Shown: in pieces, positions 1 through 64,000 of the stretch
Layout: every line of letters starts with the position of its first letter
How positions within the stretch are numbered: the stretch's first letter is position 1
Assembly: GCF_001577525.1 (NCBI RefSeq)
Contig: NZ_CP013015.1
Span: forward strand, 167,173 to 231,172
Origin: Candidatus Desulfofervidus auxilii
GTDB taxonomy: Bacteria > Desulfobacterota > Desulfofervidia > Desulfofervidales > Desulfofervidaceae
Direction of reading: 5' to 3'
DNA: 64,000 bases
Position numbers and translations under genes: made by a program
The notes under the pieces: model-generated
Seen by the model: only the letters and a program-made list of their open reading frames with translations
Database searches by the model: none
What the model was told of the DNA's origin: nothing

Positions 1-597
1 CTTATATCTCGAAAAATCAGGATACCTTACCAGAAGCCTCAACATCTTCTTGCTGTCTGTATCACCAATCTCTAATATCTCAGGACATACTTCTAATAGC
101 CTTTTTCGAAGCCTGTTTTGCAACCTTATCTTCTCATCTATCAGGGTTTGTTGATGCCGAGACAGAATCTTTAACTTTTCATTGATTTTTGTTGCCTTCT
201 CTACCGCAATGAATGCCTTTTCATTTTCAGCGTCTAAATAATCTCTTAATTTCAGCATTTTTGCTAACATTTTTGCGTCCCTTTTATCGTTACGCCATTC
301 TGCCCCAAATACATTCCGAAATTGTTTTAATTTTAAATTATCTACATTGTATAAGGTGAATCCGCTCTCTATAAGTATCCGATCAAATGGTGCTCCGTAT
401 CCATTCTTTCCTTCAATTGCAAATGATATTATCCCACCTTCTCTTTTCTCAATCTCTCTAAATTCTCTAACTGCCTTATAAAATTCACTGAATTTGTGTG
501 CTATCTTCTGGTCATACAAAATCTGTTCTTCATCATCCATGATAATTATGTGATGATTATCACTGCCAATATCGATTCCTCCAGATAACCTTTTCAC
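1..597 (-). CDS. IS110-family transposase, 5' part (runs off the window start)
   Basis: Open reading frame of 199 codons continuing past position 1, so only the N-terminal part is visible. It starts with GTG at 597-595, behind an AGGAGGG ribosome binding site at about 604-610. The N-terminus reads GGIDIGSDNHH and then has IEGKNGYG and RNDKRDAKMLAKM, the acidic RuvC-like (DEDD) motifs of IS110 transposases. A long coiled-coil-like segment follows (residues ~120-180). IS110 enzymes recombine DNA through a DEDD domain and a downstream Ser domain; the latter would lie outside the window. The structured non-coding stretch directly upstream supports the IS110 rather than the IS1111 arrangement. Confidence 0.85.
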   Translation of the reverse strand, partial: MKRLSGGIDIGSDNHHIIIMDDEEQILYDQKIAHKFSEFYKAVREFREIEKREGGIISFAIEGKNGYGAPFDRILIESGFTLYNVDNLKLKQFRNVFGAEWRNDKRDAKMLAKMLKLRDYLDAENEKAFIAVEKATKINEKLKILSRHQQTLIDEKIRLQNRLRKRLLEVCPEILEIGDTDSKKMLRLLVRYPDFSRYK

Positions 598-629
598 GCC
601 TCACCCTCCTTTATGTTTGATATTTTATG

Positions 630-785
630 GCTCTGCCAATACCTTTATCCCGTCTATAATAGCCACTTAAAGGCACCTTTCCATTAGACAGGGTATTGGC
701 AGGAGAACATCCGGCAATTCAAACCGAGTCACAATAATTCAACATTATTGACTGACCCCGTTAGCCACAAATGTTCCCCTAGCCA
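630..785 (-). ncRNA. Candidate IS110 bridge RNA (two-armed folded leader)
   Basis: Read on the minus strand, this stretch between element edge and transposase folds into two nested arms. Arm A: 771-780 pairs with 701-710 (10 bp, one G-U), enclosing an inner stem 744-750/732-738 (7 bp) extended by 753-758/726-731. Arm B: 692-700 pairs with 635-643 (9 bp, perfect), enclosing 683-689/652-660 and an AAAGG/CCTTT hairpin at 669-680. Each arm has an internal loop between outer and inner stems. Bridge RNAs of IS110 elements have this layout (target-binding loop, then donor-binding loop) and lie upstream of the transposase. Function is inferred from fold and position only. Confidence 0.55.
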
Positions 786-1187
786 TTTATCATTTATATC
801 ACATAAAGAAGGCTTCTTAATTTCATTCCCTATTTTTTACTCTCACTTTTAATTATAGACCCCAATTCCACTACATTTGACTATTTCATTCCCTCACTAT
901 TTCACTACTCACTGATTTAATGTTTTGGCATTTAGACATTTGGATTTCATTTGGCATTTGGATTTTGAAATTTAGATTTTTTATTTTTGTTAAATTACTT
1001 ATAGCCTGACTTTGACGTAGCCCTGAACAACATAAGTGTTTTTGATACACATAAGAAATTCTATTCTCAAGGTAAGCATGGTTTCATACTTTAAGAAAAA
1101 CTTTCCTGCCATGTTATATAGCTTAAATCGAGTGGTCTTTATTTAAGGAGGTTTTTTACTAATTAAAAAAGGATTTTGATTTTAGCA
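786..1187. other. AT-rich non-coding stretch
   Basis: No supported gene on either strand. It probably contains the left end of the IS110 element, but I cannot place the junction. Positions 930-985 hold a degenerate short repeat built on the unit CATTTGGA/CATTTAGA. A ribosome-binding-site-like AAGGAGG at about 1145-1151 is not followed by a usable start codon. Confidence 0.5.
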
Positions 1188-1216
1188 TTGACTTTGTCAA
1201 CTATTTTTGTTAATTT
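1188..1216 (+). promoter_or_regulatory. Sigma70-type promoter for the small membrane protein gene
   Basis: TTGACT at 1188-1193 and TAATTT at 1211-1216 are separated by 17 bp and lie 26 bp upstream of the start codon of the small gene at 1243. Confidence 0.5.
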
Positions 1217-1242
1217 CATAAAAATATTTTAAGGAGGCAGAT

Positions 1243-1389
1243 ATGTTACCCTGGTTGGTTTTAAACTGGGATCCAAGCCATATTATATTTTTGGGTGTAT
1301 TCTATTCTGCAATGGGTGCACTGGGTTTAGGTCTCACATTTGTCACCCTAAAAAGCATTCGGGATTATATGAAGGGTGGCGGGCACTAA
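1243..1389 (+). CDS. Small single-span membrane protein, 48 aa
   Basis: ATG at 1243 follows a strong AAGGAGG (1231-1237) and a promoter-like pair. The product begins MLPWLVLNWDPSH, has one hydrophobic segment at about residues 14-37 rich in Gly/Leu/Phe, and ends in a basic tail KSIRDYMKGGGH. This is what a small membrane-anchored or membrane-complex subunit looks like, but I do not recognise the family. Its last four bases overlap the 3' end of the convergent SDR gene. The strong expression signals argue that it is real despite its size. Confidence 0.65.
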   Translation: MLPWLVLNWDPSHIIFLGVFYSAMGALGLGLTFVTLKSIRDYMKGGGH

Positions 1390-2075
1390 CGCCAGAGCAA
1401 CTCTTTGTTTTTTAGGATAATTTCTTTTACTTCCACTGTAGGGTCAAGATTTAACAGATATACAATAGTATCAGCTATTATCTTTGGTGATAAAAGACAT
1501 TTCTCTTTTGGGCAAAAGGGCATTTTTTGAATAAGTTTTGTCTTTACAATTCCTGGAAATATACTAGTAACTTTAATCCCATAACGTTTTCCTTCTTTAT
1601 ACATTACTTCAGCCAATCCTCGCAAAGCAAACTTCATAGCACTATAGGCTGTTCCATAAGGAAAACCCTCTAAACCAGAAATGGAATTAACGAAAATAAC
1701 ATATCCCTTTTTTTGTTTTAAAAATATGTTATATGCCATTTGAGTGAGAAAAAAGGGAATTTTCAAATTGGTTTCATAAGAAGCATCTAACATTTCTAAA
1801 GTGGTATCTTCTACCTTGGCATAAAATCCAGCACCTATAGCATTAATGAATATTTCAGGATTAAATGAATCAAATTTTTTTTCAATTACTTTTGCGTCTT
1901 CCCATAAATTTTTAATAGAGACGAAGACAATATCTTCTATATTAGACAGGTCTTGAGCTAATTCATTTTTCTTTTCTTGGTCTCTATAGGTTAAAAGTAA
2001 TCTATGTCCTGGAGCTAAGGCTTTAGCAATAGCTCTTCCTATGTCTCCTGTAGCGCCAGCAATAATAACATTCAT
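1386..2075 (-). CDS. Short-chain dehydrogenase/reductase (SDR)
   Basis: 229 aa, usual length for a classical SDR. The N-terminal Rossmann motif is GATGDIG (residues 7-13), NAIGAG is the equivalent of NNAG, and the catalytic Ser and YxxxK are in FVNSISG and YSAMK (about residues 128-147). PG follows as usual. It should be a cytoplasmic NAD(P)H-dependent oxidoreductase; the substrate cannot be told. Its start overlaps the stop of the upstream methyltransferase by 4 bp (ATGA), so the two are probably co-translated. Confidence 0.88.
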   Translation of the reverse strand: MNVIIAGATGDIGRAIAKALAPGHRLLLTYRDQEKKNELAQDLSNIEDIVFVSIKNLWEDAKVIEKKFDSFNPEIFINAIGAGFYAKVEDTTLEMLDASYETNLKIPFFLTQMAYNIFLKQKKGYVIFVNSISGLEGFPYGTAYSAMKFALRGLAEVMYKEGKRYGIKVTSIFPGIVKTKLIQKMPFCPKEKCLLSPKIIADTIVYLLNLDPTVEVKEIILKNKELLWR

Positions 2076-2761
2076 GGCTTTTCTCCCCTAATCAATACAA
2101 AAGCGGCTAAGTGTCTTAATGGCGAGGTTGCCCATTTGCGATCTAATTTCTCTACCAGGGGGATTAAAAAACACGGAATAAAGGCAGGAAAATAAATTAC
2201 ACCTCTGGTGGTTAAATTAATAAAACCAGCTTGCTTAAAAAGAATTTTCAATTGGTTAACAGTATAAAACCTGGCATAGCGATAGGCTGTCTCCTTAAAA
2301 ATAGACTTTAGCCGCTTAAATAAAAACCAGGCACTAAAGGTATTCATTGTTCCTAAAATAATTTCTCCCTTAGGCCTTAAAACCCGATAAATCTCGCTGA
2401 GTGTCTTTTCAGGATAGGTTAAAAATTCAAACAAAGTAATGCTTAATATACTGTCTAGAGATTGATTTTTAAATGGTAAAATACTGGCATCTCCCAATAC
2501 AAATGGAACAGACATTTTTTGTATGGCGATTTTTAACATCTCCATAGATTTATCTAATCCTATCACCTTTATTCCTAATCTATTCAAAGCTAAAGTATAA
2601 TTGCCCGTACCACAACCTAAATCTAGAATTACGCCCTTTTGCCCCTTCATAAGAGAAAATACCTGCTCTTTTTCCACTGCATCTACATAGCTGCCTATGG
2701 GTGTGGTGTACCAGGTATCGTATTTAGACGCAATTTGCTCAAAATAAGCTACTGGTTCCAT
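2072..2761 (-). CDS. Class I SAM-dependent methyltransferase (UbiE/Methyltransf_11 type)
   Basis: 229 aa. Motif I VILDLGCGTGNY lies near residues 44-55, the acidic ribose-binding residue is in VIGLDKS, and motifs GDASILPF and LRPKGEIILGTM follow in the order typical of UbiE-like small-molecule methyltransferases. The C-terminal 50 residues are hydrophobic (FPAFIPCFLIPLVE) and may contact a lipid substrate or the membrane. First gene of a two-gene operon with the SDR; together they may modify the same unknown small molecule or lipid. Confidence 0.85.
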   Translation of the reverse strand: MEPVAYFEQIASKYDTWYTTPIGSYVDAVEKEQVFSLMKGQKGVILDLGCGTGNYTLALNRLGIKVIGLDKSMEMLKIAIQKMSVPFVLGDASILPFKNQSLDSILSITLFEFLTYPEKTLSEIYRVLRPKGEIILGTMNTFSAWFLFKRLKSIFKETAYRYARFYTVNQLKILFKQAGFINLTTRGVIYFPAFIPCFLIPLVEKLDRKWATSPLRHLAAFVLIRGEKP

Positions 2762-3134
2762 AAAATTAATAATATTACATTTTGAGATATTTTAAAATAA
2801 CATCTTCTTTTCAAAATCCGCGATTTATTTTCTATTCTAGCGTCTCCACTCGCAGGGGTGTAATTATTTTAATTGAGGAAATTGGTGTTAATAGCACACG
2901 TAATTTATAAAAATAATTCAATTGCTTGACTTTGACCACAGTATCTGACCCCATTTCCTACAAATTTTGTCATTTGAATAACAAAATTTGTCAATTTAAG
3001 AAGAGGTAAGGAGTGTTATTTAAAGCTGGTCTTCTTACAAGTTCCGAGACATCCAAATTTTCCCAAAATGGCACATTTTTTGCCTTAACATATAAATAGG
3101 GGATTGTGAAATAACCTGATAAACAGGCTTTTAG
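2762..3134. other. Non-coding stretch with an inverted repeat at 2960-2991
   Basis: AT-rich intergenic DNA between two divergent transcription units. ACAAATTTTGT (2960-2970) and ACAAAATTTGT (2981-2991) form an 11-bp perfect inverted repeat with a 10-base spacer, compatible with a dimeric-regulator site or a hairpin. No gene is supported. Confidence 0.5.
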
Positions 3135-3163
3135 TTGACATTTTGGATATAAATGGCTATAAT
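3135..3163 (+). promoter_or_regulatory. Perfect sigma70 promoter of the multiheme cytochrome gene
   Basis: TTGACA (3135-3140), 17-bp spacer, TATAAT (3158-3163): both hexamers match the consensus exactly. Strong Shine-Dalgarno AAGGAGGTGA follows at 3172-3181. Implies high constitutive expression. Confidence 0.85.
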
Positions 3164-3187
3164 AAAGAAAAAAGGAGGTGAAAGGAA

Positions 3188-4234
3188 ATGCGAAAATGGG
3201 GTTTAATCTTGGTGCTTATTGTAGGTTTGGTTGGCCTTTATGGGATAGCACAGGCTAAGGTATCAGGTGTCTGTTCAAATTGTCATACCATGCATTATAG
3301 CCAGGATGGGGGTGTACTTTCAGAGTGGGGGCAGAGTGGACCTTATGAGTCGTTACTAGTAAATAACTGTGTTGGTTGCCACACAGGAGAAAATGATGGC
3401 ACAAATACTACTCCTTATGTCTATTCTACAAGTTCCCTAACTTATGGAACAGATACCCTTGCAGGTGGAAATTTTTATTGGGTAGCCAATGGGTGTGATG
3501 AATGTGGTCACAATGTAACTGATATTCCTGGAGTAAGTCAAGATAGCAATTTTTCTCAAACTCCAGGTCATGTGGACGGTACAACCTGCAGTAGTTGTCA
3601 TGGTAGTGGTAATATGGTGCTTACTAAATGTGTCTTTTGTCATAATCCAAAACATCATGTAGATGATAGTGGCCCAGTTGTAGGTGATGATGAAGAAGTT
3701 AAGTATAGGTTTTTAAGCCTTGACTATTACCACCCATCTTCTTTTCAGGAAGGTAGTTATAATTTTTATGGGGTTGCAGGTATAGAAGATGGTGATTGGG
3801 AATATACTGTAAGTTCAACTGACCATAATGAATATTGTGGTGCTGCTAGTTCAGAGGATTATTCAGGTGCTTCTCATTCTATAAGTAGATATTGTGCTGC
3901 CTGTCATTGGGGATTTTATGGAGATAATACTGGGCATTGGAAAAAGCACCCATCAGATTATGCCTTACCAAATAGTGGTGAATATGCAAATTATACAACC
4001 TACAACCCTTTAGCTCCTATAGCTAGACTTGAAAGCACTTTAACAAGCATGACAGCAGCCAGCTCAACTGTAACACCAGGAGAGGACCAAGTTTCTTGTC
4101 TTTCCTGCCATCGTCCACATGGAAGTCCATATTCAGATATGCTTAGATGGGATTATGAAAATGAGTGTAAAGCAGGCACATCAGACCCAGACTGTGGCTG
4201 TTTTGTTTGTCATACAGAAAAAGGTGGTAGTTAA
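3188..4234 (+). CDS. Exported heptaheme c-type cytochrome
   Basis: 348 aa with a signal peptide (residues 1-23, cut after AQA). Seven CXXCH haem sites: CSNCH (29-33), CVGCH (61-65), CSSCH, CVFCH, CAACH, CLSCH and CFVCH near the C-terminus. The first haem is followed by TMHYSQ, common in cytochromes of metal-reducing and sulfate-reducing Desulfobacterota. CDECGH at 103-108 is not a standard haem site; its GHNV part is probably a conserved distal histidine. The long Ser/Thr/Gly-rich stretches between haems suggest a periplasmic or extracellular electron carrier. The gene stands alone behind a perfect promoter and is probably abundant. Exact family not assigned. Confidence 0.9.
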   Translation: MRKWGLILVLIVGLVGLYGIAQAKVSGVCSNCHTMHYSQDGGVLSEWGQSGPYESLLVNNCVGCHTGENDGTNTTPYVYSTSSLTYGTDTLAGGNFYWVANGCDECGHNVTDIPGVSQDSNFSQTPGHVDGTTCSSCHGSGNMVLTKCVFCHNPKHHVDDSGPVVGDDEEVKYRFLSLDYYHPSSFQEGSYNFYGVAGIEDGDWEYTVSSTDHNEYCGAASSEDYSGASHSISRYCAACHWGFYGDNTGHWKKHPSDYALPNSGEYANYTTYNPLAPIARLESTLTSMTAASSTVTPGEDQVSCLSCHRPHGSPYSDMLRWDYENECKAGTSDPDCGCFVCHTEKGGS

Positions 4235-4260
4235 ATCTCACAAGCGCCTTGATTTTTAAT

Positions 4261-4283
4261 GGGACAGCCTAAAAGGCTGTCCC
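4261..4283 (+). terminator. Stem-loop after the cytochrome gene
   Basis: GGGACAGCCT/AGGCTGTCCC, a 10-bp perfect stem with a three-base loop, starts 27 bp after the stop codon. There is no T-tract behind it, so it may stabilise the 3' end of the mRNA rather than terminate by itself. Confidence 0.5.
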
Positions 4284-4591
4284 AGCAGTGGAAAGAATTA
4301 AAATGCAAAGACACGACCCCTAAAAAGGCCGTCTTTAATCATTTTAAGTTTAATAATTAAAGAAAAACTTTTTCTTTCTTTATATGGAAACTTTAAATAT
4401 GTTTTTTTAAAAATTTGCTTTATTTTACTATATTTGCCCGCCTGCCTGACGGCCGTGTCTGCCGACAGGCAGGTGGGTGGGTTTTCTTTTAAAGTTATCA
4501 GAAATTGGGGGTTCTTGTTTTATTTATCCTGTTATGTTAAATTTTTAGCAAAATTTAACTGCCCGAAGGTGGGGACAGGGAGGGTAAAATT
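4284..4591. other. Non-coding stretch upstream of ssb
   Basis: Contains a weak bulged hairpin around 4307-4336 (AAAGA...TCTTT ends), AT-rich DNA, and the GC-rich palindromic repeat listed separately. No gene seen. Confidence 0.5.
4439..4475. repeat. GC-rich palindromic dispersed repeat, copy 1
   Basis: Palindrome CCTGCCTG ... CAGGCAGG around a CGGCCGTGTCTGCCGACAG core. The same 26-base core recurs identically at 23836-23862, and shorter relatives lie near 37642, 47438 and 63450. Its base composition is very different from the AT-rich surroundings. Confidence 0.8.
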
Positions 4592-4990
4592 ATGGCGGGT
4601 ATTAACAAAGTAATTCTTATTGGGCATTTAGGTGCAGATCCAGAGCTCCGTTATACACCAAATGGTACACCGGTAGCTAATTTTAGAATTGCTACCACAG
4701 AACGATGGACAAACAAACAAGGAGAAAGGACGGAATCTACTGAGTGGCATCGGATAGTAGCCTGGGGGAAATTAGGGGAATTTTGTGGTCAATATTTAAA
4801 TAAAGGGAAACAAGTATATATTGAAGGAAGGTTAAGGACTCGTTCCTGGGAAGATAGGGATGGGAAAAAACAATGGACTACTGAAATTATTGCTCAAAGA
4901 TTACAACTTTTAGGGAAACCAGAAAAACCTTCTGAAGAAGAAGTGCCTGTTCCTGAAGAAGCACCTGTTGAAGAAGACATTCCCTTTTAA
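4592..4990 (+). CDS. ssb: Single-stranded DNA-binding protein
   Basis: 132 aa. Begins [21 protein letters not shown], the bacterial SSB OB-fold start, continues with [14 protein letters not shown] and [11 protein letters not shown] (OB-fold strands, residues ~50-85), and ends in an acidic linker and the DIPF tail that binds DNA-metabolism partners. Shorter linker than in E. coli SSB. Only 10 bp separate it from the PEP carboxylase gene, so the two probably share a transcript although their functions are unrelated. Confidence 0.96.
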
Positions 4991-5000
4991 AATATAAAGT

Positions 5001-6485
5001 ATGCTTCCCAAAATTCCTCGAGTGATGTCTACCCAACACCCTGACAATGTAACTCCGCCATTTTTTACCCAAAGTTCCGAAATGGGGGGAGAAGATGAAA
5101 TACAAGAGGCTTATTACGCCTTTTCCCATCTGGATTGTGATGAGCAAATGTGGGATTGTGAAGGAAAAGAGGTAGATATTTATGTGGTTAGAAAACTCTT
5201 AGCTAGATATGAACGGTTTTTCAAAAAACACCCTTTGGGTAAAGAAATTTTTATTACTTTAAGGATACCCAATCCCACTGTGGAAAAGGAAGAAGCCAAA
5301 ATCATTTTTGAAACGTTAGAAAGTATTCCTCGCTCTTATGATACTGCTAAACTCTTTTATAAAAAAGATATCCCTCCGATTTTTGAAGTCATCTTGCCTA
5401 TGACTACTTCTTCGCAATGTCTTAATCGGATTTATTATTATTACAAAGAATTCGTAGCTGGTAAGCAGAATTTAACATTATCTCCCGGTGATATTACCAT
5501 TGCTGATTGGATTGGAAAGTTTTATCCACAAACTATCAATGTAATTCCTCTTTTTGAAGACAAACAATACCTGTTAGAAGCCCATCATATACTTTCTGAA
5601 TATTTAAAAGACAAAAAATTTCCCTATCATCGAGTATTTTTAGCAAGGTCAGATCCTGCCTTAAATTATGGAATGATAAGTGCTGTTTTATTGATCAAAA
5701 TCTCCTTACAACGATTGAGGAAACTTTCTGAAAGATTGGAAAAACCTATCTATCCTATACTGGGTGTAGGAACAGTGCCTTTTAGAGGAAATTTCAGACC
5801 TGACAATGTCAGAAATCTCTGTTTTGAGTTTCCAGATGTGCAGACCTTTACTGTTCAATCTGCCTTCAAGTATGATTTTCCTGTGCAGGAAGTGATTAGC
5901 GCTATCCAAAAACTAAAACAAACTCCTAGATTACATGGCTGGGTAGTGGATGAAGAAAAATGTTTAAAGATAATAGATAAAGTTTCCATGGCCTATGCCA
6001 AACAAGTAGAGGCCTTAGCACCATTGATCAATAAGGTGGCCAGATATGTGCCCAAGAGAAGAAGACGCAAATTACACATAGGGCTATTTGGTTATTCTAG
6101 AAAACTAGGAGGTATTATCCTACCACGGGCTATTGGTTTTTGTGCTGCTTGTTATTCTCTTGGTTTACCGCCAGAAATACTGGGTTTTCATGCCTTAGAT
6201 GATAAGGATATTGTCTTTCTGAAAGATGTTTATGTTGACTTTGAACAAAGCATGGGCAATGCCCTTAAATTCTTTAATGAAAAGGTGTTGGATATTCTAC
6301 CAAAAGATACCTCAAAATCTGTAAAAACAACTTGGGAAAAATTATGTGAACTATTTTCTTTTGAGATAGATTTAGAACATAAACAAATTACATCTCATAT
6401 CATTAATGATTTAAAATTTGAACACTATGAAATCATTTCTTCTCTTGTAACAGAAGCAGCCCATATCAGAAATTTTTTGGGGTAA
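5001..6485 (+). CDS. ppcA: Archaeal-type phosphoenolpyruvate carboxylase
   Basis: 494 aa, about half the length of bacterial Ppc (~900 aa) and in the range of the archaeal-type enzyme (~480-530). The diagnostic start PRVMSTQHPDN is present, as are FEVILPMTTSS, a central VGTVPFRGNFRPDN and C-terminal FGYSRKLGG. Catalyses PEP + bicarbonate to oxaloacetate (anaplerosis). The family is common in archaea and known from few bacteria, so acquisition from archaea is likely. Weak ribosome binding site; translation may depend on ssb 10 bp upstream. Its stop abuts the stop of the convergent radical SAM gene with no spacer. Confidence 0.93.
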   Translation: MLPKIPRVMSTQHPDNVTPPFFTQSSEMGGEDEIQEAYYAFSHLDCDEQMWDCEGKEVDIYVVRKLLARYERFFKKHPLGKEIFITLRIPNPTVEKEEAKIIFETLESIPRSYDTAKLFYKKDIPPIFEVILPMTTSSQCLNRIYYYYKEFVAGKQNLTLSPGDITIADWIGKFYPQTINVIPLFEDKQYLLEAHHILSEYLKDKKFPYHRVFLARSDPALNYGMISAVLLIKISLQRLRKLSERLEKPIYPILGVGTVPFRGNFRPDNVRNLCFEFPDVQTFTVQSAFKYDFPVQEVISAIQKLKQTPRLHGWVVDEEKCLKIIDKVSMAYAKQVEALAPLINKVARYVPKRRRRKLHIGLFGYSRKLGGIILPRAIGFCAACYSLGLPPEILGFHALDDKDIVFLKDVYVDFEQSMGNALKFFNEKVLDILPKDTSKSVKTTWEKLCELFSFEIDLEHKQITSHIINDLKFEHYEIISSLVTEAAHIRNFLG

Positions 6486-7496
6486 TTACATCCCTACCCC
6501 AGGGATTTTTGTTCCGCAATGGGCACAGCATCCATCTTTAATATTGTATTCTATTATGGTATATCCATATCTGCCAATGAGTAAATTATTGCAATGATGG
6601 CAATAGGTATTTTCCCCTTTGTTCCCAGGGATATTGCCTGTATAAACGTAATGTAACCCTTCTTCCAGGCCAATTTCTCTCGCTCTGTGTATAGTTTCTA
6701 TGGGTGTGGGTGGAAGATTGGTAAGACGATATGTAGGGAAAAAACGGCTAATGTGCCAGGGAATATCAGGATTTAGTTGATAGAGCCACCTGGCTATATC
6801 TTTTAACTCATCTTCTGAGTCATTCAGGGTAGGAATAAGAAGGGTGGTTACCTCTACCCAAATGCCCATTTTGACCATATTGGTAATAGTATCCAATACA
6901 GGTTGTAATCTCCCTCCACATATCTTTTTATAATATGTGTCTTGAAAAGATTTCAAATCAACATTAGCTGCATGGAGATAAGGCTTAATGGTTTCCAAGG
7001 CGTCTTTAGTCATGTATCCATTGGTAACAAATAAGTTTTTCAATCCTTTTTTTACTGCTTGATAAGCAGTATCATAGGCCAATTCAAAAAATATGGTGGG
7101 TTCTGTATAGGTATAAGCAATAGAACTAGCTTTTTGAGATAATGCCTTAGCTACAATCTCTTTAGGTGTAGTATCCCAACCTAGAATTTTCCCTTCTTCT
7201 TTAGGCATTTGGGAAATGTCTGCATTCTGACAAAAAAGACACTTAAAATTACAACCTACGGTGGCAATGGAAAAAGAAAGACTGCCAGGATAAAAATGAT
7301 AAAGGGGTTTTTTCTCAATGGGGTCATTGTGTTCAGCAACTACTTTACCATAAACCAGTGAGTTTAATATCCCATCCTGGTTTTCTCTTACTCCACAAAT
7401 ACCGCGTTTCCCTGAATTGATAACACAGTGGTGAGCACACAGATTGCATCGTACTTTATTCCCTTTGAGTTTTTCATAAAGCATGGCTTCTTTCAT
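6486..7496 (-). CDS. amrS: AmmeMemoRadiSam system radical SAM enzyme
   Basis: 336 aa. Radical SAM cluster motif in VGCNFKCLFCQNADIS (CxxxCxxC, about residues 80-92), an N-terminal CNLCAHHCVI cysteine motif, and a C-terminal zinc-ribbon-like part YCHHCNNLL...CAHCGTKIPG. This is the layout of the pyruvate-formate-lyase-activase-like AmrS family that is paired with AMMECR1 and Memo proteins in many anaerobes; neither partner is in this window. Reaction not known. Monocistronic here, with 180 bp upstream for its promoter. Confidence 0.9.
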   Translation of the reverse strand: MKEAMLYEKLKGNKVRCNLCAHHCVINSGKRGICGVRENQDGILNSLVYGKVVAEHNDPIEKKPLYHFYPGSLSFSIATVGCNFKCLFCQNADISQMPKEEGKILGWDTTPKEIVAKALSQKASSIAYTYTEPTIFFELAYDTAYQAVKKGLKNLFVTNGYMTKDALETIKPYLHAANVDLKSFQDTYYKKICGGRLQPVLDTITNMVKMGIWVEVTTLLIPTLNDSEDELKDIARWLYQLNPDIPWHISRFFPTYRLTNLPPTPIETIHRAREIGLEEGLHYVYTGNIPGNKGENTYCHHCNNLLIGRYGYTIIEYNIKDGCCAHCGTKIPGVGM

Positions 7497-7676
7497 CTTT
7501 GCCTCCTTGAATTTAAAATGTAGATTAAAATGTATTTTGTCAAGTATTAAATAAAATTGAGACTTTACAGCCGTTTTTTCTTGACTTTTGGATAAACTTA
7601 ATACCTATTATTTTTGATCTGTTCAAATCTGATTTTGGTATGTTATAGTAGAATCTACAAAATATACCAGCTAAAC

Positions 7677-8333
7677 TTATTTACCCTTTATTTTCTTTAT
7701 TGCTTCACTTGCCCATTTGCCTAATGGTTTTTTATAAAACTTGCCATCAATATAAATTGCTACTTCTTCAGTTCGCTGAAGTAAATCTTTTAAATAAGGC
7801 AAAGCAGGTTTAAAGCTCACTTTTCCCATTGCCCAGGCAAAAAGCCCTAGTGTTTCTGGTTCATTTATTTTTAAAACCTGTGAAAAAATTTCATTTTGAA
7901 AAAAGGATACTGAATCTTTTATCCTTTCTCCTAAACGTCCAATACCCCATAATCCACCTTTCACCAATGGTGGTTCTTCAAAGGCATGAGCAACCATCAT
8001 ACTGCCATAGGGTTCAAGTAGTTGAGGAATGTGGATAATTATCTCTGCCACAGTTTGAGGTGCATTCCAGCCAATACCGCCTGATTCGTCATTCATAGAC
8101 CAAAAAAGATTTCGTATAAACTCCCTCACTTTTTCTTTTTTATTCTCTTGCCACCACACTTGCATTAATTTAGCTATAGCCTCTATTGCTGGCCAATAAA
8201 TTCTTGAATCAACATCATAAAGACAGGAACGCAAAAACTTAAAAGCACGCACATTTTTATTGCATAAAAAGATAATTTGTTCAAAATCCCTTTTTAAAAG
8301 TAACTCTTTAATGGTTTGTTTCTGTAAATGCAT
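7677..8333 (-). CDS. DVU0298 family HEAT-like repeat protein
   Basis: 218 aa. The central block WSMNDESGGIGWNAPQ, followed by GGLWGIGRL, is the signature of the DVU0298 family found in Desulfovibrio and relatives. Helical repeat composition suggests a HEAT-type scaffold or phycocyanobilin-lyase-like fold. Function unknown; cytoplasmic, no signal peptide. Starts at the last base of the mutM stop region (one-base overlap), so it is probably co-transcribed with mutM. Confidence 0.82.
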   Translation of the reverse strand: MHLQKQTIKELLLKRDFEQIIFLCNKNVRAFKFLRSCLYDVDSRIYWPAIEAIAKLMQVWWQENKKEKVREFIRNLFWSMNDESGGIGWNAPQTVAEIIIHIPQLLEPYGSMMVAHAFEEPPLVKGGLWGIGRLGERIKDSVSFFQNEIFSQVLKINEPETLGLFAWAMGKVSFKPALPYLKDLLQRTEEVAIYIDGKFYKKPLGKWASEAIKKIKGK

Positions 8334-9151
8334 TAATTAATCCTGGGCTGACAAACAGGGCAAAAATAGCTACTTCTGCCACCAATCTTAAGACGTTTAA
8401 TAAGACTACCACAACGTTGACAAGGTAAACCTGCTTTGCCATAAATAAACAAGCAATTTTGATAAAGTCCTTTTTGTCCATCTGGATGGACATAGCTTTT
8501 TATAGAAGTGCCGCCTAGCTTTAAAGCACGTTTTAATACTTTATGTATGGCTATAGTGAGTTTTTTTATTTGTGTTTGATTTATAGTGTTTGCAGGTGTT
8601 AAGGGATGAATTTTTGCCAACCATAAGGCTTCATCACTGTAAATATTGCCTAATCCTGCTAGGCATTGTTGGTTAAGTAATAGAGATTTAATAATTGCAT
8701 GTCTATTTTGCAGTCTTTTTTTAAATGTAAGTGGAGTAATAGTTAAAGCATCTGGCCCTAATTTTTGTAAAAAAGGCACTTGGGATAACACCTTTTCAGG
8801 CACAATTTGTAAGTAACCAAATTGGCGTGAATCTGCAAAACGCAATTGATATTCTGTATCTTTAAATAAAATGGTTAAATGCGTATAGGACGGTAAGGGA
8901 GTATCCTTATGTTGCCACCATAATTGTCCGGTCATCTTTAAATGAATAAGCCAGGCATAAGGTGGGACAGAAAGAATAATTAATTTACCTTTACGTGATA
9001 TATCATAAATAGGGCGGTCCAATGCCATGGATAAACATTGTGATGTCTTTAGAAGCTTTGCTTTATTGCATATTATCCTTATTGGAACCTTTCCAATTAA
9101 AAAAGTTTTAAGTTTTCTTACAATGATTTCTACCTCTGGAAGCTCAGGCAT
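8333..9151 (-). CDS. mutM: Formamidopyrimidine-DNA glycosylase (Fpg/MutM)
   Basis: 272 aa, typical length. Starts MPELPEVE with the catalytic Pro1/Glu2 and the Glu5 region. NIYSDEALW (helix-two-turn-helix region), LKLGGTSIKSYVHPDG, and a C-terminal zinc finger CQRCGSLIKR...CPVCQ complete the family pattern. Removes 8-oxoguanine and other oxidised purines and nicks the abasic site. Lies next to the oxidative-stress cluster in the same direction. Confidence 0.95.
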   Translation of the reverse strand: MPELPEVEIIVRKLKTFLIGKVPIRIICNKAKLLKTSQCLSMALDRPIYDISRKGKLIILSVPPYAWLIHLKMTGQLWWQHKDTPLPSYTHLTILFKDTEYQLRFADSRQFGYLQIVPEKVLSQVPFLQKLGPDALTITPLTFKKRLQNRHAIIKSLLLNQQCLAGLGNIYSDEALWLAKIHPLTPANTINQTQIKKLTIAIHKVLKRALKLGGTSIKSYVHPDGQKGLYQNCLFIYGKAGLPCQRCGSLIKRLKIGGRSSYFCPVCQPRIN

Positions 9152-9205
9152 AAATTTTTCCCAAGTGTCACTTTAATTTCATCCCTTACCCCTCTAATAA
9201 GAGCA

Positions 9206-9279
9206 TCAAGCATTCATCAAACTTTCAGCCATCTGAGGATGTGCCGCATTGTGGGTGCAAATGAATAAAATTTTTTCAG
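9206..9279 (-). pseudogene. Remnant of a low-molecular-weight phosphatase/ArsC-like gene
   Basis: The minus strand reads KKILFICTHNAAHPQMAESL before a TGA stop, clearly related to the N-terminus of LMW phosphatase-type arsenate reductases (KILFVCTGNSARSQMAEG), but the P-loop residues are degraded (Arg and Ser missing) and nothing of the remaining ~110 residues is left. Confidence 0.5.
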
Positions 9280-9290
9280 GATAGCCTCCC

Positions 9291-9386
9291 TTAAAGACAT
9301 CTTAAAAATGCTACTAAATCCTTTTTCTCCTGCTCAGTAAGTTTTAGTTCCTGAATCAAGTTGATGTTTAATGTTATAATTTCCAT
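9291..9386 (-). pseudogene. C-terminal remnant of a di-haem cytochrome peroxidase-like gene
   Basis: 31 codons ending LTEQEKKDLVAFLRCL, the typical last residues of MauG/CcpA-type cytochromes (LTEQEKADLVAFLRAL). No haem site remains, so this is a leftover of a lost gene directly behind the superoxide reductase gene. Confidence 0.45.
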
Positions 9387-9389
9387 TTG

Positions 9390-9770
9390 CTAGCCATCAA
9401 CGCGCCACAAACCATGTAAATTACAATATTCCCTTGCGATTATTTTTTCTGCCTCAATATTAAAAACAGCTTCAGGTATCTCTCCTGGTTTTAAAAACTG
9501 CCGATAAGCCTTACCGTCAACAATGACCTCAATCCATTCAATGTAATGTTTTTCCTCCATAGGATGAGTAACACTTCCCACCTTTACCTTAAAACCACCT
9601 TCTATCTTTTCAATCACAGGCACATGCTTTTCTTTGGCTGCATCCACAGTATTTTCTTCATAAAGTTTCATCGGTTGCCCACAACAGACCAGTTCACCCT
9701 TACCTTCATGTAAAACTTCCACAATGTTTCCACACACCTCACATTTGTAAATCTGCAATCTTTTGGTCAT
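9390..9770 (-). CDS. dfx: Desulfoferrodoxin (superoxide reductase, two-iron class)
   Basis: 126 aa. The N-terminal desulforedoxin-like centre has CEVCGN and CCG cysteines (residues 9-29); the C-terminal superoxide-reducing centre has [18 protein letters not shown] and C-N-L-H-G (residues ~46-120) as His/Cys ligands. Reduces superoxide to peroxide without making oxygen, with electrons from rubredoxin, two copies of which are encoded just upstream. Last functional gene of the stress cluster. Confidence 0.95.
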
Positions 9771-9785
9771 TTTTTTACCTCCTAC

Positions 9786-10964
9786 TTAAATAATGCCAAT
9801 TTCTTTATGTTTACTTAAGACTTCATCTGCTAATCTTTCAAGATTTTCAAAATCAGCCTTCTTTGGATATCCTCTGGCCAAAATAGGTTCTAAAAACTCA
9901 CCCTTAAAGTTAGAAAGTATTCCCTTAATAGTTTCTAATAACTTACCTCCCCAAGCATATGAACCAATAAAAGAAGCAAATTTTGCCTTGGGACGGAGGG
10001 CATTAGCCAAATAGGCCGTATGTATAGCTAGGGGATGAGGCCCAGCTAGCACCATAGGGGCTGCCAGTACAATAGTAGCAGCATCTACCATGGCCATTGC
10101 TAATTCCCCTATATCTGTCTTGCTGAGCATAAAGGGTTTTACGCCAATGCCTCTTTGGATAAGACAGTCTATAAAAAAATTAACCATTTTTTCTGTGCTT
10201 CCGTGCATAGAAACATAGGGAATAATCACTTCATTTTTTACTTCATCAGAGACCCATTGCTTATAAGCATCCAGGATGAACTGGGGATGAAAATAAATTG
10301 GGCCGTGACTTGGAGCAATCATCTCAATTTCAAAACCTTCTATTTTTTCAAGATTTCTTTTTATATTTTTTCTAAAAGGCATCATGATTTCAGCATAATA
10401 GCGTTTAGCTGGAAAATAAACTTCCTTTTCATTTGCAAACAATTTGCTTGTAGCATAGTGTGAGCCAAAAAAATCACAGCTAAAAAGGATTTTATTTTCT
10501 TCAAGATAAGTGCACAGAGTTTCTGGCCAGTGAACCCAAGGAGTAAAGATAAAGCGTAAGGTTTTATTACCTAAAGAAAGCCTTTGTCCATCTTCTATAA
10601 TTAAAAAGCGGTCTTTAGGAATAAGTAGTAAATCCATAAGCAAAGATTGACATTTTTTATTTGTTACCAATTTTGCTTTAGGATAAAGATTAAGCACCTC
10701 TGGTAGAACACCTGAATGGTCCTGCTCAGCATGTTGAGAAATAACAAAATCAAGCTCTGAGAGGTTAAGGGTTTTTAACTGATTGATTAAAGCTTCCTTT
10801 TTTGTGGGATCAACTGTATCAATAAGGGCTATTTTTTCACTGCCTTTAACCAAATAGGCATTATAACTAGTGCCATCAGGTAGAGGGATCAGCTCATCAA
10901 ATAAACGCCTATCCCAATCCCTAATTCCAATAAAAAATATATCTTCTTTAATCTTTTGAGGCAT
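9786..10964 (-). CDS. fprA: A-type flavoprotein, flavo-diiron oxygen (or NO) reductase
   Basis: 392 aa, standard length of an FprA/Roo core. The N-terminal metallo-beta-lactamase-like di-iron domain has HAEQDHSG (about residues 78-85), and the C-terminal flavodoxin domain starts near residue 250 (YVSMHGSTEKMV, FMN phosphate loop). Reduces oxygen to water (or NO to N2O) with rubredoxin electrons. The start overlaps the stop of the rubredoxin gene (TGATG), so electron donor and enzyme are co-translated. Confidence 0.94.
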   Translation of the reverse strand: MPQKIKEDIFFIGIRDWDRRLFDELIPLPDGTSYNAYLVKGSEKIALIDTVDPTKKEALINQLKTLNLSELDFVISQHAEQDHSGVLPEVLNLYPKAKLVTNKKCQSLLMDLLLIPKDRFLIIEDGQRLSLGNKTLRFIFTPWVHWPETLCTYLEENKILFSCDFFGSHYATSKLFANEKEVYFPAKRYYAEIMMPFRKNIKRNLEKIEGFEIEMIAPSHGPIYFHPQFILDAYKQWVSDEVKNEVIIPYVSMHGSTEKMVNFFIDCLIQRGIGVKPFMLSKTDIGELAMAMVDAATIVLAAPMVLAGPHPLAIHTAYLANALRPKAKFASFIGSYAWGGKLLETIKGILSNFKGEFLEPILARGYPKKADFENLERLADEVLSKHKEIGII

Positions 10965-11116
10965 CAGTTTTCCTCCAATGGCACATATTTTTCTTCAGGA
11001 AATCCACACACTGGGCATTTATAATATTCAGGCAATTTTTCAAAAGGAGTCCCTGGAGGAATCCCCTTCTCTGGATCATAAACATACCCACAAACTGTGC
11101 ATTTATATTTTTTCAT
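10964..11116 (-). CDS. Rubredoxin-like protein, 50 aa
   Basis: Small ORF with a strong ribosome binding site (AGGAGGTGATAC before ATG). It has both iron-binding pairs, CTVCGY (residues 6-11) and CPVCGF (34-39), in a rubredoxin frame [18 protein letters not shown]. Tyr-Tyr-Lys replaces the usual DDWVC tryptophan region and the C-terminus is [10 protein letters not shown], so it is a divergent rubredoxin. One-electron carrier, probably for FprA, to whose start codon it is coupled by TGATG. Confidence 0.88.
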
Positions 11117-11143
11117 TTGTATCACCTCCTTATCAAATTTTTG

Positions 11144-11302
11144 TTAAACTTCGGGTTTAAATTCATCCTTGGTGGCTCCACACACAGGACAAACCCAATC
11201 ATCAGGTAAATCTGCAAACGCTGTCCCTGGGGAAATCCCATTACCTGGATTCCCTACCTCTGGGTTATACACATAACCACATACCTGACACTTGTATTTC
11301 AT
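11144..11302 (-). CDS. Rubredoxin, 52 aa
   Basis: Canonical rubredoxin: [33 protein letters not shown], four cysteines in two CxxCG knuckles. Start codon ATG at 11302 behind AGGAGGAC. A single-iron electron carrier for superoxide reductase, rubrerythrin or FprA, all encoded in this cluster. Confidence 0.93.
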
Positions 11303-11317
11303 AAGTCCTCCTCTACT

Positions 11318-11640
11318 CTATTTTAGTTTTACTTGAATATTTTTGCTCATGTACCACTTTTGACTATGGCAAGAAAGACAAACATTTTGCATATTTTTAT
11401 TTCTTTCTTTTTGTTCTTCTTGGGTATAAATCAGGCCAAATATTTGCATTCCATTTATGGCTGTCATAAGCATGTGATATACAAGATTGTTGGTCAAATT
11501 TTCATAGGCATAAGACATCAGATTTTCCCCATACTCTTTTACTTCTGTGGGATGACAGGCAATGTTAGCCAGGTTTTATGGCACCTGCTTTATGGAAACT
11601 TCTCTTTACGATTCCCCTTTTTTAAGTGCTTTGGCTAAAG
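11318..11640 (-). pseudogene. Decayed multiheme cytochrome (HAO-like C-terminal part)
   Basis: The minus strand reads ANIACHPTEVKEYGENLM, then NGMQIFGLIYTQEEQKER and QNVCLSCHSQKWYM. One intact CXXCH remains and another is reduced to ACH; stop codons and a frame change interrupt the N-terminal side (about 11560-11700). No signal peptide. It is the leftover of a cytochrome gene between the ferredoxin and the rubredoxins, possibly a paralogue of the octaheme gene at 14847. Confidence 0.6.
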
Positions 11641-11716
11641 TCATTTTGCATGTAGATTTCTTTCCCAATCAGCTACTATACAAGGTAAAGAAACAGATTT
11701 TCATTTATTTTTCCCT

Positions 11717-11902
11717 TTATAACTCACTTATCTCTATAGCCTCTAAAGGACATACCTCCACACAACTTTCACATTCTTTACAACTAGAAACATCCACCAC
11801 TTCTATTTCATCATCAACCATTTCAAACACATCCATTGGGCAAATACTTATACATGCTCCACATCCTTCACATTTGTCTTTATTAACAGTAACAAGATAC
11901 AC
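11717..11902 (-). CDS. 2[4Fe-4S] ferredoxin, 61 aa
   Basis: Two clostridial-type cluster motifs: CEGCGACISICP (residues 11-22) and CKECESCVEVCP (41-52). Low-potential cytoplasmic electron carrier. Starts with GTG overlapping the stop codon of the upstream ferritin-like gene (TAGTG), which ties it into the stress operon. Confidence 0.92.
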   Translation of the reverse strand: MYLVTVNKDKCEGCGACISICPMDVFEMVDDEIEVVDVSSCKECESCVEVCPLEAIEISEL

Positions 11903-12408
11903 TAGCCTTCAAGTAAGGTCTTTTCATGAAGTTGTAACCAACCTGCAGGAGCAGTAAGATATTCAATAGAATCCAAAATAATAAGGTAATGATTTCTTTT
12001 TTCCCGAGAAAGAGCAAGATAAAAACGTTTTTCTTTATTATCCTCTGTTTGTTCTGCCAAGGCTTCATAATATTTTATGCTATCTTCTCCTCTGTTTAAG
12101 GCAAAACGCAGGGCTTCACTCTCATCAGAAGATGCCTTTGCCTGTTCAACTAAAGATTCTTGAAATACTTTCTGTACTCTTGAGGGATTACCTATTGAAG
12201 TAATCCATTTAAGTGGTTTTTTTCTCTTTAAGCAAAGCATAAACTTCATTAATCTTTTTGATGTGTAAATCTTCTTCCTGGGCTAATTGTTCAAATACCT
12301 TTTTACCAAAATACTTTTTACCTCTTTAGCTACTTCTAAATAAAATTGTTTTCCCTCCTCTTCCATTTTGATGGCCTTTTTTAAGGCATCTTCTATTTTT
12401 TCTTTCAT
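11902..12408 (-). pseudogene. Ferritin-like/rubrerythrin-type protein, two frameshifts
   Basis: Three consecutive frames encode one ferritin-like protein. Frame 1 starts at ATG 12408 (MKEKIEDALKKAIKMEEEGK, first EExxx helix), frame 2 carries VFEQLAQEEDLHIKKI (EExxH motif), and frame 3 from about 12225 carries EALRFALNRGEDSIKYYEAL and the last helix. Both breaks fall in runs of A, about 12310 and 12220, which points to sequencing or assembly error, or to recent loss. The ATG overlaps the stop of the upstream cytochrome (ATGA). If intact it would be a di-iron protein of oxygen or peroxide defence. Confidence 0.65.
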
Positions 12409-13742
12409 CTAATTACCTCTACATTTATTTGAGCTGTATTTACCGTTATTGGCTTATATTCTGAAGGAGGTAAATTTAAAAACCTTCCTACCGAACTTGG
12501 CACAAGGCTATAATAAAGGATGGCTTTAATGGTCAGCTTACCTGTAGCAATGTCTTTTGGTAATCTCAAAGCATAGGTCTCTGTCTTTGTCTCTTGTGGT
12601 CCGATTCTATAATCCACTAGTCTGTTTTTAACTGTATACCACTGACAAATGGTCATCCTTCCTTGAGGGTCAAAAAATGGCCTTCTAAATATCCTTATGC
12701 CTTTAGGTAAATCACCGTCTCTTTTCACTCCTTTAAATCCCTTTATTCCCATAATTTCACCCATGGCTTGGTAGGCCAATGCCCCTGGATCAGAGATGGT
12801 ATATTCTTCACCTTCAAATTCTTTTGGTTTCACACTTAAATAGTAAATCTTTCCTTTTGCATCAATGGCTTTTACCTCAAGCCAAAGCATCCTTTCTTCA
12901 GAAGAACCAGAAGGAATACAATGCCCAACCTTGCCATTAAAGAGTTCCACTCTAACTTGTATAGCTGAACCTGGTGTTAATTGTTTTTTTCTTGTGTAAA
13001 GAGCTATATCTACTGCTCCAGCCAATTTGTTTCCAAAATGCGCTCCATGAAATACATGATGGGCAATGTCTTCTCTTGTTTTTCCACCTAAAGCCGATTT
13101 ACCCTCTCTGCGATACATATGGCAATCCTGACACAGTATTCCTGCTTTTGCATAAGGTCCGTTTTTCCATTCCCGATATGTCTCCTTTACCCAGGCACCA
13201 TAAGGACTTTTTTCATTATGACAAGTAGCGCAAAGTTTGGGGGTCTTTAAAAATTCTAAATATTGAGTTTTATGGAAGGATGAATGCGCATCTTCTCTTG
13301 GACCAAACTTCACTTTACCTGGCTTTATAATAAAACTAAAATTAAAAGGCTCTTTTTCTGTGGAACCAGTAATATTATGACAGACTTCACAACTTACCCC
13401 TTCATTCGCCCTTGTATTCTCTTTAGGTGGTTTTGGGGGAATATCACCTGTTAAAAAGGCAATAGGTGCATGACAAGCAATACAACCTGCCTTAACACCT
13501 GCTACTTTTTTAAGTTTTAAGGCATGTGGTAAGGCCAATTTAAAATACTCCACATCATCCCACTTATGAATAAATGATTTAGCCATTAAACTTTTTTGCC
13601 ATTCTTGATATATTTCTCTATGACAAACCATGCATCTTTTTGGTGTATAAAAGTCTTTGTATTCAAATTTTCCCATCTCTGCACTGTATGCTATTGAAAT
13701 AAAAAAACAAAGAATTAAAAGAATGAAGCTATATCTCATCAT
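12405..13742 (-). CDS. Exported cytochrome c554-type pentaheme protein
   Basis: 445 aa with signal peptide (residues 1-20, cut near AYSAE). Five CXXCH sites in the N-terminal half: CMVCH, CIACH, CEVCH, CATCH, CQDCH. The C-terminal half (from about residue 235) has no haem and looks like a beta-rich domain (RVELFNGKVGHCIPSGSSEE). This arrangement occurs in cytochrome c554-related proteins of sulfate and metal reducers. Probably a periplasmic electron carrier serving the octaheme reductase encoded upstream. The stop is coupled by ATGA to the ferritin-like gene. Confidence 0.85.
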   Translation of the reverse strand: MMRYSFILLILCFFISIAYSAEMGKFEYKDFYTPKRCMVCHREIYQEWQKSLMAKSFIHKWDDVEYFKLALPHALKLKKVAGVKAGCIACHAPIAFLTGDIPPKPPKENTRANEGVSCEVCHNITGSTEKEPFNFSFIIKPGKVKFGPREDAHSSFHKTQYLEFLKTPKLCATCHNEKSPYGAWVKETYREWKNGPYAKAGILCQDCHMYRREGKSALGGKTREDIAHHVFHGAHFGNKLAGAVDIALYTRKKQLTPGSAIQVRVELFNGKVGHCIPSGSSEERMLWLEVKAIDAKGKIYYLSVKPKEFEGEEYTISDPGALAYQAMGEIMGIKGFKGVKRDGDLPKGIRIFRRPFFDPQGRMTICQWYTVKNRLVDYRIGPQETKTETYALRLPKDIATGKLTIKAILYYSLVPSSVGRFLNLPPSEYKPITVNTAQINVEVIR

Positions 13743-13755
13743 TGACTCCTACTAT

Positions 13756-14334
13756 TTACCAGTTTTCTGCAAGGAGCTCGAAATATGCCTTTGGATGGGC
13801 ACAGGCAGGACATTTTTCTGGTGGCTCTTTGCCTTCATGAATATAACCACAATTTCTGCAACGCCACTTTACCACTTTTTCTCTTTTAAATACTCTATCT
13901 TTTTTAATATTATCAAGTAAAGCAAGAAATCTTTTCTCATGCTGTCTTTCTGCTACTGCTATGGCTTTAAATACTTCAGCTATCTCTTCAAAACCCTCTT
14001 CCTCTGCAATACGGGCAAATTCAGGATACATCTTTGTGTGTTCATAGTTTTCACCAGCGGCAGCAGCCTTAAGATTTTCCTTTGTATTACCAATTACACC
14101 TGCTGGAAAACTAGCTGTAATCTCTACCTCACCACCTTGAAGAAATTTAAAAAGCCTTTTTGCATGCTCCTTTTCATTATCTGCTGTTTCTAAAAATATC
14201 GCTGCTATCTGCTCATAACCTTCCTTTTTTGCCTGCGAGGCAAAATAGGTATAACGATTCCTTGCTTGCGATTCACCTGCAAAGGCGGTCAAAAGATTTT
14301 TTTCGGTTTTTGTCCCTTTTAAACTTTTCATCAT
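13756..14334 (-). CDS. rbr: Rubrerythrin
   Basis: 192 aa from the ATG at 14334, which follows GGAGGAGG; a longer frame upstream lacks a proper site. N-terminal ferritin-like di-iron domain ([36 protein letters not shown]) and C-terminal rubredoxin domain ([24 protein letters not shown]). Reduces hydrogen peroxide with rubredoxin or NADH-derived electrons. Its start overlaps the stop of the upstream exported-protein gene (TGATG region), indicating translational coupling. Confidence 0.95.
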
Positions 14335-14795
14335 TGATACCTCCTCCATGCAGCCCAAAGAGGAACGCCTCTTTCGTCTCTGAGCTTTAAAATCCCATCT
14401 TCTTTTTTGACTTCCATAGCAATAATAGTCGGCTTTCCTTTAAAAATAATGCGTGAGCCTTTGACCTCAACTTTATCTCCTGTTCCAATTTTGACATCTT
14501 GATTTTCAACAAACCAGGCAGGCCCCAGATGGACTGAAATTGTTTCTTTTTCTGTTTTCACTATTAAATGAACACCATAAGACATTCCTCTCATCGGATA
14601 AAATTTTTCTATACCAGTGACCACTCCTTTAATTGTCTCTACTGTGTTAGGATTAAACATCCTGCAATATTGACTGCGCATTCCCCAACCACCACTACCT
14701 TTCCATCTCATTCCTCTTTGAGCAAAGGAATCAAGGCAAAAAGAAAAGACAAAAACAGGAATTAATATCATTAATACTCTAATGTTTTTTTTCAT
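14331..14795 (-). CDS. Exported small beta-rich protein (OB-fold-like)
   Basis: 154 aa with signal peptide (residues 1-25, cut near SFAQ). The mature part has a short Trp/Gly-rich segment and then an alternating beta pattern ([47 protein letters not shown]) as in exported OB-fold proteins often found beside redox genes. A single cysteine is in the mature part. Function unknown; its position between the octaheme cytochrome and rubrerythrin genes implies a periplasmic role in the same stress response. Confidence 0.65.
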
Positions 14796-14846
14796 CTGTT
14801 CCTCCTATAAATTATTTTTTTCATTTTATTCTAATGCCTCTGTTTG

Positions 14847-16124
14847 CTAAGGACTATTATGTGTCCCTCTCATTTGTCTTGCCAATTCTCTAATTTCTCC
14901 TAAGTCTTTTGTCATCATTGCCCAGCCATACCAATAAGCATAATCAGGATTAACATGGAAAAATGCCTGATAAGTGCGCATCCTGTGCTTCATATACATT
15001 TGAAAAAGCACCTGTTCAATATAAGATGCCTCTTTGAAGTCTCCACCACCGGTGCGCATAAAATAAAGAAAATCAGGATAAGCAAAGGCATAATTAGCTG
15101 GCTTTTTTAAAATGCCATCTTGATAGAGATCAGCAACAATTTTAATCGCTTCAGCCAATAAATGGTCTGTCTTTTTTAACATTTCATCACCCATCTCCAA
15201 TTGTTTACGTGCATAGCTTTTAGAATGACATTTACTGCAGGTTTTAATCATCTTTTCCCTTTCTGCCTGAAAATCCTCTTCAGTCAACCGCACCATATCT
15301 GCCGCCTTTACCACATCCAATCTGGCAGTAGGCTTTCCTGTCTGTGGATTCAAGACACCCAAAGCCTTTAATATTGTTATTCGATCCTCTGCCCATTGTT
15401 TATCTTTAGGTAAAGGTAATCTCACTCCTAAAAATCCCCAGGCAGTCCTATTGGTATGTGTGCCATTAGGTAAATGACAATCTTGACACTTGGGAGCAGG
15501 TGCGTCTTTTGAAAGTCCTCCTGCCTCTTTGGCAAACCAGCGAGCACCATGCTTACTACTGCTCCACATCTCCCATTGGGGATGGTCATAACCCATGTGG
15601 CATTGCTGACAAGCATGGGGATCTAATGCCTCTTTTTTAGAAAAACTATGTCTCGTATGACACTCATCACAAGAATTGTTTTGATAACGATAACCTTTTG
15701 CATGTAATTCCTTCTTCTGCTCCTCAGTCTTAATACCCATATTGTGGCAGCCTCCACAACCTCTTCCTCCTTCCATCAATTCATCAGGCTCCAAATGGGT
15801 AACAGGCATGGCATTCAAGGCAGTCCAACCCAGATTATGTTTTCCTTTAATAAATTGATTGAATTGGGTCTCATGGCATTGAGCACAAACATGTTCATCA
15901 GGTAATTGAGCCAAATTTACATTTTTGCGACTATTGTGTTTTTTCCCATGACAAACAGAGCAAGTGACATCCATTTCATGATGCTTACTTGTCTGCCAAT
16001 CCTTTACCAATCCTGGAGTAACTGTTTTATGACAAGAAATACAGACTTCTCTGGCTATGGCCGAATTTAAAAGGAATAATACTATAAAAATACTTATACT
16101 CATCACTGTAATTTTTGCCTGCAT
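14847..16124 (-). CDS. Octaheme hydroxylamine oxidoreductase-like cytochrome
   Basis: 425 aa with signal peptide (residues 1-24, cut near SAIA). Eight CXXCH motifs: CISCH, CSVCH, CAQCH, CGGCH, CDECH, CQQCH, CQDCH, CSKCH. Spacing and the C-terminal helical part (TDHLLAEAIKIVADL, YIEQVLFQMYMKHRMRTYQA) match the HAO family. Family members without the crosslinking tyrosine work as periplasmic nitrite or hydroxylamine reductases making ammonium; I could not decide whether that tyrosine is present. First gene of the stress cluster, divergent from perR and preceded by a PerR-box-like palindrome, so probably peroxide-controlled. Confidence 0.88.
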   Translation of the reverse strand: MQAKITVMSISIFIVLFLLNSAIAREVCISCHKTVTPGLVKDWQTSKHHEMDVTCSVCHGKKHNSRKNVNLAQLPDEHVCAQCHETQFNQFIKGKHNLGWTALNAMPVTHLEPDELMEGGRGCGGCHNMGIKTEEQKKELHAKGYRYQNNSCDECHTRHSFSKKEALDPHACQQCHMGYDHPQWEMWSSSKHGARWFAKEAGGLSKDAPAPKCQDCHLPNGTHTNRTAWGFLGVRLPLPKDKQWAEDRITILKALGVLNPQTGKPTARLDVVKAADMVRLTEEDFQAEREKMIKTCSKCHSKSYARKQLEMGDEMLKKTDHLLAEAIKIVADLYQDGILKKPANYAFAYPDFLYFMRTGGGDFKEASYIEQVLFQMYMKHRMRTYQAFFHVNPDYAYWYGWAMMTKDLGEIRELARQMRGTHNSP

Positions 16125-16199
16125 GTCTCTCTCCTTTTTAATTTCTTTTTTTAAAAAATCATTCTAAATTTATTTTTTGTCTTTGTCAAGAAAAATTTT

Positions 16200-16214
16200 T
16201 TATAAAATTTATAA
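16200..16214. promoter_or_regulatory. PerR-box-like operator
   Basis: Perfect 7-1-7 palindrome TTATAAAATTTATAA, matching 13 of 15 positions of the known PerR box TTATAATnATTATAA. It lies 76 bp from the octaheme gene start and 76 bp from the Fur/PerR gene start, in the only divergent promoter region of the cluster. Confidence 0.65.
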
Positions 16215-16289
16215 GCTAAATTTTGATCTTAATCTTGATTTTATTTTTAGGGAAAGTAATATAAAAACAAAAACTTATCAGAAAACATT

Positions 16290-16715
16290 ATGGAATTTAA
16301 AAAAGAACTTGAAGATAAAATAAATTTATTAAGAAGAAAAAGGATAGTAATAACTACACCACGACTAATTATCTTGGAGTATCTGTTGCAAAATAGGATT
16401 CATCCCACAGCCGAAGAAGTCTATCAAGATTTAAGACAACGTTTCCCTTCTCTTTCTTTAGCCTCTGTTTATAATACACTTAAACTCTTCAGTCGGCTTG
16501 GAATCACCACAGAGCTACTTTTAGATAAAGAAAAAGCCCGTTATGATATCAATACAATTCCTCATGCCCATTTTAAATGTCTAAACTGTGGTAAAATATA
16601 TGATTTATTAGATATAAAACTCCCTCAAAAAGTAACAGGTCATAAAGTTTTATCAACTCAACTTTATTTTTATGGTGTCTGTCAGGAATGTTTAAAAAAG
16701 CGTAGTAATAAATGA
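16290..16715 (+). CDS. perR: Fur-family regulator, PerR type
   Basis: 141 aa. Winged-helix N-terminus with TTPRLIILEYL and SLASVYNTLKLFSRLGI (DNA recognition helix), then the metal-sensing part with HAHFKCLNCGKIYD and CQECLKKR, giving two CxxC structural zinc pairs. PerR proteins are inactivated by metal-catalysed histidine oxidation by peroxide. Divergent from the oxygen-defence cluster with a PerR box in between, so it probably represses that cluster and itself. Overlaps tsaC by 4 bp. Confidence 0.85.
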   Translation: MEFKKELEDKINLLRRKRIVITTPRLIILEYLLQNRIHPTAEEVYQDLRQRFPSLSLASVYNTLKLFSRLGITTELLLDKEKARYDINTIPHAHFKCLNCGKIYDLLDIKLPQKVTGHKVLSTQLYFYGVCQECLKKRSNK

Positions 16716-17329
16716 ATCTCAAACTAACAAATATAGAAAAGGCAGTTCAAATTATTCAAAAAGGTGGTGTTGTTGCTTATCCTACTGAAACCTTTTATGG
16801 ATTGGGAGTTGATGCCTTAAATCCCAGGGCAGTGGAAAGACTTTTTAAAATAAAAAAACGACCTTCTTCCAAGCCCATTTCTATTATTATCCCTAATATA
16901 AACTGGCTAAAATATTTGATAAAAGAAGTGCCTCCCATAGCACAAACCTTGATAGAAAAACACTGGCCTGGGCCATTGACTATTATCTTTGCGGCCAAAG
17001 ACATTTTACCTAAAGAGCTTACAGCTGAGACAGGTAAGATAGGCATCCGGATTTCCAGCCACCCTATGGCCCAAAAATTGGCGCAATTGTCAGAGACACC
17101 TGTTACTGCTACCAGTGCCAATCTTTCAGGTATGCCTCCTCCTAATTCTCCGCAAGAAATTCATCCTCAAATTAAAAAGCAAATTGATGCTATTTTAGAT
17201 GGTGGCTTTACCAAAGGAGGGCTCCCTTCCACAGTGATAGATGTAACGGTAAATCCACCAATAATTTTGAGAAAAGGTGCTATTAAAGTTGACCAATTTG
17301 GACTAGACAAAAATGAAAATAAGGCATAA
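16712..17329 (+). CDS. tsaC: L-threonylcarbamoyladenylate synthase (Sua5/YrdC family)
   Basis: 205 aa, the short single-domain form. Has VVAYPTETFYGLGVDA, KIKKRPSSKPISI, WPGPLTII, and PVTATSANLSG, with GGLPSTVIDVT near the end. Makes threonylcarbamoyl-AMP for the tRNA t6A37 modification. ATGA overlap with perR places it in the same operon. Confidence 0.94.
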   Translation: MNLKLTNIEKAVQIIQKGGVVAYPTETFYGLGVDALNPRAVERLFKIKKRPSSKPISIIIPNINWLKYLIKEVPPIAQTLIEKHWPGPLTIIFAAKDILPKELTAETGKIGIRISSHPMAQKLAQLSETPVTATSANLSGMPPPNSPQEIHPQIKKQIDAILDGGFTKGGLPSTVIDVTVNPPIILRKGAIKVDQFGLDKNENKA

Positions 17330-17338
17330 ATTGCTATT

Positions 17339-18589
17339 ATGATGTTCATTGCTGACCTTCATATTCATTCAAAATATAGCAGAGCTACCAGTAAAGATAT
17401 GGAGGTTACCACTCTGTATAAATGGGCAAAATGGAAGGGTATCAAAGTATTGGGCACAGGTGATTTTACCCACCCTCATTATTTAGCTGAATTAAAGAAA
17501 GATTTAGAACCTTTGGGAAATGGGTTATTTAAACTGAAAAATAAAGGAGACGAAGTATGCTTTATGCTTACTAGTGAAGTAAGCAATATTTTTTCGGCCC
17601 AGGGCAAAGGCCGCCGCATCCATACTCTTATCCTGGCCCCTTCTTTTGAAGTAGTAGATAAAATAAACAAACAATTTTCCCGACGGGGAGACCTTTTAGC
17701 AGATGGACGTCCCACCTTTGGTTTTAATCTCAAAGAACTGGTAAAAATGGTTTTAGATGTGTCTTCTGACTGCCTTTTAGTCCCTGCCCATGCTTGGACG
17801 CCTTGGTATGGATTATTAGGTGCTAATGGAGGATTTGATTCTATTGAAGAAGCCTTTGAAAACGAAACTAAGAATATTTATGCTATTGAAACTGGACTTT
17901 CTTCTGATATAGCTATGAATTGGCGTCTTTCCGCCTTAGATAAAATCAGTCTTATTTCTAATTCTGATGCCCACTCACCACACAAAATAGGTAGAGAGGC
18001 AAATGTATTTACTTGTGAATGTGATTATTACGAAATCATAGATACCATCAAAAAAAAGGATAGAGACCGTTTCCTGTGTACTATAGAATTTTATCCTCAA
18101 GAAGGGAAATATCATTATGATGGACATAGAAAGTGTAACGTTTCCTTTTCTCCACAGCAAACCAAGAAACATAATTATCTCTGTCCTGTATGTAAGCAAA
18201 GATTGACAGTGGGGGTAATGCATCGTGTAGAAACTTTGGCAGATAGGCCACAGGGTTTTCGCCCTCCTAATGCCATTCCTGAAATACACCTTATCCCTTT
18301 AGAAGAAATCATAGCCGAAGCGGTGAATAGACAGGTGGGCACTAAAACAGTAAGGGAAGAATATGAACGTTTAGTGAACCATGCTCCGGAGTTTGAAATA
18401 TTACTTAAATTACCTCTAGATGAACTGGCCCATTTTGTGCCTCCCAAAATACTTGAGGGCATCATACGGGTGAGAGAAGGAAATGTCCTTATTACTCCTG
18501 GGTTTGATGGGGTATATGGAGAAATAAAAATCTTCCCTGAAAGCAAAAAAACAAAAAAGGAACCTATAAAACAAGCAGGTTTATTCTAA
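17339..18589 (+). CDS. endoQ: Endonuclease Q family protein
   Basis: 416 aa. N-terminal PHP-domain metal motifs FIADLHIHSKYSRAT, GTGDFTHP, VPAHAWTPWYG and ISNSDAHSPHKIG; then a zinc finger with HRKCNVSFSP and LCPVCKQRLTVGV (residues ~262-290), followed by RVETLADRPQGFRP. This domain order is that of EndoQ, which nicks DNA 5' of deaminated bases (uracil, hypoxanthine), known from Thermococcales and some bacteria. Suggests a need to repair heat-driven deamination. The 3' end overlaps the convergent DUF1992 gene by 9 bp. Confidence 0.88.
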   Translation: MMFIADLHIHSKYSRATSKDMEVTTLYKWAKWKGIKVLGTGDFTHPHYLAELKKDLEPLGNGLFKLKNKGDEVCFMLTSEVSNIFSAQGKGRRIHTLILAPSFEVVDKINKQFSRRGDLLADGRPTFGFNLKELVKMVLDVSSDCLLVPAHAWTPWYGLLGANGGFDSIEEAFENETKNIYAIETGLSSDIAMNWRLSALDKISLISNSDAHSPHKIGREANVFTCECDYYEIIDTIKKKDRDRFLCTIEFYPQEGKYHYDGHRKCNVSFSPQQTKKHNYLCPVCKQRLTVGVMHRVETLADRPQGFRPPNAIPEIHLIPLEEIIAEAVNRQVGTKTVREEYERLVNHAPEFEILLKLPLDELAHFVPPKILEGIIRVREGNVLITPGFDGVYGEIKIFPESKKTKKEPIKQAGLF

Positions 18590-18976
18590 CTCGACCTTCC
18601 CTCTTCTTTTGGCTATCCGATAAAGAATTTTTTTATAATAAACTTGGCCTTCTTCTAAAAGGGGCGAAACCGGTCTCATAATATTGAGCTTCATAATAAG
18701 AAAATTTAGGTGACGGCAACATAGGTAGACTTCTTTTTCATCTTCCATTGTTTCCAACAAATCTTTCAGCTCCTTAATTTCTTTCCTCAACATCAATTCA
18801 GGAGGTAAGCAACCAGCGTTTTTTAAAATTTTATAAGCCATCCGCAATTCTGGTGGGACATGATAGACATCGTCTTCCCGTGGCAGTGGCTTTCCTTTTC
18901 CAGGAAGATTATCAAATTCTCCTCTTTCAATTGCATCCTGAATTCGCCGTTCGGCAATCTTTCTAAATACAAACAT
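18581..18976 (-). CDS. DUF1992 (DnaJ-homologue-type) protein
   Basis: 131 aa. Starts with AERRIQDAIERGEFDNLPGKGKPLP, the family signature, and continues with PPELRMAYKILKNAGCLPPE. Small cytoplasmic protein named for similarity to DnaJ-like proteins of the C28 group; no J-domain HPD is present and its role is unknown. Helical and charged C-terminus. Confidence 0.85.
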   Translation of the reverse strand: MFVFRKIAERRIQDAIERGEFDNLPGKGKPLPREDDVYHVPPELRMAYKILKNAGCLPPELMLRKEIKELKDLLETMEDEKEVYLCCRHLNFLIMKLNIMRPVSPLLEEGQVYYKKILYRIAKRRGKVELE

Positions 18977-19021
18977 TAATCTAACCTTTTCTGCATATTT
19001 TTACTAAAAATTTTTTATCTG

Positions 19022-19570
19022 TCAAGTTAAATTTTCACCCAAAGTCTCAGTCATTTTTGTCAGGGTCTGAGACCAGCATTTGTAATCTTCATCACTAAAA
19101 AGGCAAAAAACGACTTTTTCCAAATGAGTCTTACTCTTTAAATAATCCAATACTGTTTTAATCATGATTGAGGCTGCCCATTCTTTAGGACAACCAAAAA
19201 TTCCTGTGCTTATAGCTGGGAAGGCAATACTTCTTAATTTATTTTTATCTGCTAGCTTTAAACTATTCAAAATCGCATTTTGGAGTTTCCTCTCTTCTTC
19301 TCCTTCTCCCCAACGGGGCCCCACAGCATGAATTACATATTTTGCTTTAAGCTTGCCTGCAGTGGTAATAACTGCCTCTCCCGCCTTAATAGGGGCCAGC
19401 TTGTCGCATTCTTCCTGAATTTTATAACCACCAGCGCGCAGAATGGCACCTGCCACTCCACCTCCCATTTTCAATGTTTCACCAGCAGCATTAACAATGA
19501 CATCTACTGCCAATTGAGTAATATCACCCTTTAAAATCTCCAGAATAGTTTCCTTAATCTTGACCTGCAT
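19022..19570 (-). CDS. Macro domain (ADP-ribose-binding) protein
   Basis: 182 aa, a single macro domain: LKGDITQLAVDVIVNAAGE, GGGVAGAILRAGG, GEAVITTAGKL, YVIHAVGPRW, FPAISTGIFGCP. The Asn and the GGV/STGIFG loops are those of MacroD-type hydrolases that remove ADP-ribose or deacetylate O-acetyl-ADP-ribose. Overlaps the 3' end of the CBS-GGDEF gene by 17 bp, so the two are co-transcribed. Confidence 0.93.
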   Translation of the reverse strand: MQVKIKETILEILKGDITQLAVDVIVNAAGETLKMGGGVAGAILRAGGYKIQEECDKLAPIKAGEAVITTAGKLKAKYVIHAVGPRWGEGEEERKLQNAILNSLKLADKNKLRSIAFPAISTGIFGCPKEWAASIMIKTVLDYLKSKTHLEKVVFCLFSDEDYKCWSQTLTKMTETLGENLT

Positions 19571-20450
19571 ATTCCATTCCCTCCTTTCTTATTACACATA
19601 TTAAGTTTCTTCCTGCATGTTTAGCGGCATAAAGACCCTTATCTGCTAAATCAAGGAGTTCTTCGGAGGAAAGACTAAATTCATTAGAACTTAAAACCCC
19701 ACCACTAAAGGTTATTTTAATTTCATGTCCCAATATGTTAAAAATGTAGTGGCGGGTTATATGTAACAATTTCAAAGCCACTTTTTTGGGTTCTTTTGGA
19801 GAAGTTTGGGGAGTGATTATTACAAATTCATCTCCTCCATAGCGAAAGACAAAATCGGTTTTCCGTAAAGTTCGACGCAATAGAGCACTAAACTCTTTTA
19901 GCACTAAGTCTCCTGTCCGATGACCAAAATTGTCGTTTACTAGTTTAAATCTATCTATATCCAAAAATAACATCCCAAATGGTTTTTTTTCCGCAATCAA
20001 CCTATCCAGAGTAAATGCCAGAAAGTGCCTGGTATAAGCACCAGTTAAAGCATCTTTCATGGTGAAATCATTTAAATATTTAATAAAGTCTGCATGGGCA
20101 ACGATTCCTATTAAATTATTTTCGCCATCGGTAATAATCAGATGTTTAATCCCATGTTTTAATATCAATTGATAACATTCATAATATGTAGAAGTTCCTA
20201 AGGCAGTAATAAGCGGTTTTTCTGGTTTTATGGCCGCAATAATGTCCTTTGCAGTGATTTCATCTAAAGTGTTAAAAAAACAAAAGGCTTGAAGAATGTC
20301 AGATTCAGTGATAATATTTACAGGTTTCTTTTCTTCTATTACTACCACCGAGCCGACTTTTCTCTTTACCATCTGGTCTATACATTTACGAAAAGAAGTC
20401 TCTAAAGTCACATGACAAACATCTTTTTGCATAAATTCCTGAATTAACAT
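19554..20450 (-). CDS. CBS-domain diguanylate cyclase
   Basis: 298 aa. Two CBS motifs (residues ~1-125: VGSVVVIEEKKPVNIITESD and HLIITDGENNLIGIVAHAD) followed by a GGDEF domain (residues ~130-290) with DALTGAYTRHF and an intact active site RYGGDEFVII. Should make cyclic di-GMP in response to a nucleotide or other ligand bound by the CBS pair. Lies 1 bp downstream of queE. Confidence 0.92.
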   Translation of the reverse strand: MLIQEFMQKDVCHVTLETSFRKCIDQMVKRKVGSVVVIEEKKPVNIITESDILQAFCFFNTLDEITAKDIIAAIKPEKPLITALGTSTYYECYQLILKHGIKHLIITDGENNLIGIVAHADFIKYLNDFTMKDALTGAYTRHFLAFTLDRLIAEKKPFGMLFLDIDRFKLVNDNFGHRTGDLVLKEFSALLRRTLRKTDFVFRYGGDEFVIITPQTSPKEPKKVALKLLHITRHYIFNILGHEIKITFSGGVLSSNEFSLSSEELLDLADKGLYAAKHAGRNLICVIRKEGMEYAGQD

Positions 20451-21089
20451 CTATCTTCTCCTTATTTCCCCCCAGATTATTTTATGGAGTTGTGGTTGTA
20501 ATCTTACAGAAATCTGATCACTCAAAATCCATTCAGCCAGAATAGAAAGAGAGAGTTTTTGAAATACAGGCGAAAAAAGCACTTGACACCTTCTTTGAAG
20601 TCGATATTTGAGGACTATCTCCTTCGCCCAATCATAATCGTCTCTATCAGATAGGACAAACTTAACTTCATCCTTGATAGTTAAGTAATCAATATTTTTC
20701 CACTCCATAAAATTGCTCATACCACTGCCAGGACACTTGATGTCCATAACACGAATCACCTTTGGTGAAAAAACATTTATAGGCAAAGAACCATTTGTTT
20801 CCACAAGCACCACATAGCCTTTCTCTAAAAGACAATTGGTTAAAGGAATAACTGAAGGCTGAAGCAACGGCTCACCTCCAGTAATAGTAACCAATTTGGT
20901 ATGATACTTACCAACAAATTTCATGATTTTTTCTATAGAATAGTATTTCCCTTCATGGTAAGCGTATTTTGTATCACAATAATGGCACCGAAGGTTACAT
21001 CCACAAACACGTATAAAGATACAAGGTAGGCCTATATAAGAACTCTCTCCTTGAATGCTATAAAATAACTCTGTTATTTTTAACTCCAT
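20451..21089 (-). CDS. queE: 7-carboxy-7-deazaguanine synthase
   Basis: 212 aa. Radical SAM motif CGCNLRCHYCDTKYA (CxxxCxxC), N-terminal FYSIQGESSYIGLPCIFIR, and TITGGEPLLQP. Converts carboxytetrahydropterin to 7-carboxy-7-deazaguanine in queuosine/preQ0 synthesis. The later enzyme QueH is encoded 30 kb away at 50846 in this window, so a queuosine pathway is probably complete in the genome. Confidence 0.93.
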   Translation of the reverse strand: MELKITELFYSIQGESSYIGLPCIFIRVCGCNLRCHYCDTKYAYHEGKYYSIEKIMKFVGKYHTKLVTITGGEPLLQPSVIPLTNCLLEKGYVVLVETNGSLPINVFSPKVIRVMDIKCPGSGMSNFMEWKNIDYLTIKDEVKFVLSDRDDYDWAKEIVLKYRLQRRCQVLFSPVFQKLSLSILAEWILSDQISVRLQPQLHKIIWGEIRRR

Positions 21090-21161
21090 TTAATCACTTG
21101 CTTCAATAAACTCAAATATTTTTAACATTGAGTGCACAGAGGAATTTGCTCCTGACTTCGC

Positions 21162-21794
21162 TTAACCCAATAATGTTTTTATAAAAAAATGTAATGGTGG
21201 CACTATAAGATAATCTATAGCCCCAGTAAACACTAGTAAAAGTAAAAAAAGCATTCCATAAACTTGAAGATGTCTGAATTCTATAAAATAACGATCAGGC
21301 AAAAAGGCCTCTAAGACATGACTACCATCCAGAGGCGGAATAGGCAATAAATTAAAGCAGGCCAATCCCAAATTAACTACCACTCCTGCCTCTAACATAA
21401 AATATATAGGTTTTAAGATGTCAAGCAATAGGCCATGAGGCATAGACATTTGTCCCATAAAACGGTATATGACTGCCAAACCAACAGCTAAAATTACATT
21501 ACTCAGCGGGCCTGCTAAGGCCACCCATAACATGTCTTTTTTAGGAGATTTAAAATTAGAGGCATTAATAGGCACAGGTTTTGCCCAACCAATCATCCCA
21601 GTGATTAAAAATACCAATGTGCCCAGAAAATCTAAATGTTTCAGAGGATTAAAACTCAAACGATTATGAAGCCGAGGGGTAGGGTCACCTAGATGGTCTG
21701 CTACCATCCCATGAGCTAGCTCATGCACAGTGACTGCCAATAATATGGGAGGAACTAAAATGCTAATTTGTTGTATTTTGGCTGCTATATTCAC
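21162..21794 (-). CDS. Site-2-type membrane metalloprotease (M50)
   Basis: 210 aa, four to five hydrophobic segments. Zinc site HELAH in VTVHELAHGMVADHLGD (residues ~24-40) and the third ligand in NLLPIPPLDGSHVLE (residues ~147-160). This is the short bacterial S2P class without a PDZ domain, commonly found beside other housekeeping genes in Desulfobacterota. Cleaves membrane-embedded substrates, which are not identifiable here. Confidence 0.92.
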   Translation of the reverse strand: MNIAAKIQQISILVPPILLAVTVHELAHGMVADHLGDPTPRLHNRLSFNPLKHLDFLGTLVFLITGMIGWAKPVPINASNFKSPKKDMLWVALAGPLSNVILAVGLAVIYRFMGQMSMPHGLLLDILKPIYFMLEAGVVVNLGLACFNLLPIPPLDGSHVLEAFLPDRYFIEFRHLQVYGMLFLLLLVFTGAIDYLIVPPLHFFIKTLLG

Positions 21795-21819
21795 GCTTTG
21801 TTTCTCTCCTGTTCAAATT

Positions 21820-23361
21820 TTACTTAATTTTGACTGTTTTTCTCCATAAAATTTGCTTAATACTTTCTATTTCTGAACATTTTAACATATAAGCAAAGAT
21901 AAAAAAAGTTATAACTCCTACCGGAATATCTACTGCCAGGATTTTTATGGGACTGACTAAACAGTGTTTTATGGCCAATAATACTAAGCCCATTCCTAAA
22001 CTGGCCAACAAAGTTTTTGCCACACTCTGACAAAACAAGCCAGAAAATAAAGGTCCAACCCTTTTTTGGAGAAAATAAACAAGAAAAACCACATTTAGAA
22101 GGGCCATAATAGAAGTAGTTAAGGCAAGGCCCGCGTGCTTAAAAGGATGCATTAAAATAAGGCCCAAAATAATGTTGCCTACCAGACACCATGCACTTAT
22201 TTTAACTGGTGTCTTGGTATCTTGAAGGGCGTAAAAAGCATTATTTAAAAGACGCAAGGCAGCAAAAAAGATAAGACCAATGGCATAACACCATAGGGCT
22301 TGGGCCGTAGCATAAGTAGAAATTTGAGAAAAGGCCCCCCTTTGCAAAATTGCAGTAATAATAGGCACCCTTAATATTATAAGACCAATACTGGCTGGTA
22401 AAATAAGAAAAAATACAGTTTGCAAACTGAAACAAAGGGTCTGTTTAAAGACTTCAAATTCCTTTCTCACTGCCTGTGTAGATAAAGTGGGCAAACTAGC
22501 AGTGCCAAAGGAAAAAGCAAAAAGAGCAAGGGGAAACTGAACTAATCTATCGGCATAATAAAGATAAGATACACTACCTGAGGGTAAGAAAGAAGCCAGG
22601 ATAGTATTGATAAAAATACTTATTTGATAAACAGCTGCCCCTATTACTGCTGGACCCATAAGGGTTAAAATGCGTTTAAGGACAGGGTGATACTCCCATA
22701 AAGGTTTTAAAGAAAAACCTTCCTTCCAGAGAAATGGTAACTGTAAACTTAACTGCAAAAGACCACCAATCATTACCCCTATAGCCAGACAATATACACC
22801 TGGCCACCCAAAATGATGAGCTAAAAGCAAACTGACAATCATAGAAACATTAAGTAAGGCATAACAAAAGGCTGGAGCAGCAAAATAACCCAAGGCATTT
22901 AAAATAGCTATGGCTAGGGCAGTGAGACAAATAAAAAACAGATAGGGAAACATAATCCGAGTAAGATTAATGGTAAGGGCAAATTTAGCAGGTAATGTGG
23001 AAAAACCTGGGGCAATTAATTTTACTAACCAGGGGGCAAATATAACTCCCAAAATACTGAGAATGCTCAAAATTCCACCTAAAAATGTCCATACTATACG
23101 AGCCAATTTAAAGGCCTCTAAGCGCGATTTTAAAAGAGATTCTGAGAAGATGGGCACAAATACGATAACCAAACTACCTTCAGCAAATAAACGCCTCCAT
23201 AAATTAGGTAGGCGAAATGCTACAAAAAAGGCATCAGCAGCTAAACCTGTGCCCAAAAAATAGGCAATTGCTATTTCTCGCCCAAAACCTAATACTCTAC
23301 TGACTAAAATCCCCAGGGTATAAATACCTGCTGCCCTGGTAACTTTAGCCTTAACGCCCAT
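21820..23361 (-). CDS. murJ: Lipid II flippase MurJ (MviN)
   Basis: 513 aa, the standard length, with about 14 hydrophobic segments throughout. The start AGIYTLGILVSRVLGFGREIAIAYFLG and the SLPTLS motif around residue 285 are characteristic, along with LRLLNNAFYALQDTKTP at about residue 370. Moves lipid-linked peptidoglycan precursors across the inner membrane. Confidence 0.95.
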   Translation of the reverse strand: MGVKAKVTRAAGIYTLGILVSRVLGFGREIAIAYFLGTGLAADAFFVAFRLPNLWRRLFAEGSLVIVFVPIFSESLLKSRLEAFKLARIVWTFLGGILSILSILGVIFAPWLVKLIAPGFSTLPAKFALTINLTRIMFPYLFFICLTALAIAILNALGYFAAPAFCYALLNVSMIVSLLLAHHFGWPGVYCLAIGVMIGGLLQLSLQLPFLWKEGFSLKPLWEYHPVLKRILTLMGPAVIGAAVYQISIFINTILASFLPSGSVSYLYYADRLVQFPLALFAFSFGTASLPTLSTQAVRKEFEVFKQTLCFSLQTVFFLILPASIGLIILRVPIITAILQRGAFSQISTYATAQALWCYAIGLIFFAALRLLNNAFYALQDTKTPVKISAWCLVGNIILGLILMHPFKHAGLALTTSIMALLNVVFLVYFLQKRVGPLFSGLFCQSVAKTLLASLGMGLVLLAIKHCLVSPIKILAVDIPVGVITFFIFAYMLKCSEIESIKQILWRKTVKIK

Positions 23362-23411
23362 TTACCAGGAGTAACAATTTAAAAATGGGATGTCAAGCTA
23401 ACACCAAGGCT

Positions 23412-23702
23412 TTATAAACCTTTGGTTTTACGTTTAGAGGCTTTTAAAGGATTTAATCTCTTATGGCCTTTCCCATTACCATTTTTCTTCATATGGGTAG
23501 CAAAGTTGCACTTTCCCAACCGCCATTTTACCGCGGGATCAGGACAGATGCGGCAATATTTGCCCTCCCCTGTTTCCAAAATGTGAGCACAACCCTGACA
23601 TTGTTCTACGATGGGATGGCATGCCCCTCCATTAAAATTACATCCTTTGGAAGTCATAAAAGGACAAGCCACCCCTTTTTTAACGGTCTCGCATTCTAAC
23701 AT
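23412..23702 (-). CDS. PxxKW family cysteine-rich protein
   Basis: 96 aa from the ATG at 23702, which has a clear TTAGGAGGTAAG in front; a longer reading frame upstream lacks one. Contains about ten cysteines, the motif CRICPDPAVKWRLGKCNFATH that names the family, and a very basic C-terminal tail. Likely binds metal. Members are almost confined to Desulfobacterota; function unknown. Confidence 0.85.
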   Translation of the reverse strand: MLECETVKKGVACPFMTSKGCNFNGGACHPIVEQCQGCAHILETGEGKYCRICPDPAVKWRLGKCNFATHMKKNGNGKGHKRLNPLKASKRKTKGL

Positions 23703-23819
23703 TTTCTTACCTCCTAAAATAAAAATTGAAGCGGCGGGGTTTTTAACAAAAAAGAAATTGTTTGTCAACACCCTTTACGCTTTTTTCATTTCTTTGTATA
23801 AAGGTATCCAAAATAATTA

Positions 23820-23900
23820 CCTGTCTGCCCCTGCCCGACGGCCGTGTCTGCCGACAGGCAGGCAGGCGGGCCTGCCCGCAGGCAGGCGGGGACAGGCAGG
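23820..23900. repeat. GC-rich palindromic dispersed repeat, copy 2 (composite)
   Basis: About 80 bp of nested CCTGCC/GGCAGG palindromes between the PxxKW and ctpA genes. It shares an identical 26-base core with the copy at 4439 (GACGGCCGTGTCTGCCGACA...) and has an additional unit CCTGCCCGCAGGCAGG. Transcripts through it on either strand would fold strongly. Its right end is only 10 bp from the ctpA ribosome binding site. Confidence 0.85.
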
Positions 23901-23929
23901 AATACAGAGTCAAAGGAGGAGACAAAAAC

Positions 23930-25186
23930 ATGAAATTAAGGAGCATTTTCTTTTCTTTTCTTTTTCTTTTCTTTGTAACGGTTAATCCTGCTTTTTCATC
24001 CCATACCTCAAAAACTACTTATGACTATTTAAAAACATTTAGTGAAGTCCTTGATATTGTCCAAAAGAATTATGTAGAGACACCTGAAGCAAAGGAGTTG
24101 ATTTATGGTGCCATTAGGGGTATGTTGGGTGCTTTAGACCCCCATTCTTCTTTTCTCACTCCTGATGAATTTAAAGAACTCCAAATAGAAACTAAAGGTA
24201 AATTTGGTGGAGTAGGTATTGAGATTACCATTAAAGATGGCTGGATTAGTGTGGTTTCTCCCATTGAAGATACACCTGCGTATAAAGCAGGGATAAAACC
24301 AGGAGACAAGATCATAAAGATAAATGGAAAATCCACTAAAAATATGACCTTGATGAAAGCAGTAAAACTTATTAGAGGTAAAAAGGGAACAAAGGTAACC
24401 CTTACTATCTGGAGAGAAGGATTCACAGAATCAAAAGATTTTGAAATTGTAAGGGATATCATTTCCATAAAAAGCGTTAAAACTAAAATATTGGAACCTG
24501 GTTATGGATATGTGAGATTAACCAGTTTTCAAGAAAATACCACTTCTGATTTACAAAAGGCTTTATTAGAAATGGAAAAGGGGAAACCATCTTTAAAGGG
24601 CATAATTTTAGACCTTCGGAACAATCCTGGTGGTTTATTAGAACAAGCAGTAAGGGTATCAGACGAGTTTTTAGATAAAGGAAAAATTGTTTCTGTAAAA
24701 GGTAGAACAAAGGAGCAATATATGGAGTTTAAGGCTCATAAAAATAAACACCCACATTCCTATCCTATGGTTGTTTTGGTAAATGAAGGGACAGCTAGTG
24801 CGGCAGAAATTGTAGCTGGGGCCTTACAGGATAATCATCGAGCTTTAATCATTGGTAAGCCAACCTTTGGAAAAGGTTCAGTTCAGACAGTTCTTCCCTT
24901 AAAAGATGGTTCAGCTTTAAGACTAACTACTGCCCTTTATTACACCCCAAAAGACCGCTGCATCCAGGCTAAAGGTATTGTTCCTGACTTAACTCTTGCA
25001 GATATAAAGGTAAGTCAACCAGAAAAAAAACCGCCCCATTTTCTCAGAGAAAAAGACTTAGAAAGACATTTAAAAGCCTTAGAAGAAATGAAAATTGAAG
25101 AAGGGAAAAAACCAAAAGATTTCCTTATAAATATAGGTTTACAGGTGTTAAAAAAATGGGAGGCCTTTACTCAGTTGCAATACTAA
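23930..25186 (+). CDS. ctpA: Carboxy-terminal processing protease (S41)
   Basis: 418 aa from ATG 23930, chosen because AAAGGAGGA precedes it and a signal peptide (residues 1-24, FFVTVNPAFSS) follows; the longer frame would translate the GC-rich repeat. PDZ domain near residues 85-165 (GVGIEITIKDGWISVVSPI, AGIKPGDKIIKINGK), catalytic Ser in GTASAAEIVAGALQD and Lys in GKPTFGKGSVQ. Periplasmic protease of cell-wall hydrolases and other envelope proteins. Confidence 0.95.
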   Translation: MKLRSIFFSFLFLFFVTVNPAFSSHTSKTTYDYLKTFSEVLDIVQKNYVETPEAKELIYGAIRGMLGALDPHSSFLTPDEFKELQIETKGKFGGVGIEITIKDGWISVVSPIEDTPAYKAGIKPGDKIIKINGKSTKNMTLMKAVKLIRGKKGTKVTLTIWREGFTESKDFEIVRDIISIKSVKTKILEPGYGYVRLTSFQENTTSDLQKALLEMEKGKPSLKGIILDLRNNPGGLLEQAVRVSDEFLDKGKIVSVKGRTKEQYMEFKAHKNKHPHSYPMVVLVNEGTASAAEIVAGALQDNHRALIIGKPTFGKGSVQTVLPLKDGSALRLTTALYYTPKDRCIQAKGIVPDLTLADIKVSQPEKKPPHFLREKDLERHLKALEEMKIEEGKKPKDFLINIGLQVLKKWEAFTQLQY

Positions 25187-25295
25187 ATATTTAATTTCTC
25201 AAAAAATTGCCCGAAGGAATAGAAAGTTTACTATTTTGTTTTATTATCTAAGTGTTACTAAAACGCCTCAGGCATGATAAATAGAAGGCATATTT

Positions 25296-26663
25296 ATGAA
25301 TAAAACCATCACTCCAGGCTCTATCCTTCAAGGACCTTTCTGGCAGGAAAGAATTAGAGTTCTTTCTATAAAATCCATTGGAATGGATAAAACAAAAATA
25401 GAAGCAGTAGGCATTACAACTAACACATTTTATCCCTGTATTCTTTCACAAGCAGACTTAGAAAAAATAAAAATTTTACCAGAACAGACTATCCAATTTA
25501 GCGGAAATTCTAAAGGCTTTTTTCTTTTTACTGAAGCCCACCGCATGCGTAATGCCTTCCAATTTGATCCTCTTTATGCAGTGAATGTTTCTCAAGTTGA
25601 TCCTTTACCACATCAAATTGAGGCAGTTTACTATTACATTTTGCGAAATCCACGTATTCGTTTTCTTTTAGCAGATGACCCAGGCGCAGGCAAAACCATT
25701 ATGGCTGGCCTATTACTTAAAGAATTAAAATACAGAGGGCTTGTAGAAAGAGTACTTATTGTTGCACCAGGCCATTTAAAAGACCAGTGGTTGCGAGAAA
25801 TGCATGAGAAATTCCAAGAAAACTTTTTTATTGTTGATCGTAGTGCCATCAATGCTGCCTGGGGACAAAACATCTGGCAGGAGAGAAATCAGGTAATCAC
25901 CTCTATTGATTTTGCTAAACAGGACGATGTCTTGTTTTCCCTTAAAGATGTGCGCTGGGACTTAGTTATTGTAGATGAAGCTCACAAGATGTCTGCTTAT
26001 AAATACGGTGATAAAATAAGTAAAACAGGGCGGTATAAATTAGGAGAAGGGCAGAGAATTCCTGATGAGGAGGCTATAAAGAAGATAAAAGAAGCGACAA
26101 TGGAAGCCTTAGCCACACGTCACATAGACTTAAGTAGGATATTGGGAGAACAACGTAAAGCTAGAGAAAACCGTTTAGTCCCTGAATATGTGGAGGCTTT
26201 TTTCAAAAGAGCAGCAGAAATTTTAGACATTAAGATGGAAAAACGGCAAGATGATTTTTGGCGAATTTCTCAAGTACCTTTATCTCTTCGCAATCAAACT
26301 TATGAATTTAAAACTCGCTTTGGAGAGGTGAACAGGGAATATAATAAACTTTCTTTTGATAAAGAAAAGGCATTTAAAGGGCAGGCAGAGTTTATTGCCT
26401 TAGGCCATCCTCTGCTAGAGGCAGTTATTGAAAAAATATTTAAAGAATTTGCCTTGGAGGCTGAAAAAGGAGCTTTATTTTTTGATCCTGAAGGAAAAAG
26501 GTTAGGTGATGAATACTGGCTTTATGTGGTAACAAATGCCGCTTCCTCACCAGAACTCTATCTTATTCAAAACCCTGGTTAAGAATTAGAGCCCGACGAG
26601 GAAGTGGAGATCGTAAGATATATTGTGAAGGACTGGAAAGTATCTGCTGCCAGGGCAATATGA
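25296..26663 (+). pseudogene. Defence-type SNF2/DEAD helicase with motor domain 2 deleted
   Basis: The frame 25296-26582 (428 aa) holds the first helicase domain with LADDPGAGKTIMAGLL (Walker A, ~residues 126-141) and VIVDEAHKMS (Walker B), then jumps after KTGRYKLGEG directly into a far C-terminal segment (EATMEALATRHIDLSRIL). The whole second RecA domain with motifs III-VI, several hundred residues in relatives, is missing although the frame is kept. The end DEYWLYVVTNAASSPELYLIQNP is a DUF3883-like tail cut by a TAA at 26580; in-frame coding sense continues to 26663 (DEEVEIVRYIVKDWK). Probably non-functional as a translocase. Relatives occur with DUF1156 methylases. Confidence 0.7.
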
Positions 26664-26774
26664 CCTGTTTGCCAAAGATAGAGAAAAGGAAAATAAGGTG
26701 TAGGGCACTGATGACAGGCGGAAACATGGTAATAACTTTCAAAATATGGTAATAAAGGGAAAAAGGGGATTTAA

Positions 26775-27077
26775 ATGGGTAAAGTAACAGTAAAAGCAAA
26801 GATACGGAATTTTTTAGATGAGGGAATGGCTCAGAAGGGCATAATACCACCGGAGGAGATAAGAGAGACAGAGGTCGAAGGGCTTGTAGATTTTGGAGCA
26901 ACATTGCTCACCCTCCCGGAAGAGATGGTAGAAAAGTTAGGACTTACCCTGGGAAGAGAAATTGAGGTTAGTTATACCGTCAAATCATCCTAGAGCCCTT
27001 GATTTGATTATTGATCCTAGGGGTATTTTGACCCCAAGGCCTGGCCATGAGGATATGCCCCTCATTGAGCTGTTGTA
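26775..27077 (+). pseudogene. Clan AA (retropepsin-like) aspartic protease, internal deletion
   Basis: First part MGKVTVKAKIRNF ... EVEGLVDFGATLLTLPEEMVEKLGL carries the flap and the catalytic-loop region, with the usual D-T-G changed to D-F-G. Then the middle ~45 residues are missing, and after a frame change LIIDPRGILTPRPGHEDMPLIEL closes the domain as in intact members (~125 aa). Dead copy of a small protease often found with toxin-antitoxin-like genes. Confidence 0.6.
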
Positions 27078-27098
27078 AATTAAGAAGAGTAATTATTA

Positions 27099-28007
27099 GT
27101 GAAAATTACCTATGACCCAAAATACCATGCGCTTTATCCGAAGCTTGGAACATATAACCCTCAGCACACTATTGCCTGTAGAGATAAAGAAACAAGCCTT
27201 AGGAAACCACACCCAAGGCATCGAAAAGACTATAAAAAAGCGAGTGTTTGTATGCCAGATAGGGAAAAATATAAAAGGTTAGTGGCACGCATGAAATACT
27301 ATGGGTATAGTGAAGAGGAAATATTCAGTGCCATTTTGCTCTTACAAGATTTAGACCAAGGCAACATAAAAAATCTTGATGGATTTTACAACATTCTGAT
27401 GGAACGATTAGAGAATAAGGAGCAATACTTAGATATCTGGATCGAAGGAAAGACCGCTTTGACTTTAGCGTTTAACAATTTTAATGTAACTTACAACCCA
27501 CTTGGGAATGGCCCCGATCTCCTGGCCGAGGATTTCGGACATCAATTATACGTGGAGGTTAAGCGCTACCGGGAAGACTGGTTGACTCGGAGAAAGTTAG
27601 AAGAGGCGACAGAAAAAGGTACTAAGTATGGACGAGGACAGCGAGATGTGGAGAAACTTATTGGTGATGTCTTGAAAAAGACATCGCAACTTCCCAGAGG
27701 GGAGATTGATATCGTATTTATTAGGTCTGATAATATAACGATTGAGGAGGTAGATTTTAAATTAGCTATGCACGACTTTGATGAGATGGTACGGAGTAAC
27801 CCAGTATATAGGGGAATAAGTGGCATACTATTTGACAGTGGATGGGTAAATATTAGAACCGGACAACGCTTCTACTTGCATTTGAACCCTCAAGCTGAGA
27901 AACCACTTTCTTTGGTTCTGGCGGAAAGACTCAGAAATCTCGAAGAACCTCCTCCTCATTCAAGGGATGAAATCCCTTTCCTTATGAACTACTTGGGAAT
28001 GAATTGA
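27099..28007 (+). CDS. Predicted PD-(D/E)XK nuclease-like protein
   Basis: 302 aa, GTG start with a weak site. The middle part NPLGNGPDLLAEDFGHQLYVEVKRYRED (residues ~142-168) has the G-P-D and E-V-K pattern of PD-(D/E)XK nucleases; the C-terminal half has SNPVYRGISGILFDSGWV. No named family recognised. Its stop overlaps the start of the truncated DUF1156 gene (ATGA), which places it in the same defence operon. A restriction-like effector is plausible but unproven. Confidence 0.55.
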   Translation: MKITYDPKYHALYPKLGTYNPQHTIACRDKETSLRKPHPRHRKDYKKASVCMPDREKYKRLVARMKYYGYSEEEIFSAILLLQDLDQGNIKNLDGFYNILMERLENKEQYLDIWIEGKTALTLAFNNFNVTYNPLGNGPDLLAEDFGHQLYVEVKRYREDWLTRRKLEEATEKGTKYGRGQRDVEKLIGDVLKKTSQLPRGEIDIVFIRSDNITIEEVDFKLAMHDFDEMVRSNPVYRGISGILFDSGWVNIRTGQRFYLHLNPQAEKPLSLVLAERLRNLEEPPPHSRDEIPFLMNYLGMN

Positions 28008-28237
28008 TGAATAAGGTATTCATTGAAACTGACTTTCCTATAAAAGCAGTAAGTGCCCAAAGGGCAAAGGAAAAGAATATAAGACATGGACATATTTCTA
28101 CCTTGCATATCTGGTGGGCGAGACAACCGCTTGTAGTTTCTAGAGCAACTATTTATGCATCCTTAATTCTGAAGGAGGCTGTGGGTGTGGTAAGTTATAT
28201 GATATATGTGATAAAGGTTTGGAGGAAAAAACAATGA
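28004..28237 (+). pseudogene. Truncated N-terminus of a DUF1156 DNA methylase
   Basis: The first ~53 residues ([19 protein letters not shown] ... [15 protein letters not shown]) are the DUF1156 N-terminus and are clearly related to the copy at 31865, then similarity stops after SLI and a meaningless tail leads into the next gene. The rest of the methylase (motifs DPFAGGG and DPPY) is absent. DUF1156 proteins are methylases of defence loci. Confidence 0.8.
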
Positions 28238-29253
28238 TAGAAGTTCTTGAAATAAAGAATTTGAAATCCATCAAAAATCTCAATCTTAGTTGTTTAAAGA
28301 TAAATATTTTCATTGGAGAGCCAAATACTGGCAAGTCTAACATCTTGGAGTCCTTGGGAGTTTTATCTTTTCTCGCTTATGGGAATAAATCTTCTTTAAA
28401 GGATTTTGTGCGATATGAAACATTATCAAATTTATTTTTTGATGAAGATTTGGAGAACGAATTACAAATAAGATTACAGCATAAAACAGCATCAGACGTA
28501 TTTGAAATCATTTTTACTCAGGAGGACCGTTTTAAAGGGACATATTTTGGCTATGATGTTTCTAAAAATTTCAAAACAGACAAAAAAAATTTGTTTGAAT
28601 TTGACTATATGGCAAAAGGACAATATGAACGTGAACAAAGATTTGAACACATAAAATTCTATCGTTTTGAAAAAAGAGGACTTTTTCCTGAGAAATACTC
28701 TTCGTGTTTGTTACCACCGTTTGGTTCTAACTTATTGTCAGTTTTAAAAACACATAAAAATTTGAAACAAGAGATAATTGACAACTTCCTTAAACCTTTT
28801 GACTACAAACTAATGTTTAAGCCTCAAGAAAATAAAATAGAAATTGTTAAGCAATATGACGATATACTTATAAGCATCCCCTATGCTTTGATTTCGGATA
28901 CTTTTCAGCGTCTTATTTTTTACTTAACGACTATACTATCAAACAGGGATTCCGTTCTCGTTTTTGAAGAGCCTGAATCACATACCTTTCCCTATTACAC
29001 AAAATTTTTGGCAGAAAGTATTGCTTTAGATGATAAAAATAACCAATTTTTTATTTCCACACATAATCCATATTTTCTATTTTCAGTTCTTGAAAAGAGC
29101 AAAAAAGACGACATAGCTGTCTTTGTAGTTTATATGGAAAATTTTGAAACAAAAGCTAGAAAATTGACACAACAAGAAATAGAAGAGGCCATGAATATTG
29201 GTCTAGATTTCTTTTTTAATCTTGACAGGTTTAAAAATGAAGAGCAGGAATAA
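28234..29253 (+). CDS. AAA ATPase of the ABC/OLD-like type
   Basis: 339 aa from ATG 28234, behind GGAGG at 28222-28226. Starts MIEVLEIKNLKSIKNLNLS and has Walker A GEPNTGKSNILESLG (residues ~28-42); Walker B VFEEPESHTFP and the H-loop FFISTHNPYFL lie near residues 240-275. The long middle insertion is that of single-chain SMC-like ATPases used in defence pairs such as PARIS and Gabija-like systems. Four base pairs upstream of a small conserved-looking partner, so a two-gene unit. It has interrupted the first DUF1156 gene. Confidence 0.8.
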   Translation: MIEVLEIKNLKSIKNLNLSCLKINIFIGEPNTGKSNILESLGVLSFLAYGNKSSLKDFVRYETLSNLFFDEDLENELQIRLQHKTASDVFEIIFTQEDRFKGTYFGYDVSKNFKTDKKNLFEFDYMAKGQYEREQRFEHIKFYRFEKRGLFPEKYSSCLLPPFGSNLLSVLKTHKNLKQEIIDNFLKPFDYKLMFKPQENKIEIVKQYDDILISIPYALISDTFQRLIFYLTTILSNRDSVLVFEEPESHTFPYYTKFLAESIALDDKNNQFFISTHNPYFLFSVLEKSKKDDIAVFVVYMENFETKARKLTQQEIEEAMNIGLDFFFNLDRFKNEEQE

Positions 29254-29256
29254 TCA

Positions 29257-29727
29257 ATGAAATACCTTATTGAATGCAAGCCAGACAAGCTTTTAATAAA
29301 GCTTGTTACTGGTGCTCCGAAAAAGTCAGTAATTCACACCGCAAATAAAACAGAAGTCATAAAGATGCTTTTTAAAATTCCTGATGATGCTATTGGCATC
29401 ATAGATGAGGACCCAGGAAGTTCTCACCCATCACATTTGAAGAAGTTTAGATTAAAGCAAGATTTATCGGAGCATGGGTTAGCAATGCTGGAAGAAAATG
29501 ACTCGGGAAAGAAACTAGTTATCATTAAGCCACGCTTAGAAGAATGGCTCTTAAGAGCTGGAAAAGAAAGTGCTATTTCTTTTAAAGAATACAACTTGCC
29601 AGAAACGGGAAAAGATTTGCATAAGGTGATAAATACTAATCTAGAGAGACTAAAATTAGTTTTAAAAGAATTACTTGAGGAGAGATGTGTCAGATTGCAG
29701 AAATTGAAAGAAATTTTACTAAAATAA
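29257..29727 (+). CDS. Small partner of the AAA ATPase (Toprim-like motif)
   Basis: 156 aa, 3 bp behind the ATPase gene. The central part AIGIIDEDPGSSHPSHLKKF contains a D-E-D pattern after a hydrophobic strand, reminiscent of the DxD motif of Toprim or DUF4435-like effectors, and is followed by LVIIKPRLEEWLLRAG. No named family recognised. ATPase plus small acidic-motif protein resembles defence pairs in which the ATPase holds or activates the effector. Confidence 0.5.
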   Translation: MKYLIECKPDKLLIKLVTGAPKKSVIHTANKTEVIKMLFKIPDDAIGIIDEDPGSSHPSHLKKFRLKQDLSEHGLAMLEENDSGKKLVIIKPRLEEWLLRAGKESAISFKEYNLPETGKDLHKVINTNLERLKLVLKELLEERCVRLQKLKEILLK

Positions 29728-29772
29728 AAATTGCTTAAAAAAATTTTCTTTTATTTTTAACCATGATAAAAG

Positions 29773-29871
29773 CTTTGCAAAATGTAGGGTGGAACTTTAT
29801 GTCCACCAATATATTACGGTGACAAATAAACCGCCATCCTACACTTTGATAACAAAATGTGTTCTGCAAAG
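29773..29871. repeat. 99-bp imperfect palindromic element (MITE-like)
   Basis: Outer ends CTTTGCA (29773-29779) and TGCAAAG (29865-29871) and inner arms TGTAGGGTGG (29783-29792) and CCATCCTACA (29834-29843, 9 of 10) form a nested inverted repeat. It lies between the ATPase pair and the 655-residue gene, and its right end touches the latter's start. Confidence 0.5.
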
Positions 29872-29876
29872 GGCTT

Positions 29877-31844
29877 ATGATATATAAAAACTATATAAAA
29901 CAAAAAGCAAGAGAATTAATCTGGGAACGAGCTATAAAACTTCTTACGGAAAATCGAGAAAAATCAACTTTAATTTATCCTAAAATTATGTATTACTATT
30001 GGGAGCATATTATTAGCAAATATAGCAATATATTAAAATTTGACCTATCAAAATTGACTGAAAGTTCTTTGGAATCTTTCCTGAAGGTTAGAGAGTCTAA
30101 AATCAGTTCCAAATCGAGTAAAGAATTAAAAGTTCTTTATTTATGTGGTCCCGAGCCAGAAAATGATATAGAATGTTTATTGAATTTAGGAGTTATACCA
30201 GAAAATATATGGGCTATAGAAAAAGATCCAGAGATATTTAAGTATGCTTATAGTAGTATAAAATATCTATATCCAAACATTAAAATACTTCAAGAAAAAA
30301 TAGAAAATATATTAAGTACTTTAAGGACAAAATTTGATATAATTTACTTAGATTTTACTGCTCCTTTTTTCTCAAAAAGACAAAAGCCTTTTCGTGCTTT
30401 ACACCAAATATTGATCCAGAATTCACTAGAAGATTTAAGTGTCTTAATTACAAACTTTTCGGAATTAGATAAAAAAGAAGAATATATTAACCTATTAACG
30501 CATTATTTTTATCATCAAAATCTTATAGAGTCTGGAATTATAGAAATAACAGAAGGAGAAATAACTGAGGGACCTATAATTTACGGTTTAGAAACCGACC
30601 ATTTTAGAAAATTAATTCACGATAACTTAGAACGGGCTTATTCTGCCTTTTTGACACATTATCCTATATATTTTTCCTGCAGAATATTACCTGCTATAAA
30701 TATTTTTTCAAATAAATCATTGTTTAAACTTTTAATAGATAAAAATGCATATAAAAAAGCGATTAAGAAAATTTCAAATATATCTTATATAAATGCCACC
30801 TGTGCTAAAAACTTAGACCTTACAGGTGGAGAAAAGTTTTTGCAACCTGAAAATTTTTGGTTTGAATTTTTTATAGATGAAATAGAAAAAATAGAGGACC
30901 TAAATTTTTGGAGGAGCCAATTTTCTCAAAAGATTTCTGAAAAAGGACTATATATTTCAATAAAAGAAGCTGTTTCTATTATTAATTTAATAAGAATGTT
31001 TGTGGAAGGTTATCATGATGTAATAAATAGTCAAATAAGAAAAAGAATTTTAGAAACACAGGAAAATGTTTTAGGACAATATGTATTTTGTGATATAGCT
31101 TTTCCTCATTTATGGATTGAACTGATTATTAATCAATTAGGACATCCATATCACGCTAATATCGAAAAACATTTTAGATTTAGCTATAGAGCAAAGGAAA
31201 GAAAAATGTTTGTGGATATGTTTCTTTTTGATAAATGTCGTTATTTTTATGATTGGATTCCAACCGTATTTTTGCTTCCTGAAATGATGTTAGATGTTGA
31301 AAAGCAATTAGTAACTAGGATAGTTATAGACATAATATCAAAACATTATAGATATGTTTTGCCTGAAGTTTTTTGGGGAGCAGCATTAATAGGTATGAAT
31401 GAAAAACAATGGGCAAATTTTAAGACGCTCAGTAAAAGAGAATTTTTAAGTATTTCTGTAAAGGGAAATAATATTTATAATGATCAAATTTATTTTCTTG
31501 AAATTTTAAAATTAGCGAAAACTCAAGCTATAAGAGTAAGAGATATTATGCAAAATAAAGTAAAAATATTTAAGGACTTGGGCGAAAAACATACATGGTT
31601 TGGTTCAGCCTGGATAAAAATTATAGATAAAAATAATCCTTATGGAAAATTTGGGATCTTATTTAGAAAGTTAAAAATCAAAGATGAAGTAGGATGGGAG
31701 TATGATAGTAAGACTGGATTTTTACGTATTTGCAACTTTTATGATGGTCATGAATTTCTTGTATATAAAGCAGCTTATGAAACTGCATGTTCAATTTTAC
31801 AAAGAGCAGGTATAAAATGCAAATTAATAGAAATTTTAGACTAA
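29877..31844 (+). CDS. Large protein of unknown family with a Rossmann/SAM-like N-terminal part
   Basis: 655 aa from ATG 29877 (a GTG six codons upstream is also possible). Residues ~85-165 read [19 protein letters not shown] ... [19 protein letters not shown] ... [15 protein letters not shown], the strand-loop-acidic pattern of a SAM- or nucleotide-binding Rossmann fold. The remaining 490 residues are Ile/Lys/Phe-rich and not recognised. No signal peptide or membrane span. Very AT-rich codon use. Embedded in the defence island between an ATPase pair and a DUF1156 methylase; a methyltransferase-like defence protein is possible. Confidence 0.5.
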
Positions 31845-31864
31845 ATTATAAGAGAGAAACAGCC

Positions 31865-33130
31865 ATGAAAAACAAAACCTTTATTGAAGCCGATTTTCCT
31901 ATAAAAGCAGTGAGTGCTGAAGGTGCAAGGGAAAAGAATATAAGACACGGACATATTTCTACCTTGCATATTTGGTGGGCAAGAAAACCACTAGTAGTTT
32001 CTAGGGCTACCATCTATGCGTCTTTAATTCCTGCACCCAAGAATGAAGAAGAAAGGATAGCAAAAGAGCAATTTATTGCTATCTTTTCAGATGAATATAA
32101 AAAATGGCTTGAGTCTAATAAAGGAAAACAGCCATCTAATATTTTACATTATACATGTCTGGCCAAATGGGAAAATTCTTTAAATAAAAAAATTATTGAA
32201 AGGGCTAGAAAGGAAATTTTAAAGGCCAACGGTGGTAAACCACCAAAGGTTTTAGATCCATTTGCCGGCGGTGGTGCTATTCCGTTAGAGGCATTAAGGC
32301 TTGGCTGTGAAACTTATGCTGGTGATTTAAATCCAGTAGCTGTATTGATTTTAAAATGTACTTTAGAATATCCACAAAGATATGGAAAACCTGTAAAAAG
32401 GGAAGTTAAAGGAAAACTTATAAAAGAAGATGTTAATCCTCTGCTTGAAGCAGTTAAAAAATGGGGCAATTGGGTTTTAGAAGAGGCTAAAAAGGAAATT
32501 GGTCAATTTTATCCAAAAGATGAAGATGGTGCCATACCTGTGGGATACTATTGGCTAAAAACTATTCCATGCCAAAATCCAACATGTGGTTGTCAGATAC
32601 CACTTACTGCAAATTTCTGGCTGGCAAAAAAGGAAAATAAAAAAATTGCCTTAAAGCTTATTGCTGATAAAGAAAAAAGAGAAATCCACTTTAAAATAGT
32701 GGACAATCCAGATTTCGACCCAAGTAAAGGCACTGTTTCTAGGGCAAAGGTTGTTTGTCCTGTTTGTGGGAGTGGCATTGATGATAAAACCGTGCGTAAG
32801 CTCTTTCAAGAGGGGAAATCTGGGCAAAGGATGGTAGCAGTTGTATTGCATTATTCTGATAAAACAGGAAAGACCTATCGTATTGCGACGGAAAAAGACA
32901 TAGAAATTTTTAAGTCTGCTTTCTCCGTTTTGACACGATGGGAATCTATGAGAGAGACTCCTGCTAATGTTTTTGGAAGACAAGCATTACCAATGATGTG
33001 GGATTTTACGGATATAAATCCTTTTAGTGGAGCAACAGGAGGTATAAAACAAAATTTGAACTGGATTCTTAATGTCCTCTCCCACCTCTCTCAAATCCCA
33101 CCTGTAGAATCAAGGAAGGAAGAAAAGTGA
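31865..33130 (+). CDS. DUF1156 DNA methylase, N-terminal half (gene split)
   Basis: 421 aa from ATG 31865; an earlier in-frame start lies inside the preceding gene. Begins with the DUF1156 domain ([34 protein letters not shown]), then SAM motif [21 protein letters not shown] near residue 130, and cysteine pairs CQNPTCGCQ and CPVCGSG (zinc-like). The frame ends after [13 protein letters not shown], just where intact relatives run on into a segment equal to the gene at 34010. The stop overlaps the following nucleotidyltransferase gene by 4 bp (GTGA). Confidence 0.85.
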
Positions 33131-33615
33131 ACAGAGAAGAAGCAAAAAGGATTTTGGAGATTATGGCTACCGCAGATGGGGAATGTGTTTATTGTGCAAG
33201 AGAGCTATTTATCCAATTCATCAAGAAATTCCCAATGTTTTCAGATCTTGCTAGGGACGTTTTTAAAAGGAAGTTCAACGAAGAACTTGAACATGGAAAT
33301 GAAAAAGAAATCTTAAAACACACGATAAACAAAGTTATGAAGCAAAATAAAATTGATGTAACACACACAATCCTTTTTGGCTCAAGGGCAAGGGGAGATT
33401 TCAAATCAGAAAGTGACTGGGATGTTCTTGTAATTGTCAGAAACAACTTATCTATCAAGGAGAAGATGCTTTATTCAAAAAAGGTTAGAGAAAACCTTGC
33501 AAAGCTTGGCATTGATTGCGATTTAATAATCAAATCTGAAAAAGAGGTTGAGAGTTCTAAAGAAATGTTTGGTTCGGTTATAAGGGAGGCACTAAAGGAA
33601 GGGATGTCACTATGA
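33127..33615 (+). CDS. MNT-type nucleotidyltransferase (antitoxin of HEPN-MNT pair)
   Basis: 162 aa. Active site motif [19 protein letters not shown] (residues ~78-96, GS-R-x-R-G-D...D-x-D) of minimal nucleotidyltransferases. An extra N-terminal helical segment of ~65 residues with Cys-x-x-Cys precedes it. MNT proteins neutralise HEPN RNases by adding AMP. Overlaps both neighbours by exactly 4 bp. Confidence 0.88.
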
Positions 33616-34013
33616 AAGAGAATGTAAAAAAGTGGTTTATAAAAGCTATGGAGGATTTGAAAGTCGTTGAACACGAAATGGTTTTGCTAAAGAATGAAAT
33701 TGCCACAAGTGCTGTATGCTTTCACTGCCAGCAGTTTGTTGAGAAAGTGTTGAAAGCATATCTTACTATTAAAAATGTTGATTTTGGGAAAACACATAAT
33801 CTTGAGTTCCTTTTGGAACTTTGCAGAAAGCAAGATAGGGATTTTGAACAAATAGATACCGGAAATTTAACTTTTTATGCGGTCGATGTGAGGTATCCAG
33901 ATGAATTTTACATTCCCTCCTTTGAAGAAGCTAGAGAATGCTATGAGATTGCCAAAAAAGTAAAAGAGTTTATTGAGAGAAAGTTAAATATCAAAATAGA
34001 AGAAAATTTATGA
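33612..34013 (+). CDS. HEPN domain protein (toxin-like)
   Basis: 133 aa HEPN domain: WFIKAMEDLKVVEHEMV, CFHCQQFVEKVLKAYL, KTHNLEFLLELC, and the C-terminal VRYPDEFYIPSFEEARECYE typical of the HEPN partner of MNT proteins. A classical R-x4-6-H RNase motif is not obvious, so the activity may be altered. Overlaps the MNT gene and the downstream methylase half by 4 bp each. Confidence 0.85.
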   Translation: MKENVKKWFIKAMEDLKVVEHEMVLLKNEIATSAVCFHCQQFVEKVLKAYLTIKNVDFGKTHNLEFLLELCRKQDRDFEQIDTGNLTFYAVDVRYPDEFYIPSFEEARECYEIAKKVKEFIERKLNIKIEENL

Positions 34014-34813
34014 GAAAACTATATATACCAAAAATTTTTCAATGCTCTGTTACCTCTCTTCCTTATCCCAATGACTCCTTTGATGCCGTTATCACCGACC
34101 CTCCCTATTACGACAATGTGCCATATTCTTATCTTTCTGATTTCTTTTATGTCTGGTTAAAAAGAACACTTGGTGATTTATATCCTGAACTTTTTGCTAC
34201 ACCACTTACACCAAAAGCAGAAGAGAGTGTCGCTTATACTCATCAAGGAGGTTATGCGACTGGCAAGAAGGCCTTTGAGGAAAAGATAGAAAAGGCTTTC
34301 AAAGAGATTCATCGTGTATTAAAGCCAGAAGGGATTGATGTCATTGTCTTTGCCCATAAATCTACTGAGGCCTGGGAGACAATCATTGATGCCTTACTTA
34401 AGGCTGGACTTTATTTAACTGCTTCTTGGCCCTGGGATACAGAAATGAAATCAAGGCTTAGGACAAAGGTCCCTGCTGCCCTTGCTTCTTCCATTTATAT
34501 GGTCTGCCGTAAGCGGATAAGTAACGAAACTGCTTATTTCCATGAGTTAAAACCTCTTATTGAAGAAAGGATTAAAGAAAAACTTGAGCAGTTCTGGAAT
34601 GAAGGTATTTCTGGGGCAGATTTTTTTATTTCGGCAATCGGTCCTGCGATTGAGATATTTGGTAAATATGCCAAAGTAGAAAAACTTTCAGGTGAAAGGG
34701 TAGAAATAAAAGCTCATACCTCTACTGGGCTAGACAGAACTACTTTAGATGCCAAAATTAAAGAAACTCTTCTCCAAATAGGGGCTAAAATTGAAGAATG
34801 GAATGAGGAATAG
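34010..34813 (+). CDS. DUF1156 DNA methylase, C-terminal half (gene split)
   Basis: 267 aa. Starts MRKLYIPKIFQCSVTSLPYPNDS and immediately has the catalytic motif DAVITDPPYYDNVPYSYLSDFF, followed by FEEKIEKAFKEIHRVLKPEG and HKSTEAWE. These are the second half of the enzyme whose SAM-binding half is at 31865. Together (688 aa) they contain the motifs of one methylase with about 10 foreign residues on each side of the break. ATGA coupling to the HEPN gene means both halves can still be made and may assemble. Confidence 0.85.
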   Translation: MRKLYIPKIFQCSVTSLPYPNDSFDAVITDPPYYDNVPYSYLSDFFYVWLKRTLGDLYPELFATPLTPKAEESVAYTHQGGYATGKKAFEEKIEKAFKEIHRVLKPEGIDVIVFAHKSTEAWETIIDALLKAGLYLTASWPWDTEMKSRLRTKVPAALASSIYMVCRKRISNETAYFHELKPLIEERIKEKLEQFWNEGISGADFFISAIGPAIEIFGKYAKVEKLSGERVEIKAHTSTGLDRTTLDAKIKETLLQIGAKIEEWNEE

Positions 34814-34880
34814 ACATAGGATGTCCCCAATATCTAAATTAAGACACTCTACATTTAGTCTTGATAATGGTGCATATTGA

Positions 34881-36044
34881 ATGCAGAGAATAAGAGATAA
34901 AAAAATCCTGTTTATCTTCCTTCTCTTTTCTTCATTAACCCTTATTATTCTTATGGTATTTCATTTTTTAAAACCTCAAAAACCACATCCTACCTATGAA
35001 GACTTTTCTCAAACAGCTATAGAAGAAGGAATATTTAATTTAAACCACCTTATTGCGGAGACATTTCTCCATTTGGGCCTTGAAAAAAACCAGTGGCAAG
35101 AAAAAATTATTAGCAAGACATGGAGGGGAAAAACATATCCATTTATAGAGATAAATGCTCAAAAACCAAAAGCATTAACCTGGTCTACAGTAAAAACAAG
35201 CTTTATCTCTCTAGCCCAAAAAAATCCCAAAATCACTCTTCGGCTTAGGACCCCTACTTCTAAAAAATGGGAGTTTTATTTGGGTTGGAATGGTCTCATT
35301 ACTCACCACTTGGTTTTCAATCATTTTTTACCATTACTCCCAAAAGAAAAACCAATGATAGCCATTATTGTGGACGATTTAGGCTATGATATGTCGGTGG
35401 TAAAGTCACTTATTAACTTAGAAATACCTCTAAATTACGCTATTTTACCCTATTTACCTTACAGTAAAGAAATAGCCGAATTACTCTATATCCACCAACA
35501 GGAGGAAATATTACTCCATTTACCCCTGGAACCAGATGGATACCATCCTCAATTAAATAAGCAACCAGGAATGCTATTTCTCAATATGCCTCCATTTACC
35601 TTAAAAAAGCAATTGACAAAGGATTTAGAGGCCGTGCCTTATATTAAAGGCGTAAATAATCACATGGGGTCAAAATTCACTCAAAATCCAACCTATATGA
35701 AAATAGTATTAAGAGAAATTAAAAAAAGAAACCTTATTTTTGTGGATAGTTTTACCACTCCCAAATCCATTGCTTATAAACTGGCTCAGGAAATGGGTGT
35801 TAAGAGTTTGAGGAGAAATCTCTTTTTAGATTCCACACCTGACGTAAATAGTATCAGACAACGCTTAACCACCTTAACTCGGTGGGCGCAAACCCAAGGA
35901 GCAGTCTTGGCCATTTGTCATCCTTATTTAACTACCTTAATGGTTCTAAAAGAAAATTTGCCTAAATTAGCCATGAAATTTAGGTTTGTAACTGTTTCTG
36001 AATTGATTAGACATAAATATTTAGCCGCAGATTTAAATAAATAA
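34881..36044 (+). CDS. Divergent polysaccharide deacetylase (YibQ/DUF610)
   Basis: 387 aa with an N-terminal membrane anchor (residues ~9-28). The deacetylase domain begins MIAIIVDDLGYDMSVVKSLI and includes EILLHLPLEPDGYHPQ, GVNNHMGSKFTQ and ICHPY, the divergent family's equivalents of the metal site. In Desulfobacterota this gene usually follows ctpA directly; here 9.7 kb of defence genes separate them. Confidence 0.9.
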   Translation: MQRIRDKKILFIFLLFSSLTLIILMVFHFLKPQKPHPTYEDFSQTAIEEGIFNLNHLIAETFLHLGLEKNQWQEKIISKTWRGKTYPFIEINAQKPKALTWSTVKTSFISLAQKNPKITLRLRTPTSKKWEFYLGWNGLITHHLVFNHFLPLLPKEKPMIAIIVDDLGYDMSVVKSLINLEIPLNYAILPYLPYSKEIAELLYIHQQEEILLHLPLEPDGYHPQLNKQPGMLFLNMPPFTLKKQLTKDLEAVPYIKGVNNHMGSKFTQNPTYMKIVLREIKKRNLIFVDSFTTPKSIAYKLAQEMGVKSLRRNLFLDSTPDVNSIRQRLTTLTRWAQTQGAVLAICHPYLTTLMVLKENLPKLAMKFRFVTVSELIRHKYLAADLNK

Positions 36045-36051
36045 AACTAAT

Positions 36052-36591
36052 TTAATCAGAACCAAAACTACATTCCTTACAACTTACTGGACATTTTAAT
36101 AAGTCAAATGCTGACAGAATCCTTTTTTGCTTTATCTTCTTCTCTTCGGGCAAAGGCACAAAAGAGATTAAAGTTAACAATTGAAGTAATTCTTTTTTAG
36201 TGGGAATTTTATTCAAATCTTTTCCTAATGATTTCCCTGTTACAGTATCTAACACCTCAGTAGCAAATCCATCGGTGATCACAGTAAAAGGAATTTGATA
36301 TGAGTCTAAAAGCCGGGCACAAGCCAAGGTTAGCTTTTCTCTGGTAACTAAGGCTGTGGGGTAACACTTGATTAAAATTATCCTTTTTCCTGCCAAGCGA
36401 ACGATATAGTCAATAGGAACAGTAATCTTTGCATTATCAACTGTGGTCTCAAATATTACATGTGTTTCAATATCTGACTTTTCATATCCTTTTTCTTCTA
36501 CTAAAAATCGGGCCACTCTTTGCCTCAACCTTTCCATATCCGTATCAGGTTTTTTTTCTCCAGTAAGAAAGTCTATTAAAGTTTGTTCCAC
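36052..36591 (-). CDS. Type I restriction HsdR N-terminal domain protein (HSDR_N_2)
   Basis: 179 aa. MERLRQRVARFLVEEKGYEKSDIE, then VPIDYIVRLAGKRIILIKC where D and I-I-K lie in the positions of a PD-(D/E)XK core with the usual E-x-K altered to I-K. C-terminus has CPVSCKECSF. Stand-alone members are widespread in Desulfobacterota and do not imply a restriction system. Convergent with the deacetylase gene. Confidence 0.82.
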   Translation of the reverse strand: MEQTLIDFLTGEKKPDTDMERLRQRVARFLVEEKGYEKSDIETHVIFETTVDNAKITVPIDYIVRLAGKRIILIKCYPTALVTREKLTLACARLLDSYQIPFTVITDGFATEVLDTVTGKSLGKDLNKIPTKKELLQLLTLISFVPLPEEKKIKQKRILSAFDLLKCPVSCKECSFGSD

Positions 36592-36602
36592 TTTTGAACC
36601 TC

Positions 36603-37538
36603 CTAAATTCGGGCAAAGGTCTTTATCTCTTCTATTTTTCGCATGGCTGCTTTATAGCCTTCTGCAATGGCTTCATGTGCTCGATGAAACTCTAAAAAAC
36701 CAATATTTCCTACCTCAGGTTCAATAAGCACTTGGGGCTTATCTAAACGCAATCTATCTTTGGTAATTTGCTTTTCCATAATATAAATTGAAGATAAAAT
36801 AATCTCAAAGATATTAGGCAGAGGTTCTTTAGATGTCCAGTTTTTTAAATACGGTAGGTCTAAATCTTTTATTTTCTCCTTTAAATTTTTCAAATTAAAA
36901 CGCCCCGTTTCGGGTATTTGTGCCTTTCTTACTTTCTGCATAGTAGGAATTACTAAATGAGCATTGACATCAACAGCTATAACTACTTCTGCCCCCATAT
37001 TTTTCACCACATTGACAGGCACCGGATTAACTACACCTCCATCTACCAAAATCTCCTTATTAATCTTTACCGGAGTAAAAATTCCTGGTATAGAAATGCT
37101 TGCCCTGACAGCATCAATAATATCATCTTTATCCAAAATTACCTCTCCACCGGTGACAATATCTGTAGCCACTGCGGCAAAGGGTATAGATACTTCTTCT
37201 ATTTTAAACTGAGAAATATTTTTTTTCAGTAATTCCGTCACCTTTTTGCCATCAATCAAACCTGATTTAGGAAAAACAATATCAAAAAAGGCAATTATAT
37301 CTTTCCAATCTAAATGTAAGGCCAGTTTTTTTAAATTATCTATTTGACCAGCCACAAAGAACGCACCTACCAATGCACCCATGCTTGTTCCAGCTACATA
37401 ATCTATGGGAATTTCTGCCTCTTGAAAGGCATTAATTACACCAATATGTGCCCAGCCGCGGGCAGCACCCCCACCTAAGGCTAAACCTATCTTTTTTCTA
37501 CGTCTTTTAAAAATACCCATTTTTTTAATATTATACAT
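36603..37538 (-). CDS. Patatin-like phospholipase (RssA type)
   Basis: 311 aa. Oxyanion glycine loop LALGGGAARGWAHIG (residues ~16-30), nucleophile elbow AGTSMGAL, and catalytic Asp in VDGGVVNPVP. Matches the NTE/RssA family of acyl hydrolases. Followed after 11 bp by the HSDR_N_2 gene in the same direction. Confidence 0.94.
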   Translation of the reverse strand: MYNIKKMGIFKRRRKKIGLALGGGAARGWAHIGVINAFQEAEIPIDYVAGTSMGALVGAFFVAGQIDNLKKLALHLDWKDIIAFFDIVFPKSGLIDGKKVTELLKKNISQFKIEEVSIPFAAVATDIVTGGEVILDKDDIIDAVRASISIPGIFTPVKINKEILVDGGVVNPVPVNVVKNMGAEVVIAVDVNAHLVIPTMQKVRKAQIPETGRFNLKNLKEKIKDLDLPYLKNWTSKEPLPNIFEIILSSIYIMEKQITKDRLRLDKPQVLIEPEVGNIGFLEFHRAHEAIAEGYKAAMRKIEEIKTFARI

Positions 37539-37615
37539 TTTTCTTTGCTAAAACAAGCTATTTTATAAATCCCTCTTGATTTTTTTCTTCAAGCTTGTTA
37601 AAAATGAAAAGATGC

Positions 37616-37670
37616 TCCCCGGTAGCTCAATTGGCAGAGCGCCTGCCTGCCGCAGGCAGGGGTGGCTGTT
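37616..37670 (+). pseudogene. 5' half of a duplicated tRNA-Asn, interrupted by a palindrome
   Basis: TCCCCGGTAGCTCAATTGGC and the following D-arm are identical to the intact tRNA at 37909; after GAGCG a 19-bp palindrome is inserted, then GGTGGCTGTT (anticodon stem and loop up to the anticodon GTT) resumes. The sequence then runs straight into the GIY-YIG gene. No 3' half follows, so it cannot make a tRNA. Confidence 0.88.
37642..37660. repeat. GC-rich palindromic dispersed repeat, copy 3 (inside half-tRNA)
   Basis: CCTGCCTG-CCG-CAGGCAGG, a perfect 8-bp stem with a three-base loop, inserted between the D-arm and the anticodon arm of the tRNA-Asn fragment without loss of flanking tRNA bases. 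Confidence 0.85.
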
Positions 37671-37946
37671 ATGGAAAGTTGGTATGTATATGTACTAAAG
37701 AGTTTAAAAGACGGTAAATTATACACAGGTATAAGTAGGAATCCAGGAAAGAGATTAGGTGAACATAACAGAGGTAAGACAAAATCTACTAAATATAGAA
37801 GACCCTTTGTTTTGATATATACAGAGGAGTGTGTGTCTTTAAAGCAGGCACGAGATAAAGAAAAGTTTTATAAATCAGGAGGCGGTAGAGAAAAATTGAA
37901 ATCAATACTCCCCGGTAGCTCAATTGGCAGAGCGGGTGGCTGTTAA
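37671..37946 (+). CDS. GIY-YIG nuclease (UvrC-N/UPF0213-like) embedded in tRNA-Asn locus
   Basis: 91 aa from ATG 37671, which directly follows the anticodon of the half-tRNA (an upstream GTG at 37662 is also possible). Domain WYVYVLKSLKDGKLYTGISR (GIY/YIG motifs), KRLGEHNRG and RPFVLIYTEE, KEKFYKSGGGREKL. The last 13 or so residues (PGSSIGRAGGC) are a translation of the 5' half of the intact tRNA, and the TAA stop lies in the anticodon loop. Probably a selfish endonuclease cutting tRNA-Asn genes at the anticodon and restoring the gene with its own half copy. Confidence 0.85.
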   Translation: MESWYVYVLKSLKDGKLYTGISRNPGKRLGEHNRGKTKSTKYRRPFVLIYTEECVSLKQARDKEKFYKSGGGREKLKSILPGSSIGRAGGC

Positions 37947-37984
37947 CCACTAGGTTGCTGGTTCGAGTCCGGCCCGGGGAGCCA
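37909..37984 (+). tRNA. tRNA-Asn (anticodon GTT), CCA encoded
   Basis: Acceptor stem TCCCCGG/CCGGGGA (37909-37915 with 37974-37980), D-arm GCTC/GAGC, anticodon stem GGTGG/CCACT with loop CTGTTAA and anticodon GTT at 37942-37944, T-arm GCTGG/CCGGC with TTCGAGT loop, discriminator G and CCA at 37982-37984. Its 5' half also encodes the end of the GIY-YIG protein. Confidence 0.97.
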
Positions 37985-38215
37985 TCTTAATGGCTGTTTC
38001 AAACTCATTTAAAGTATCCTTCCGACTTATCCGCACAAGGGAGAAAGCAGGAAAAATAAAAATCTCTCTTTCTCCTATTCTGGAATGAGAATAACACCCC
38101 ACTCCCGAAAAAGAAAGTTTTAAAATGTTTGACTTTTTGTTTTTCTTTGCTATATTTTAATCTGTAATGTCAAATTGTAATAAACTCTGGCAGACATAAA
38201 GGAGTTTAAATTGTT

Positions 38216-38284
38216 ATGGAAGTTTCCTCAGAAATAATGACCCTTGAGGAGACTGCAAAATATTTAAAGAATGTCAATAATTAA
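38216..38284 (+). pseudogene. Truncated excisionase-type HTH gene acting as operon leader
   Basis: Frame MEVSSEIMTLEETAKYLKNVNN: EIMTLEETAKYL is identical to the start of the intact HTH gene at 45806, then a one-base change and the break end the reading frame. It keeps a ribosome binding site (AAGGAG at 38199-38204), and the ATPase start codon at 38271 lies inside it in another frame, so it may feed ribosomes to the operon. Confidence 0.75.
38231..38272 (+). repeat. Left copy of inverted ~41-bp repeat bounding the six-gene cassette
   Basis: 38231-38272 matches the reverse complement of 45939-45979 over 41 bases except for one extra A. Both are the start of an excisionase-type gene. The six-gene operon occupies exactly the space between them. 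Confidence 0.8.
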
Positions 38285-39467
38285 AAACATAAACAAAATG
38301 GACAATATAAAAATAAAATATCCACATTTTCATTTGTCTGATTGGCCTTTTAGAGTTGTACCTGATGAAAGTTTTTACTCTTTTATGGCTGATAGAACTC
38401 AACTAGTTGGTGATATTAATACTTTATTGCGCAATCTTTCAAGACAACCTGCCTCGAGTATTCATTTAATGTGGGCATGGTTTGGAGCAGGCAAAACACA
38501 TACATTGAGACATATTGAATATTTATGTAAAACCAAAGTTTCTAATATAATTCCTATTTATATCGAGTTTCCTAAATCTACTAAGAATTTTTTAGATATA
38601 TATAGAGCATTTATAAATGGAATTGATATAGAAACATTAAAAAACGCTTATCTTGAAATATTTACAAGTCCAGAAAAAGATAAAATTCAAAAGAAATTAC
38701 ATTTTGATTTCCCAGATTTGTCTAATGCTTTAATGCTTCTGTATCAAGGAAATTTAGAACAACAAGAAATTGCCATTCGTTGGTTACGGACAGAGTATCG
38801 AGAGAAGAAAATACTTAGAAATATAAATGTTGTGAAACCAATTCAATCAGCGGAAGATGCTATTAAAGTAATTTCATGGTTAATTCGTCTTTTAAGCTCA
38901 GGAGAGGTTATTTCGGGCGAGGTTAAAAGAATATTATGGATGATAGATGAATACCAAAGAATAGAAAAATTAAGAAAATCTGTTATAGAAGAAATCAATG
39001 GTTGTTTACATTCAATATTTAACCAATGTCCCAATGGACTTTCAATTATAATTTCTTTCTCTGGATATCCAGAAGAAAAAAGATACCCAACTTGGTTATC
39101 TCCAGAAATTAAAGATCGTATTGGAATTGAAAAACCATTATTACTTCCACCATTATCAAAGAAAGAAGCTTTTAAATTTATAGAAGATATTTTATTACAT
39201 TTTAGAGCTTATCCATCACACATTAATATTCATGACAGATATTTCCCATTTACCAAAGAATCTATTGAGAAGGTAATAGATATAATAATAGATAAAGCAA
39301 AAAAGAGTAAACGAAAAGATGAGGAACCGAAACCTCGAACAATTATGCAATTTTTTAATTTGATTTTACAAGAAGCTGATCCACTGATTGAAAAAGGCAA
39401 GATGGAAGCAATATCTTCTGATTTTGTATCTAAGATTTTAACAAACATAAATTTACCAGAGGAATAG
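38271..39467 (+). CDS. P-loop ATPase 1 of six-gene cassette
   Basis: 398 aa (an internal ATG at residue 10 is an alternative start). Walker A in MWAWFGAGKTHTLRHIEYL (residues ~68-86), Walker B ILWMIDEYQRI at about 225, sensor-like SIIISFSGYP, and a C-terminal helical part. Looks like an AAA/STAND-type ATPase related to the archaeal ORC/BrxC-like group, and is a distant paralogue of the ATPase at 40248 (shared G-x-GKTHTL). No proper ribosome binding site of its own; probably reinitiation from the truncated HTH leader. Confidence 0.75.
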   Translation: MSIIKNINKMDNIKIKYPHFHLSDWPFRVVPDESFYSFMADRTQLVGDINTLLRNLSRQPASSIHLMWAWFGAGKTHTLRHIEYLCKTKVSNIIPIYIEFPKSTKNFLDIYRAFINGIDIETLKNAYLEIFTSPEKDKIQKKLHFDFPDLSNALMLLYQGNLEQQEIAIRWLRTEYREKKILRNINVVKPIQSAEDAIKVISWLIRLLSSGEVISGEVKRILWMIDEYQRIEKLRKSVIEEINGCLHSIFNQCPNGLSIIISFSGYPEEKRYPTWLSPEIKDRIGIEKPLLLPPLSKKEAFKFIEDILLHFRAYPSHINIHDRYFPFTKESIEKVIDIIIDKAKKSKRKDEEPKPRTIMQFFNLILQEADPLIEKGKMEAISSDFVSKILTNINLPEE

Positions 39468-39471
39468 GACA

Positions 39472-40245
39472 ATGCCTTTAATAAGTGAGATTGTCGGGCA
39501 AGAAGGAGTATATTCTTTATTAACTTCACTATATAAAGAAAAAGATACTTTTACTACAAGTGAATTAAATGAATTATTAAAAGAAACCGGTATCTCTGAT
39601 AATTTATTTTCAGAATTAGTAAGATTTGGACTTTTTATAGAGACTAAAGATGGATTTTATATTTCTTCTTTAGGTCAAAAAATTACTTTGCTTTTAAAAG
39701 CTATTAACGAAGATGAGGAAATTTTTCAAGTGTTTCAAGAACTTACATATTTTTATCCAAATCTCAGACCTTATGAGATTATAACTGAAAGCATTACTAA
39801 TTATTTTATTGATAATCTTTATAATAGACCTGATTTTATAAGAGTGTATATTTGTTCTCCTTGGATTCGGTTAGATAGGGGTCATATAGAAAAAATTGAG
39901 TCGGCCATTTACAAAGCTTCAAAACAGTATAAGAATATTCAAGTTTTTGTAATCACTTTACCAATAGAAAGATATCGTAGTAGAAAAGCGATTGATACTC
40001 TTAGAAACTTAAAACAGCTTGGTGCTGATATTGTAGTAAATGATAAACTTCATGCAAAGCTATATATAAGTGAGCCTGGTCCTTTAGGTGGTGAGTATTA
40101 TGCTATCTTTGGATCTGAAAATCTTACTGGTCGAGGAAATATAGAATTAGCTATAAAGATAAAAAATGACAATGAAATCTTAAGGAAATTAAATTCTTAT
40201 TTTTATGAGATTCGTCAAGAATCTTATATTTTAAAGGAGGTGTAA
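39472..40245 (+). CDS. Phospholipase D-like nuclease with N-terminal winged helix
   Basis: 257 aa. Residues ~1-75 look like a winged-helix domain (FTTSELNELLKETGISDNLFSELVRFGLF). The rest is a single PLD domain with the HxK motif in DKLHAKLYISEPG and GSENLTGRGNIELAI (residues ~190-225). One HKD motif, so a dimer would form the active site. Likely the DNA- or RNA-cleaving effector of the cassette. Confidence 0.82.
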   Translation: MPLISEIVGQEGVYSLLTSLYKEKDTFTTSELNELLKETGISDNLFSELVRFGLFIETKDGFYISSLGQKITLLLKAINEDEEIFQVFQELTYFYPNLRPYEIITESITNYFIDNLYNRPDFIRVYICSPWIRLDRGHIEKIESAIYKASKQYKNIQVFVITLPIERYRSRKAIDTLRNLKQLGADIVVNDKLHAKLYISEPGPLGGEYYAIFGSENLTGRGNIELAIKIKNDNEILRKLNSYFYEIRQESYILKEV

Positions 40246-40247
40246 AA

Positions 40248-41399
40248 ATGGCTAATGGAGTTGCTGAGTGGTTTGGTTTGAAACGCTCAAATTTCATTTT
40301 AGATCCTAAGAATGATGCTGAATTTTATGCTCCAAGGACAGGTGTGGACATACCAAAATTAATTGAAGGACTTCAAGTGAATTTAGTTACAGAACGACCA
40401 CCAAAACGATTTTTTTGGGGAGTTTACGGGGGAGGAAAAACGCACACATTATTTCACATTAGTAAAAAATTAGAAAGTTTACTAGAAATTTATCCAGTTT
40501 ATGTAGAGTGCCCGAGTGTTCCTAAAAAATCTACTTTTTTACATCTCTACCATGATGGAATTATGATGAGCATGGGTCAAGATTTTGTAGTAGGTCTATT
40601 TAAAGATTTAATTAAAAGTATTGGTGTCGTTAGCTTTGATGAATTACTAAACAAGTTAAAAGAAATTTTAGAAGATGAAGAACTTTCTCGGGCAGTTGCA
40701 AGTCTTTTAGGGGCTCGCCCTGATAAAGAACTCACCTTTTGGAGATATGTCTCAGGTGTAAGTGTTCCTTCAAGAGATTTAGCTGAATTAAATCAAACAC
40801 AGTCTCTTGCTGACAGCATCCCTTCTCGACTAGCAAATATTATAATAATTATTGGTCGAGTTATAAAAAAAGTGATGAACAAAACGTTAGTTTTAGTAAT
40901 AGATGAATTAGATAGACTTAAATCTATCGCAGATGAATATGGGATATCGACGTATGAAGAAGCTTTTAGGAAGCTGGTAGATGAAAACCAAAGAAATGTT
41001 GCTATAATAATGGGTTGTTCAGGCGTTAACATGCGAGAATTGCCCGAACCTTTTGCTGGAGGGGAACAAAGCCCTGTTCTTAATAGACTGGGGATACACA
41101 ATCTTATAGAGATCTCTGAAATTTCAGCAAATGACGTCGATAACTTCATCAAAGCAATTTTGAACTATATAGTAGATAAAGAACAGGCTCGGGAGAAAAT
41201 TAATAAATTAAAAGGAAATATAAATGAGACCCTAACAATAGACTTATTTCCTTTTACAAACGAAGCTATTGAAGCTTTGAAAGGAACTTTAAGAGGCATT
41301 ATGACCCCTAGAGAGATAACTCAGAGAATGTCTGATGCTGCGGGAAAAGCATTTCTAATGAAAAAACCTTTCATAACAAGAGAAATTATAGGAGGTTAA
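40248..41399 (+). CDS. P-loop ATPase 2 of six-gene cassette
   Basis: 383 aa with a strong AAAGGAGGTG site. Walker A GVYGGGKTHTLFHI (residues ~57-70), Walker B LVLVIDELDRLKS (~218), and sensor NVAIIMGCSGVNM. AAA/STAND-type like ATPase 1 and probably derived from the same ancestor. Two base pairs behind the PLD gene. Confidence 0.78.
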   Translation: MANGVAEWFGLKRSNFILDPKNDAEFYAPRTGVDIPKLIEGLQVNLVTERPPKRFFWGVYGGGKTHTLFHISKKLESLLEIYPVYVECPSVPKKSTFLHLYHDGIMMSMGQDFVVGLFKDLIKSIGVVSFDELLNKLKEILEDEELSRAVASLLGARPDKELTFWRYVSGVSVPSRDLAELNQTQSLADSIPSRLANIIIIIGRVIKKVMNKTLVLVIDELDRLKSIADEYGISTYEEAFRKLVDENQRNVAIIMGCSGVNMRELPEPFAGGEQSPVLNRLGIHNLIEISEISANDVDNFIKAILNYIVDKEQAREKINKLKGNINETLTIDLFPFTNEAIEALKGTLRGIMTPREITQRMSDAAGKAFLMKKPFITREIIGG

Positions 41400-41406
41400 G
41401 TAAAAA

Positions 41407-42882
41407 ATGGTAAAGCCCATTCCAAAATTGATTTTTAGAATTGAACCAGCATATTCTTTTCAACAAGAACTCAAAGCCCCACTTTTTAGAGAAAACAATA
41501 TATTAGTCGGAATGATAGGCTGTGGATTGGAATTAGAGGCTATCTTTTTAGGGAAGATTGCTGAATATGGAAAAAATTTAAATATATGGCTAGATTGCGA
41601 AGGCGCACATGCTATTTATGTAATTGGTAAAAGAAGATCTGGAAAAACTTATACTTTAGGGGTAATTGCTGAAGGGTTAGTGTCAAATAAATGGTTAAAA
41701 CAGGGGGATCAAAAACAGGCAATTCTTGTTCTTGATACAATGAATGTTTTTATTACTTCATCATATAGTGTTAAAGAAATTTGTAAAGAAAGAAGCAAAG
41801 AATTTGAAGAATTTAAAAAGTGGAGTTTAGAGCAAGAAAAACTTAATATAGTATTTTTTTATCCTAAAGGCAGTCCTTCTTCTCCAGAAGGAGTTTCACA
41901 AGAAATAGCTATAAGACCAGCGGATTTAGATGATAAAGACTGGGCTGCTCTTTTTAATGTAGATATATATAAAGATCCTATCGGGCAACTTATCTCTGAG
42001 CTATATGAAAAAGTAGCTTTAGAGGGTTATAAGGATTTAAATGGAAAATATATACAAGCTAATCAGAACTATTCCTTAATTGATTTATTAAACTGTTTAG
42101 ATAATTGTCCAGAAATTCAAAGAAGTTATCAATCTGATACAATTCGAGCAGTTAAGTCTAGATTTAAAGCAATTAAAAGATTACCTATTTTTTCTGAGGA
42201 AGGAATCGATATCAAAAAAATTTTTTCTTGTGGACAACTTTCCATTTTACTTCTTAGAGATATTGATCAGAATTTAAGAGCCCTTTTAGTCGGAATATTA
42301 ATTAAAAAAATAATGGAATTACGGAGTATTTCTGACAGGTTTGAAAGATTATGTAGAGTGCATAGAGAACGTTTTGAGCATTTTAAAGAAATAGGGGATG
42401 AAAAAAAAGCAAATGAAGCTTATCAAAAATATAGTGAATATAAACAAAAAGCTCAAGAAGGTTTACCACGAGGATGGATTATTATTGATGAAGCTCATAA
42501 CTATATGCCATCTAGAGGAATAACTCCATCAGCAGAACCTCTCAGAAAATATGTAAATGAGGGAAGAAATTTAGGTTTATCTATAGTAGTAGCCACTCAA
42601 AATCCATCTGCTTTAGACCCTTCTATTCGTCGAAACGCAGACATTTTAATTGTACATTCAATCAGTATGAGAGATGATATTTTTACTGCTGAAGGTATGG
42701 TGAATACATTTATTCCAGACCTTTTTGAGTTTGGAAGAGTAAAAATTTCAACAAGAGTTTTTGAACAACTGGTTAGAAGTTTACCAATAGGATATGCTGT
42801 TATCTCAAACGATATGATAAATAGGGTGTTAGTGGCAAAAATAAGGCCAAGAATAACAATCCACGGAGGAATAGAATATTGA
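41407..42882 (+). CDS. HerA-like ATPase
   Basis: 491 aa with a strong AGGAGG site. Walker A YVIGKRRSGKTYTLGVIAEG (residues ~77-96), Walker B WIIIDEAHNYMPSRG (~356), and the HerA/FtsK-type arginine-finger and sensor region GLSIVVATQNPSALDPSIRR. A hexameric DNA translocase is expected. HerA proteins cooperate with nucleases in defence (with Sir2, PLD or DUF4297 partners), here probably with the PLD protein. Confidence 0.85.
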   Translation: MVKPIPKLIFRIEPAYSFQQELKAPLFRENNILVGMIGCGLELEAIFLGKIAEYGKNLNIWLDCEGAHAIYVIGKRRSGKTYTLGVIAEGLVSNKWLKQGDQKQAILVLDTMNVFITSSYSVKEICKERSKEFEEFKKWSLEQEKLNIVFFYPKGSPSSPEGVSQEIAIRPADLDDKDWAALFNVDIYKDPIGQLISELYEKVALEGYKDLNGKYIQANQNYSLIDLLNCLDNCPEIQRSYQSDTIRAVKSRFKAIKRLPIFSEEGIDIKKIFSCGQLSILLLRDIDQNLRALLVGILIKKIMELRSISDRFERLCRVHRERFEHFKEIGDEKKANEAYQKYSEYKQKAQEGLPRGWIIIDEAHNYMPSRGITPSAEPLRKYVNEGRNLGLSIVVATQNPSALDPSIRRNADILIVHSISMRDDIFTAEGMVNTFIPDLFEFGRVKISTRVFEQLVRSLPIGYAVISNDMINRVLVAKIRPRITIHGGIEY

Positions 42883-43949
42883 TACAGCCACGTTTTATTA
42901 TGAAGACACACACAGGAGCTTTGAGGCCCGGAAATTATTCTATACTTATCGCTAAATGTACCTCTCCAGATAAGAGTTATTATCCTGAGCAAGTTGAGGG
43001 AAAATTAGCAAAGTTTATAGGTAGTAGATCAATTGCCAAGTATGTAGTTTTAATAGCTACAACAAAAAACCGAGGCTTTGGTTTTTTATTAGATAATATG
43101 ACTTGGAGTTGGAAGGGGCATGTGATAAATGCTGTCCTTAAATATTTGGGTAAATTCTCAGAAGATAAAAATGTTTATTTCAATCTATCTCAATTAGAAA
43201 AAATAGCTTATCTTAAATATTTCTTAGAAACAGAAGGAGCTTTAATTTTGAAATTCTCTGAAAAATTTGCTGATAAAAAAGAAATAACCTATTCTCATTT
43301 AAAAAATGAAATTCAAAATATATTTGAAGAAATTTATGAAGGCTATATAGATATAGCCCCTGATTTTAGAATAAGAATGAAGATCAAAGAAATGTTTAAA
43401 GAAATGCAAAGAAGAATGAAAAACAAAAAACATGTTTATGACAAAAGTACATTACCTCACAAGATTAAGCCTCATCTTCAAGCTTTATGTGATTTAGGAC
43501 TGTTAGAGGTGAAAAATGAAAATACGGAAGAGATATATAAGGTGGTCATTCATAATAAAATAAATCCTTTGGAGAGCTTATATAAAGAATTAAAAAACTT
43601 CAAACAGCTTGAGGAATCCATTGAGAATAATAACTTTTTCCCTATAATAGGGAAAATTTTGGGGTTAAATCCAACTAAATATTCCATAAAACAGCATGAA
43701 GAATTGCTTAAGGAGACTTTTCTTTTGGGATATAGATCAATGAAGAACGTTGTTGGGTTAGCCGATATTAGTGCTCTTGTTGATTGGTGTTGCATAAAGC
43801 TACTTTCTGAAAAGAATATTCTAATTTATCCTCAAGATGTTCAAGAATTTTTAGATAAAATAAGAAAGTATAATCCTTCTAGCATCCGATATCATGTGAA
43901 TGGAAAAGGAAGGATATCTTATATAATTTGGGATGAAACTTTTAATTAA
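42879..43949 (+). CDS. Uncharacterised protein of the six-gene cassette
   Basis: 356 aa. The first start is a TTG overlapping the herA stop (TTGA); ATG at 42900 (MKTHTGALRPGNY) is the more likely start. Residues ~45-75 (YVVLIATTKNRGFGFLLDNM) form a hydrophobic core; the middle is charged and helical (KEMFKEMQRRMKNKKH), with a winged-helix-like LPHKIKPHLQALCDLGLLEV near residue 190. No family recognised. Could be a DNA-binding or bridging subunit. Confidence 0.5.
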   Translation: MIQPRFIMKTHTGALRPGNYSILIAKCTSPDKSYYPEQVEGKLAKFIGSRSIAKYVVLIATTKNRGFGFLLDNMTWSWKGHVINAVLKYLGKFSEDKNVYFNLSQLEKIAYLKYFLETEGALILKFSEKFADKKEITYSHLKNEIQNIFEEIYEGYIDIAPDFRIRMKIKEMFKEMQRRMKNKKHVYDKSTLPHKIKPHLQALCDLGLLEVKNENTEEIYKVVIHNKINPLESLYKELKNFKQLEESIENNNFFPIIGKILGLNPTKYSIKQHEELLKETFLLGYRSMKNVVGLADISALVDWCCIKLLSEKNILIYPQDVQEFLDKIRKYNPSSIRYHVNGKGRISYIIWDETFN

Positions 43950-45795
43950 AGGAGTTAGAAGCACTGGACATTTTACAGAAATAATTCTCCAGGATGGATA
44001 TAATATCAAATTGAGGCCATTTATTTATGTAAAGAAAGGAGATTTCTTAGAATTTCTTCCATCAATTAAAAAATTTCAAGAAGTATATAAAATATTTGAT
44101 GATAAGGCAACTAGTGAGTTGAAGAAAATAAAAATCCACCCTCCTTATTGCACAAAGGAAACAATCTATTTAGGAGCACATCGTTTCAATGTAATATTTC
44201 GAGAAAGAATTAATTCCAACGATTGGAAGAAGATAAAAGAATTAGAAAAATTCCATTATAGAGGGAAAGGATTAAACAAATTAGTAGGGAGAAGAACCGT
44301 TCTTCTTGCTGAAATGAAGGATCATGGAGTTATTGGATTTGGTGTTATTTCTGCTACAGTTGCTGTTGCTAAACCTAGATTTGAACTTTTACAGACTAAT
44401 TTTACTGATCAAATGAAAACAAAGTTAATCAATCGAATTGTACGAATTCCAAGAATAGTTATCCATCCTGAATTCAGAGGAATAAATTTAGGAGTATTGA
44501 TGGCTAAACATTTAGTTCTATATGCCAAAAAATATTGGGATATTAACCATTATACACCTATTATGGTAGAGGTTATCGCGGCAATGACTGAATATCATAA
44601 GTTTTTCGAAAAGGCTGGGTTTATAAAAATAGGCTATACTTCAGGATATAAAAATGGAATAATACCTATATATGGGAATGGAAGTTTTGAATCAAGAAAT
44701 TATGAGTCTTACGATTTCATGGAAAATCAGAACCCTAAACCTTATTTGGTTTTCCCTTTAAACAAGGAGTTAAAACAAAAAATTAGACTATATTTCCCTA
44801 AAAAACAAAAGATGATTTTACATAAACATCCAAAACTGAAGCATTCAATAAAATTTGAAAATGTCTCTGTTAGTTATAAAATCAGAAATGGATCTACCAA
44901 AAGAACCGAAGTTATAAAAGAAGTATTCGGAGTAGATGCACAGCATGCTTTCTCTCCTATTTTAACAAATTTTTCTTTGGAAATAGAACCTGGTGATGTA
45001 GTTTTAATAACTGGAGCTTCTGGTAGTGGAAAAAGTACAATATTACGACTATTAACAGAAAAAAACACAACTTTGAAAAAAGAGATGGAAATTAGAGGGA
45101 AAATAATTAATAAAAGTTTAAAGGATATCGCAATTCTTGATACTAAATGGAGCAATTCTCTTCCTTTAATTGATCAGATAGGAAAAAATAAAGATATAAA
45201 AGAAGCTATAAAATTACTTAATTCAGTAGGACTTTCAGAAGCTCATCTTTATATAAAAAAACCAAATCAACTTTCTGATGGTCAACGATATAGATTTGCA
45301 GTAGCAAAACTTTGTGATTCTAATAAAGCAATATGGATTGCGGATGAGTTTGTTTCAACACTTAACTCTGAAATGGCAGCAATTGTTGCTAAAGGATTAA
45401 GAAAGGTAGCATATAAACATGGAGCAACACTAATTTTAGCAGCTCCTCATATTCATAATTTTATACATTTGCTTCTCCCTAACAAACTTATAAAACTTAA
45501 ATGGGGAACAAAACCGATTATTTATTCAATAAAAATAATAAATTTTTATCAAAACGGAGATAAAATTTCACTGTCTATTCTTAATAATGGTCATGTACCT
45601 CTTACAAATGTTCAGGTAGGTACAATTATAAGAAATGGTTTTTTTCTTTCACAAAATAATTTTAAACAAATTAATCCTAAGGATGAAATTTGCTGTGAAA
45701 TAAAAATAAGAAACAGTGAATATTATGCTTTAGGAATAAAAACTAACGAGGGAGTAGGGGAAATTTTATATTTAGAAATAATAAACAAGAAATAA
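43933..45795 (+). CDS. GNAT acetyltransferase fused to ABC-type ATPase (COG2401-like)
   Basis: 620 aa. N-terminal GNAT-like part (residues ~60-260) with VRIPRIVIHPEFRGINLGVLM (acetyl-CoA loop) and MTEYHKFFEKAGFIKIGY. From residue ~300 an ABC ATPase: Walker A LITGASGSGKSTILRLL, signature QLSDGQRYRFAVAKL, Walker B KAIWIADEFVSTL, and H-loop ILAAPHIHNF. The C-terminal ~90 residues look like a beta domain. This fusion is the rare, mainly archaeal COG2401 type. No membrane segments, so not a transporter. Overlaps the upstream gene by 17 bp. Confidence 0.82.
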   Translation: MKLLIKGVRSTGHFTEIILQDGYNIKLRPFIYVKKGDFLEFLPSIKKFQEVYKIFDDKATSELKKIKIHPPYCTKETIYLGAHRFNVIFRERINSNDWKKIKELEKFHYRGKGLNKLVGRRTVLLAEMKDHGVIGFGVISATVAVAKPRFELLQTNFTDQMKTKLINRIVRIPRIVIHPEFRGINLGVLMAKHLVLYAKKYWDINHYTPIMVEVIAAMTEYHKFFEKAGFIKIGYTSGYKNGIIPIYGNGSFESRNYESYDFMENQNPKPYLVFPLNKELKQKIRLYFPKKQKMILHKHPKLKHSIKFENVSVSYKIRNGSTKRTEVIKEVFGVDAQHAFSPILTNFSLEIEPGDVVLITGASGSGKSTILRLLTEKNTTLKKEMEIRGKIINKSLKDIAILDTKWSNSLPLIDQIGKNKDIKEAIKLLNSVGLSEAHLYIKKPNQLSDGQRYRFAVAKLCDSNKAIWIADEFVSTLNSEMAAIVAKGLRKVAYKHGATLILAAPHIHNFIHLLLPNKLIKLKWGTKPIIYSIKIINFYQNGDKISLSILNNGHVPLTNVQVGTIIRNGFFLSQNNFKQINPKDEICCEIKIRNSEYYALGIKTNEGVGEILYLEIINKK

Positions 45796-45805
45796 TCTAT
45801 TTTCT

Positions 45806-46015
45806 TTATCTCAGTTCAAACGTTTGACCTTTAGAAAACCACTTATCAATGTCTTCTTTTTTAAATCTCCATTGATTACCGATTTTCACAGCGGGGATTT
45901 TGCCTTCCCTTGCCATTTTATAAAGAGTAGATTTTCCTATTCTTAAATATTTTGCAGTCTCCTCAAGGGTCATTATTTCGGAAAAGTTTTGCATCATAGG
46001 TGTGACTCTTTTCAT
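45806..46015 (-). CDS. Excisionase-type helix-turn-helix protein
   Basis: 69 aa. MTLEETAKYLRIGKSTLYKMAREGKIPAVKIGNQWRF is the classical HTH_17/MerR-like excisionase domain; start could also be the Met at residue 7. Convergent with the six-gene cassette, 10 bp after its end. A 41-base part of this gene recurs inverted at the other cassette end, and the promoter regions of the two copies are also similar (TTGACTTTTTG). May regulate the cassette or be a leftover of mobilisation. Confidence 0.85.
   Translation of the reverse strand: MKRVTPMMQNFSEIMTLEETAKYLRIGKSTLYKMAREGKIPAVKIGNQWRFKKEDIDKWFSKGQTFELR
45939..45979 (-). repeat. Right copy of inverted ~41-bp repeat bounding the six-gene cassette
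   Basis: Lies in the 5' part of the intact HTH gene and pairs with 38231-38272 in inverted orientation. Confidence 0.8.
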
Positions 46016-46299
46016 TTATCAGAACTCATCATCGTTTAACATTGTATAATAATATTAAGCAAAAGAGAGCAAAAAGTCAAGCAAAATGAGAAAAATTTTA
46101 GAATAGGGGGGAGGAGAAGATCTTCTTTCTTGTTTTGGCAAAGCCAAAACATAGGCTGACGAAGACACTTGCCTTGAGGAGGCTTTTTATTAAAGGAATT
46201 TTCCTTAAAAAATCTCTTATTAAAAGATAAAAGACCTTGCCGAGGATAAACTAAATCTTTCTTTTCTTCTACTTAATACAAAACCTATCTTGCGGAAGC
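46016..46299. other. Non-coding stretch with a strong hairpin
   Basis: GTTTTGGC-AAA-GCCAAAAC at 46132-46150 is a perfect 8-bp stem; AGAAGATCTTCT lies just before it. No T-run suggests something other than an intrinsic terminator. The remainder is AT-rich without a supported gene. Confidence 0.5.
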
Positions 46300-46612
46300 A
46301 AGACAAAGCCGACGATGGGCAAGTGCTTGGGCGGCGCCGACTTCTTGGGAACGGTTTTACCTAGCGTCTCAATGGAGGAAAGCTTCCGTTCCATCAACTC
46401 GGCCAGAGAGAACGGAAGCAGGTGAAACACCGCACACCTACCAGCCAAGGACTGTGAGATGCTCTGTAAGAGCAGGAAGTTTTGAGATCCGGTTAGAATA
46501 AACCAGCCTGTTCTATCTGGGTGTTCGTCGACTATGATTTGGATATACGAGAATAGCTCGGGCGCCCGTTGCACCTCGTCCAGGATTACAGGACCGTGAA
46601 ACTGGTTGAGGT
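46300..46612 (-). pseudogene. Fragment of a DUF4143-type AAA ATPase
   Basis: The minus strand encodes YLNQFHGPVILDEVQRAPEL, GWFILTGSQNFLLLQSISQSL and LLPFSLAELMERK, the Walker B to sensor region of the COG1373/DUF4143 ATPases. The Walker A side, and all after LAELMERKLSS, are missing. Noticeably richer in G and C than its surroundings, so probably acquired recently and then decayed. Confidence 0.75.
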
Positions 46613-46889
46613 ATGTAGATCTGGTCTTATAAGAGGAAATCCAAGTTTAACGCCATTTCCACTCGGTCGGGGAATAAATGCATTTGGTAACTCTTTGAAT
46701 CACAAAGGCTTAGGTGACGCTCAGAAAAAGAGAGTGGTTAAGAACAGGGTTACGCGTGGCGAGCCATTTTTAATTTCTTAAGTACTTTATTTTTTGCCTC
46801 CCTACTTGTTAACCATCAACTTAAACCAAAAGTTTGGTAACAAACAGGTCAAATTATTCAGGTTCCGATTTTTTTGATAGGATAAATCT
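46613..46889. other. Non-coding stretch
   Basis: No supported gene. Less AT-rich up to about 46760 and possibly the rest of the decayed ATPase fragment or its insertion context. Confidence 0.35.
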
Positions 46890-47138
46890 CTACTTTTTAC
46901 AGTAATCTATAAATTGCCCGATTTGAACTCCTAAGTATATACACTTATTTCCTTTAATACATTCGGCTGCATCCCTTTCTTCAAGATGTGTCCTTATCTC
47001 TTTATCGTCTTTTTTTATGTAAAGCATCCAAGCATTTTTCTCTTGGTCAAAATCAAGCTCTATAGAACAGCCATATTGGTTAAGCTCTGGATGAATTTCT
47101 AAAATTTTTTCCGCTAAAGTTTCTTTTGTGTAATTCAC
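46890..47138 (-). CDS. Conserved-looking small protein, 82 aa
   Basis: Begins with GTG behind AAGGAGGATG. Product MNYTKETLAEKILEIHPELN ... YLGVQIGQFIDYCKK is compact and mixed alpha/beta with two cysteines flanking GNKCIYLGVQ. I recall no named family. Good ribosome binding site and normal codon use suggest a real gene. Confidence 0.65.
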   Translation of the reverse strand: MNYTKETLAEKILEIHPELNQYGCSIELDFDQEKNAWMLYIKKDDKEIRTHLEERDAAECIKGNKCIYLGVQIGQFIDYCKK

Positions 47139-47305
47139 AACATCCTCCTTTTAAAATTATTGTTTTGAAAATTCCTTTAGAATAGTGGTATCTGACTATT
47201 CTTGGGAAAGGCAAAGGTTACAATTAACACCCTGACCTTCTACCAGTATACCTGTTAAATCCTCGCATGTCAAGGATAGAAATATTCAGGACTTTCCCCA
47301 GAATT

Positions 47306-47640
47306 TTCAGAAGCTTTCCGAAAAGAAAGGTAAGGTGGGCTGGATAAATTTGGATTTTTTAGGAGGAGCGGTGTTAAATTTTTTACCAAAAAGAAGACGG
47401 TGTATACCTTCATTTATGACATATTGTTTAAAACCCTGTCTGCCAACAGGCAGGGAGGAATTTGAAAAAATCTTTTTGCTTTCTCATATATTTTCTTCAA
47501 TAAAATGCTTAATTTTAAATTCCTCCCTAGTTCTACACTCAAAAAATGAAACACAGCATGCACTAATGCTACTATATTTCTTAATCCTTCATAGGTTAAA
47601 AGCCTTATATCCTCTAAATTGTATCCTTGCTTTATAAACT
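47306..47640 (-). pseudogene. C-terminal remnant of a DDE transposase
   Basis: The minus strand reads YNLEDIRLLTYEGLRNIVAL, VHAVFHFLSVELGRNLKL and KIYEKAKRFFQIP, and after a frame change YVINEGIHRLLFGKK. This is the C-terminus of an IS4-like transposase following the YxxR-x-E-box region. A GC-rich palindrome (47438-47456) sits inside it. No N-terminal catalytic part remains. Confidence 0.6.
47438..47456. repeat. GC-rich palindromic dispersed repeat, copy 4
   Basis: CCTGTCTGCCAACAGGCAGG, an imperfect palindrome of the same family as at 4439, located inside the transposase remnant. Confidence 0.7.
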
Positions 47641-47642
47641 GG

Positions 47643-47688
47643 ATTGCTCCCCCATTTTTTGGACATGTAAAATGTTAAAGGGAGCAAT
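47643..47688. repeat. Inverted repeat at the transposase remnant edge
   Basis: ATTGCTCCC (47643-47651) and GGGAGCAAT (47680-47688) with a 28-base spacer. Could be an element end or the transcription terminator of the neighbouring ATPase gene (47722). Confidence 0.45.
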
Positions 47689-47721
47689 GCAGGTACACCT
47701 ATCTTTGAATTTTATTTTTGA

Positions 47722-49119
47722 TTAAATTATTAAGGAAATAAATTTGTCTTTGTGAAACAGGTATACCTTTTCTTTTTCTGCCATCCTAATCATATCCTCA
47801 GTGAAACCGCTTTTACTGAATAAGCAAAAATATTCCTTTCTTCCTTTTTTGCCCCATTTTACTTTTTGGGCCTTTCTCTTTAAATTTCTGTAGATATTGG
47901 TCCCCACAGGTTTGTTTGACCATTTTACTTCACCAAAGATAATCTCATTTGTATTTGAATTCAGGCCTATAAGGTCTATCTCCTCATTTCTTTCCCACCA
48001 GCGGCCATAAATTTCAAAACTTAAGGGAATTTCTCCATCTAAAATGGCTCTCTCCATAATCTCAGCTGCTATCCTTTCATAATTTTTGGCTACCAAAAGG
48101 GGTAATTCCTTTTTTATTTTGACTGCCACCTCATTTATTTTGTTCTCCTCCAGTAATGACCTGTTTCTAAAGACAAATCTAAACCAGAAATTAAAAAAGT
48201 TATCTTCTATTATGTATATTCCCTTTCTGCTCTTTTCAGGTACTTTTTCTGTAACCGGTATCTCTTTTTTTGTTATCTGCAGACTATCTAGAATAGCGAG
48301 ATAGCGTGAAACCATACTCTTTTCAAAGCCAGTTTCATTTATAATCTCTGAAAGTTTATGCTTTCCCAGCGATATTGCCTCAAGGATTACAAAATAGTTT
48401 CTTGGTTCTCTAAGCTCTTCTCTAAGCAGAAACTCTACTTCCTCATAAAGAGGCTGTCCTTTTTTTAAAATTTCGTTTTTTACAGCATCAAAAAAATTTA
48501 TCCCGTAGAATTTATTTAGATAAAAAGGGGTACCTCCAACAATGCTATAGATGGAAAGAGCCTCTTCAAATGTTTTATCAGGAAATGCTTGTTGCACTTG
48601 TTTAAATCTAAATGGTCTTATTAGCAGTTGTCCTGTCCTCCTTCCATAAAGTGGGGCCTTATAAAAAAGCAGGGTCTTTTCCATCATAGAGATACTGGAG
48701 CCCAAAAGCATCAAATAAATTTTAGAGTTGTTTAAATAGAGATCCCAAATCTTTTGAAAAGTAGAGGGAATGGCATCGTCAGTCTCAACTAAATAAGGAA
48801 ACTCATCTATGATAACAACCATCTTTTCCATCTTACTAACTATATATTTAAATGCAGTTTCCCACTCTCTGAATCCCTGCTCAGGTAAAAATTCATCTCT
48901 AAAATACGCTCCCAGTTTTTCTGTAAATTTCTTTAACTGCCTGTGCGGGGCTATCCTCTCACACAAAAAATAGATATGGGGTTTGTCCTTCACAAATTGA
49001 ATACTGAGCTCGGTTTTGCCCACCCTGCGCTTGCCATAAATAATGATTAATTGAGCTTTTTCTTCCCTCCACTTTTCATTAAGAAAATTTAATTCCCATT
49101 CTCTATTTATAAATCTCAT
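47722..49119 (-). CDS. Archaeal-type ATPase with DUF234 domain
   Basis: 465 aa. N-terminal Walker A IIIYGKRRVGKTELSIQF (residues ~25-42), Walker B VVIIDEFPYL (~103), sensor LMLLGSSISMMEKT; winged helix near residues 250-300 (ETGFEKSMVSRYLAIL); C-terminal DUF234 nuclease-like part EIDLIGLNSNTNEIIFGEVKW with the D...E-x-K pattern. Common in archaea and thermophiles, often next to mobile elements; physiological role unknown. A perfect tandem repeat lies just upstream of its start. Confidence 0.88.
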   Translation of the reverse strand: MRFINREWELNFLNEKWREEKAQLIIIYGKRRVGKTELSIQFVKDKPHIYFLCERIAPHRQLKKFTEKLGAYFRDEFLPEQGFREWETAFKYIVSKMEKMVVIIDEFPYLVETDDAIPSTFQKIWDLYLNNSKIYLMLLGSSISMMEKTLLFYKAPLYGRRTGQLLIRPFRFKQVQQAFPDKTFEEALSIYSIVGGTPFYLNKFYGINFFDAVKNEILKKGQPLYEEVEFLLREELREPRNYFVILEAISLGKHKLSEIINETGFEKSMVSRYLAILDSLQITKKEIPVTEKVPEKSRKGIYIIEDNFFNFWFRFVFRNRSLLEENKINEVAVKIKKELPLLVAKNYERIAAEIMERAILDGEIPLSFEIYGRWWERNEEIDLIGLNSNTNEIIFGEVKWSNKPVGTNIYRNLKRKAQKVKWGKKGRKEYFCLFSKSGFTEDMIRMAEKEKVYLFHKDKFISLII

Positions 49120-49127
49120 TTCTCCAA

Positions 49128-49157
49128 TTAGTCTAATCTAGTTTAGTCTAATCTAGT
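49128..49157. repeat. Two tandem 15-bp repeats upstream of the ATPase-DUF234 gene
   Basis: TTAGTCTAATCTAGT occurs twice in direct succession (49128-49142, 49143-49157), followed by TTAGAC. It starts 9 bp from the start codon of the minus-strand gene and could be an operator. Confidence 0.7.
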
Positions 49158-49247
49158 TTAGACAAATTGACATTTTATGTCAATATCCTCAGATCCGTGA
49201 TTTTGGGGGAAATATAGAGCTTGCCTTTCTTTATAAAAAATGATTTA

Positions 49248-50222
49248 ATGTTATTTATGAAATGGAAATGGCTATTTTGCCTCTTATATTTTATAGGCTG
49301 TGTTTCTGCCTTTTCGTCTCAACCTCAATTAGTCTGTCCTTCTTTAACTCATGATTTTGGCAAAGTATGGGAGGGCACACCTTTAGTCCATAGCTTTATT
49401 TTAAAAAATACAGGTGATGCACCTTTGATTATTCAAAGTGTAAAACCTGGCTGAGGATGCACGGTGGCCTCTTATGACCACCAAATCCCACCTGGAGGGT
49501 TGGGGAAAATAACCCTAAAAGTGAAAATACACCAAGGGCATTTTACAAAAGCTGCCCGTGTGAAAACAAATGACCCTAAATTGCCCCATTTTGTTTTACG
49601 TCTTAGTGGAGAAATAATTCCATTTATTAAAGTCAGCTCACCCAGAATTCGCTTGCGGGGGTTTTGCTCTGATACACTTTCAAAAACAGTAAAGTTAGAA
49701 GCCCTGGATGGTTCTATGTTTAACATTTCAAAAGTAGAATCTACCTTACCAGAATTTAAATGGAGTGTTAATCCTCAAAAAGATAGTAAAAACTACCAGT
49801 TTAAGTTCCAAATTAAAAGCGATGTTCCTAAAAATGTTAGAGGTAAAATAACTATCTTTACAGACCATCCTCATAAAAAGAGTTTAGTTATTTATGTGTA
49901 TGCCTATTTTAGACCCCGAGTAAAACTCAAACCTAAGCGAGTTTATTGGAAAGATTTTAAACAAGAGGCACTTCAACGCACAGTCTACTTAGTAATAAAA
50001 AAACCAGATAAGAATATCCAAATAAAGAAATTGATTTATCCTGAAAAGTTATTCAAAGTCTCCTGGGAGAAAATTAACGCAAAGCAAGCACATAAAATAA
50101 AAGTTGTGCCCATAATAAATCAATTCCCTTCTGGTAGTTTCAACTATCGATTAAAAATCATCACTGACCCCCCTCTTCCCTATCCTTTAGAAGTAACTTT
50201 GAGCGGGATAGCAAAACCATGA
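49248..50222 (+). CDS. DUF1573 exported protein with in-frame TGA at a conserved Cys (candidate selenoprotein)
   Basis: The reading frame is broken only by TGA at 49452-49454, and coding sense continues in the same frame to 50222. Start at 49248 or 49257 gives a signal peptide (KWLFCLLYFIGCVSAFS). DUF1573 domain: HDFGKVWEGTPLVHSFILKN, IIQSVKPG-TGA-GCTVASYD, PPGGLGKITLKV. Relatives have CGCT where this gene has TGA-Gly-Cys-Thr, so TGA replaces the first Cys. A stem-loop 33 bases behind it could be a SECIS. Otherwise it is a nonsense mutation (TGC to TGA). After the DUF1573 part come about 200 residues of beta-sandwich repeats (IKVSSPRIRLRGF). Periplasmic; role unknown. Confidence 0.7.
49487..49504 (+). 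promoter_or_regulatory. Possible bacterial SECIS-like hairpin
   Basis: CCCA (49487-49490) pairs with TGGG (49501-49504), CC (49491-49492) with GG (49498-49499), with a bulged T at 49500 and loop TGGAG. Loop with G in the first two positions and a bulged U are known bacterial SECIS traits; the loop lies 38 bases behind the TGA, at the edge of the usual range. Confidence 0.35.
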
Positions 50223-50842
50223 ATTTAAAGGCCATTGTGTTTGATTGTGATGGCGTAATTTTTGATTCTCGTGAAGCTAATAAGGCTTATTATAATGCCA
50301 TCTTAAAAAGTATAGGCCTTCCTCCTATGAGTGAAGAACAACTTAATTTTGCTCACTGTCATACGGTATTTGAGGTAATTGACTATTTAGTGCCTGATTC
50401 TTCTCTACGAGAAAAGGCCTATTTTGCCCGAAAAAATATAAACTATTCCCAATTTCTTTGTTATATGAAACCAGAACCTTATGTCACAGAGATATTAAAA
50501 ATCTTTAAACAAAACTTTAAAACAGGTATGGCTACAAATAGGACAGATACCATTCATAACTTATTAAAACAGTATAAATTGGACAAATATTTTGATATAG
50601 TGATTTCTGCATTAGATGTTCAAAATGTCAAGCCCCATCCCGAGGCATTATTTAAAATTATGCATAATTTCCATATAAAACCGAACCAAATGCTTTATAT
50701 TGGAGATACCCAAATAGATGCAGAAATGGCCCAAAAGGCCCATGTGCCTTTTGTATCTTATAAAAATCCAAAATTAACTGCTGATTTTTATGTAAGAAAT
50801 TTTTTAGATTTAGCACAGATAATAGGTATAAAGGTGACTTAA
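50219..50842 (+). CDS. HAD-family hydrolase (phosphoglycolate phosphatase-like)
   Basis: 207 aa. Motif I AIVFDCDGVIFDSREAN (DxDGVxxD), motif II MATNRTDT, motif III KPHPEAL and motif IV YIGDTQIDAEMA. Small-molecule phosphatase, substrate uncertain. ATGA overlap with the DUF1573 gene. Confidence 0.9.
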   Translation: MNLKAIVFDCDGVIFDSREANKAYYNAILKSIGLPPMSEEQLNFAHCHTVFEVIDYLVPDSSLREKAYFARKNINYSQFLCYMKPEPYVTEILKIFKQNFKTGMATNRTDTIHNLLKQYKLDKYFDIVISALDVQNVKPHPEALFKIMHNFHIKPNQMLYIGDTQIDAEMAQKAHVPFVSYKNPKLTADFYVRNFLDLAQIIGIKVT

Positions 50843-50845
50843 GAG

Positions 50846-51394
50846 ATGCGAGTCCTCCTTCATATCTGCTGTGCACCTTGTGCAATTTATCCTATTAAAA
50901 CCATGCAAGAAAAAGGTATAGAGGTTTTTGGGTTTTGGTATAACCCTAACATTCATCCCTTTGAAGAGTATCGTCGCAGGTTGGAGGCAGTAAGAACATA
51001 TGCTGAAAAAACACATTTACGTATGATTTGGAGAGATAGATATGAATTAGAGGAATTTTTACAAGGTGTAGCCTTTCGGGAAGCTCCCGGTATTCGTTGT
51101 CGCTTTTGCTACTTTAAGCGGTTAAAAGCTACAGCTCAAGTAGCAAAGCATGGTAAGTTTGATGGATTTACTACTACTTTACTTTATAGTAAGTTCCAAA
51201 ATCATGATGTTATTAAAGAAATTGCTCAAAGTTTAGCCCAAGACCAAGGAATTAAATTTTATTATGAAGACTTCCGCCTGGGGTGGAAGGAAGGCATAGA
51301 GATATCTAAAAAATTAGGTATGTATAGGCAACAATACTGTGGCTGCATTTATAGTGAAAGAGATAGGTATTATAAAAAATTAGTGGAGGAGTAA
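50846..51394 (+). CDS. queH: Epoxyqueuosine reductase QueH
   Basis: 182 aa. MRVLLHICCAPCAIYP start, CRFCYFKRLKATA and GCIYSERDRYY near the end give the CC, CxxC and Cys positions of QueH (DUF208), the iron-sulfur enzyme that reduces epoxyqueuosine to queuosine in tRNA. Complements queE in this window. Confidence 0.92.
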   Translation: MRVLLHICCAPCAIYPIKTMQEKGIEVFGFWYNPNIHPFEEYRRRLEAVRTYAEKTHLRMIWRDRYELEEFLQGVAFREAPGIRCRFCYFKRLKATAQVAKHGKFDGFTTTLLYSKFQNHDVIKEIAQSLAQDQGIKFYYEDFRLGWKEGIEISKKLGMYRQQYCGCIYSERDRYYKKLVEE

Positions 51395-51396
51395 CT

Positions 51397-51618
51397 ATGT
51401 CTTTCCAAACTATGGGTAAATTTCTTATTTTTACGGGTTTAATTATTGTGATTTTTGGTGTCATTTTAATGTTTGCTCCTAAAATTCCTTATCTGGGCAA
51501 ACTACCAGGAGATATTATCATTCGCCGTAAGACATTCACTTTTTACTTCCCATTGGTCACTTGTCTTTTAATTAGTATTGTTCTTACTATTTTGCTAAAT
51601 TTGATATTTCGGAAATAA
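51397..51618 (+). CDS. DUF2905 membrane protein
   Basis: 73 aa with two hydrophobic segments (residues ~9-26 and ~50-70). GKLPGDIIIRRKTFTFYFPLVTCLL between them is the DUF2905 signature. Function unknown. Two base pairs from queH. Confidence 0.9.
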   Translation: MSFQTMGKFLIFTGLIIVIFGVILMFAPKIPYLGKLPGDIIIRRKTFTFYFPLVTCLLISIVLTILLNLIFRK

Positions 51619-51619
51619 A

Positions 51620-52720
51620 ATGAGAATTAAAAATTTACGCAAATTAATGCAGAAAAAAAATTTAGGCAGTATAATAATTTCTCATCCTATCAATCGGCGA
51701 TATTTAAGTGGCTTTCAAATTGAGGACCCACAAATTGGAGAAAGTTCAGGAGTGCTTTTAATCTCTCAAAAACACAATATTCTGGCTACTGACTTTAGGT
51801 ATGCAGAATTAGCCAAAGAAGACACTAAGGATTGGGAAATCTGTATTTATCAGCACAATTTTTTTGAAGAGATCACTGAGCTTTTAAAAAATATGCCTTC
51901 ACCTTTAGGTTTTGAAGCATTGCATTTAACTTACAGCGCTTATCAACATCTAAAGGAAACTTTAAAAGAGAAAGGCATTCCCTTAGATATTGTGCCTACA
52001 GAAGGATTGGTAGAAGGCTTGCGGAAAATAAAGGAAGACAGCGAGATAATACTTCTTAAGCAGGCTATAAAAATGACTGAAGAGGTATATATCAAGTTAA
52101 AGACATTTTTGAACCCTGGGCTAACTGAAAAAGAAGTGGCCTGGTATATAGAGACTCAAATAAGACATGAGTTAAATGCAGAGCTTTCTTTTCCTCCTAT
52201 TGTGGCGAGTGGTTATAATGCAGCTATTCCCCATGCTGTACCTACTGAAAAAAGATTAAAAACAAATGAACCGATTATTATTGACTGTGGTCTAAGGTGG
52301 AAGGGTTATTGTGCAGATATGACGCGGACTTTTTATTTGGGGAAACCAGATAAAAAGTTTAAGGAAATCTATAACTTGGTGTTTGAAGCCCAAAAGCTAA
52401 CCATCGCTCAGATAAAAAGAGGCCTTAAAACTTATCAAGTAGATGCTATAGCTAGAGATTTTTTGAAAGAAAAAGGCTGTGCTCATGCCTTTTTACATTC
52501 CCTAGGACATGGAGTGGGTCTTTTAGTCCATGAAGCTCCGAGTCTTTCCCCACGAAGGCCTGGAGAGACATTACAAACCAACATGGTGGCAACTATAGAG
52601 CCAGGACTTTATCTATCAGGATGGGGTGGTGTGCGTATAGAAGATATGGTTATAATTAGAGAAAATGGATGTGAACGTTTAAATAAGCTTTCTACTAATT
52701 TAAAGGATTGGGTATTATAA
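51620..52720 (+). CDS. pepP: Xaa-Pro peptidase (M24)
   Basis: 366 aa. N-terminal creatinase-like domain, then the pita-bread fold with metal ligands in IIIDCGLRWKGYCADMTRTFYLG (two Asp), HSLGHGVGLLVHEAP (His), IEPGLYL and GVRIEDMV (two Glu). Aminopeptidase that removes N-terminal residues before proline. Confidence 0.93.
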   Translation: MRIKNLRKLMQKKNLGSIIISHPINRRYLSGFQIEDPQIGESSGVLLISQKHNILATDFRYAELAKEDTKDWEICIYQHNFFEEITELLKNMPSPLGFEALHLTYSAYQHLKETLKEKGIPLDIVPTEGLVEGLRKIKEDSEIILLKQAIKMTEEVYIKLKTFLNPGLTEKEVAWYIETQIRHELNAELSFPPIVASGYNAAIPHAVPTEKRLKTNEPIIIDCGLRWKGYCADMTRTFYLGKPDKKFKEIYNLVFEAQKLTIAQIKRGLKTYQVDAIARDFLKEKGCAHAFLHSLGHGVGLLVHEAPSLSPRRPGETLQTNMVATIEPGLYLSGWGGVRIEDMVIIRENGCERLNKLSTNLKDWVL

Positions 52721-52721
52721 A

Positions 52722-53597
52722 ATGATTTTTGTCACCGGTGCTACTGGATTTGTAGGTAATCATTTGGTTAAAACTTTATTAGCCTTTGACCAGAAGGTTA
52801 AGTGTTTGGTAAGGCCAGGTTCAGAAAGTCGCTTACGTTATCCAGTTAAAATAGTAAAAGGAGATATTTTTTCTCCAGATTTAGCTGAAAAAATGTCTGG
52901 TTGCAAAGCACTCATACATTTAATTGGTATCATCCGAGAGTTTCCTAAAAAAAATATTACCTTTAAGCGTCTTCATGTAAAGGCTACTCAAGTGGCCATA
53001 GAGGCAGCTAAAAAGGCGGGGATAAAAAGATTTATCCATATGAGTGCCTTAGGCACAGGTCCTCAAGCTGTTACTGAGTATCATAAAACCAAGTGGCAAG
53101 CTGAAAGATTGGTGCAGGAAAGTGGGCTTGTTTACACTATTTTCCGCCCCTCGGTAATTTATGGACCATATGACCATTTTACTACTCTTTTAGCCAGGAT
53201 AATAAAACGTTCCCCTTTCATCCCTATTATTGGAGACGGACTTTATAAACTTCAACCTGTTCATGTGAACACTGTGGCTTTGGCCTTTGTTTTAGCCCTT
53301 TTTTTAGGTGATACTCACAATCACACCTATGAAATAGGTGGGCCACAAGCATTGACTTATAGAGAAATTGTGGATACTATTGCCGAGCATTTTAAAAAGA
53401 GGATAAAAAAGGTGTATATTCCCATGAAGATAATAAAAAGTGTTACTATCAAGTTAGAGTCATTTTCCTTTTATCCTTTGACCCAAGAGATGTTGACCAT
53501 GCTCATTGCCGGAAATGTGGTAAAGGAGCAAAGTTTTTATAAAATATTTCCTTTATCTCCTATAAGATTCAAAGAAAGTTTGGGGTTTTTAAAATGA
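52722..53597 (+). CDS. NDUFA9-like NAD(P)-binding protein
   Basis: 291 aa, atypical extended [23 protein letters not shown] start, [22 protein letters not shown] (complex I NDUFA9-like signature), then H-x3-K in the YxxxK position ([13 protein letters not shown]) and [11 protein letters not shown]. Possibly acts on quinone-pathway or lipid intermediates. Overlaps purC by 4 bp. Confidence 0.88.
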
Positions 53598-54472
53598 TTG
53601 TATTTGAAACCAACCTTCCTAATTTGGGTCCTTTACACCGAGGTAAGGTAAGGGATATTTATGACTTAGGAAAACACTTACTCATCATTGCCACCGATAG
53701 AATTTCTGCCTTTGATGTGGTTATGCCTGATGCCATTCCTGATAAGGGTTATGTATTAACTCAGATTTCTCTTTACTGGTTTAAGAAAAAAGAAAACATT
53801 GTGCCTCATCACCTTGTTACGGCTGAAGTAAGTGAATTCCCCTCTGTTTGTCAAAAATATACCTCTATTTTGGATGCCAGAAGTATGTTAGTGAAAAAAA
53901 CACGTCCTTTACCAGTAGAATGTATTGTGCGTGGTTATCTAGCTGGCTCGGCCTGGAAGGATTATCAAAAGACAGGAGAAATATGTGGTTATAAACTTCC
54001 CCCAGGTATGAAAGAGGCAGAAAAATTGCCTGAACCTTTATTTACCCCTTCTACTAAAGCCAAAGAAGGACACGATGTAAATATCACCTTTGAACAAATG
54101 GTTTCTATTTTAGGCAATGAAAAAATGGCCCAAGAAATAAAAGAATATAGTTTAACTATTTATAAACAAGCAGTAGATATTGCCTTTAAAAAAGGGATTA
54201 TTATTGCTGACACAAAGTTTGAATTTGGCTTGGATGAAAATGACAGATTAATTTTAATAGATGAGCTCTTAACCCCTGATTCTTCTCGCTTCTGGCCCAA
54301 AGAACAATATCAGCCCGGACATCCTCAACCTAGTTTTGATAAACAGTATTTACGTGACTATTTGCAAAACATCAACTGGAATAAAAAACCACCTGCCCCT
54401 GAACTTCCTCAAGAAGTGATCATGAAAACCAGAGAAAAATATTTTGAGGCACTTCACCGTCTTTTAGGATGA
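53594..54472 (+). CDS. purC: SAICAR synthase
   Basis: 292 aa. [32 protein letters not shown] start, [27 protein letters not shown] and [13 protein letters not shown]. Step 8 of purine synthesis, ATP-dependent addition of aspartate to CAIR. Flanked on both sides by 4-bp overlaps. Confidence 0.96.
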
Positions 54473-54969
54473 ACATTATTGGCGTCATTGGAGCAGGTCA
54501 TTGTGATGAAAAAACATACAGATTAGCTATGACTGTGGGGCGTGGTATTGCAGAACACAAATGTATCTTAATCTGTGGAGGTTTAGGTGGAGTCATGGAA
54601 GGAGTTGCGCGGGGAGCTAAAGAAGCAGGTGGTCTTACTGTGGGCATTTTACCTGGTTTTTCCCCAGAGGATGCCAATCCTTATATAGATATTCCTATTG
54701 TTACCGGCCTCGGACATGCCCGCAATGTCATCATTGTTCGCACCGCTGCTGTGTTAATTGCTATTTCAGGCAGTTATGGCACCCTCTCTGAAATTGCCAT
54801 TGCTTTAAAGATGGATAAACCGGTGATAGGACTTAATACCTGGCCACATTTTGAAAAAATCCAATATGTCTCTACTCCAGAAGAAGCAGTGAATAAAGCT
54901 ATAAGCATTTTACCTCCCAACTCCAATCGTTCTCAGTATGGCTGTCGCAGTGGGGGTTTTTGCCCGTAA
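54469..54969 (+). CDS. TIGR00725 family protein (LOG/MoCo-carrier-like Rossmann fold)
   Basis: 166 aa. [39 protein letters not shown], and [24 protein letters not shown] correspond to the nucleotide-binding and PGGxGT-like motifs of LOG-related proteins. Enzymatic role not established. Last 11 residues have Cys near the end ([10 protein letters not shown]). Confidence 0.9.
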
Positions 54970-54990
54970 GTTTAATTAAGGAGGGTAAAT

Positions 54991-55287
54991 ATGGCTTTAG
55001 TTGAAATTAGTATTATTCCATTAGGCACATCTACACCCAGTGTAAGTGAACATATAGCAATGAGTCTTAAGCCTTTACAAAAAGCAGGATTAAAATACAC
55101 TATCACACCCATGGGAACAGTGATAGAGGGAGATTTGGATACTATTATGGATATAGTGCGTCAAATGCACGAAGCCTGTTTCAAAAAAGATGTTCAGCGT
55201 GTAGTAACTACCATAAAAATTGATGACCGTCGTGATAAACCTGTTACTATAGAAAGCAAAGTTCAGTCAGTGAAAGAGAAGTTATAG
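54991..55287 (+). CDS. MTH1187 family thiamine-binding-like protein
   Basis: 98 aa, typical YkoF/MTH1187 ferredoxin-like fold: MALVEISIIPLGTSTPSVSEH, YTITPMGTVIEGDLDTIMDI. Members bind thiamine or its precursors. Preceded by AAGGAGGGT. Confidence 0.9.
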   Translation: MALVEISIIPLGTSTPSVSEHIAMSLKPLQKAGLKYTITPMGTVIEGDLDTIMDIVRQMHEACFKKDVQRVVTTIKIDDRRDKPVTIESKVQSVKEKL

Positions 55288-55327
55288 AAGCTGAGACCAG
55301 ATAAAATTTCTAGCCTCAGCCAAAGGA

Positions 55328-56737
55328 TTAAATATCATAATAGAGGGCAAATTCCCAAGGATGTGGCCGCAGTTGAATTTCAGAAGCTTCAAATCTTTTA
55401 CGCTCAATCCATTTTTCAATCACGTCTTCGGTAAAAACATTTCCTTTAAGCAAAAATTCATAATCTTCTTCTAAGGCCTTGATTGCTTCTTCTAAAGAAC
55501 CAGGGGTAGAAGGGACACCTTTTAGTTCTTCTGGAGTGAGGGAATAAATGTCTTTATCTAATGGTTCACCCGGATGGATTTTATTTTCAATTCCATCAAG
55601 TCCTGCCATTAACATAGCAGCAAAGGCTAAATAGCCATTACAAGAAGGGTCGGGAAAGCGGACTTCAACCCTTTTTTCTTTTGGAGAGGGTGAATACATG
55701 GGGATTCGCACTGCTGCACTTCTGTTTCGGCTGCTATAGGCCAAATTTACAGGTGCTTCAAAACCAGGCACCAGTCGCTTATAAGAGTTGGTTATGGGGT
55801 TAGTAAAGGCACAAAGAGCAGGAGCGTGTTTTAAGATGCCACCAATATAATAAAATGCCAGTTCACTTAAGCCACCATATCTATCACCAGCAAAAAGATT
55901 TTGTCCATCTTTCCAGAGACTTTGATGCACATGCATTCCCGAACCATTGTCATTAAAGATAGGCTTGGGCATAAAAGTAACTGTAAAGCCTTTCCTCATG
56001 GCTACATTTTTGATTACATACTTATATTTCATTAAATTATCGCCCATCTTTACCAAAGGAGCAAACCGCATATCAATCTCTGCCTGCCCCCCAGTAGCTA
56101 CCTCGTGATGCTGACATTCCGCCACTACACCAACCTTCTGCATTTCTAAAACCATCTCTGTTCTTAAGTCTTGGAACTTGTCCATGGGTGGTACCGGGAA
56201 ATAACCTTCTTTATACCTAGGTTTATATCCTAAATTAGGATTCTCTTCCCGCCCAGAATTCCAACGTCCTTCAATAGAATCTATAAAGTAGTAACCACAG
56301 CGTTCATTTTGGTCAAAACGAATATCATTAAAAATAAAAAATTCTGCCTCAGGCCCAAAATAAGCAGTGTCAGCCAATCCAGTGGATTTTAAATAAATTT
56401 CGGCTTTCTGAGCAATATATCTAGGGTCACGTGAATAGGCTTCTTTGGTAATAGGGTCAACAACATTACAAATGAAACTAATTGTAGGTTGCTCACAAAA
56501 TGGTTCCATGAAGACTGTATTAGGATCTGGCATCACCAGCATGTCACTGGCATGGATGACCTGCCAACCACGCATGCTGGAGCCATCAAAACCAAAACCT
56601 TCTTCAAAACTTTCCTCATTTAAACAGCTAATAGGCACAGAAAAATGTTGCCATGTACCTAATAAATCACAAAATTTCAAATCTACCATCTTTGCTCCAT
56701 TTTCCTTGGCAAATTCTATGGCCTCTTTTGGTGTCAT
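55328..56737 (-). CDS. glnA: Glutamine synthetase, type I
   Basis: 469 aa, standard GSI length. [54 protein letters not shown], and the regulatory Tyr in [12 protein letters not shown] at the GSI-beta adenylylation site. Makes glutamine from glutamate, ammonia and ATP. Its start overlaps glnD by 4 bp, and the adenylyltransferase that controls it is in the same operon. Confidence 0.97.
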
Positions 56738-59298
56738 TGCTTTTCCTCCTTTAATATTGTCTTAAGGGTATATTTTATCAGTGAGATGCGCTGTGGACTT
56801 CTCACCTTTCCTCCTCCTTTTTCTTCTATATAAAAAACATCCACTACTTGGTCTAGACGAGTAGAAATTTTGGCAATATGGATGTTTAATTCTAATTTAA
56901 ATAAACACTGGGCCAACTTAAAAAGAAGAGCTGGTCTATCGGCAGTATATACTTCCACAATAGTATAGAAATCTGATGTTTCATTATCTAGTTTTATCTC
57001 GGTTTCAACTTGGGGTAAACCTCTTTTCATAAAGACTTCACTAATGTAATATTTGGCCTCTAGAAGCTTTTCTAAGTCAATTTCCCCTTTGATTGCCTGA
57101 TATAATCTCTCTTCCACATTTTTCCACTTTTGAGGCATCCTTTCCCTTTCACTTTTGGTACTTACCCAGAAGGTATCTAAGGCTATTTTGTTCTTCCAAG
57201 TATGGGCTTGAGCATTGACAATATTAAATCCTTCTAAAGAAAGAACACCTGCCATTTTGGCAAATAAACCAGGTGCATCCCAAGTAGCAATTGTGACTTT
57301 GTAGTATTGAGGTTGTGAAGTCCCCTCCCAATGTAGAACTAGGGGTTCTCCATTAAGTTTATGGACAAGTTTTAAATGAAATAAGATATCCTCAAGTGAT
57401 GTGCCAAGTAGATAACGATGAGGTAAAACTTCAAAAAGATGTTCTGCCTCCTTTTGAGAATACTGCTGAGATAGGCGTAAAATCAGCGCTTCTTTAATTT
57501 CCTGAAGCATAGTCCAAATATCTGCCTGACTGAATTCTCCTTTTTCTAACACCCGCTCTAGTTTTAAAAAGAGTTCTGTAATTAAGGTCATTTTCCAATC
57601 CGTAAAAGCACGGGGACCAGTAGCCTTAGCATCGGCAAAGGTAAGCACATAAAGCATTTTTAATCTATTTGTATCCCCCACTATCTGGGCTGTATCTATA
57701 ATAATCTTTTCCTCCCCTATATCTCGCCGTTGGGCAATGTGAGATAACAGGAGGTGGTGACGAATCAACCAAATGATATTTTCACATATTTTCTGCGGAA
57801 ACCGCCAGCGTTTTAAAATCTTTTCTGTCTCATTAGCCCCTGTTTCCTCATGGGGAGGTCCAATCCCTTTTCCAAAATCGTGGAACAGGGCTGCAAGAAG
57901 CAAGGTGTCCAAATCATCGCATGTTTGAGCTACTTTAGTAAAAATGGGATATTTATCTTTATATTTTCCTTGTCTTAATCGTTTTACTTCCTCTACAGTA
58001 TGAAAGGCATGTAAATCCACAGTATAAATATGATAAAGATTGTGTTGAGGCAAATGTAATATATTATGCCATTCAGGGAAAATGGCACAAAATAAACCTT
58101 GATAGGTCATGTCTTCCAAAAAGGGTAAGATATCTTTTTGAGTATTTAAGAATTCCAAGAAGGCATCACGCACTCCTATATCTTCAGAAAGATAGCCTTT
58201 TAGCTCTTCAACAGCCTTGGAAAGCAAAATTTGGGTATTGAAAGAGAAACTTGCATCTAGATTTGCTGCCCAAGTATAAACTTTAATCAGTAAGGCTGGC
58301 TGTTTCAAAAACACCTCTTTATTATCTACCCTAATCTGACCATCACAAAGATCTATCCCTGGGGCAAGTATCTTTCTTTGATAAAAGAAAAAAGAGGATT
58401 TCTGCTCTTCCCAAATGTAGTTAAAGAACAGGCGAGTAATATGTTTTACTTCAAAGGTATGAGTAAAAAATGCCCGCATGAAATTCTCCACTGCTTTAAT
58501 CCGAGGTGAGTCTTTAAATCCTAAAAAGTGGGCAATTTTCTCTTGATAAACAAAGGATAACTCATCATTTTCACGCTTACTTAAATAGTGTAAGTGATTT
58601 CTCACTCGCCAGAGAAAATCTAGGGCCTCTCCTAGCTGTTCTTTTTCTTTAGGAGAAAAAACAGGTAATTCTTCCTGTCCAAAGGCTACAATGGTTGCCC
58701 ATCTGAGAGTATGTATATCTCGTAATCCCCCGCTACCTTCTTTAATATGTGGTTCTAAAAGATAGGCATGTTGGTTATAATGTTGATGGCGTTTTTCTCT
58801 CCTTTCCCATATATTTTTTAAAATCTGCTGCCGATGTGGAATGATAAGATATTTATTCAGTTTCTGTATAAGCTGGTCAAATAGGGCATGATTCCCACCT
58901 AAAAAGCGTGGTGTAAGCATGGCCATAAAGGCAAAGAAATCACTTTTTGCTATTTGCAGACATTCTTCTATAGTGCGAAAGCTATGGTCCAATTTGAGTT
59001 TATTGTCCCACAAGGATTGAACAAAATGCACAATCGCATCTTTCAGAATAGCCGATGGCTTTTCTACATGCAAGATAAGTAAATCCGCATCAGAATAAAA
59101 ACTCATTTCCTTTCTTCCATAGCCACCAATGGCTATAATTGCGACTTCATCCACTACCGTTTTAGGGATTAGTCTCTCCCATTGCTCCTTAATAAATTTA
59201 TCTACTACCTGTGTATAACCATTGACAATTTCTATCCCACTAGCCCCTGCCAGGTGTTTTTTAATAAGTTCCTCCCTTTCCTTAACCAAATCAATCAT
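56734..59298 (-). CDS. glnD: [Protein-PII] uridylyltransferase/uridylyl-removing enzyme
   Basis: 854 aa from ATG 59298, which follows the glnB stop by one base; a longer frame would overlap glnB. N-terminal nucleotidyltransferase motif [21 protein letters not shown] domain with [12 protein letters not shown] (residues ~440-500), and two C-terminal ACT domains ([34 protein letters not shown]) that sense glutamine. Modifies the PII protein encoded next door. Confidence 0.95.
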
Positions 59299-59299
59299 T

Positions 59300-59650
<351 letters not shown>

Positions 59651-62527
59651 CTAATCCATTATTTTCTCCCAAACATCTCTCACCTTCTGCCTTAATCCTT
59701 GGGTATAACTTACTACCTCAGTTACTGAAATTTTAAAAGGTGGCTTTCCCAATCCCCAATGTTGCCAGAGTTCTCTTAAATCATTGGAAGAAAGGAGTGT
59801 ATCTGAAGGACGACCATAAAGCAGGTTTAGCCGATGTTCCAAGGCCTTTAAGAAATTATAACCTTCTATTAGCACATTTGCTTCTTTTTCTTTAAGTAAT
59901 CCTCCCGACCTAATGGCCTTTAGTGCTTCTAAGGTATGACGATGACGTATCATAGAATATTCTCTCCCATAAGTGAGCTGTAAATACTGGGTTAAAAACT
60001 CTATTTCTATAAGACCACCTTTGCCAACCTTGAGATTAAACTTATCATTTTCCTCCCCTGCCCTTTCCTTCAAAATACGTTCACGCATGTTTCTGATTTC
60101 TTCCTTCCAATCAACCTCCTTTCCATAAACTAAATCTTGTCGTAAAATTTCCCATTTTTCTGATAAATCATTCTCAATTATAGCTCTAGCCTTAAGTAGA
60201 GTCTGAAATTCCCAAGGCTGTGCTTGATTTTGATAATAGGATTTAAAGGACTCTAAAGACACTACCAATGGGCCAAATCTACCAGAAGGGCGTAAACGAG
60301 TGTCTACTTTATAACCTGGTCCGACTGTGTGAGGCAAAGTAAGTATAGAGATAAGCCTTTGGGCTACTTTAACAAAGTAGACATGGGCATTTTGCTTGAG
60401 AGATAGTTCCGCATCCTGTGGATAGTCATAAATAAAGAGCAAATCCAAGTCTGATTCATAGGCCATCTCCTGACTGCCCAATTTTCCTAAAACCACAATA
60501 ATAAAGGGCAAATTTAGGGAAGAAAATGTCCTATTTACTTCCTCCTTTGCCCAAAAGAGAGCCTGTTTTAAACACAATTCAGCCACCAGACTCAACTGCT
60601 GTGATACCCTTAAATAACTCAATCTACCTGCCAAGTCATGAAAGCCTATTCGGAGCACCTCTTCATTTTTGAAACGCCTTAAAGCCTCTATTTTTTCCTC
60701 TAAATCAGTTTTATCTCGGATAGCCACATTTAATGCCTCTTTGAGTTTACTTTCAGTCTTAACAGGGATAGACTCCGAGGCCTCAATTAAATTATCAAAT
60801 AACTGAAAGTGTTTAATGAATAATGTTGACAAAAATTTGCTTGCCCCAAAAATTTGTAAAAGTAGCTTTCTTAAATGGGGGTTTTCTTTTAATAGGGCAT
60901 AAAGACCGGCTCTAGGACCAATGCGAGAGATAAATTCCTCTAAGTGAAGCAAGCCTAGATCAGGATTGATGGTTTGAGAAATCTCAATTAACATCTCAGG
61001 CAAAATAGAAATAAAAAGATTATGTGCCCGTTCAGAAATATATGGTGTTTTAAAAATACCCTTCAAATTAGAAATACACTCATAAGCGACTTTCGGCCTT
61101 TTAAAACCTAATTTTTCTAAATAAGCAATTCCCTCTTCCTTTAGCTTGGGGTCAGTAAACAGCCCTTTTAATGAAAACTCTTTGGTTTCCGTCTCTTCTG
61201 TATGCAAAAGGGTCTTAAAGAGATGATGAACAAAGGAAGTCATCTTACCTAATTGAAAATAAAACATATTTAGTGCTTCTCCTTCATCCTTATGAACATA
61301 TCCCATCAAACGCACAATCTTTAATAGGCTGTTTTTATCTAAGGGTAAGGTATGAGTCTGAGAATGGGTGAGCATTTGACAATGGTGTTCTAATCGGCGT
61401 AGGTAGCGGTAAGCACGGGCTAATCTTTGAGCATCTTCTGGTGAAACAATCCCTTGTTCTTTAAGCACAGAAATGGTTTTAAAGGTATTATACTGACGCA
61501 GATTGGGAATCTTTCCTGCATAGATAAGTTGTAAGGCATGGACAAAAAACTCTAATTCTCTTATACCTCCTTTACCTAATTTTATATTAAACCTTTCCTG
61601 ACTACTACTCTTTAAATCCAATGCCTTTTTTAACAGCCTAATTTCTTCTATGCCTGAATAATCCAGATAACGGCGATAAATAAAGGGAGTGAGGCTGTAT
61701 AAAAATGCCTCTCCTCTTTTTATGTCCCCAGCTACAGGGCGGGCACGTAATAAGGCCAATCTTTCTGAGGCCCTTCCAAACGTTTCATAAAAGATTTCTA
61801 TAGCAGTTGTAGATTGGACAATCTCACTCTCTTTTCCTCCTGGACGTAAATTTAAATCTACTTTAAAGACCTCTTCTCCATAACTAAGATCCTGAAGGAG
61901 TTTTGTGATGGTCTCTGCAAGCTTAATAAAAGACCTATGCACTTCTGGTGGAGGTTGAAAAGGAGCATCATAGACATAGATAAGGTCAATATCAGAATAA
62001 AAATTGAGCTCCCTTGCCCCTAACTTGCCCAGTCCTAGAATAAAAAATTTGGTAGAAGGAGGTATTTTAAATGACAATATAATAAGGGCATGCTCATAGC
62101 AGGCTTGGAGACAGGCCTCTGCCAAGTCGCTTAATTCAGCCAAATTTTCCTCTAAGGGACATAATCGGTTGACATCTCTCGCCCAAAGACGAAGGTATTC
62201 CCTTGCCTTAAAATCCCTAAGACTTTTGGGAAAATCCTCTTGAGAAATAAAACATCTCAATTCTTTAAGGAAATCGTCTTTTGTTTTTTTCTGTAAAATG
62301 GCCTCTTTCAAAAACAGCCAATTAACTAAATCAGGTTCTTTTACCAATAAATTGACCAAATATGGTGAACTCACACAAATTTTCAACAATTGCTTGGCCT
62401 GCTCTGGATGCGCATTGAAAAAATCTATTACTTCAGGTGTTTGTTTTTCTAATAACCTCTTAAAGGCAATTTCACCATAAGGCCACAAGATGTGATGGGA
62501 AAGGGTTTTATAAATATCTTCACTCAT
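59651..62527 (-). CDS. glnE: Glutamine synthetase adenylyltransferase/deadenylase
   Basis: 958 aa with two duplicated nucleotidyltransferase halves. First (deadenylylation) site LGLGKLGARELNFYSDIDLIY, second (adenylylation) site VLGKLGSQEMAYESDLDLLF; the G-x(n)-D-x-D residues are intact in both. First gene of glnE-glnB-glnD-glnA, so all regulators and their target are in one transcription unit. Confidence 0.96.
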   Translation of the reverse strand: MSEDIYKTLSHHILWPYGEIAFKRLLEKQTPEVIDFFNAHPEQAKQLLKICVSSPYLVNLLVKEPDLVNWLFLKEAILQKKTKDDFLKELRCFISQEDFPKSLRDFKAREYLRLWARDVNRLCPLEENLAELSDLAEACLQACYEHALIILSFKIPPSTKFFILGLGKLGARELNFYSDIDLIYVYDAPFQPPPEVHRSFIKLAETITKLLQDLSYGEEVFKVDLNLRPGGKESEIVQSTTAIEIFYETFGRASERLALLRARPVAGDIKRGEAFLYSLTPFIYRRYLDYSGIEEIRLLKKALDLKSSSQERFNIKLGKGGIRELEFFVHALQLIYAGKIPNLRQYNTFKTISVLKEQGIVSPEDAQRLARAYRYLRRLEHHCQMLTHSQTHTLPLDKNSLLKIVRLMGYVHKDEGEALNMFYFQLGKMTSFVHHLFKTLLHTEETETKEFSLKGLFTDPKLKEEGIAYLEKLGFKRPKVAYECISNLKGIFKTPYISERAHNLFISILPEMLIEISQTINPDLGLLHLEEFISRIGPRAGLYALLKENPHLRKLLLQIFGASKFLSTLFIKHFQLFDNLIEASESIPVKTESKLKEALNVAIRDKTDLEEKIEALRRFKNEEVLRIGFHDLAGRLSYLRVSQQLSLVAELCLKQALFWAKEEVNRTFSSLNLPFIIVVLGKLGSQEMAYESDLDLLFIYDYPQDAELSLKQNAHVYFVKVAQRLISILTLPHTVGPGYKVDTRLRPSGRFGPLVVSLESFKSYYQNQAQPWEFQTLLKARAIIENDLSEKWEILRQDLVYGKEVDWKEEIRNMRERILKERAGEENDKFNLKVGKGGLIEIEFLTQYLQLTYGREYSMIRHRHTLEALKAIRSGGLLKEKEANVLIEGYNFLKALEHRLNLLYGRPSDTLLSSNDLRELWQHWGLGKPPFKISVTEVVSYTQGLRQKVRDVWEKIMD

Positions 62528-62704
62528 AGTTCTTTCCTTTAAAAAGATAATCCCAGATTACATAAAAATTGTAAAGAGGTAGATAAAAACCCTGAATCTT
62601 ACCTTGAACATTCCCCAAAATTTAGGCGTTGATCTTTAATTATGAACTTTTTATAGAGTAATCACGGATTTTGGGCAGGACACATGCTGGATTCCATAAT
62701 GAGG

Positions 62705-63088
62705 TTAAACTTCAAAATGCCTTATTACACCTTCTATTAATTCACTGTAGTCTTTTAACTTTCCATATATAATTTGGGCAACCTCTTCCTTATAGGTATG
62801 TGATGTCATGTTCCTATCATCAGTCATTTCAAGAAGTTTAATAGTCTCATCCTCTTTTATCATGCCTATAGTAAATATTTCCCTAAAACAAGATTTTGGG
62901 GAATGGCAAATTATTCCCTCTTTTACCTTTAAATATTCTTTGATAAATTTCCAAAGTGCCTCAAAGGTATACTCAAATCTTTGTATTGCTGCATCTCTCA
63001 CTATGATAGAGTAGGGTTGCTGCAATATATCCCTTAGTGTCCTAATTGCCCTTTTAGTATCTTCATATCTTATTTTTAGTCTTTCCAA
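62705..63088 (-). CDS. hepT: HepT-like HEPN toxin (HI0074 family)
   Basis: 127 aa. Helical HEPN domain starting MERLKIRYEDTKRAIRTLRD, with AIQRFEYTFEALWKFIKEYL and the RNase motif R-x4-H in DDRNMTSHTYKEEVA. Predicted RNase whose activity is blocked by the cognate nucleotidyltransferase. Overlaps that gene by 13 bp. Confidence 0.9.
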   Translation of the reverse strand: MERLKIRYEDTKRAIRTLRDILQQPYSIIVRDAAIQRFEYTFEALWKFIKEYLKVKEGIICHSPKSCFREIFTIGMIKEDETIKLLEMTDDRNMTSHTYKEEVAQIIYGKLKDYSELIEGVIRHFEV

Positions 63089-63387
63089 ACTATTGCTTCC
63101 TTTAGGGCTATTTTTTTAAACTCTTCTGATACGGCAGAAAAGTCCACAATTTCTACCTTATATGGAATATTTAGTTCCTCTATGTATTCACGCAATAAAA
63201 TCAATTTTTTCTTGTTGAACCTTTTACCTGTGATTATGCCAACATCAACATCGGAGGTATTTACAAAATCTCCTCTTGCTCTCGAACCAAACAATATAAT
63301 CTTTACATCTTCATCTTTAAGAAAGTTTAAAAAAACTTCTTTGAGCTTTTCAATAGAATCTTTCATTGTGTCCTCTAATTTCTTCAT
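63076..63387 (-). CDS. mntA: MntA-like nucleotidyltransferase (antitoxin)
   Basis: 103 aa from the ATG at 63387 (63366 also possible). Active site [20 protein letters not shown] (GS-x-A-R-G-D...D-x-D). AMPylates the HEPN toxin in the type VII toxin-antitoxin system. Second HEPN-MNT pair of the window, not closely similar to the one at 33127. Confidence 0.9.
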   Translation of the reverse strand: MKKLEDTMKDSIEKLKEVFLNFLKDEDVKIILFGSRARGDFVNTSDVDVGIITGKRFNKKKLILLREYIEELNIPYKVEIVDFSAVSEEFKKIALKEAIVWKD

Positions 63388-63438
63388 AAAATATAGCATT
63401 AGTTCTATGTACTGTCAAAGCCTCCTGCTTTTTGGGTA

Positions 63439-63514
63439 TAATGACCTCCCTGCCTGTCGGCAGACAGGTACCTTAAAATGGGCTAAAATATGTCCACCCT
63501 GGAGGGGGTCATTA
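63439..63514. repeat. Inverted repeat enclosing GC-rich palindrome copy 5
   Basis: TAATGACC (63439-63446) and GGTCATTA (63507-63514) bound a 76-bp stretch that contains CCTGCCTGTCGGCAGACAGG (63450-63468), a member of the dispersed palindrome family. Compact, self-complementary ends resemble a small mobile repeat. Confidence 0.6.
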
Positions 63515-63555
63515 CACCTTGTTGACCCTATTTTTATTCATGATATTTTTAATTT

Positions 63556-64000
63556 ATGTCTTCATATATCCGGGTTATTGGAGCCTCACAGCACAATTTA
63601 AAACATATCAGTTTTGATCTACCTTTGAATACTCTGACGGTAATTACAGGAGTGAGTGGAGCAGGAAAGTCCTCTTTGGCTTATGATGTCCTTTATGCAG
63701 AAGGACAACGTCGTTATGTTGAGACTTTTTCTCCCTATGCCCGACAGTTTATGGAACGTATGGATCGCCCTGCGGTAGAAAAAATTGAAGGCATACTACC
63801 AGCCATCGCCATTGACCAGCGGCAAACTGTAAAAACCTCACGTTCTACAGTAGGCACCATGACAGAAATGACTGATTTTGTAAAACTACTTTTTGTTCAT
63901 CTGGCCGTTTTATATTGTCCACATTGCGGACGTCCTGTAACGAAAGACACTCCTCAAAAAATTGCAAAAACTTTGTTAACTAATGCACTGGGAAAACGAG
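63556..64000 (+). CDS. uvrA: Excinuclease ABC subunit A, N-terminal part (runs off the window end)
   Basis: 148 complete codons visible. Start MSSYIRVIGASQHNLKHIS, Walker A ITGVSGAGKSSLAYDVLYAEGQR, ETFSPYARQFMERMDRPAVEKIEGI, AIDQRQTVKTSRSTVGTMTE, and the beginning of the zinc region CPHCGRP. Damage-recognition ATPase of nucleotide excision repair. The wording METFSPYARQF and MERMDRP differs from standard UvrA (SLSAYARQF, MEKPD) and resembles the unusually long UvrA paralogues. Confidence 0.93.
   Translation, partial: MSSYIRVIGASQHNLKHISFDLPLNTLTVITGVSGAGKSSLAYDVLYAEGQRRYVETFSPYARQFMERMDRPAVEKIEGILPAIAIDQRQTVKTSRSTVGTMTEMTDFVKLLFVHLAVLYCPHCGRPVTKDTPQKIAKTLLTNALGKR

Follow-up and report, generated by a model that had tools for sequence, protein, structure and literature searches.

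A tRNA-Asn gene split and rebuilt around a small GIY-YIG nuclease gene: a candidate homing-like element with relatives in several bacterial phyla

How can a nuclease gene come to lie inside a single-copy tRNA gene while an intact tRNA is still encoded there? The locus that raises this question lies in a stretch of 64,000 nucleotides from the genome of Candidatus Desulfofervidus auxilii (the window), where a 293-bp insert occupies the tRNA-Asn gene. We analyzed this locus, its empty counterparts in relatives, and the loci of related nuclease genes, and we weighed several explanations for the arrangement they share.

The tRNA-Asn locus and its empty counterparts

An intact tRNA-Asn (GTT) is found at 37909-37984 (ARAGORN; Rfam, 66.1 bits), and searches of the genome sequence, on which our genome-wide statements about this organism rest, returned it as the sole tRNA-Asn-like match at a comparable level in the single 2.54-Mb contig. 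Upstream, the 5' half of the tRNA is duplicated (37616-37671), closing with GTT-A. The two 5' halves are identical across 37 nt once an intervening palindrome is set aside, and the upstream half is therefore not a chance match. The features of the locus, with promoter hexamers read by eye, are as follows:

37576..37604, + strand: putative original tRNA-Asn promoter, with -35 TTGATT (37576-37581), a 17-nt spacer and -10 TAAAAA (37599-37604)
37616..37641, + strand: old tRNA-Asn 5' half, positions 1-26, identical to 37909-37934
37642..37660, + strand: 19-bp palindrome CCTGCCTGCCGCAGGCAGG at tRNA position 26/27, its boundary ambiguous by 1 nt
37658..37662, + strand: Shine-Dalgarno-like AGGGG, 8 nt 5' of the ATG, recognized by sequence only
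37661..37671, + strand: old tRNA-Asn 5' half, positions 27-37 (5' strand of the anticodon stem, GTT plus A), identical to 37935-37945
37671..37946, + strand: GIY-YIG nuclease ORF, 91 aa, ATG 37671-37673 and TAA 37944-37946 (Pfam PF01541, 1.9e-15)
37909..37984, + strand: regenerated tRNA-Asn (GTT), 5' half borne by the element, 3' flank conserved with the empty site of relatives

The initial annotation had described a 5' half-tRNA-Asn ending at the anticodon, with the nuclease ATG following at once. The junction is as described, the ATG abutting the anticodon GTT (37668-37670), and the half is present, but it is not a plain half: the palindrome CCTGCCTGCCGCAGGCAGG, previously overlooked, splits it at the base of the anticodon stem. 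The AGGGG, composed of the 3' arm of the palindrome and tRNA bases, is a plausible candidate for a ribosome-binding site. We discarded the palindrome as a terminator, since by eye no T run lies 3' of it. In its present position the promoter lies in front of the half tRNA and not of the intact gene, which is found ~300 bp further downstream. Beyond the nuclease ORF and a tRNA 5' half the insert contains little; the ORF is the only one in its 293 bp, and it encodes neither an integrase nor a recombinase. Despite the insert, the tRNA is rebuilt intact in sequence (ARAGORN; Rfam, ~66 bits). As for a group I intron, an Rfam search of the window gave the tRNA match only, and the tRNA is intact in the DNA.

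The final 12 nuclease codons and the TAA fall within the intact tRNA-Asn, with the stop codon in the anticodon loop, as first read. The accompanying idea that the shared stretch does double duty for protein and tRNA fared poorly: the tRNA-encoded C-terminal tail is predicted to be disordered (pLDDT about 40), is unconserved among relatives, and looks like simple read-through. The remainder of the predicted structure is confident up to residue 80 (mean pLDDT, 85); its best PDB match is 1zg2 (UPF0213), and the nearest solved structures are UPF0213 proteins (1zg2, 1ywl) and Slx1. Pfam identifies GIY-YIG as the only domain of the 91-aa protein, with no further DNA-binding domain, and NCBIfam contains no family for it, with sub-threshold matches for some relatives. 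Twelve residues are invariant in an 11-row family alignment, including Y7, Y18, G20, R28, H32 and E64, which we take to be the expected sites of the GIY-YIG catalytic residues. Between pairs of related nucleases dN/dS is mostly 0.07-0.19, a measure that places the nuclease lineages under purifying selection.

Three genomes of the same family (G002, G003 and G004) carry an empty tRNA-Asn site, from which the window differs by the 293-bp insert. The 5' flank CTCTTGATTTTTT, which holds the -35 box and matches the window promoter, is the same in all three, and the 3' flank is closely the same in two. Compared with the empty allele, the insertion at tRNA-Asn is precise. For this comparison we rejected the patatin neighbor as a synteny anchor, the patatin loci of relatives being without a nearby tRNA, and used the tRNA-Asn flanks instead. 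A second syntenic set, from a different family within the phylum, preserves the order of a gene (a CDP-alcohol phosphatidyltransferase in our reading) and tRNA-Asn. There, tRNA-Asn is empty in G049, whereas G084 (locus L113) carries a 5' pseudo-half with two palindromes, then a nuclease gene, then an intact tRNA; the L113 nuclease is 59% identical to that of the window. In G012, from the genus of G049, a different GIY-YIG gene lies downstream of tRNA-Asn, and its presence and absence inside one genus are at most compatible with biased inheritance or unidirectional copying. Together, the same-family genomes and the second set bear out the earlier proposal of an element that inserted into tRNA-Asn, brought a 5' half and left the old one behind.

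The region 3' of tRNA-Asn (38271-45795) encodes an AAA ATPase, a PLD-like protein, a second AAA ATPase, a HerA-like ATPase and an ABC-ATPase/acetyltransferase-like ORF. It gave weak PADLOC matches (DrmC, 2.7e-4; SngB, 1.2e-3) and is possibly a defense island.

Related nuclease genes and partial tRNA copies

Relatives of the nuclease were gathered through protein similarity alone, yielding 174 GIY ORFs in the loci we read. A tRNA gene lies within 400 bp of 105 of them, against a chance expectation of about 2% given how densely tRNA genes are spaced in the genome that holds the window, and in 105/105 tRNA-linked cases the ORF and the tRNA are on the same strand. These associations span 18 isotypes and include the Bacteroidota set, in which 33 of 36 GIY ORFs have a tRNA within that distance. 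The constant relation to tRNAs expected at the outset thus held in three phyla. No tRNA was found within 400 bp of the remaining 69/174, and a search for other RNA targets at members lacking a tRNA gave one unrelated Rfam match in 20 loci.

At least one partial tRNA copy lies close by for 76 of 99 such tRNAs, and the copies obey a strict polarity. Upstream of the intact tRNA, 55 keep the 5' end and only 1 keeps the 3' end alone; downstream, the 3' end is kept in 44 versus 1. This is the polarity predicted by target-splitting insertion with regeneration. As a control, we chose 29 tRNA-Asn genes of relatives blind to GIY genes: partial copies occur at one, which also has a GIY ORF.

Three arrangements recur. 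In type A, found in the window and at L082, L091, L113 and L241, a 5' pseudo-half is followed by the nuclease gene and an intact tRNA; in type C (L007, L012), an intact tRNA is followed by the nuclease gene and a 3' pseudo-half; and in type B (L078, L094, L105, L240), partial copies lie on both sides. The units also form tandem arrays, with five 450-bp units that are 98-99% alike at L240, three identical 323-bp units at L241, and three units of 316 bp at L242. The window type of element was borne out, but its palindromes, the mirror-image type carrying a 3' half, the many other isotypes and the tandem arrays had all been missed at first.

Direct repeats and near-identical tandem units are also what would be left if tRNA loci simply recombined often, with the GIY-YIG gene a passenger or a repair factor in tandem duplications. 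We regard this as very unlikely, given that partial copies among the 29 control loci occur only beside a GIY gene, that their polarity is strict, that insertion relative to the empty site is precise, and that nuclease lineages follow isotype. On the last point, the isotype changes 44 times along the protein tree, compared with 69.4 +/- 1.9 times under shuffled labels (minimum 63 in 300), the tree being poorly resolved (87 columns) and the shuffle treating related hosts as independent. Read with that tree, the nuclease lineages track tRNA isotype. The window nuclease groups with that of L113; after it, the closest rows belong to Cys-tRNA elements from the Bacteroidota set and not to others from its own phylum, a placement that hints at transfer between phyla. 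The viral contigs searched yielded no relative, so they give no hint of a phage origin; 14 phage records had weak matches (about 36-42% identity), and the plasmid search returned one relative.

Close tRNA linkage and isotype-tracking lineages, together with the altered anticodon arm of partial copies, could alternatively mean that the nuclease acts on tRNA molecules in the manner of a toxin or defense enzyme, with the broken halves serving as decoy RNAs and the intact tRNA as a replacement. This we hold to be extremely improbable: the fold is that of a DNA nuclease, with UPF0213 and Slx1 as its closest matches; both the strict polarity and the empty sites indicate DNA insertion; and some arrays have no ORF at all. 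The latter are at L115 (reverse strand, 98-780) and L149 (1074-1440), where 62-bp and 119-bp units, respectively, consist of a tRNA-Asn fragment, a palindrome and a spacer; both arrays adjoin an intact tRNA-Asn that has a GIY-YIG gene, which suggests that they are non-autonomous copies.

Other placements were also observed. In three genomes (L124, L127, L132), GIY-YIG genes lie about 109 bp downstream of tRNA-Lys; L124 has two copies, and a short tRNA-Lys match falls within the 3' end of the first ORF. A sister clade is situated away from tRNAs (L101, L176, L093, L098, L104, L106, L166), its members having CCCTGTTAAATA in common in their 5' flanks. At L101 and L176, the inverse of this sequence lies directly downstream, such that the bounds are inverted repeats, CCCTGTTAAATA...TATTTAACAGGG. 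The ORFs at L098, L104 and L106 appear to interrupt genes for four-helix-bundle (23S intervening-sequence) proteins.

Break positions, palindromes and a candidate mechanism

With the anticodon set to positions 34-36, most 5' copies have their innermost end at 20-48, with 26 and 37 as the commonest positions, and 3' copies most often begin at 43-44 or 54-57. The breaks bracket the anticodon arm, a distribution that favors a cut at this site without proving it. GC-rich hairpins were detected in 59/97 partial copies versus 14/485 control stretches (p=4e-41; ~20-fold) and in 8/97 intact tRNAs. Palindromes of the kind CCTGCC..GGCAGG are added without loss of tRNA bases, at 22/23, 26/27, 36/37 or 55-57, and those of the kinds TCCCGC..GCGGGA and TCCGCC..GGCGGA replace about 10 nt of stem or the entire anticodon arm (27-43). 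Each of these changes would destroy the presumed target or the cloverleaf. Elsewhere in the window's genome, CCTGCCTGCCGCAGGCAGG recurs twice exactly and once nearly so, each time in intergenic DNA (G000:C1:883848, 1961348, 2083315), and ARAGORN reported no tRNA in the stretches around them. Sequences closely resembling it are found again in other phyla.

We think it probable that these loci are the product of a minimal homing-like DNA element, in which cutting by the nuclease at the anticodon arm is followed by regeneration of the tRNA gene from a carried half. In line with a homing endonuclease element, the insert holds a nuclease gene from a homing family, it is placed precisely, and the target gene is left whole in sequence. 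The 91-aa enzyme would make its break within or at the anticodon arm of the tRNA gene, and homologous recombination would repair it using an occupied copy as template, thereby inserting the element. The carried half would complete the gene, and one intact tRNA would therefore always remain, rendering the invasion of a single-copy essential gene harmless; the displaced old half would persist as a pseudo-half beside the original promoter. In the mirror-image type, a 3' half would be carried and the element would come to lie downstream of the tRNA. Units would accumulate in tandem, since the rebuilt tRNA would be open to a further hit. The palindromes of the old halves disrupt the D loop, anticodon arm or T loop or take its place; this may make these halves non-targets, poor recombination partners or both, and we tentatively propose that the palindromes protect them against cutting or recombination.

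For the window locus, this arrangement has a predicted conflict. The intact tRNA-Asn would be transcribed via the nuclease ORF, and its maturation by RNase P would cut the message near the 3' end. Transcription would have to traverse the ORF before reaching the tRNA, and RNase P cleavage at 37909 would therefore remove the last nuclease codons and the stop codon; each transcript would presumably yield the tRNA or an intact nuclease message, never both.

Several points count against homing. The rebuilt tRNA retains the whole presumed target and should still be cleavable, though the tandem arrays fit this. The break positions are scattered over the anticodon arm and beyond instead of falling at one base, and part of the tandem growth could be plain unequal recombination. 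The 69 ORFs that lack a tRNA within 400 bp also weigh on this side. Classical homing, moreover, has no need of palindromes. Their enrichment in partial copies, their clean placement at loop positions (22/23, 36/37, 55-57) or in place of the anticodon arm, and their recurrence in several phyla and outside tRNAs would be accounted for if single-domain GIY-YIG enzymes acted on single-stranded DNA hairpins. Transposition of that kind would target hairpin loops, tRNA genes (as cloverleaves) and palindromes would be both targets and cargo, and the palindromes would be mobile units or ends, comparable to REP/RAYT and to Ssn nucleases with their repeats; the related clade bounded by inverted repeats, which sits elsewhere, is in keeping with this. 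We nevertheless consider it unlikely. A regenerated half and isotype-tracking lineages better fit a gene half copied by homology, palindrome copies are scarce in the window's genome (3 exact), and GIY-YIG enzymes are not known to join strands.

Relation to known systems

The nearest kinds of element are fungal mORFs and phage SegB. In the mitochondrial mORFs of Allomyces macrogynus (atp6) and Glomus (atp6, atp9, cox2, nad3), a free endonuclease ORF in a conserved gene supplies a replacement gene end and leaves the old end, the atp9 case being a GIY-YIG enzyme (PMC3630166). The window element likewise supplies a working replacement for the gene end that it displaces, and leaves the old one. The mORFs, however, affect protein genes at their carboxy-terminal ends, have larger ORFs that are mostly LAGLIDADG, and carry a diverged end of foreign origin (PMC3630166), whereas the window's two 5' halves are identical and elements of its type occupy tRNA genes of bacterial chromosomes, involve either half, measure about 0.3 kb and have palindromes in the old half.

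SegB of phages T4 and T6 is, in the portions of the published account on which we draw, a free-standing homing endonuclease of the GIY-YIG family that is linked to tRNA genes of numerous isotypes and drives tandem amplification with the tRNA, and the segB 3' end shares microhomology with the tRNA 5' end (PMC13096335). Those portions concern phage tRNA arrays and describe neither a split tRNA with a regenerated half nor palindromes (PMC13096335). On that account, tRNA linkage and tandem amplification are common to both systems. Whereas SegB has an additional DNA-binding domain after its GIY-YIG domain, the window protein consists of a GIY-YIG domain alone, and its phage relatives are few and weak.

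Group I introns with homing endonucleases also invade tRNA anticodon loops (reviewed in PMC3984707), but the window tRNA is rebuilt in DNA, with no RNA splicing. Integrative elements and islands that occupy tRNA genes similarly target a tRNA gene and carry the missing part; the window element, in contrast, is without integrase or other cargo, breaks the gene at the anticodon arm, and has 5'- and 3'-half types. Proteins of the UPF0213/YhbQ type and Ssn have the same small single-domain GIY-YIG fold, and Ssn nucleases are linked to dispersed repeats, but the window family differs in its tRNA-linked mobile arrangement.

In an incomplete search confined to open-access journal papers, we found no description of bacterial GIY-YIG elements that regenerate tRNA halves and are scarred by palindromes, and no paper tying together palindromes, tRNA halves and GIY-YIG in bacteria. 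The tRNA-splitting elements are a large class, seemingly undescribed, present in at least three bacterial phyla. More tentatively, and with considerable doubt, single-domain GIY-YIG nucleases may be a broad mobile class recognizing DNA stem-loops, with anticodon arms and short palindromes as one kind of target, palindromes as the minimal non-autonomous form, and tRNA halves as the cargo that makes invasion harmless. If so, one enzyme family would explain both tRNA-splitting elements and the dispersed palindromic repeats of many bacteria.

The homing-like reading, for its part, would reveal selfish DNA that lives in single-copy essential tRNA genes without intron, integrase or cargo, paying for entry with half a gene. 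It would give a ready explanation for many genes labeled 'GIY-YIG nuclease family' beside tRNAs and for the broken tRNA fragments that confuse annotation, offer a handle on dispersed palindromes, and link bacterial chromosomes with phage SegB and the fungal mORF systems.

Follow-up and report, generated by a model that had tools for sequence, protein, structure and literature searches.

The window, a stretch of 64,000 nucleotides from Candidatus Desulfofervidus auxilii, has six open reading frames on the plus strand between positions 38271 and 45795, within the limits given in an earlier note. In that note the genes were described as tightly packed, with gaps of at most 7 bp and overlaps of at most 17 bp, and this is in agreement with the ORF coordinates and with the intergenic distances, which are 4, 2, 7, -4 and -17 bp when going from gene 1 to gene 6. 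A GGAGG sequence, resembling a Shine-Dalgarno site, is found 5' of genes 3, 4 and 5. The GC content of the cassette is 28-35%, as compared with 34-40% for the flanking genes, making this an AT-rich locus. All six ORFs are full length, and the Walker motifs, the HKD motif and the ABC signature are intact.

Genes 1 (38271..39467, 398 aa) and 3 (40248..41399, 383 aa) code for AAA+ ATPases. Gene 1, having the motifs WAWFGAGKTHTL and IDE, matches the Pfam families AAA_22 (2.6e-5) and BrxC_BrxD (6e-4) and is thereby BrxC/D-like and possibly Orc-like; the matches that point to an Orc/CDC6-family ATPase in the cassette (AAA_22, BrxC_BrxD and TIGR02928) are all weak. Gene 3, with the sequence GVYGGGKTHTL, has a weak AAA/KAP match in the HMM search, and its AlphaFold structure, predicted with low confidence (pLDDT 50), matches RdrA, BrxC and Cdc6/Orc1, which is a hint at most. 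The GKTHTL motif is common to both proteins, and the proposal that they are related is borne out by their sequence identity of 25% (8e-9); gene 1 is a paralogue of gene 3. Gene 2 (39472..40245, plus strand, 257 aa) has no Pfam match, but it can be assigned to the PLD-superfamily nucleases, as had been proposed, because its single HKD signature, HAKLYI..FGSENLTGRGNIELA, is conserved when aligned with the PLD protein of a related locus discussed below (L008; BLASTP 4e-15), which itself matches PLDc_2 (2.1e-5). The N-terminal region of gene 2 reads as a winged helix, which is confirmed by no model. Gene 4 (41407..42882, plus strand, 491 aa) is a HerA/FtsK-like translocase with a HerA DUF87 match (3e-8). 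Gene 5 (42879..43949, plus strand, 356 aa, TTG start) is a fast-evolving protein for which the HMM search gives no domain-model match and the AF2 model (pLDDT 36) is unusable; its sequence suggests a helix-rich protein with wHTH-like segments. An REase match is found in none of the six proteins by HMM, and the nuclease of this locus is the PLD protein.

Gene 6 (43933..45795, plus strand, 620 aa) is a fusion of a GNAT acetyltransferase and an ABC ATPase, with a strong match to ABC_tran (1.7e-17) and a weak match to Acetyltransf_7 (0.002). The ABC half has Walker A (GASGSGKS), signature (LSDGQ) and Walker B (IWIADE) motifs, and the GNAT loop is FRGINLG. The description of the locus as a cassette of three motors with an ABC ATPase and one predicted nuclease is upheld by the AAA+, DUF87 and ABC matches and by the HKD signature. 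When the genome contigs are scanned with gene 6 as a single protein, only generic ABC transporters are seen among the matches listed, and the literature search on COG2401 found nothing.

The operon is preceded by a TG-extended promoter-like site, TTGACT-16-TATATT (38129..38156, plus strand), and by a truncated HTH_17 leader ORF of 22 codons, MEVSSEIMTLEETAKYLKNVNN followed by a stop (38216..38284, plus strand), which has its own AGGAG and extends over the ATG annotated for gene 1. Both match, in inverted orientation, the promoter region and the start of a gene just downstream of, and convergent to, the operon (45806..46015, minus strand), which codes for an HTH_17 (excisionase/MerR-like) DNA-binding protein. 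The cassette is bracketed by a 70-nt inverted repeat (79%), with its left arm at 38198..38267 (plus strand), which is the 5'-terminal part of an HTH_17 gene, and its right arm at 45943-46012. The operon leader either derives from the 5' end and promoter of the downstream HTH_17 gene or is a sister copy of them. As the homology of gene 1 to a relative begins at window base 38295, the ATG at 38298 is probably the native start codon, which would place the first nine annotated codons in the fused leader. Operon and HTH_17 gene are probably under joint control via the common promoter sequence, with the HTH_17 protein as the probable regulator. A promoter lookalike at 21801 (31 points) was set aside, its match being AT-rich and gapped.

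Genes 2-5 (PLD, ATPase, HerA and gene 5) recur in the same order and on the same strand in two other loci: L008, in a genome of the same phylum (G213), and L009, on the metagenomic contig IMGVR_UViG_3300050015_001122. The E-values of this core against the sister loci are 1e-87 for HerA, 1e-32 for the ATPase, 4e-15 for the PLD protein and 1e-5 for gene 5; the gene 5 homology is weak but specific, as gene 5 matches just two ORFs, both syntenic, among the 339 ORFs of five loci. Gene 3 occupies the position of the BrxD-like ATPase of the sister loci, its L008 homologue matching BrxD at 2e-6 to 2e-5. Downstream of the core, both sister loci have a gene for a type IIG-like N6-adenine DNA methyltransferase and then one for another ATPase (507-530 aa), whereas in the window the GNAT-ABC gene fills the methyltransferase slot. 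The L008 methyltransferase matches N6_Mtase (3e-14), Eco57I (1e-12) and REase_MTase_IIG (1e-59), and the one of L009 is 60% identical to it. The sister loci also differ from the window in being without gene 1 and in having a shorter PLD protein, without the N-terminal extension of gene 2. In the models and papers searched, no name was found for this locus type. The conserved unit consists of four genes, not of six: the intact six-gene set that the earlier note had put forward is not found elsewhere in the sequences searched, and what recurs is its core.

This comparison bears on the role of gene 6, which had been suggested to signal or to modify. Because the core recurs with a methyltransferase module in its place, the GNAT-ABC protein is better read as a modification module than as a signalling one. 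This is also in line with PMC7824862 (citing Iyer 2013; Aravind and colleagues), where GNAT proteins that work with an ABC ATPase are predicted to acylate DNA bases; the phage version is described as a modification system without the core of the cassette, and what it has in common with gene 6 is the pairing of GNAT and ABC ATPase. It is possible, although rather unlikely, that the defence system comprises genes 1-5 only and that the GNAT-ABC protein is an unrelated or accessory protein with a cellular job, such as protein or RNA acetylation. The sister loci have the core without GNAT-ABC, and the GNAT-ABC architecture also occurs in Thermomicrobium roseum (WP_012642421) without the core, among metabolic genes. 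The only close GNAT-ABC relative (51%) is a stand-alone pseudogene in G029, where remnants of gene 5 had been expected and no trace of genes 1-5 is seen upstream within its contig. However, gene 6 shares 17 bp with the end of gene 5 and lies exactly in the methyltransferase slot, it is as rare as the core within the phylum, unlike a housekeeping gene, and HerA and GNAT co-occur in archaeal BRC loci (see below) too.

The distribution of the cassette genes in the phylum is patchy, with gene 4 in 2/395, gene 6 in 2/390 and gene 1 in 2/277 genomes, each count including the genome of the window. A scar of gene 1, 81% identical, is present in a genome of the same order (G005), which implies that at least gene 1 was once shared and then lost. 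In the scans of viral contigs with genes 3, 4 and 6 as queries the cassette is seen only in L009, the other HerA matches being generic and without the neighbours. Profile A4 has no match in the phylum around L003 or in that around L004 (399 genomes each), an absence that is suggestive at most because these sets contained no known positive. Haloarchaeal plasmid matches (L014, L015) were rejected as cassette relatives, being HerA-NurA loci. At 5-10 kb upstream of the cassette there are defence-gene remnants, namely an ATPase resembling AbiLi/AriA and an HmaB-like methyltransferase gene that is truncated. An AAA_14 fragment is also found near the cassette.

A HerA-family pump and a nuclease in one operon could also form a DNA repair or end-processing complex, similar to HerA-NurA with a different nuclease, but this is very improbable: the locus is patchy and looks horizontally acquired, NurA, Mre11 and Rad50 are absent, the HerA repair equivalog models score 22 bits against a cut-off of 970, and the sister loci carry a methyltransferase. 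The chance that the locus is a selfish island or one in decay, now without a function, is slighter still; the gene 1 leader arose by rearrangement, relatives keep just scars of genes 1 and 6, and the neighbours are fragmentary (the HmaB-like half-gene and the AAA_14 fragment), but the six full-length ORFs with their intact motifs, tight spacing and ribosome sites do not look like decay.

The nearest matches to the ABC half of gene 6 are phage-plasmid ABC proteins encoded beside ParB-like proteins (SSU5, Acinetobacter; 37-39% identity); for the GNAT half, no similarity to proteins of phages or plasmids is detected. With a HerA/FtsK pump, possibly Orc-like ATPases, an ABC protein of this ParB-neighbour type, an excisionase-like HTH_17 protein and a tRNA gene at 0.3 kb, the locus could serve the maintenance, segregation or transfer of an integrated element instead of immunity. 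This is unlikely, as nothing in or beside the cassette is recognised as an integrase, a relaxase, or a replication or partition gene, relatives of genes 1 and 4 are absent from the phage records and relatives of genes 1, 3 and 5 from the plasmid records, and the PLD nuclease and the type IIG-like methyltransferase of the sister loci fit restriction better. The tRNA-Asn gene was considered as an attachment site and rejected, as its 3' end is not duplicated on the downstream side of the cassette.

The cassette is fairly likely to belong to the defence class, and there is about an even chance that it is a HerA-capture restriction system directed against invaders, in which GNAT-ABC fills the methyltransferase slot. 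We infer that in such a system the AAA+ proteins (genes 1 and 3) and gene 5, as a putative DNA-binding adaptor, would recognise or load onto invading DNA, which the HerA ring would pump and the PLD nuclease would cut. The ABC ATPase of gene 6 would scan or open DNA, allowing its GNAT to transfer an acyl group to a base, and an acyl-type mark on host DNA, most likely the product of gene 6, would spare self. The machine proposed earlier, with ATPases that sense or load, a translocating HerA and a cutting PLD protein, is plausible for defence. Synteny, slot exchange, patchy distribution, low GC, the gene 1 scar, the upstream remnants, the published GNAT-ABC prediction and the published capture and BRC loci (see below) argue for the HerA-capture interpretation; counted against it are the absence of an intact second six-gene set, the broken and solitary close relative of GNAT-ABC, the lack of phage or plasmid similarity in the GNAT half, the occurrence of the T. 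roseum protein among metabolic genes and the weak homology of gene 5. More tentatively, the four-gene core may accept interchangeable self-marking modules, an adenine methyltransferase elsewhere and a DNA-acylating GNAT-ABC here; the three-locus comparison shows that the gene after the cutting core is exchangeable while the core is kept. If true, this would be a restriction system built on an acyl mark of host DNA, which would give the orphan GNAT-ABC fusion a concrete and testable role in DNA base acylation, and the HerA-PLD-ATPase-gene 5 core provides a search handle for further such systems.

When compared with known systems, none of the six proteins has a system-level match among the PADLOC, NCBIfam and Pfam models, and none of BREX, DISARM, Zorya, Wadjet and the two-gene HerA systems is matched by HMM, in agreement with the earlier note. 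The HerA_antiphage equivalog models NF042943/NF042944 give 15-18 bits, where 800-850 would be needed to pass their cut-offs. With BREX, the cassette has in common the weak BrxC_BrxD match of gene 1; PglZ, PglX, BrxL, BrxA, BrxB and a methyltransferase are not recognised in it by HMM. The similarity to DISARM is a weak, PLD-level one to DrmC (3e-4), without DrmA or DrmB, and that to DndFGH spans no more than about 45 residues within the HerA domain (DndH), without DndF or DndG. Gene 4 matches PADLOC mad8 (1e-19) and the ABC part of gene 6 matches mad3 (4e-11), and no other mad protein matches the cassette at comparable strength; membership in MADS was rejected, since the mad8 profile is generic, matching 54 places in the genome with an FtsK-like protein as the best (131 bits, above gene 4).

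The cassette had been called undescribed, which holds only in part, as the HerA/FtsK capture theme was already published in 2024 and 2026. The combination of HerA, an Orc/Cdc6 ATPase, a nuclease and a wHTH is a recognised anti-invader theme, and a 2024 paper (Rakesh, Aravind and Krishnan, PMC10853773) describes HerA/FtsK capture systems whose ATPases are of the Orc/Cdc6 type, a subset of them having a multi-wHTH (DndG-like) protein. Like these, the cassette has a HerA/FtsK translocase (gene 4, by its DUF87 match), AAA+ proteins that may be Orc/Cdc6-like, a nuclease and a fast-evolving protein, in which wHTH segments are possible. The active REase and the inactive REase insert of the Orc/CDC6 capture systems are absent from the six proteins when searched by HMM; the cassette has instead a PLD nuclease, two separate AAA+ genes and an added GNAT-ABC. 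Archaeal BREX-related capture (BRC) loci, too, combine HerA with a GNAT, and they have in addition a TGT that modifies DNA (Rakesh and Krishnan 2026, PMC12839542). The HerA of such a locus in Haloplanus (L007) is homologous to gene 4 over 91% of its length (about 450 columns, about 25% identity), and the gene 5 profile shows no similarity to the L007 protein in the DUF4007 position. The cassette differs from BRC in being without PglZ, DUF6079, DUF4007, STAND and TGT, with PLD replacing PglZ and the GNAT fused to ABC, whereas the BrxC-like ATPase theme and a GNAT next to HerA are common to both. The HerA-capture theme would thereby be extended by a new nuclease class, PLD.

The cassette comprises six plus-strand open reading frames (38271-45795), with successive spacings of 4, 2, 7, -4 and -17 bp, at the positions and on the strand already proposed in the earlier note. 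Genes 1 and 3 encode AAA+ ATPases of one family (25% identity, 8e-9), each having the GKTHTL motif and an intact Walker B IDE. Gene 2 encodes a PLD nuclease with a single HKD motif, being a homologue of the PLD protein of a sister locus, gene 4 a translocase of the HerA/FtsK type and gene 6 a fusion of GNAT and ABC domains in which the ABC motifs are intact; for gene 5 no acceptable model match is found in Pfam, PADLOC, NCBIfam or PHROGs. The GC content of the cassette is 28-35%, as compared with 34-40% for the flanking genes and about 36% for the window.

When 395 genomes of the phylum, including the present one, are searched with gene 4, a single relative is found, in the genome G213, and the gene 4 profile detects no member among some 800 genomes from two further phyla. 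The G213 locus (L008, 8553-17943) has six tightly packed genes on one strand, encoding in order a PLD protein (179 aa), a BrxD-like ATPase (385 aa), HerA (460 aa), a gene-5-like protein (416 aa), a type IIG-like N6-adenine methyltransferase (1174 aa) and an ATPase (507 aa). The same arrangement is present in the IMG/VR contig IMGVR_UViG_3300050015_001122 (L009, 8207-17630), with 46-80% identity to L008, and there the C-terminal domain of the methyltransferase is repeated in two additional genes. For neither six-gene locus is a named system found among the models and papers searched. The order of window genes 2-5 is preserved in both sister loci, with E-values of 4e-15, 1e-32, 1e-87 and 1e-5 for genes 2, 3, 4 and 5, respectively. 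The homology is weakest for gene 5, which matches only two of the 339 ORFs of five loci, both at the syntenic position (1e-4 in the profile comparison). As genes 2-5 are matched in order, and gene 5 at syntenic positions only, the four-gene core is real and predates the Ca. D. auxilii genome.

Downstream of this conserved core, the slot after gene 5 is occupied by the DNA methyltransferase in both sister loci and by the GNAT-ABC gene in the window. This exchange, invisible to the earlier note, is the most interesting point of the analysis. For GNAT domains coupled to an ABC ATPase, a passage of PMC7824862 citing Iyer 2013 gives DNA base acylation as the predicted activity, and gene 6 may likewise be a DNA modifier. 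The simplest common reading is restriction-modification, in which one capture-and-cut core would be combined with differing marking enzymes. A homologous HerA followed by a GNAT gene, with a TGT-type gene upstream, also occurs in a Haloplanus plasmid locus that corresponds to BREX-Related Capture as described by Rakesh and Krishnan (PMC12839542). This locus (L007, 4272-13697) has TGT, BrxC-like, PglZ-like, HerA and GNAT genes and adjoins queC, queE and 6-pyruvoyl-tetrahydropterin synthase-like genes, a possible source of preQ0 for its TGT. A stand-alone context of the GNAT-ABC family is seen in Thermomicrobium roseum (L012, 7170-9451), where the fusion adjoins a convergent ASCH-domain gene in metabolic surroundings. 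The nearest relatives of the ABC half of gene 6 in the phage and plasmid collections are phage-plasmid ABC proteins encoded beside ParB-like proteins; for the GNAT half, similarity to phage or plasmid proteins is not detectable.

Gene 6 and gene 1 occur in 2/390 and 2/277 genomes of the phylum, respectively, the present one counted, and gene 4 in 2/395. Besides the window copy, gene 6 is represented by a broken gene in G029 that stands alone (51% identity, three stops), and gene 1 by a deletion scar in G005, a genome of the same order, at C15:12609-12753 (10609-10753 of locus L050), covering residues 11-57 with 81% identity (80% over 148 bp at the DNA level), ending just before Walker A and, by ORF reading, apparently flanked by pssA-like and leuC-like genes. 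From this scar it follows that this relative once had, and then lost, gene 1 at the least and probably other parts of the cassette too, as is expected for defence genes.

The cassette is bordered by a 70-nt inverted repeat (79%; 38198-38267 and 45943-46012). A complete HTH_17 gene on the minus strand (45806-46015) contributes the right arm with its 5' part, and a truncated copy of this gene, ending at the start of gene 1, forms the left arm. The two copies, the only ones detected by a genome-wide search, share a 37-bp identical coding stretch, and their homology continues upstream across the promoter, with a local score of 28.5 for the upstream regions (other window stretches: mean 11.7, s.d. 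2.8; 1 of 2,228 reaches 28.5). Because gene 1 and the G005 scar are homologous only from 38295 onwards, the leader was fused to gene 1 within the present lineage, the native start probably being the ATG at 38298. By inference, an HTH_17-type promoter drives the operon, with a translated leader of 22 codons, and the HTH_17 protein may control both the operon and its own gene. The near-identical, inverted 5' ends with their paralogous promoters (38129-38284 and 45806-46110) surround a 7.7-kb operon, and one may speculate that by recombining they could flip the operon and thereby exchange the promoter that it uses.

Upstream, between 28.2 and 33.6 kb (28219-33615), lie genes for an AbiLi/AriA-like ATPase (4e-18), a truncated HmaB-like DNA adenine methylase (447 aa instead of about 970, aligned at 7e-71 with positions 7-392 of 973, the beginning of HmaB), a PDC-S09-like small protein and a 661-aa protein without assigned identity, a group representing remnants of a second defence locus. 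A PDC-S27-like ATPase is encoded at 47.7 kb. This setting of defence genes and remnants supports a defence role of the cassette without proving it. Downstream of the cassette, a 101-aa AAA_14 ATPase fragment (46269-46574) is probably a decayed gene. At 37612-37984, a GIY-YIG ORF (37662-37946) has a partial tRNA copy on one side (37612-37649, 89% identity over 38 nt) and, on the other, the complete tRNA-Asn (37909-37984), into which its 3' end runs; the arrangement suggests that a tRNA gene was the site of a minor homing or insertion event.

None of the six cassette proteins reaches the curated cut-off of any named defence family. The top PADLOC match, of gene 4 to mad8, is non-specific, an FtsK-like protein of the same genome outscoring gene 4 on this profile. 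The claim that the cassette is not BREX, DISARM or a two-gene HerA system therefore holds, and for Zorya and Wadjet there are no noteworthy matches among the six proteins. According to a 2024 proposal for HerA/FtsK capture, Orc/Cdc6-type ATPases and wHTH proteins position the machine on invading DNA, which the HerA ring pumps and a nuclease cuts (PMC10853773). In the cassette, the ATPases of genes 1 and 3, with gene 5 in the role of the wHTH protein, would do the positioning, the HerA ring of gene 4 the pumping and the PLD nuclease of gene 2 the cutting. The top structural matches of the gene 3 model, which is of poor quality (pLDDT 50), include RdrA of RADAR, BrxC and Cdc6/Orc1, in agreement with, though not proof of, an Orc/Cdc6-type role. 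The six genes are confirmed, and the idea of an undescribed six-gene defence system is borne out in part. Genes 1-5 fit the roles proposed for the HerA/FtsK capture systems, with a PLD nuclease replacing the REase of the latter. The cassette is a variant of the HerA-capture kind; the variant is new, and the kind is already known.
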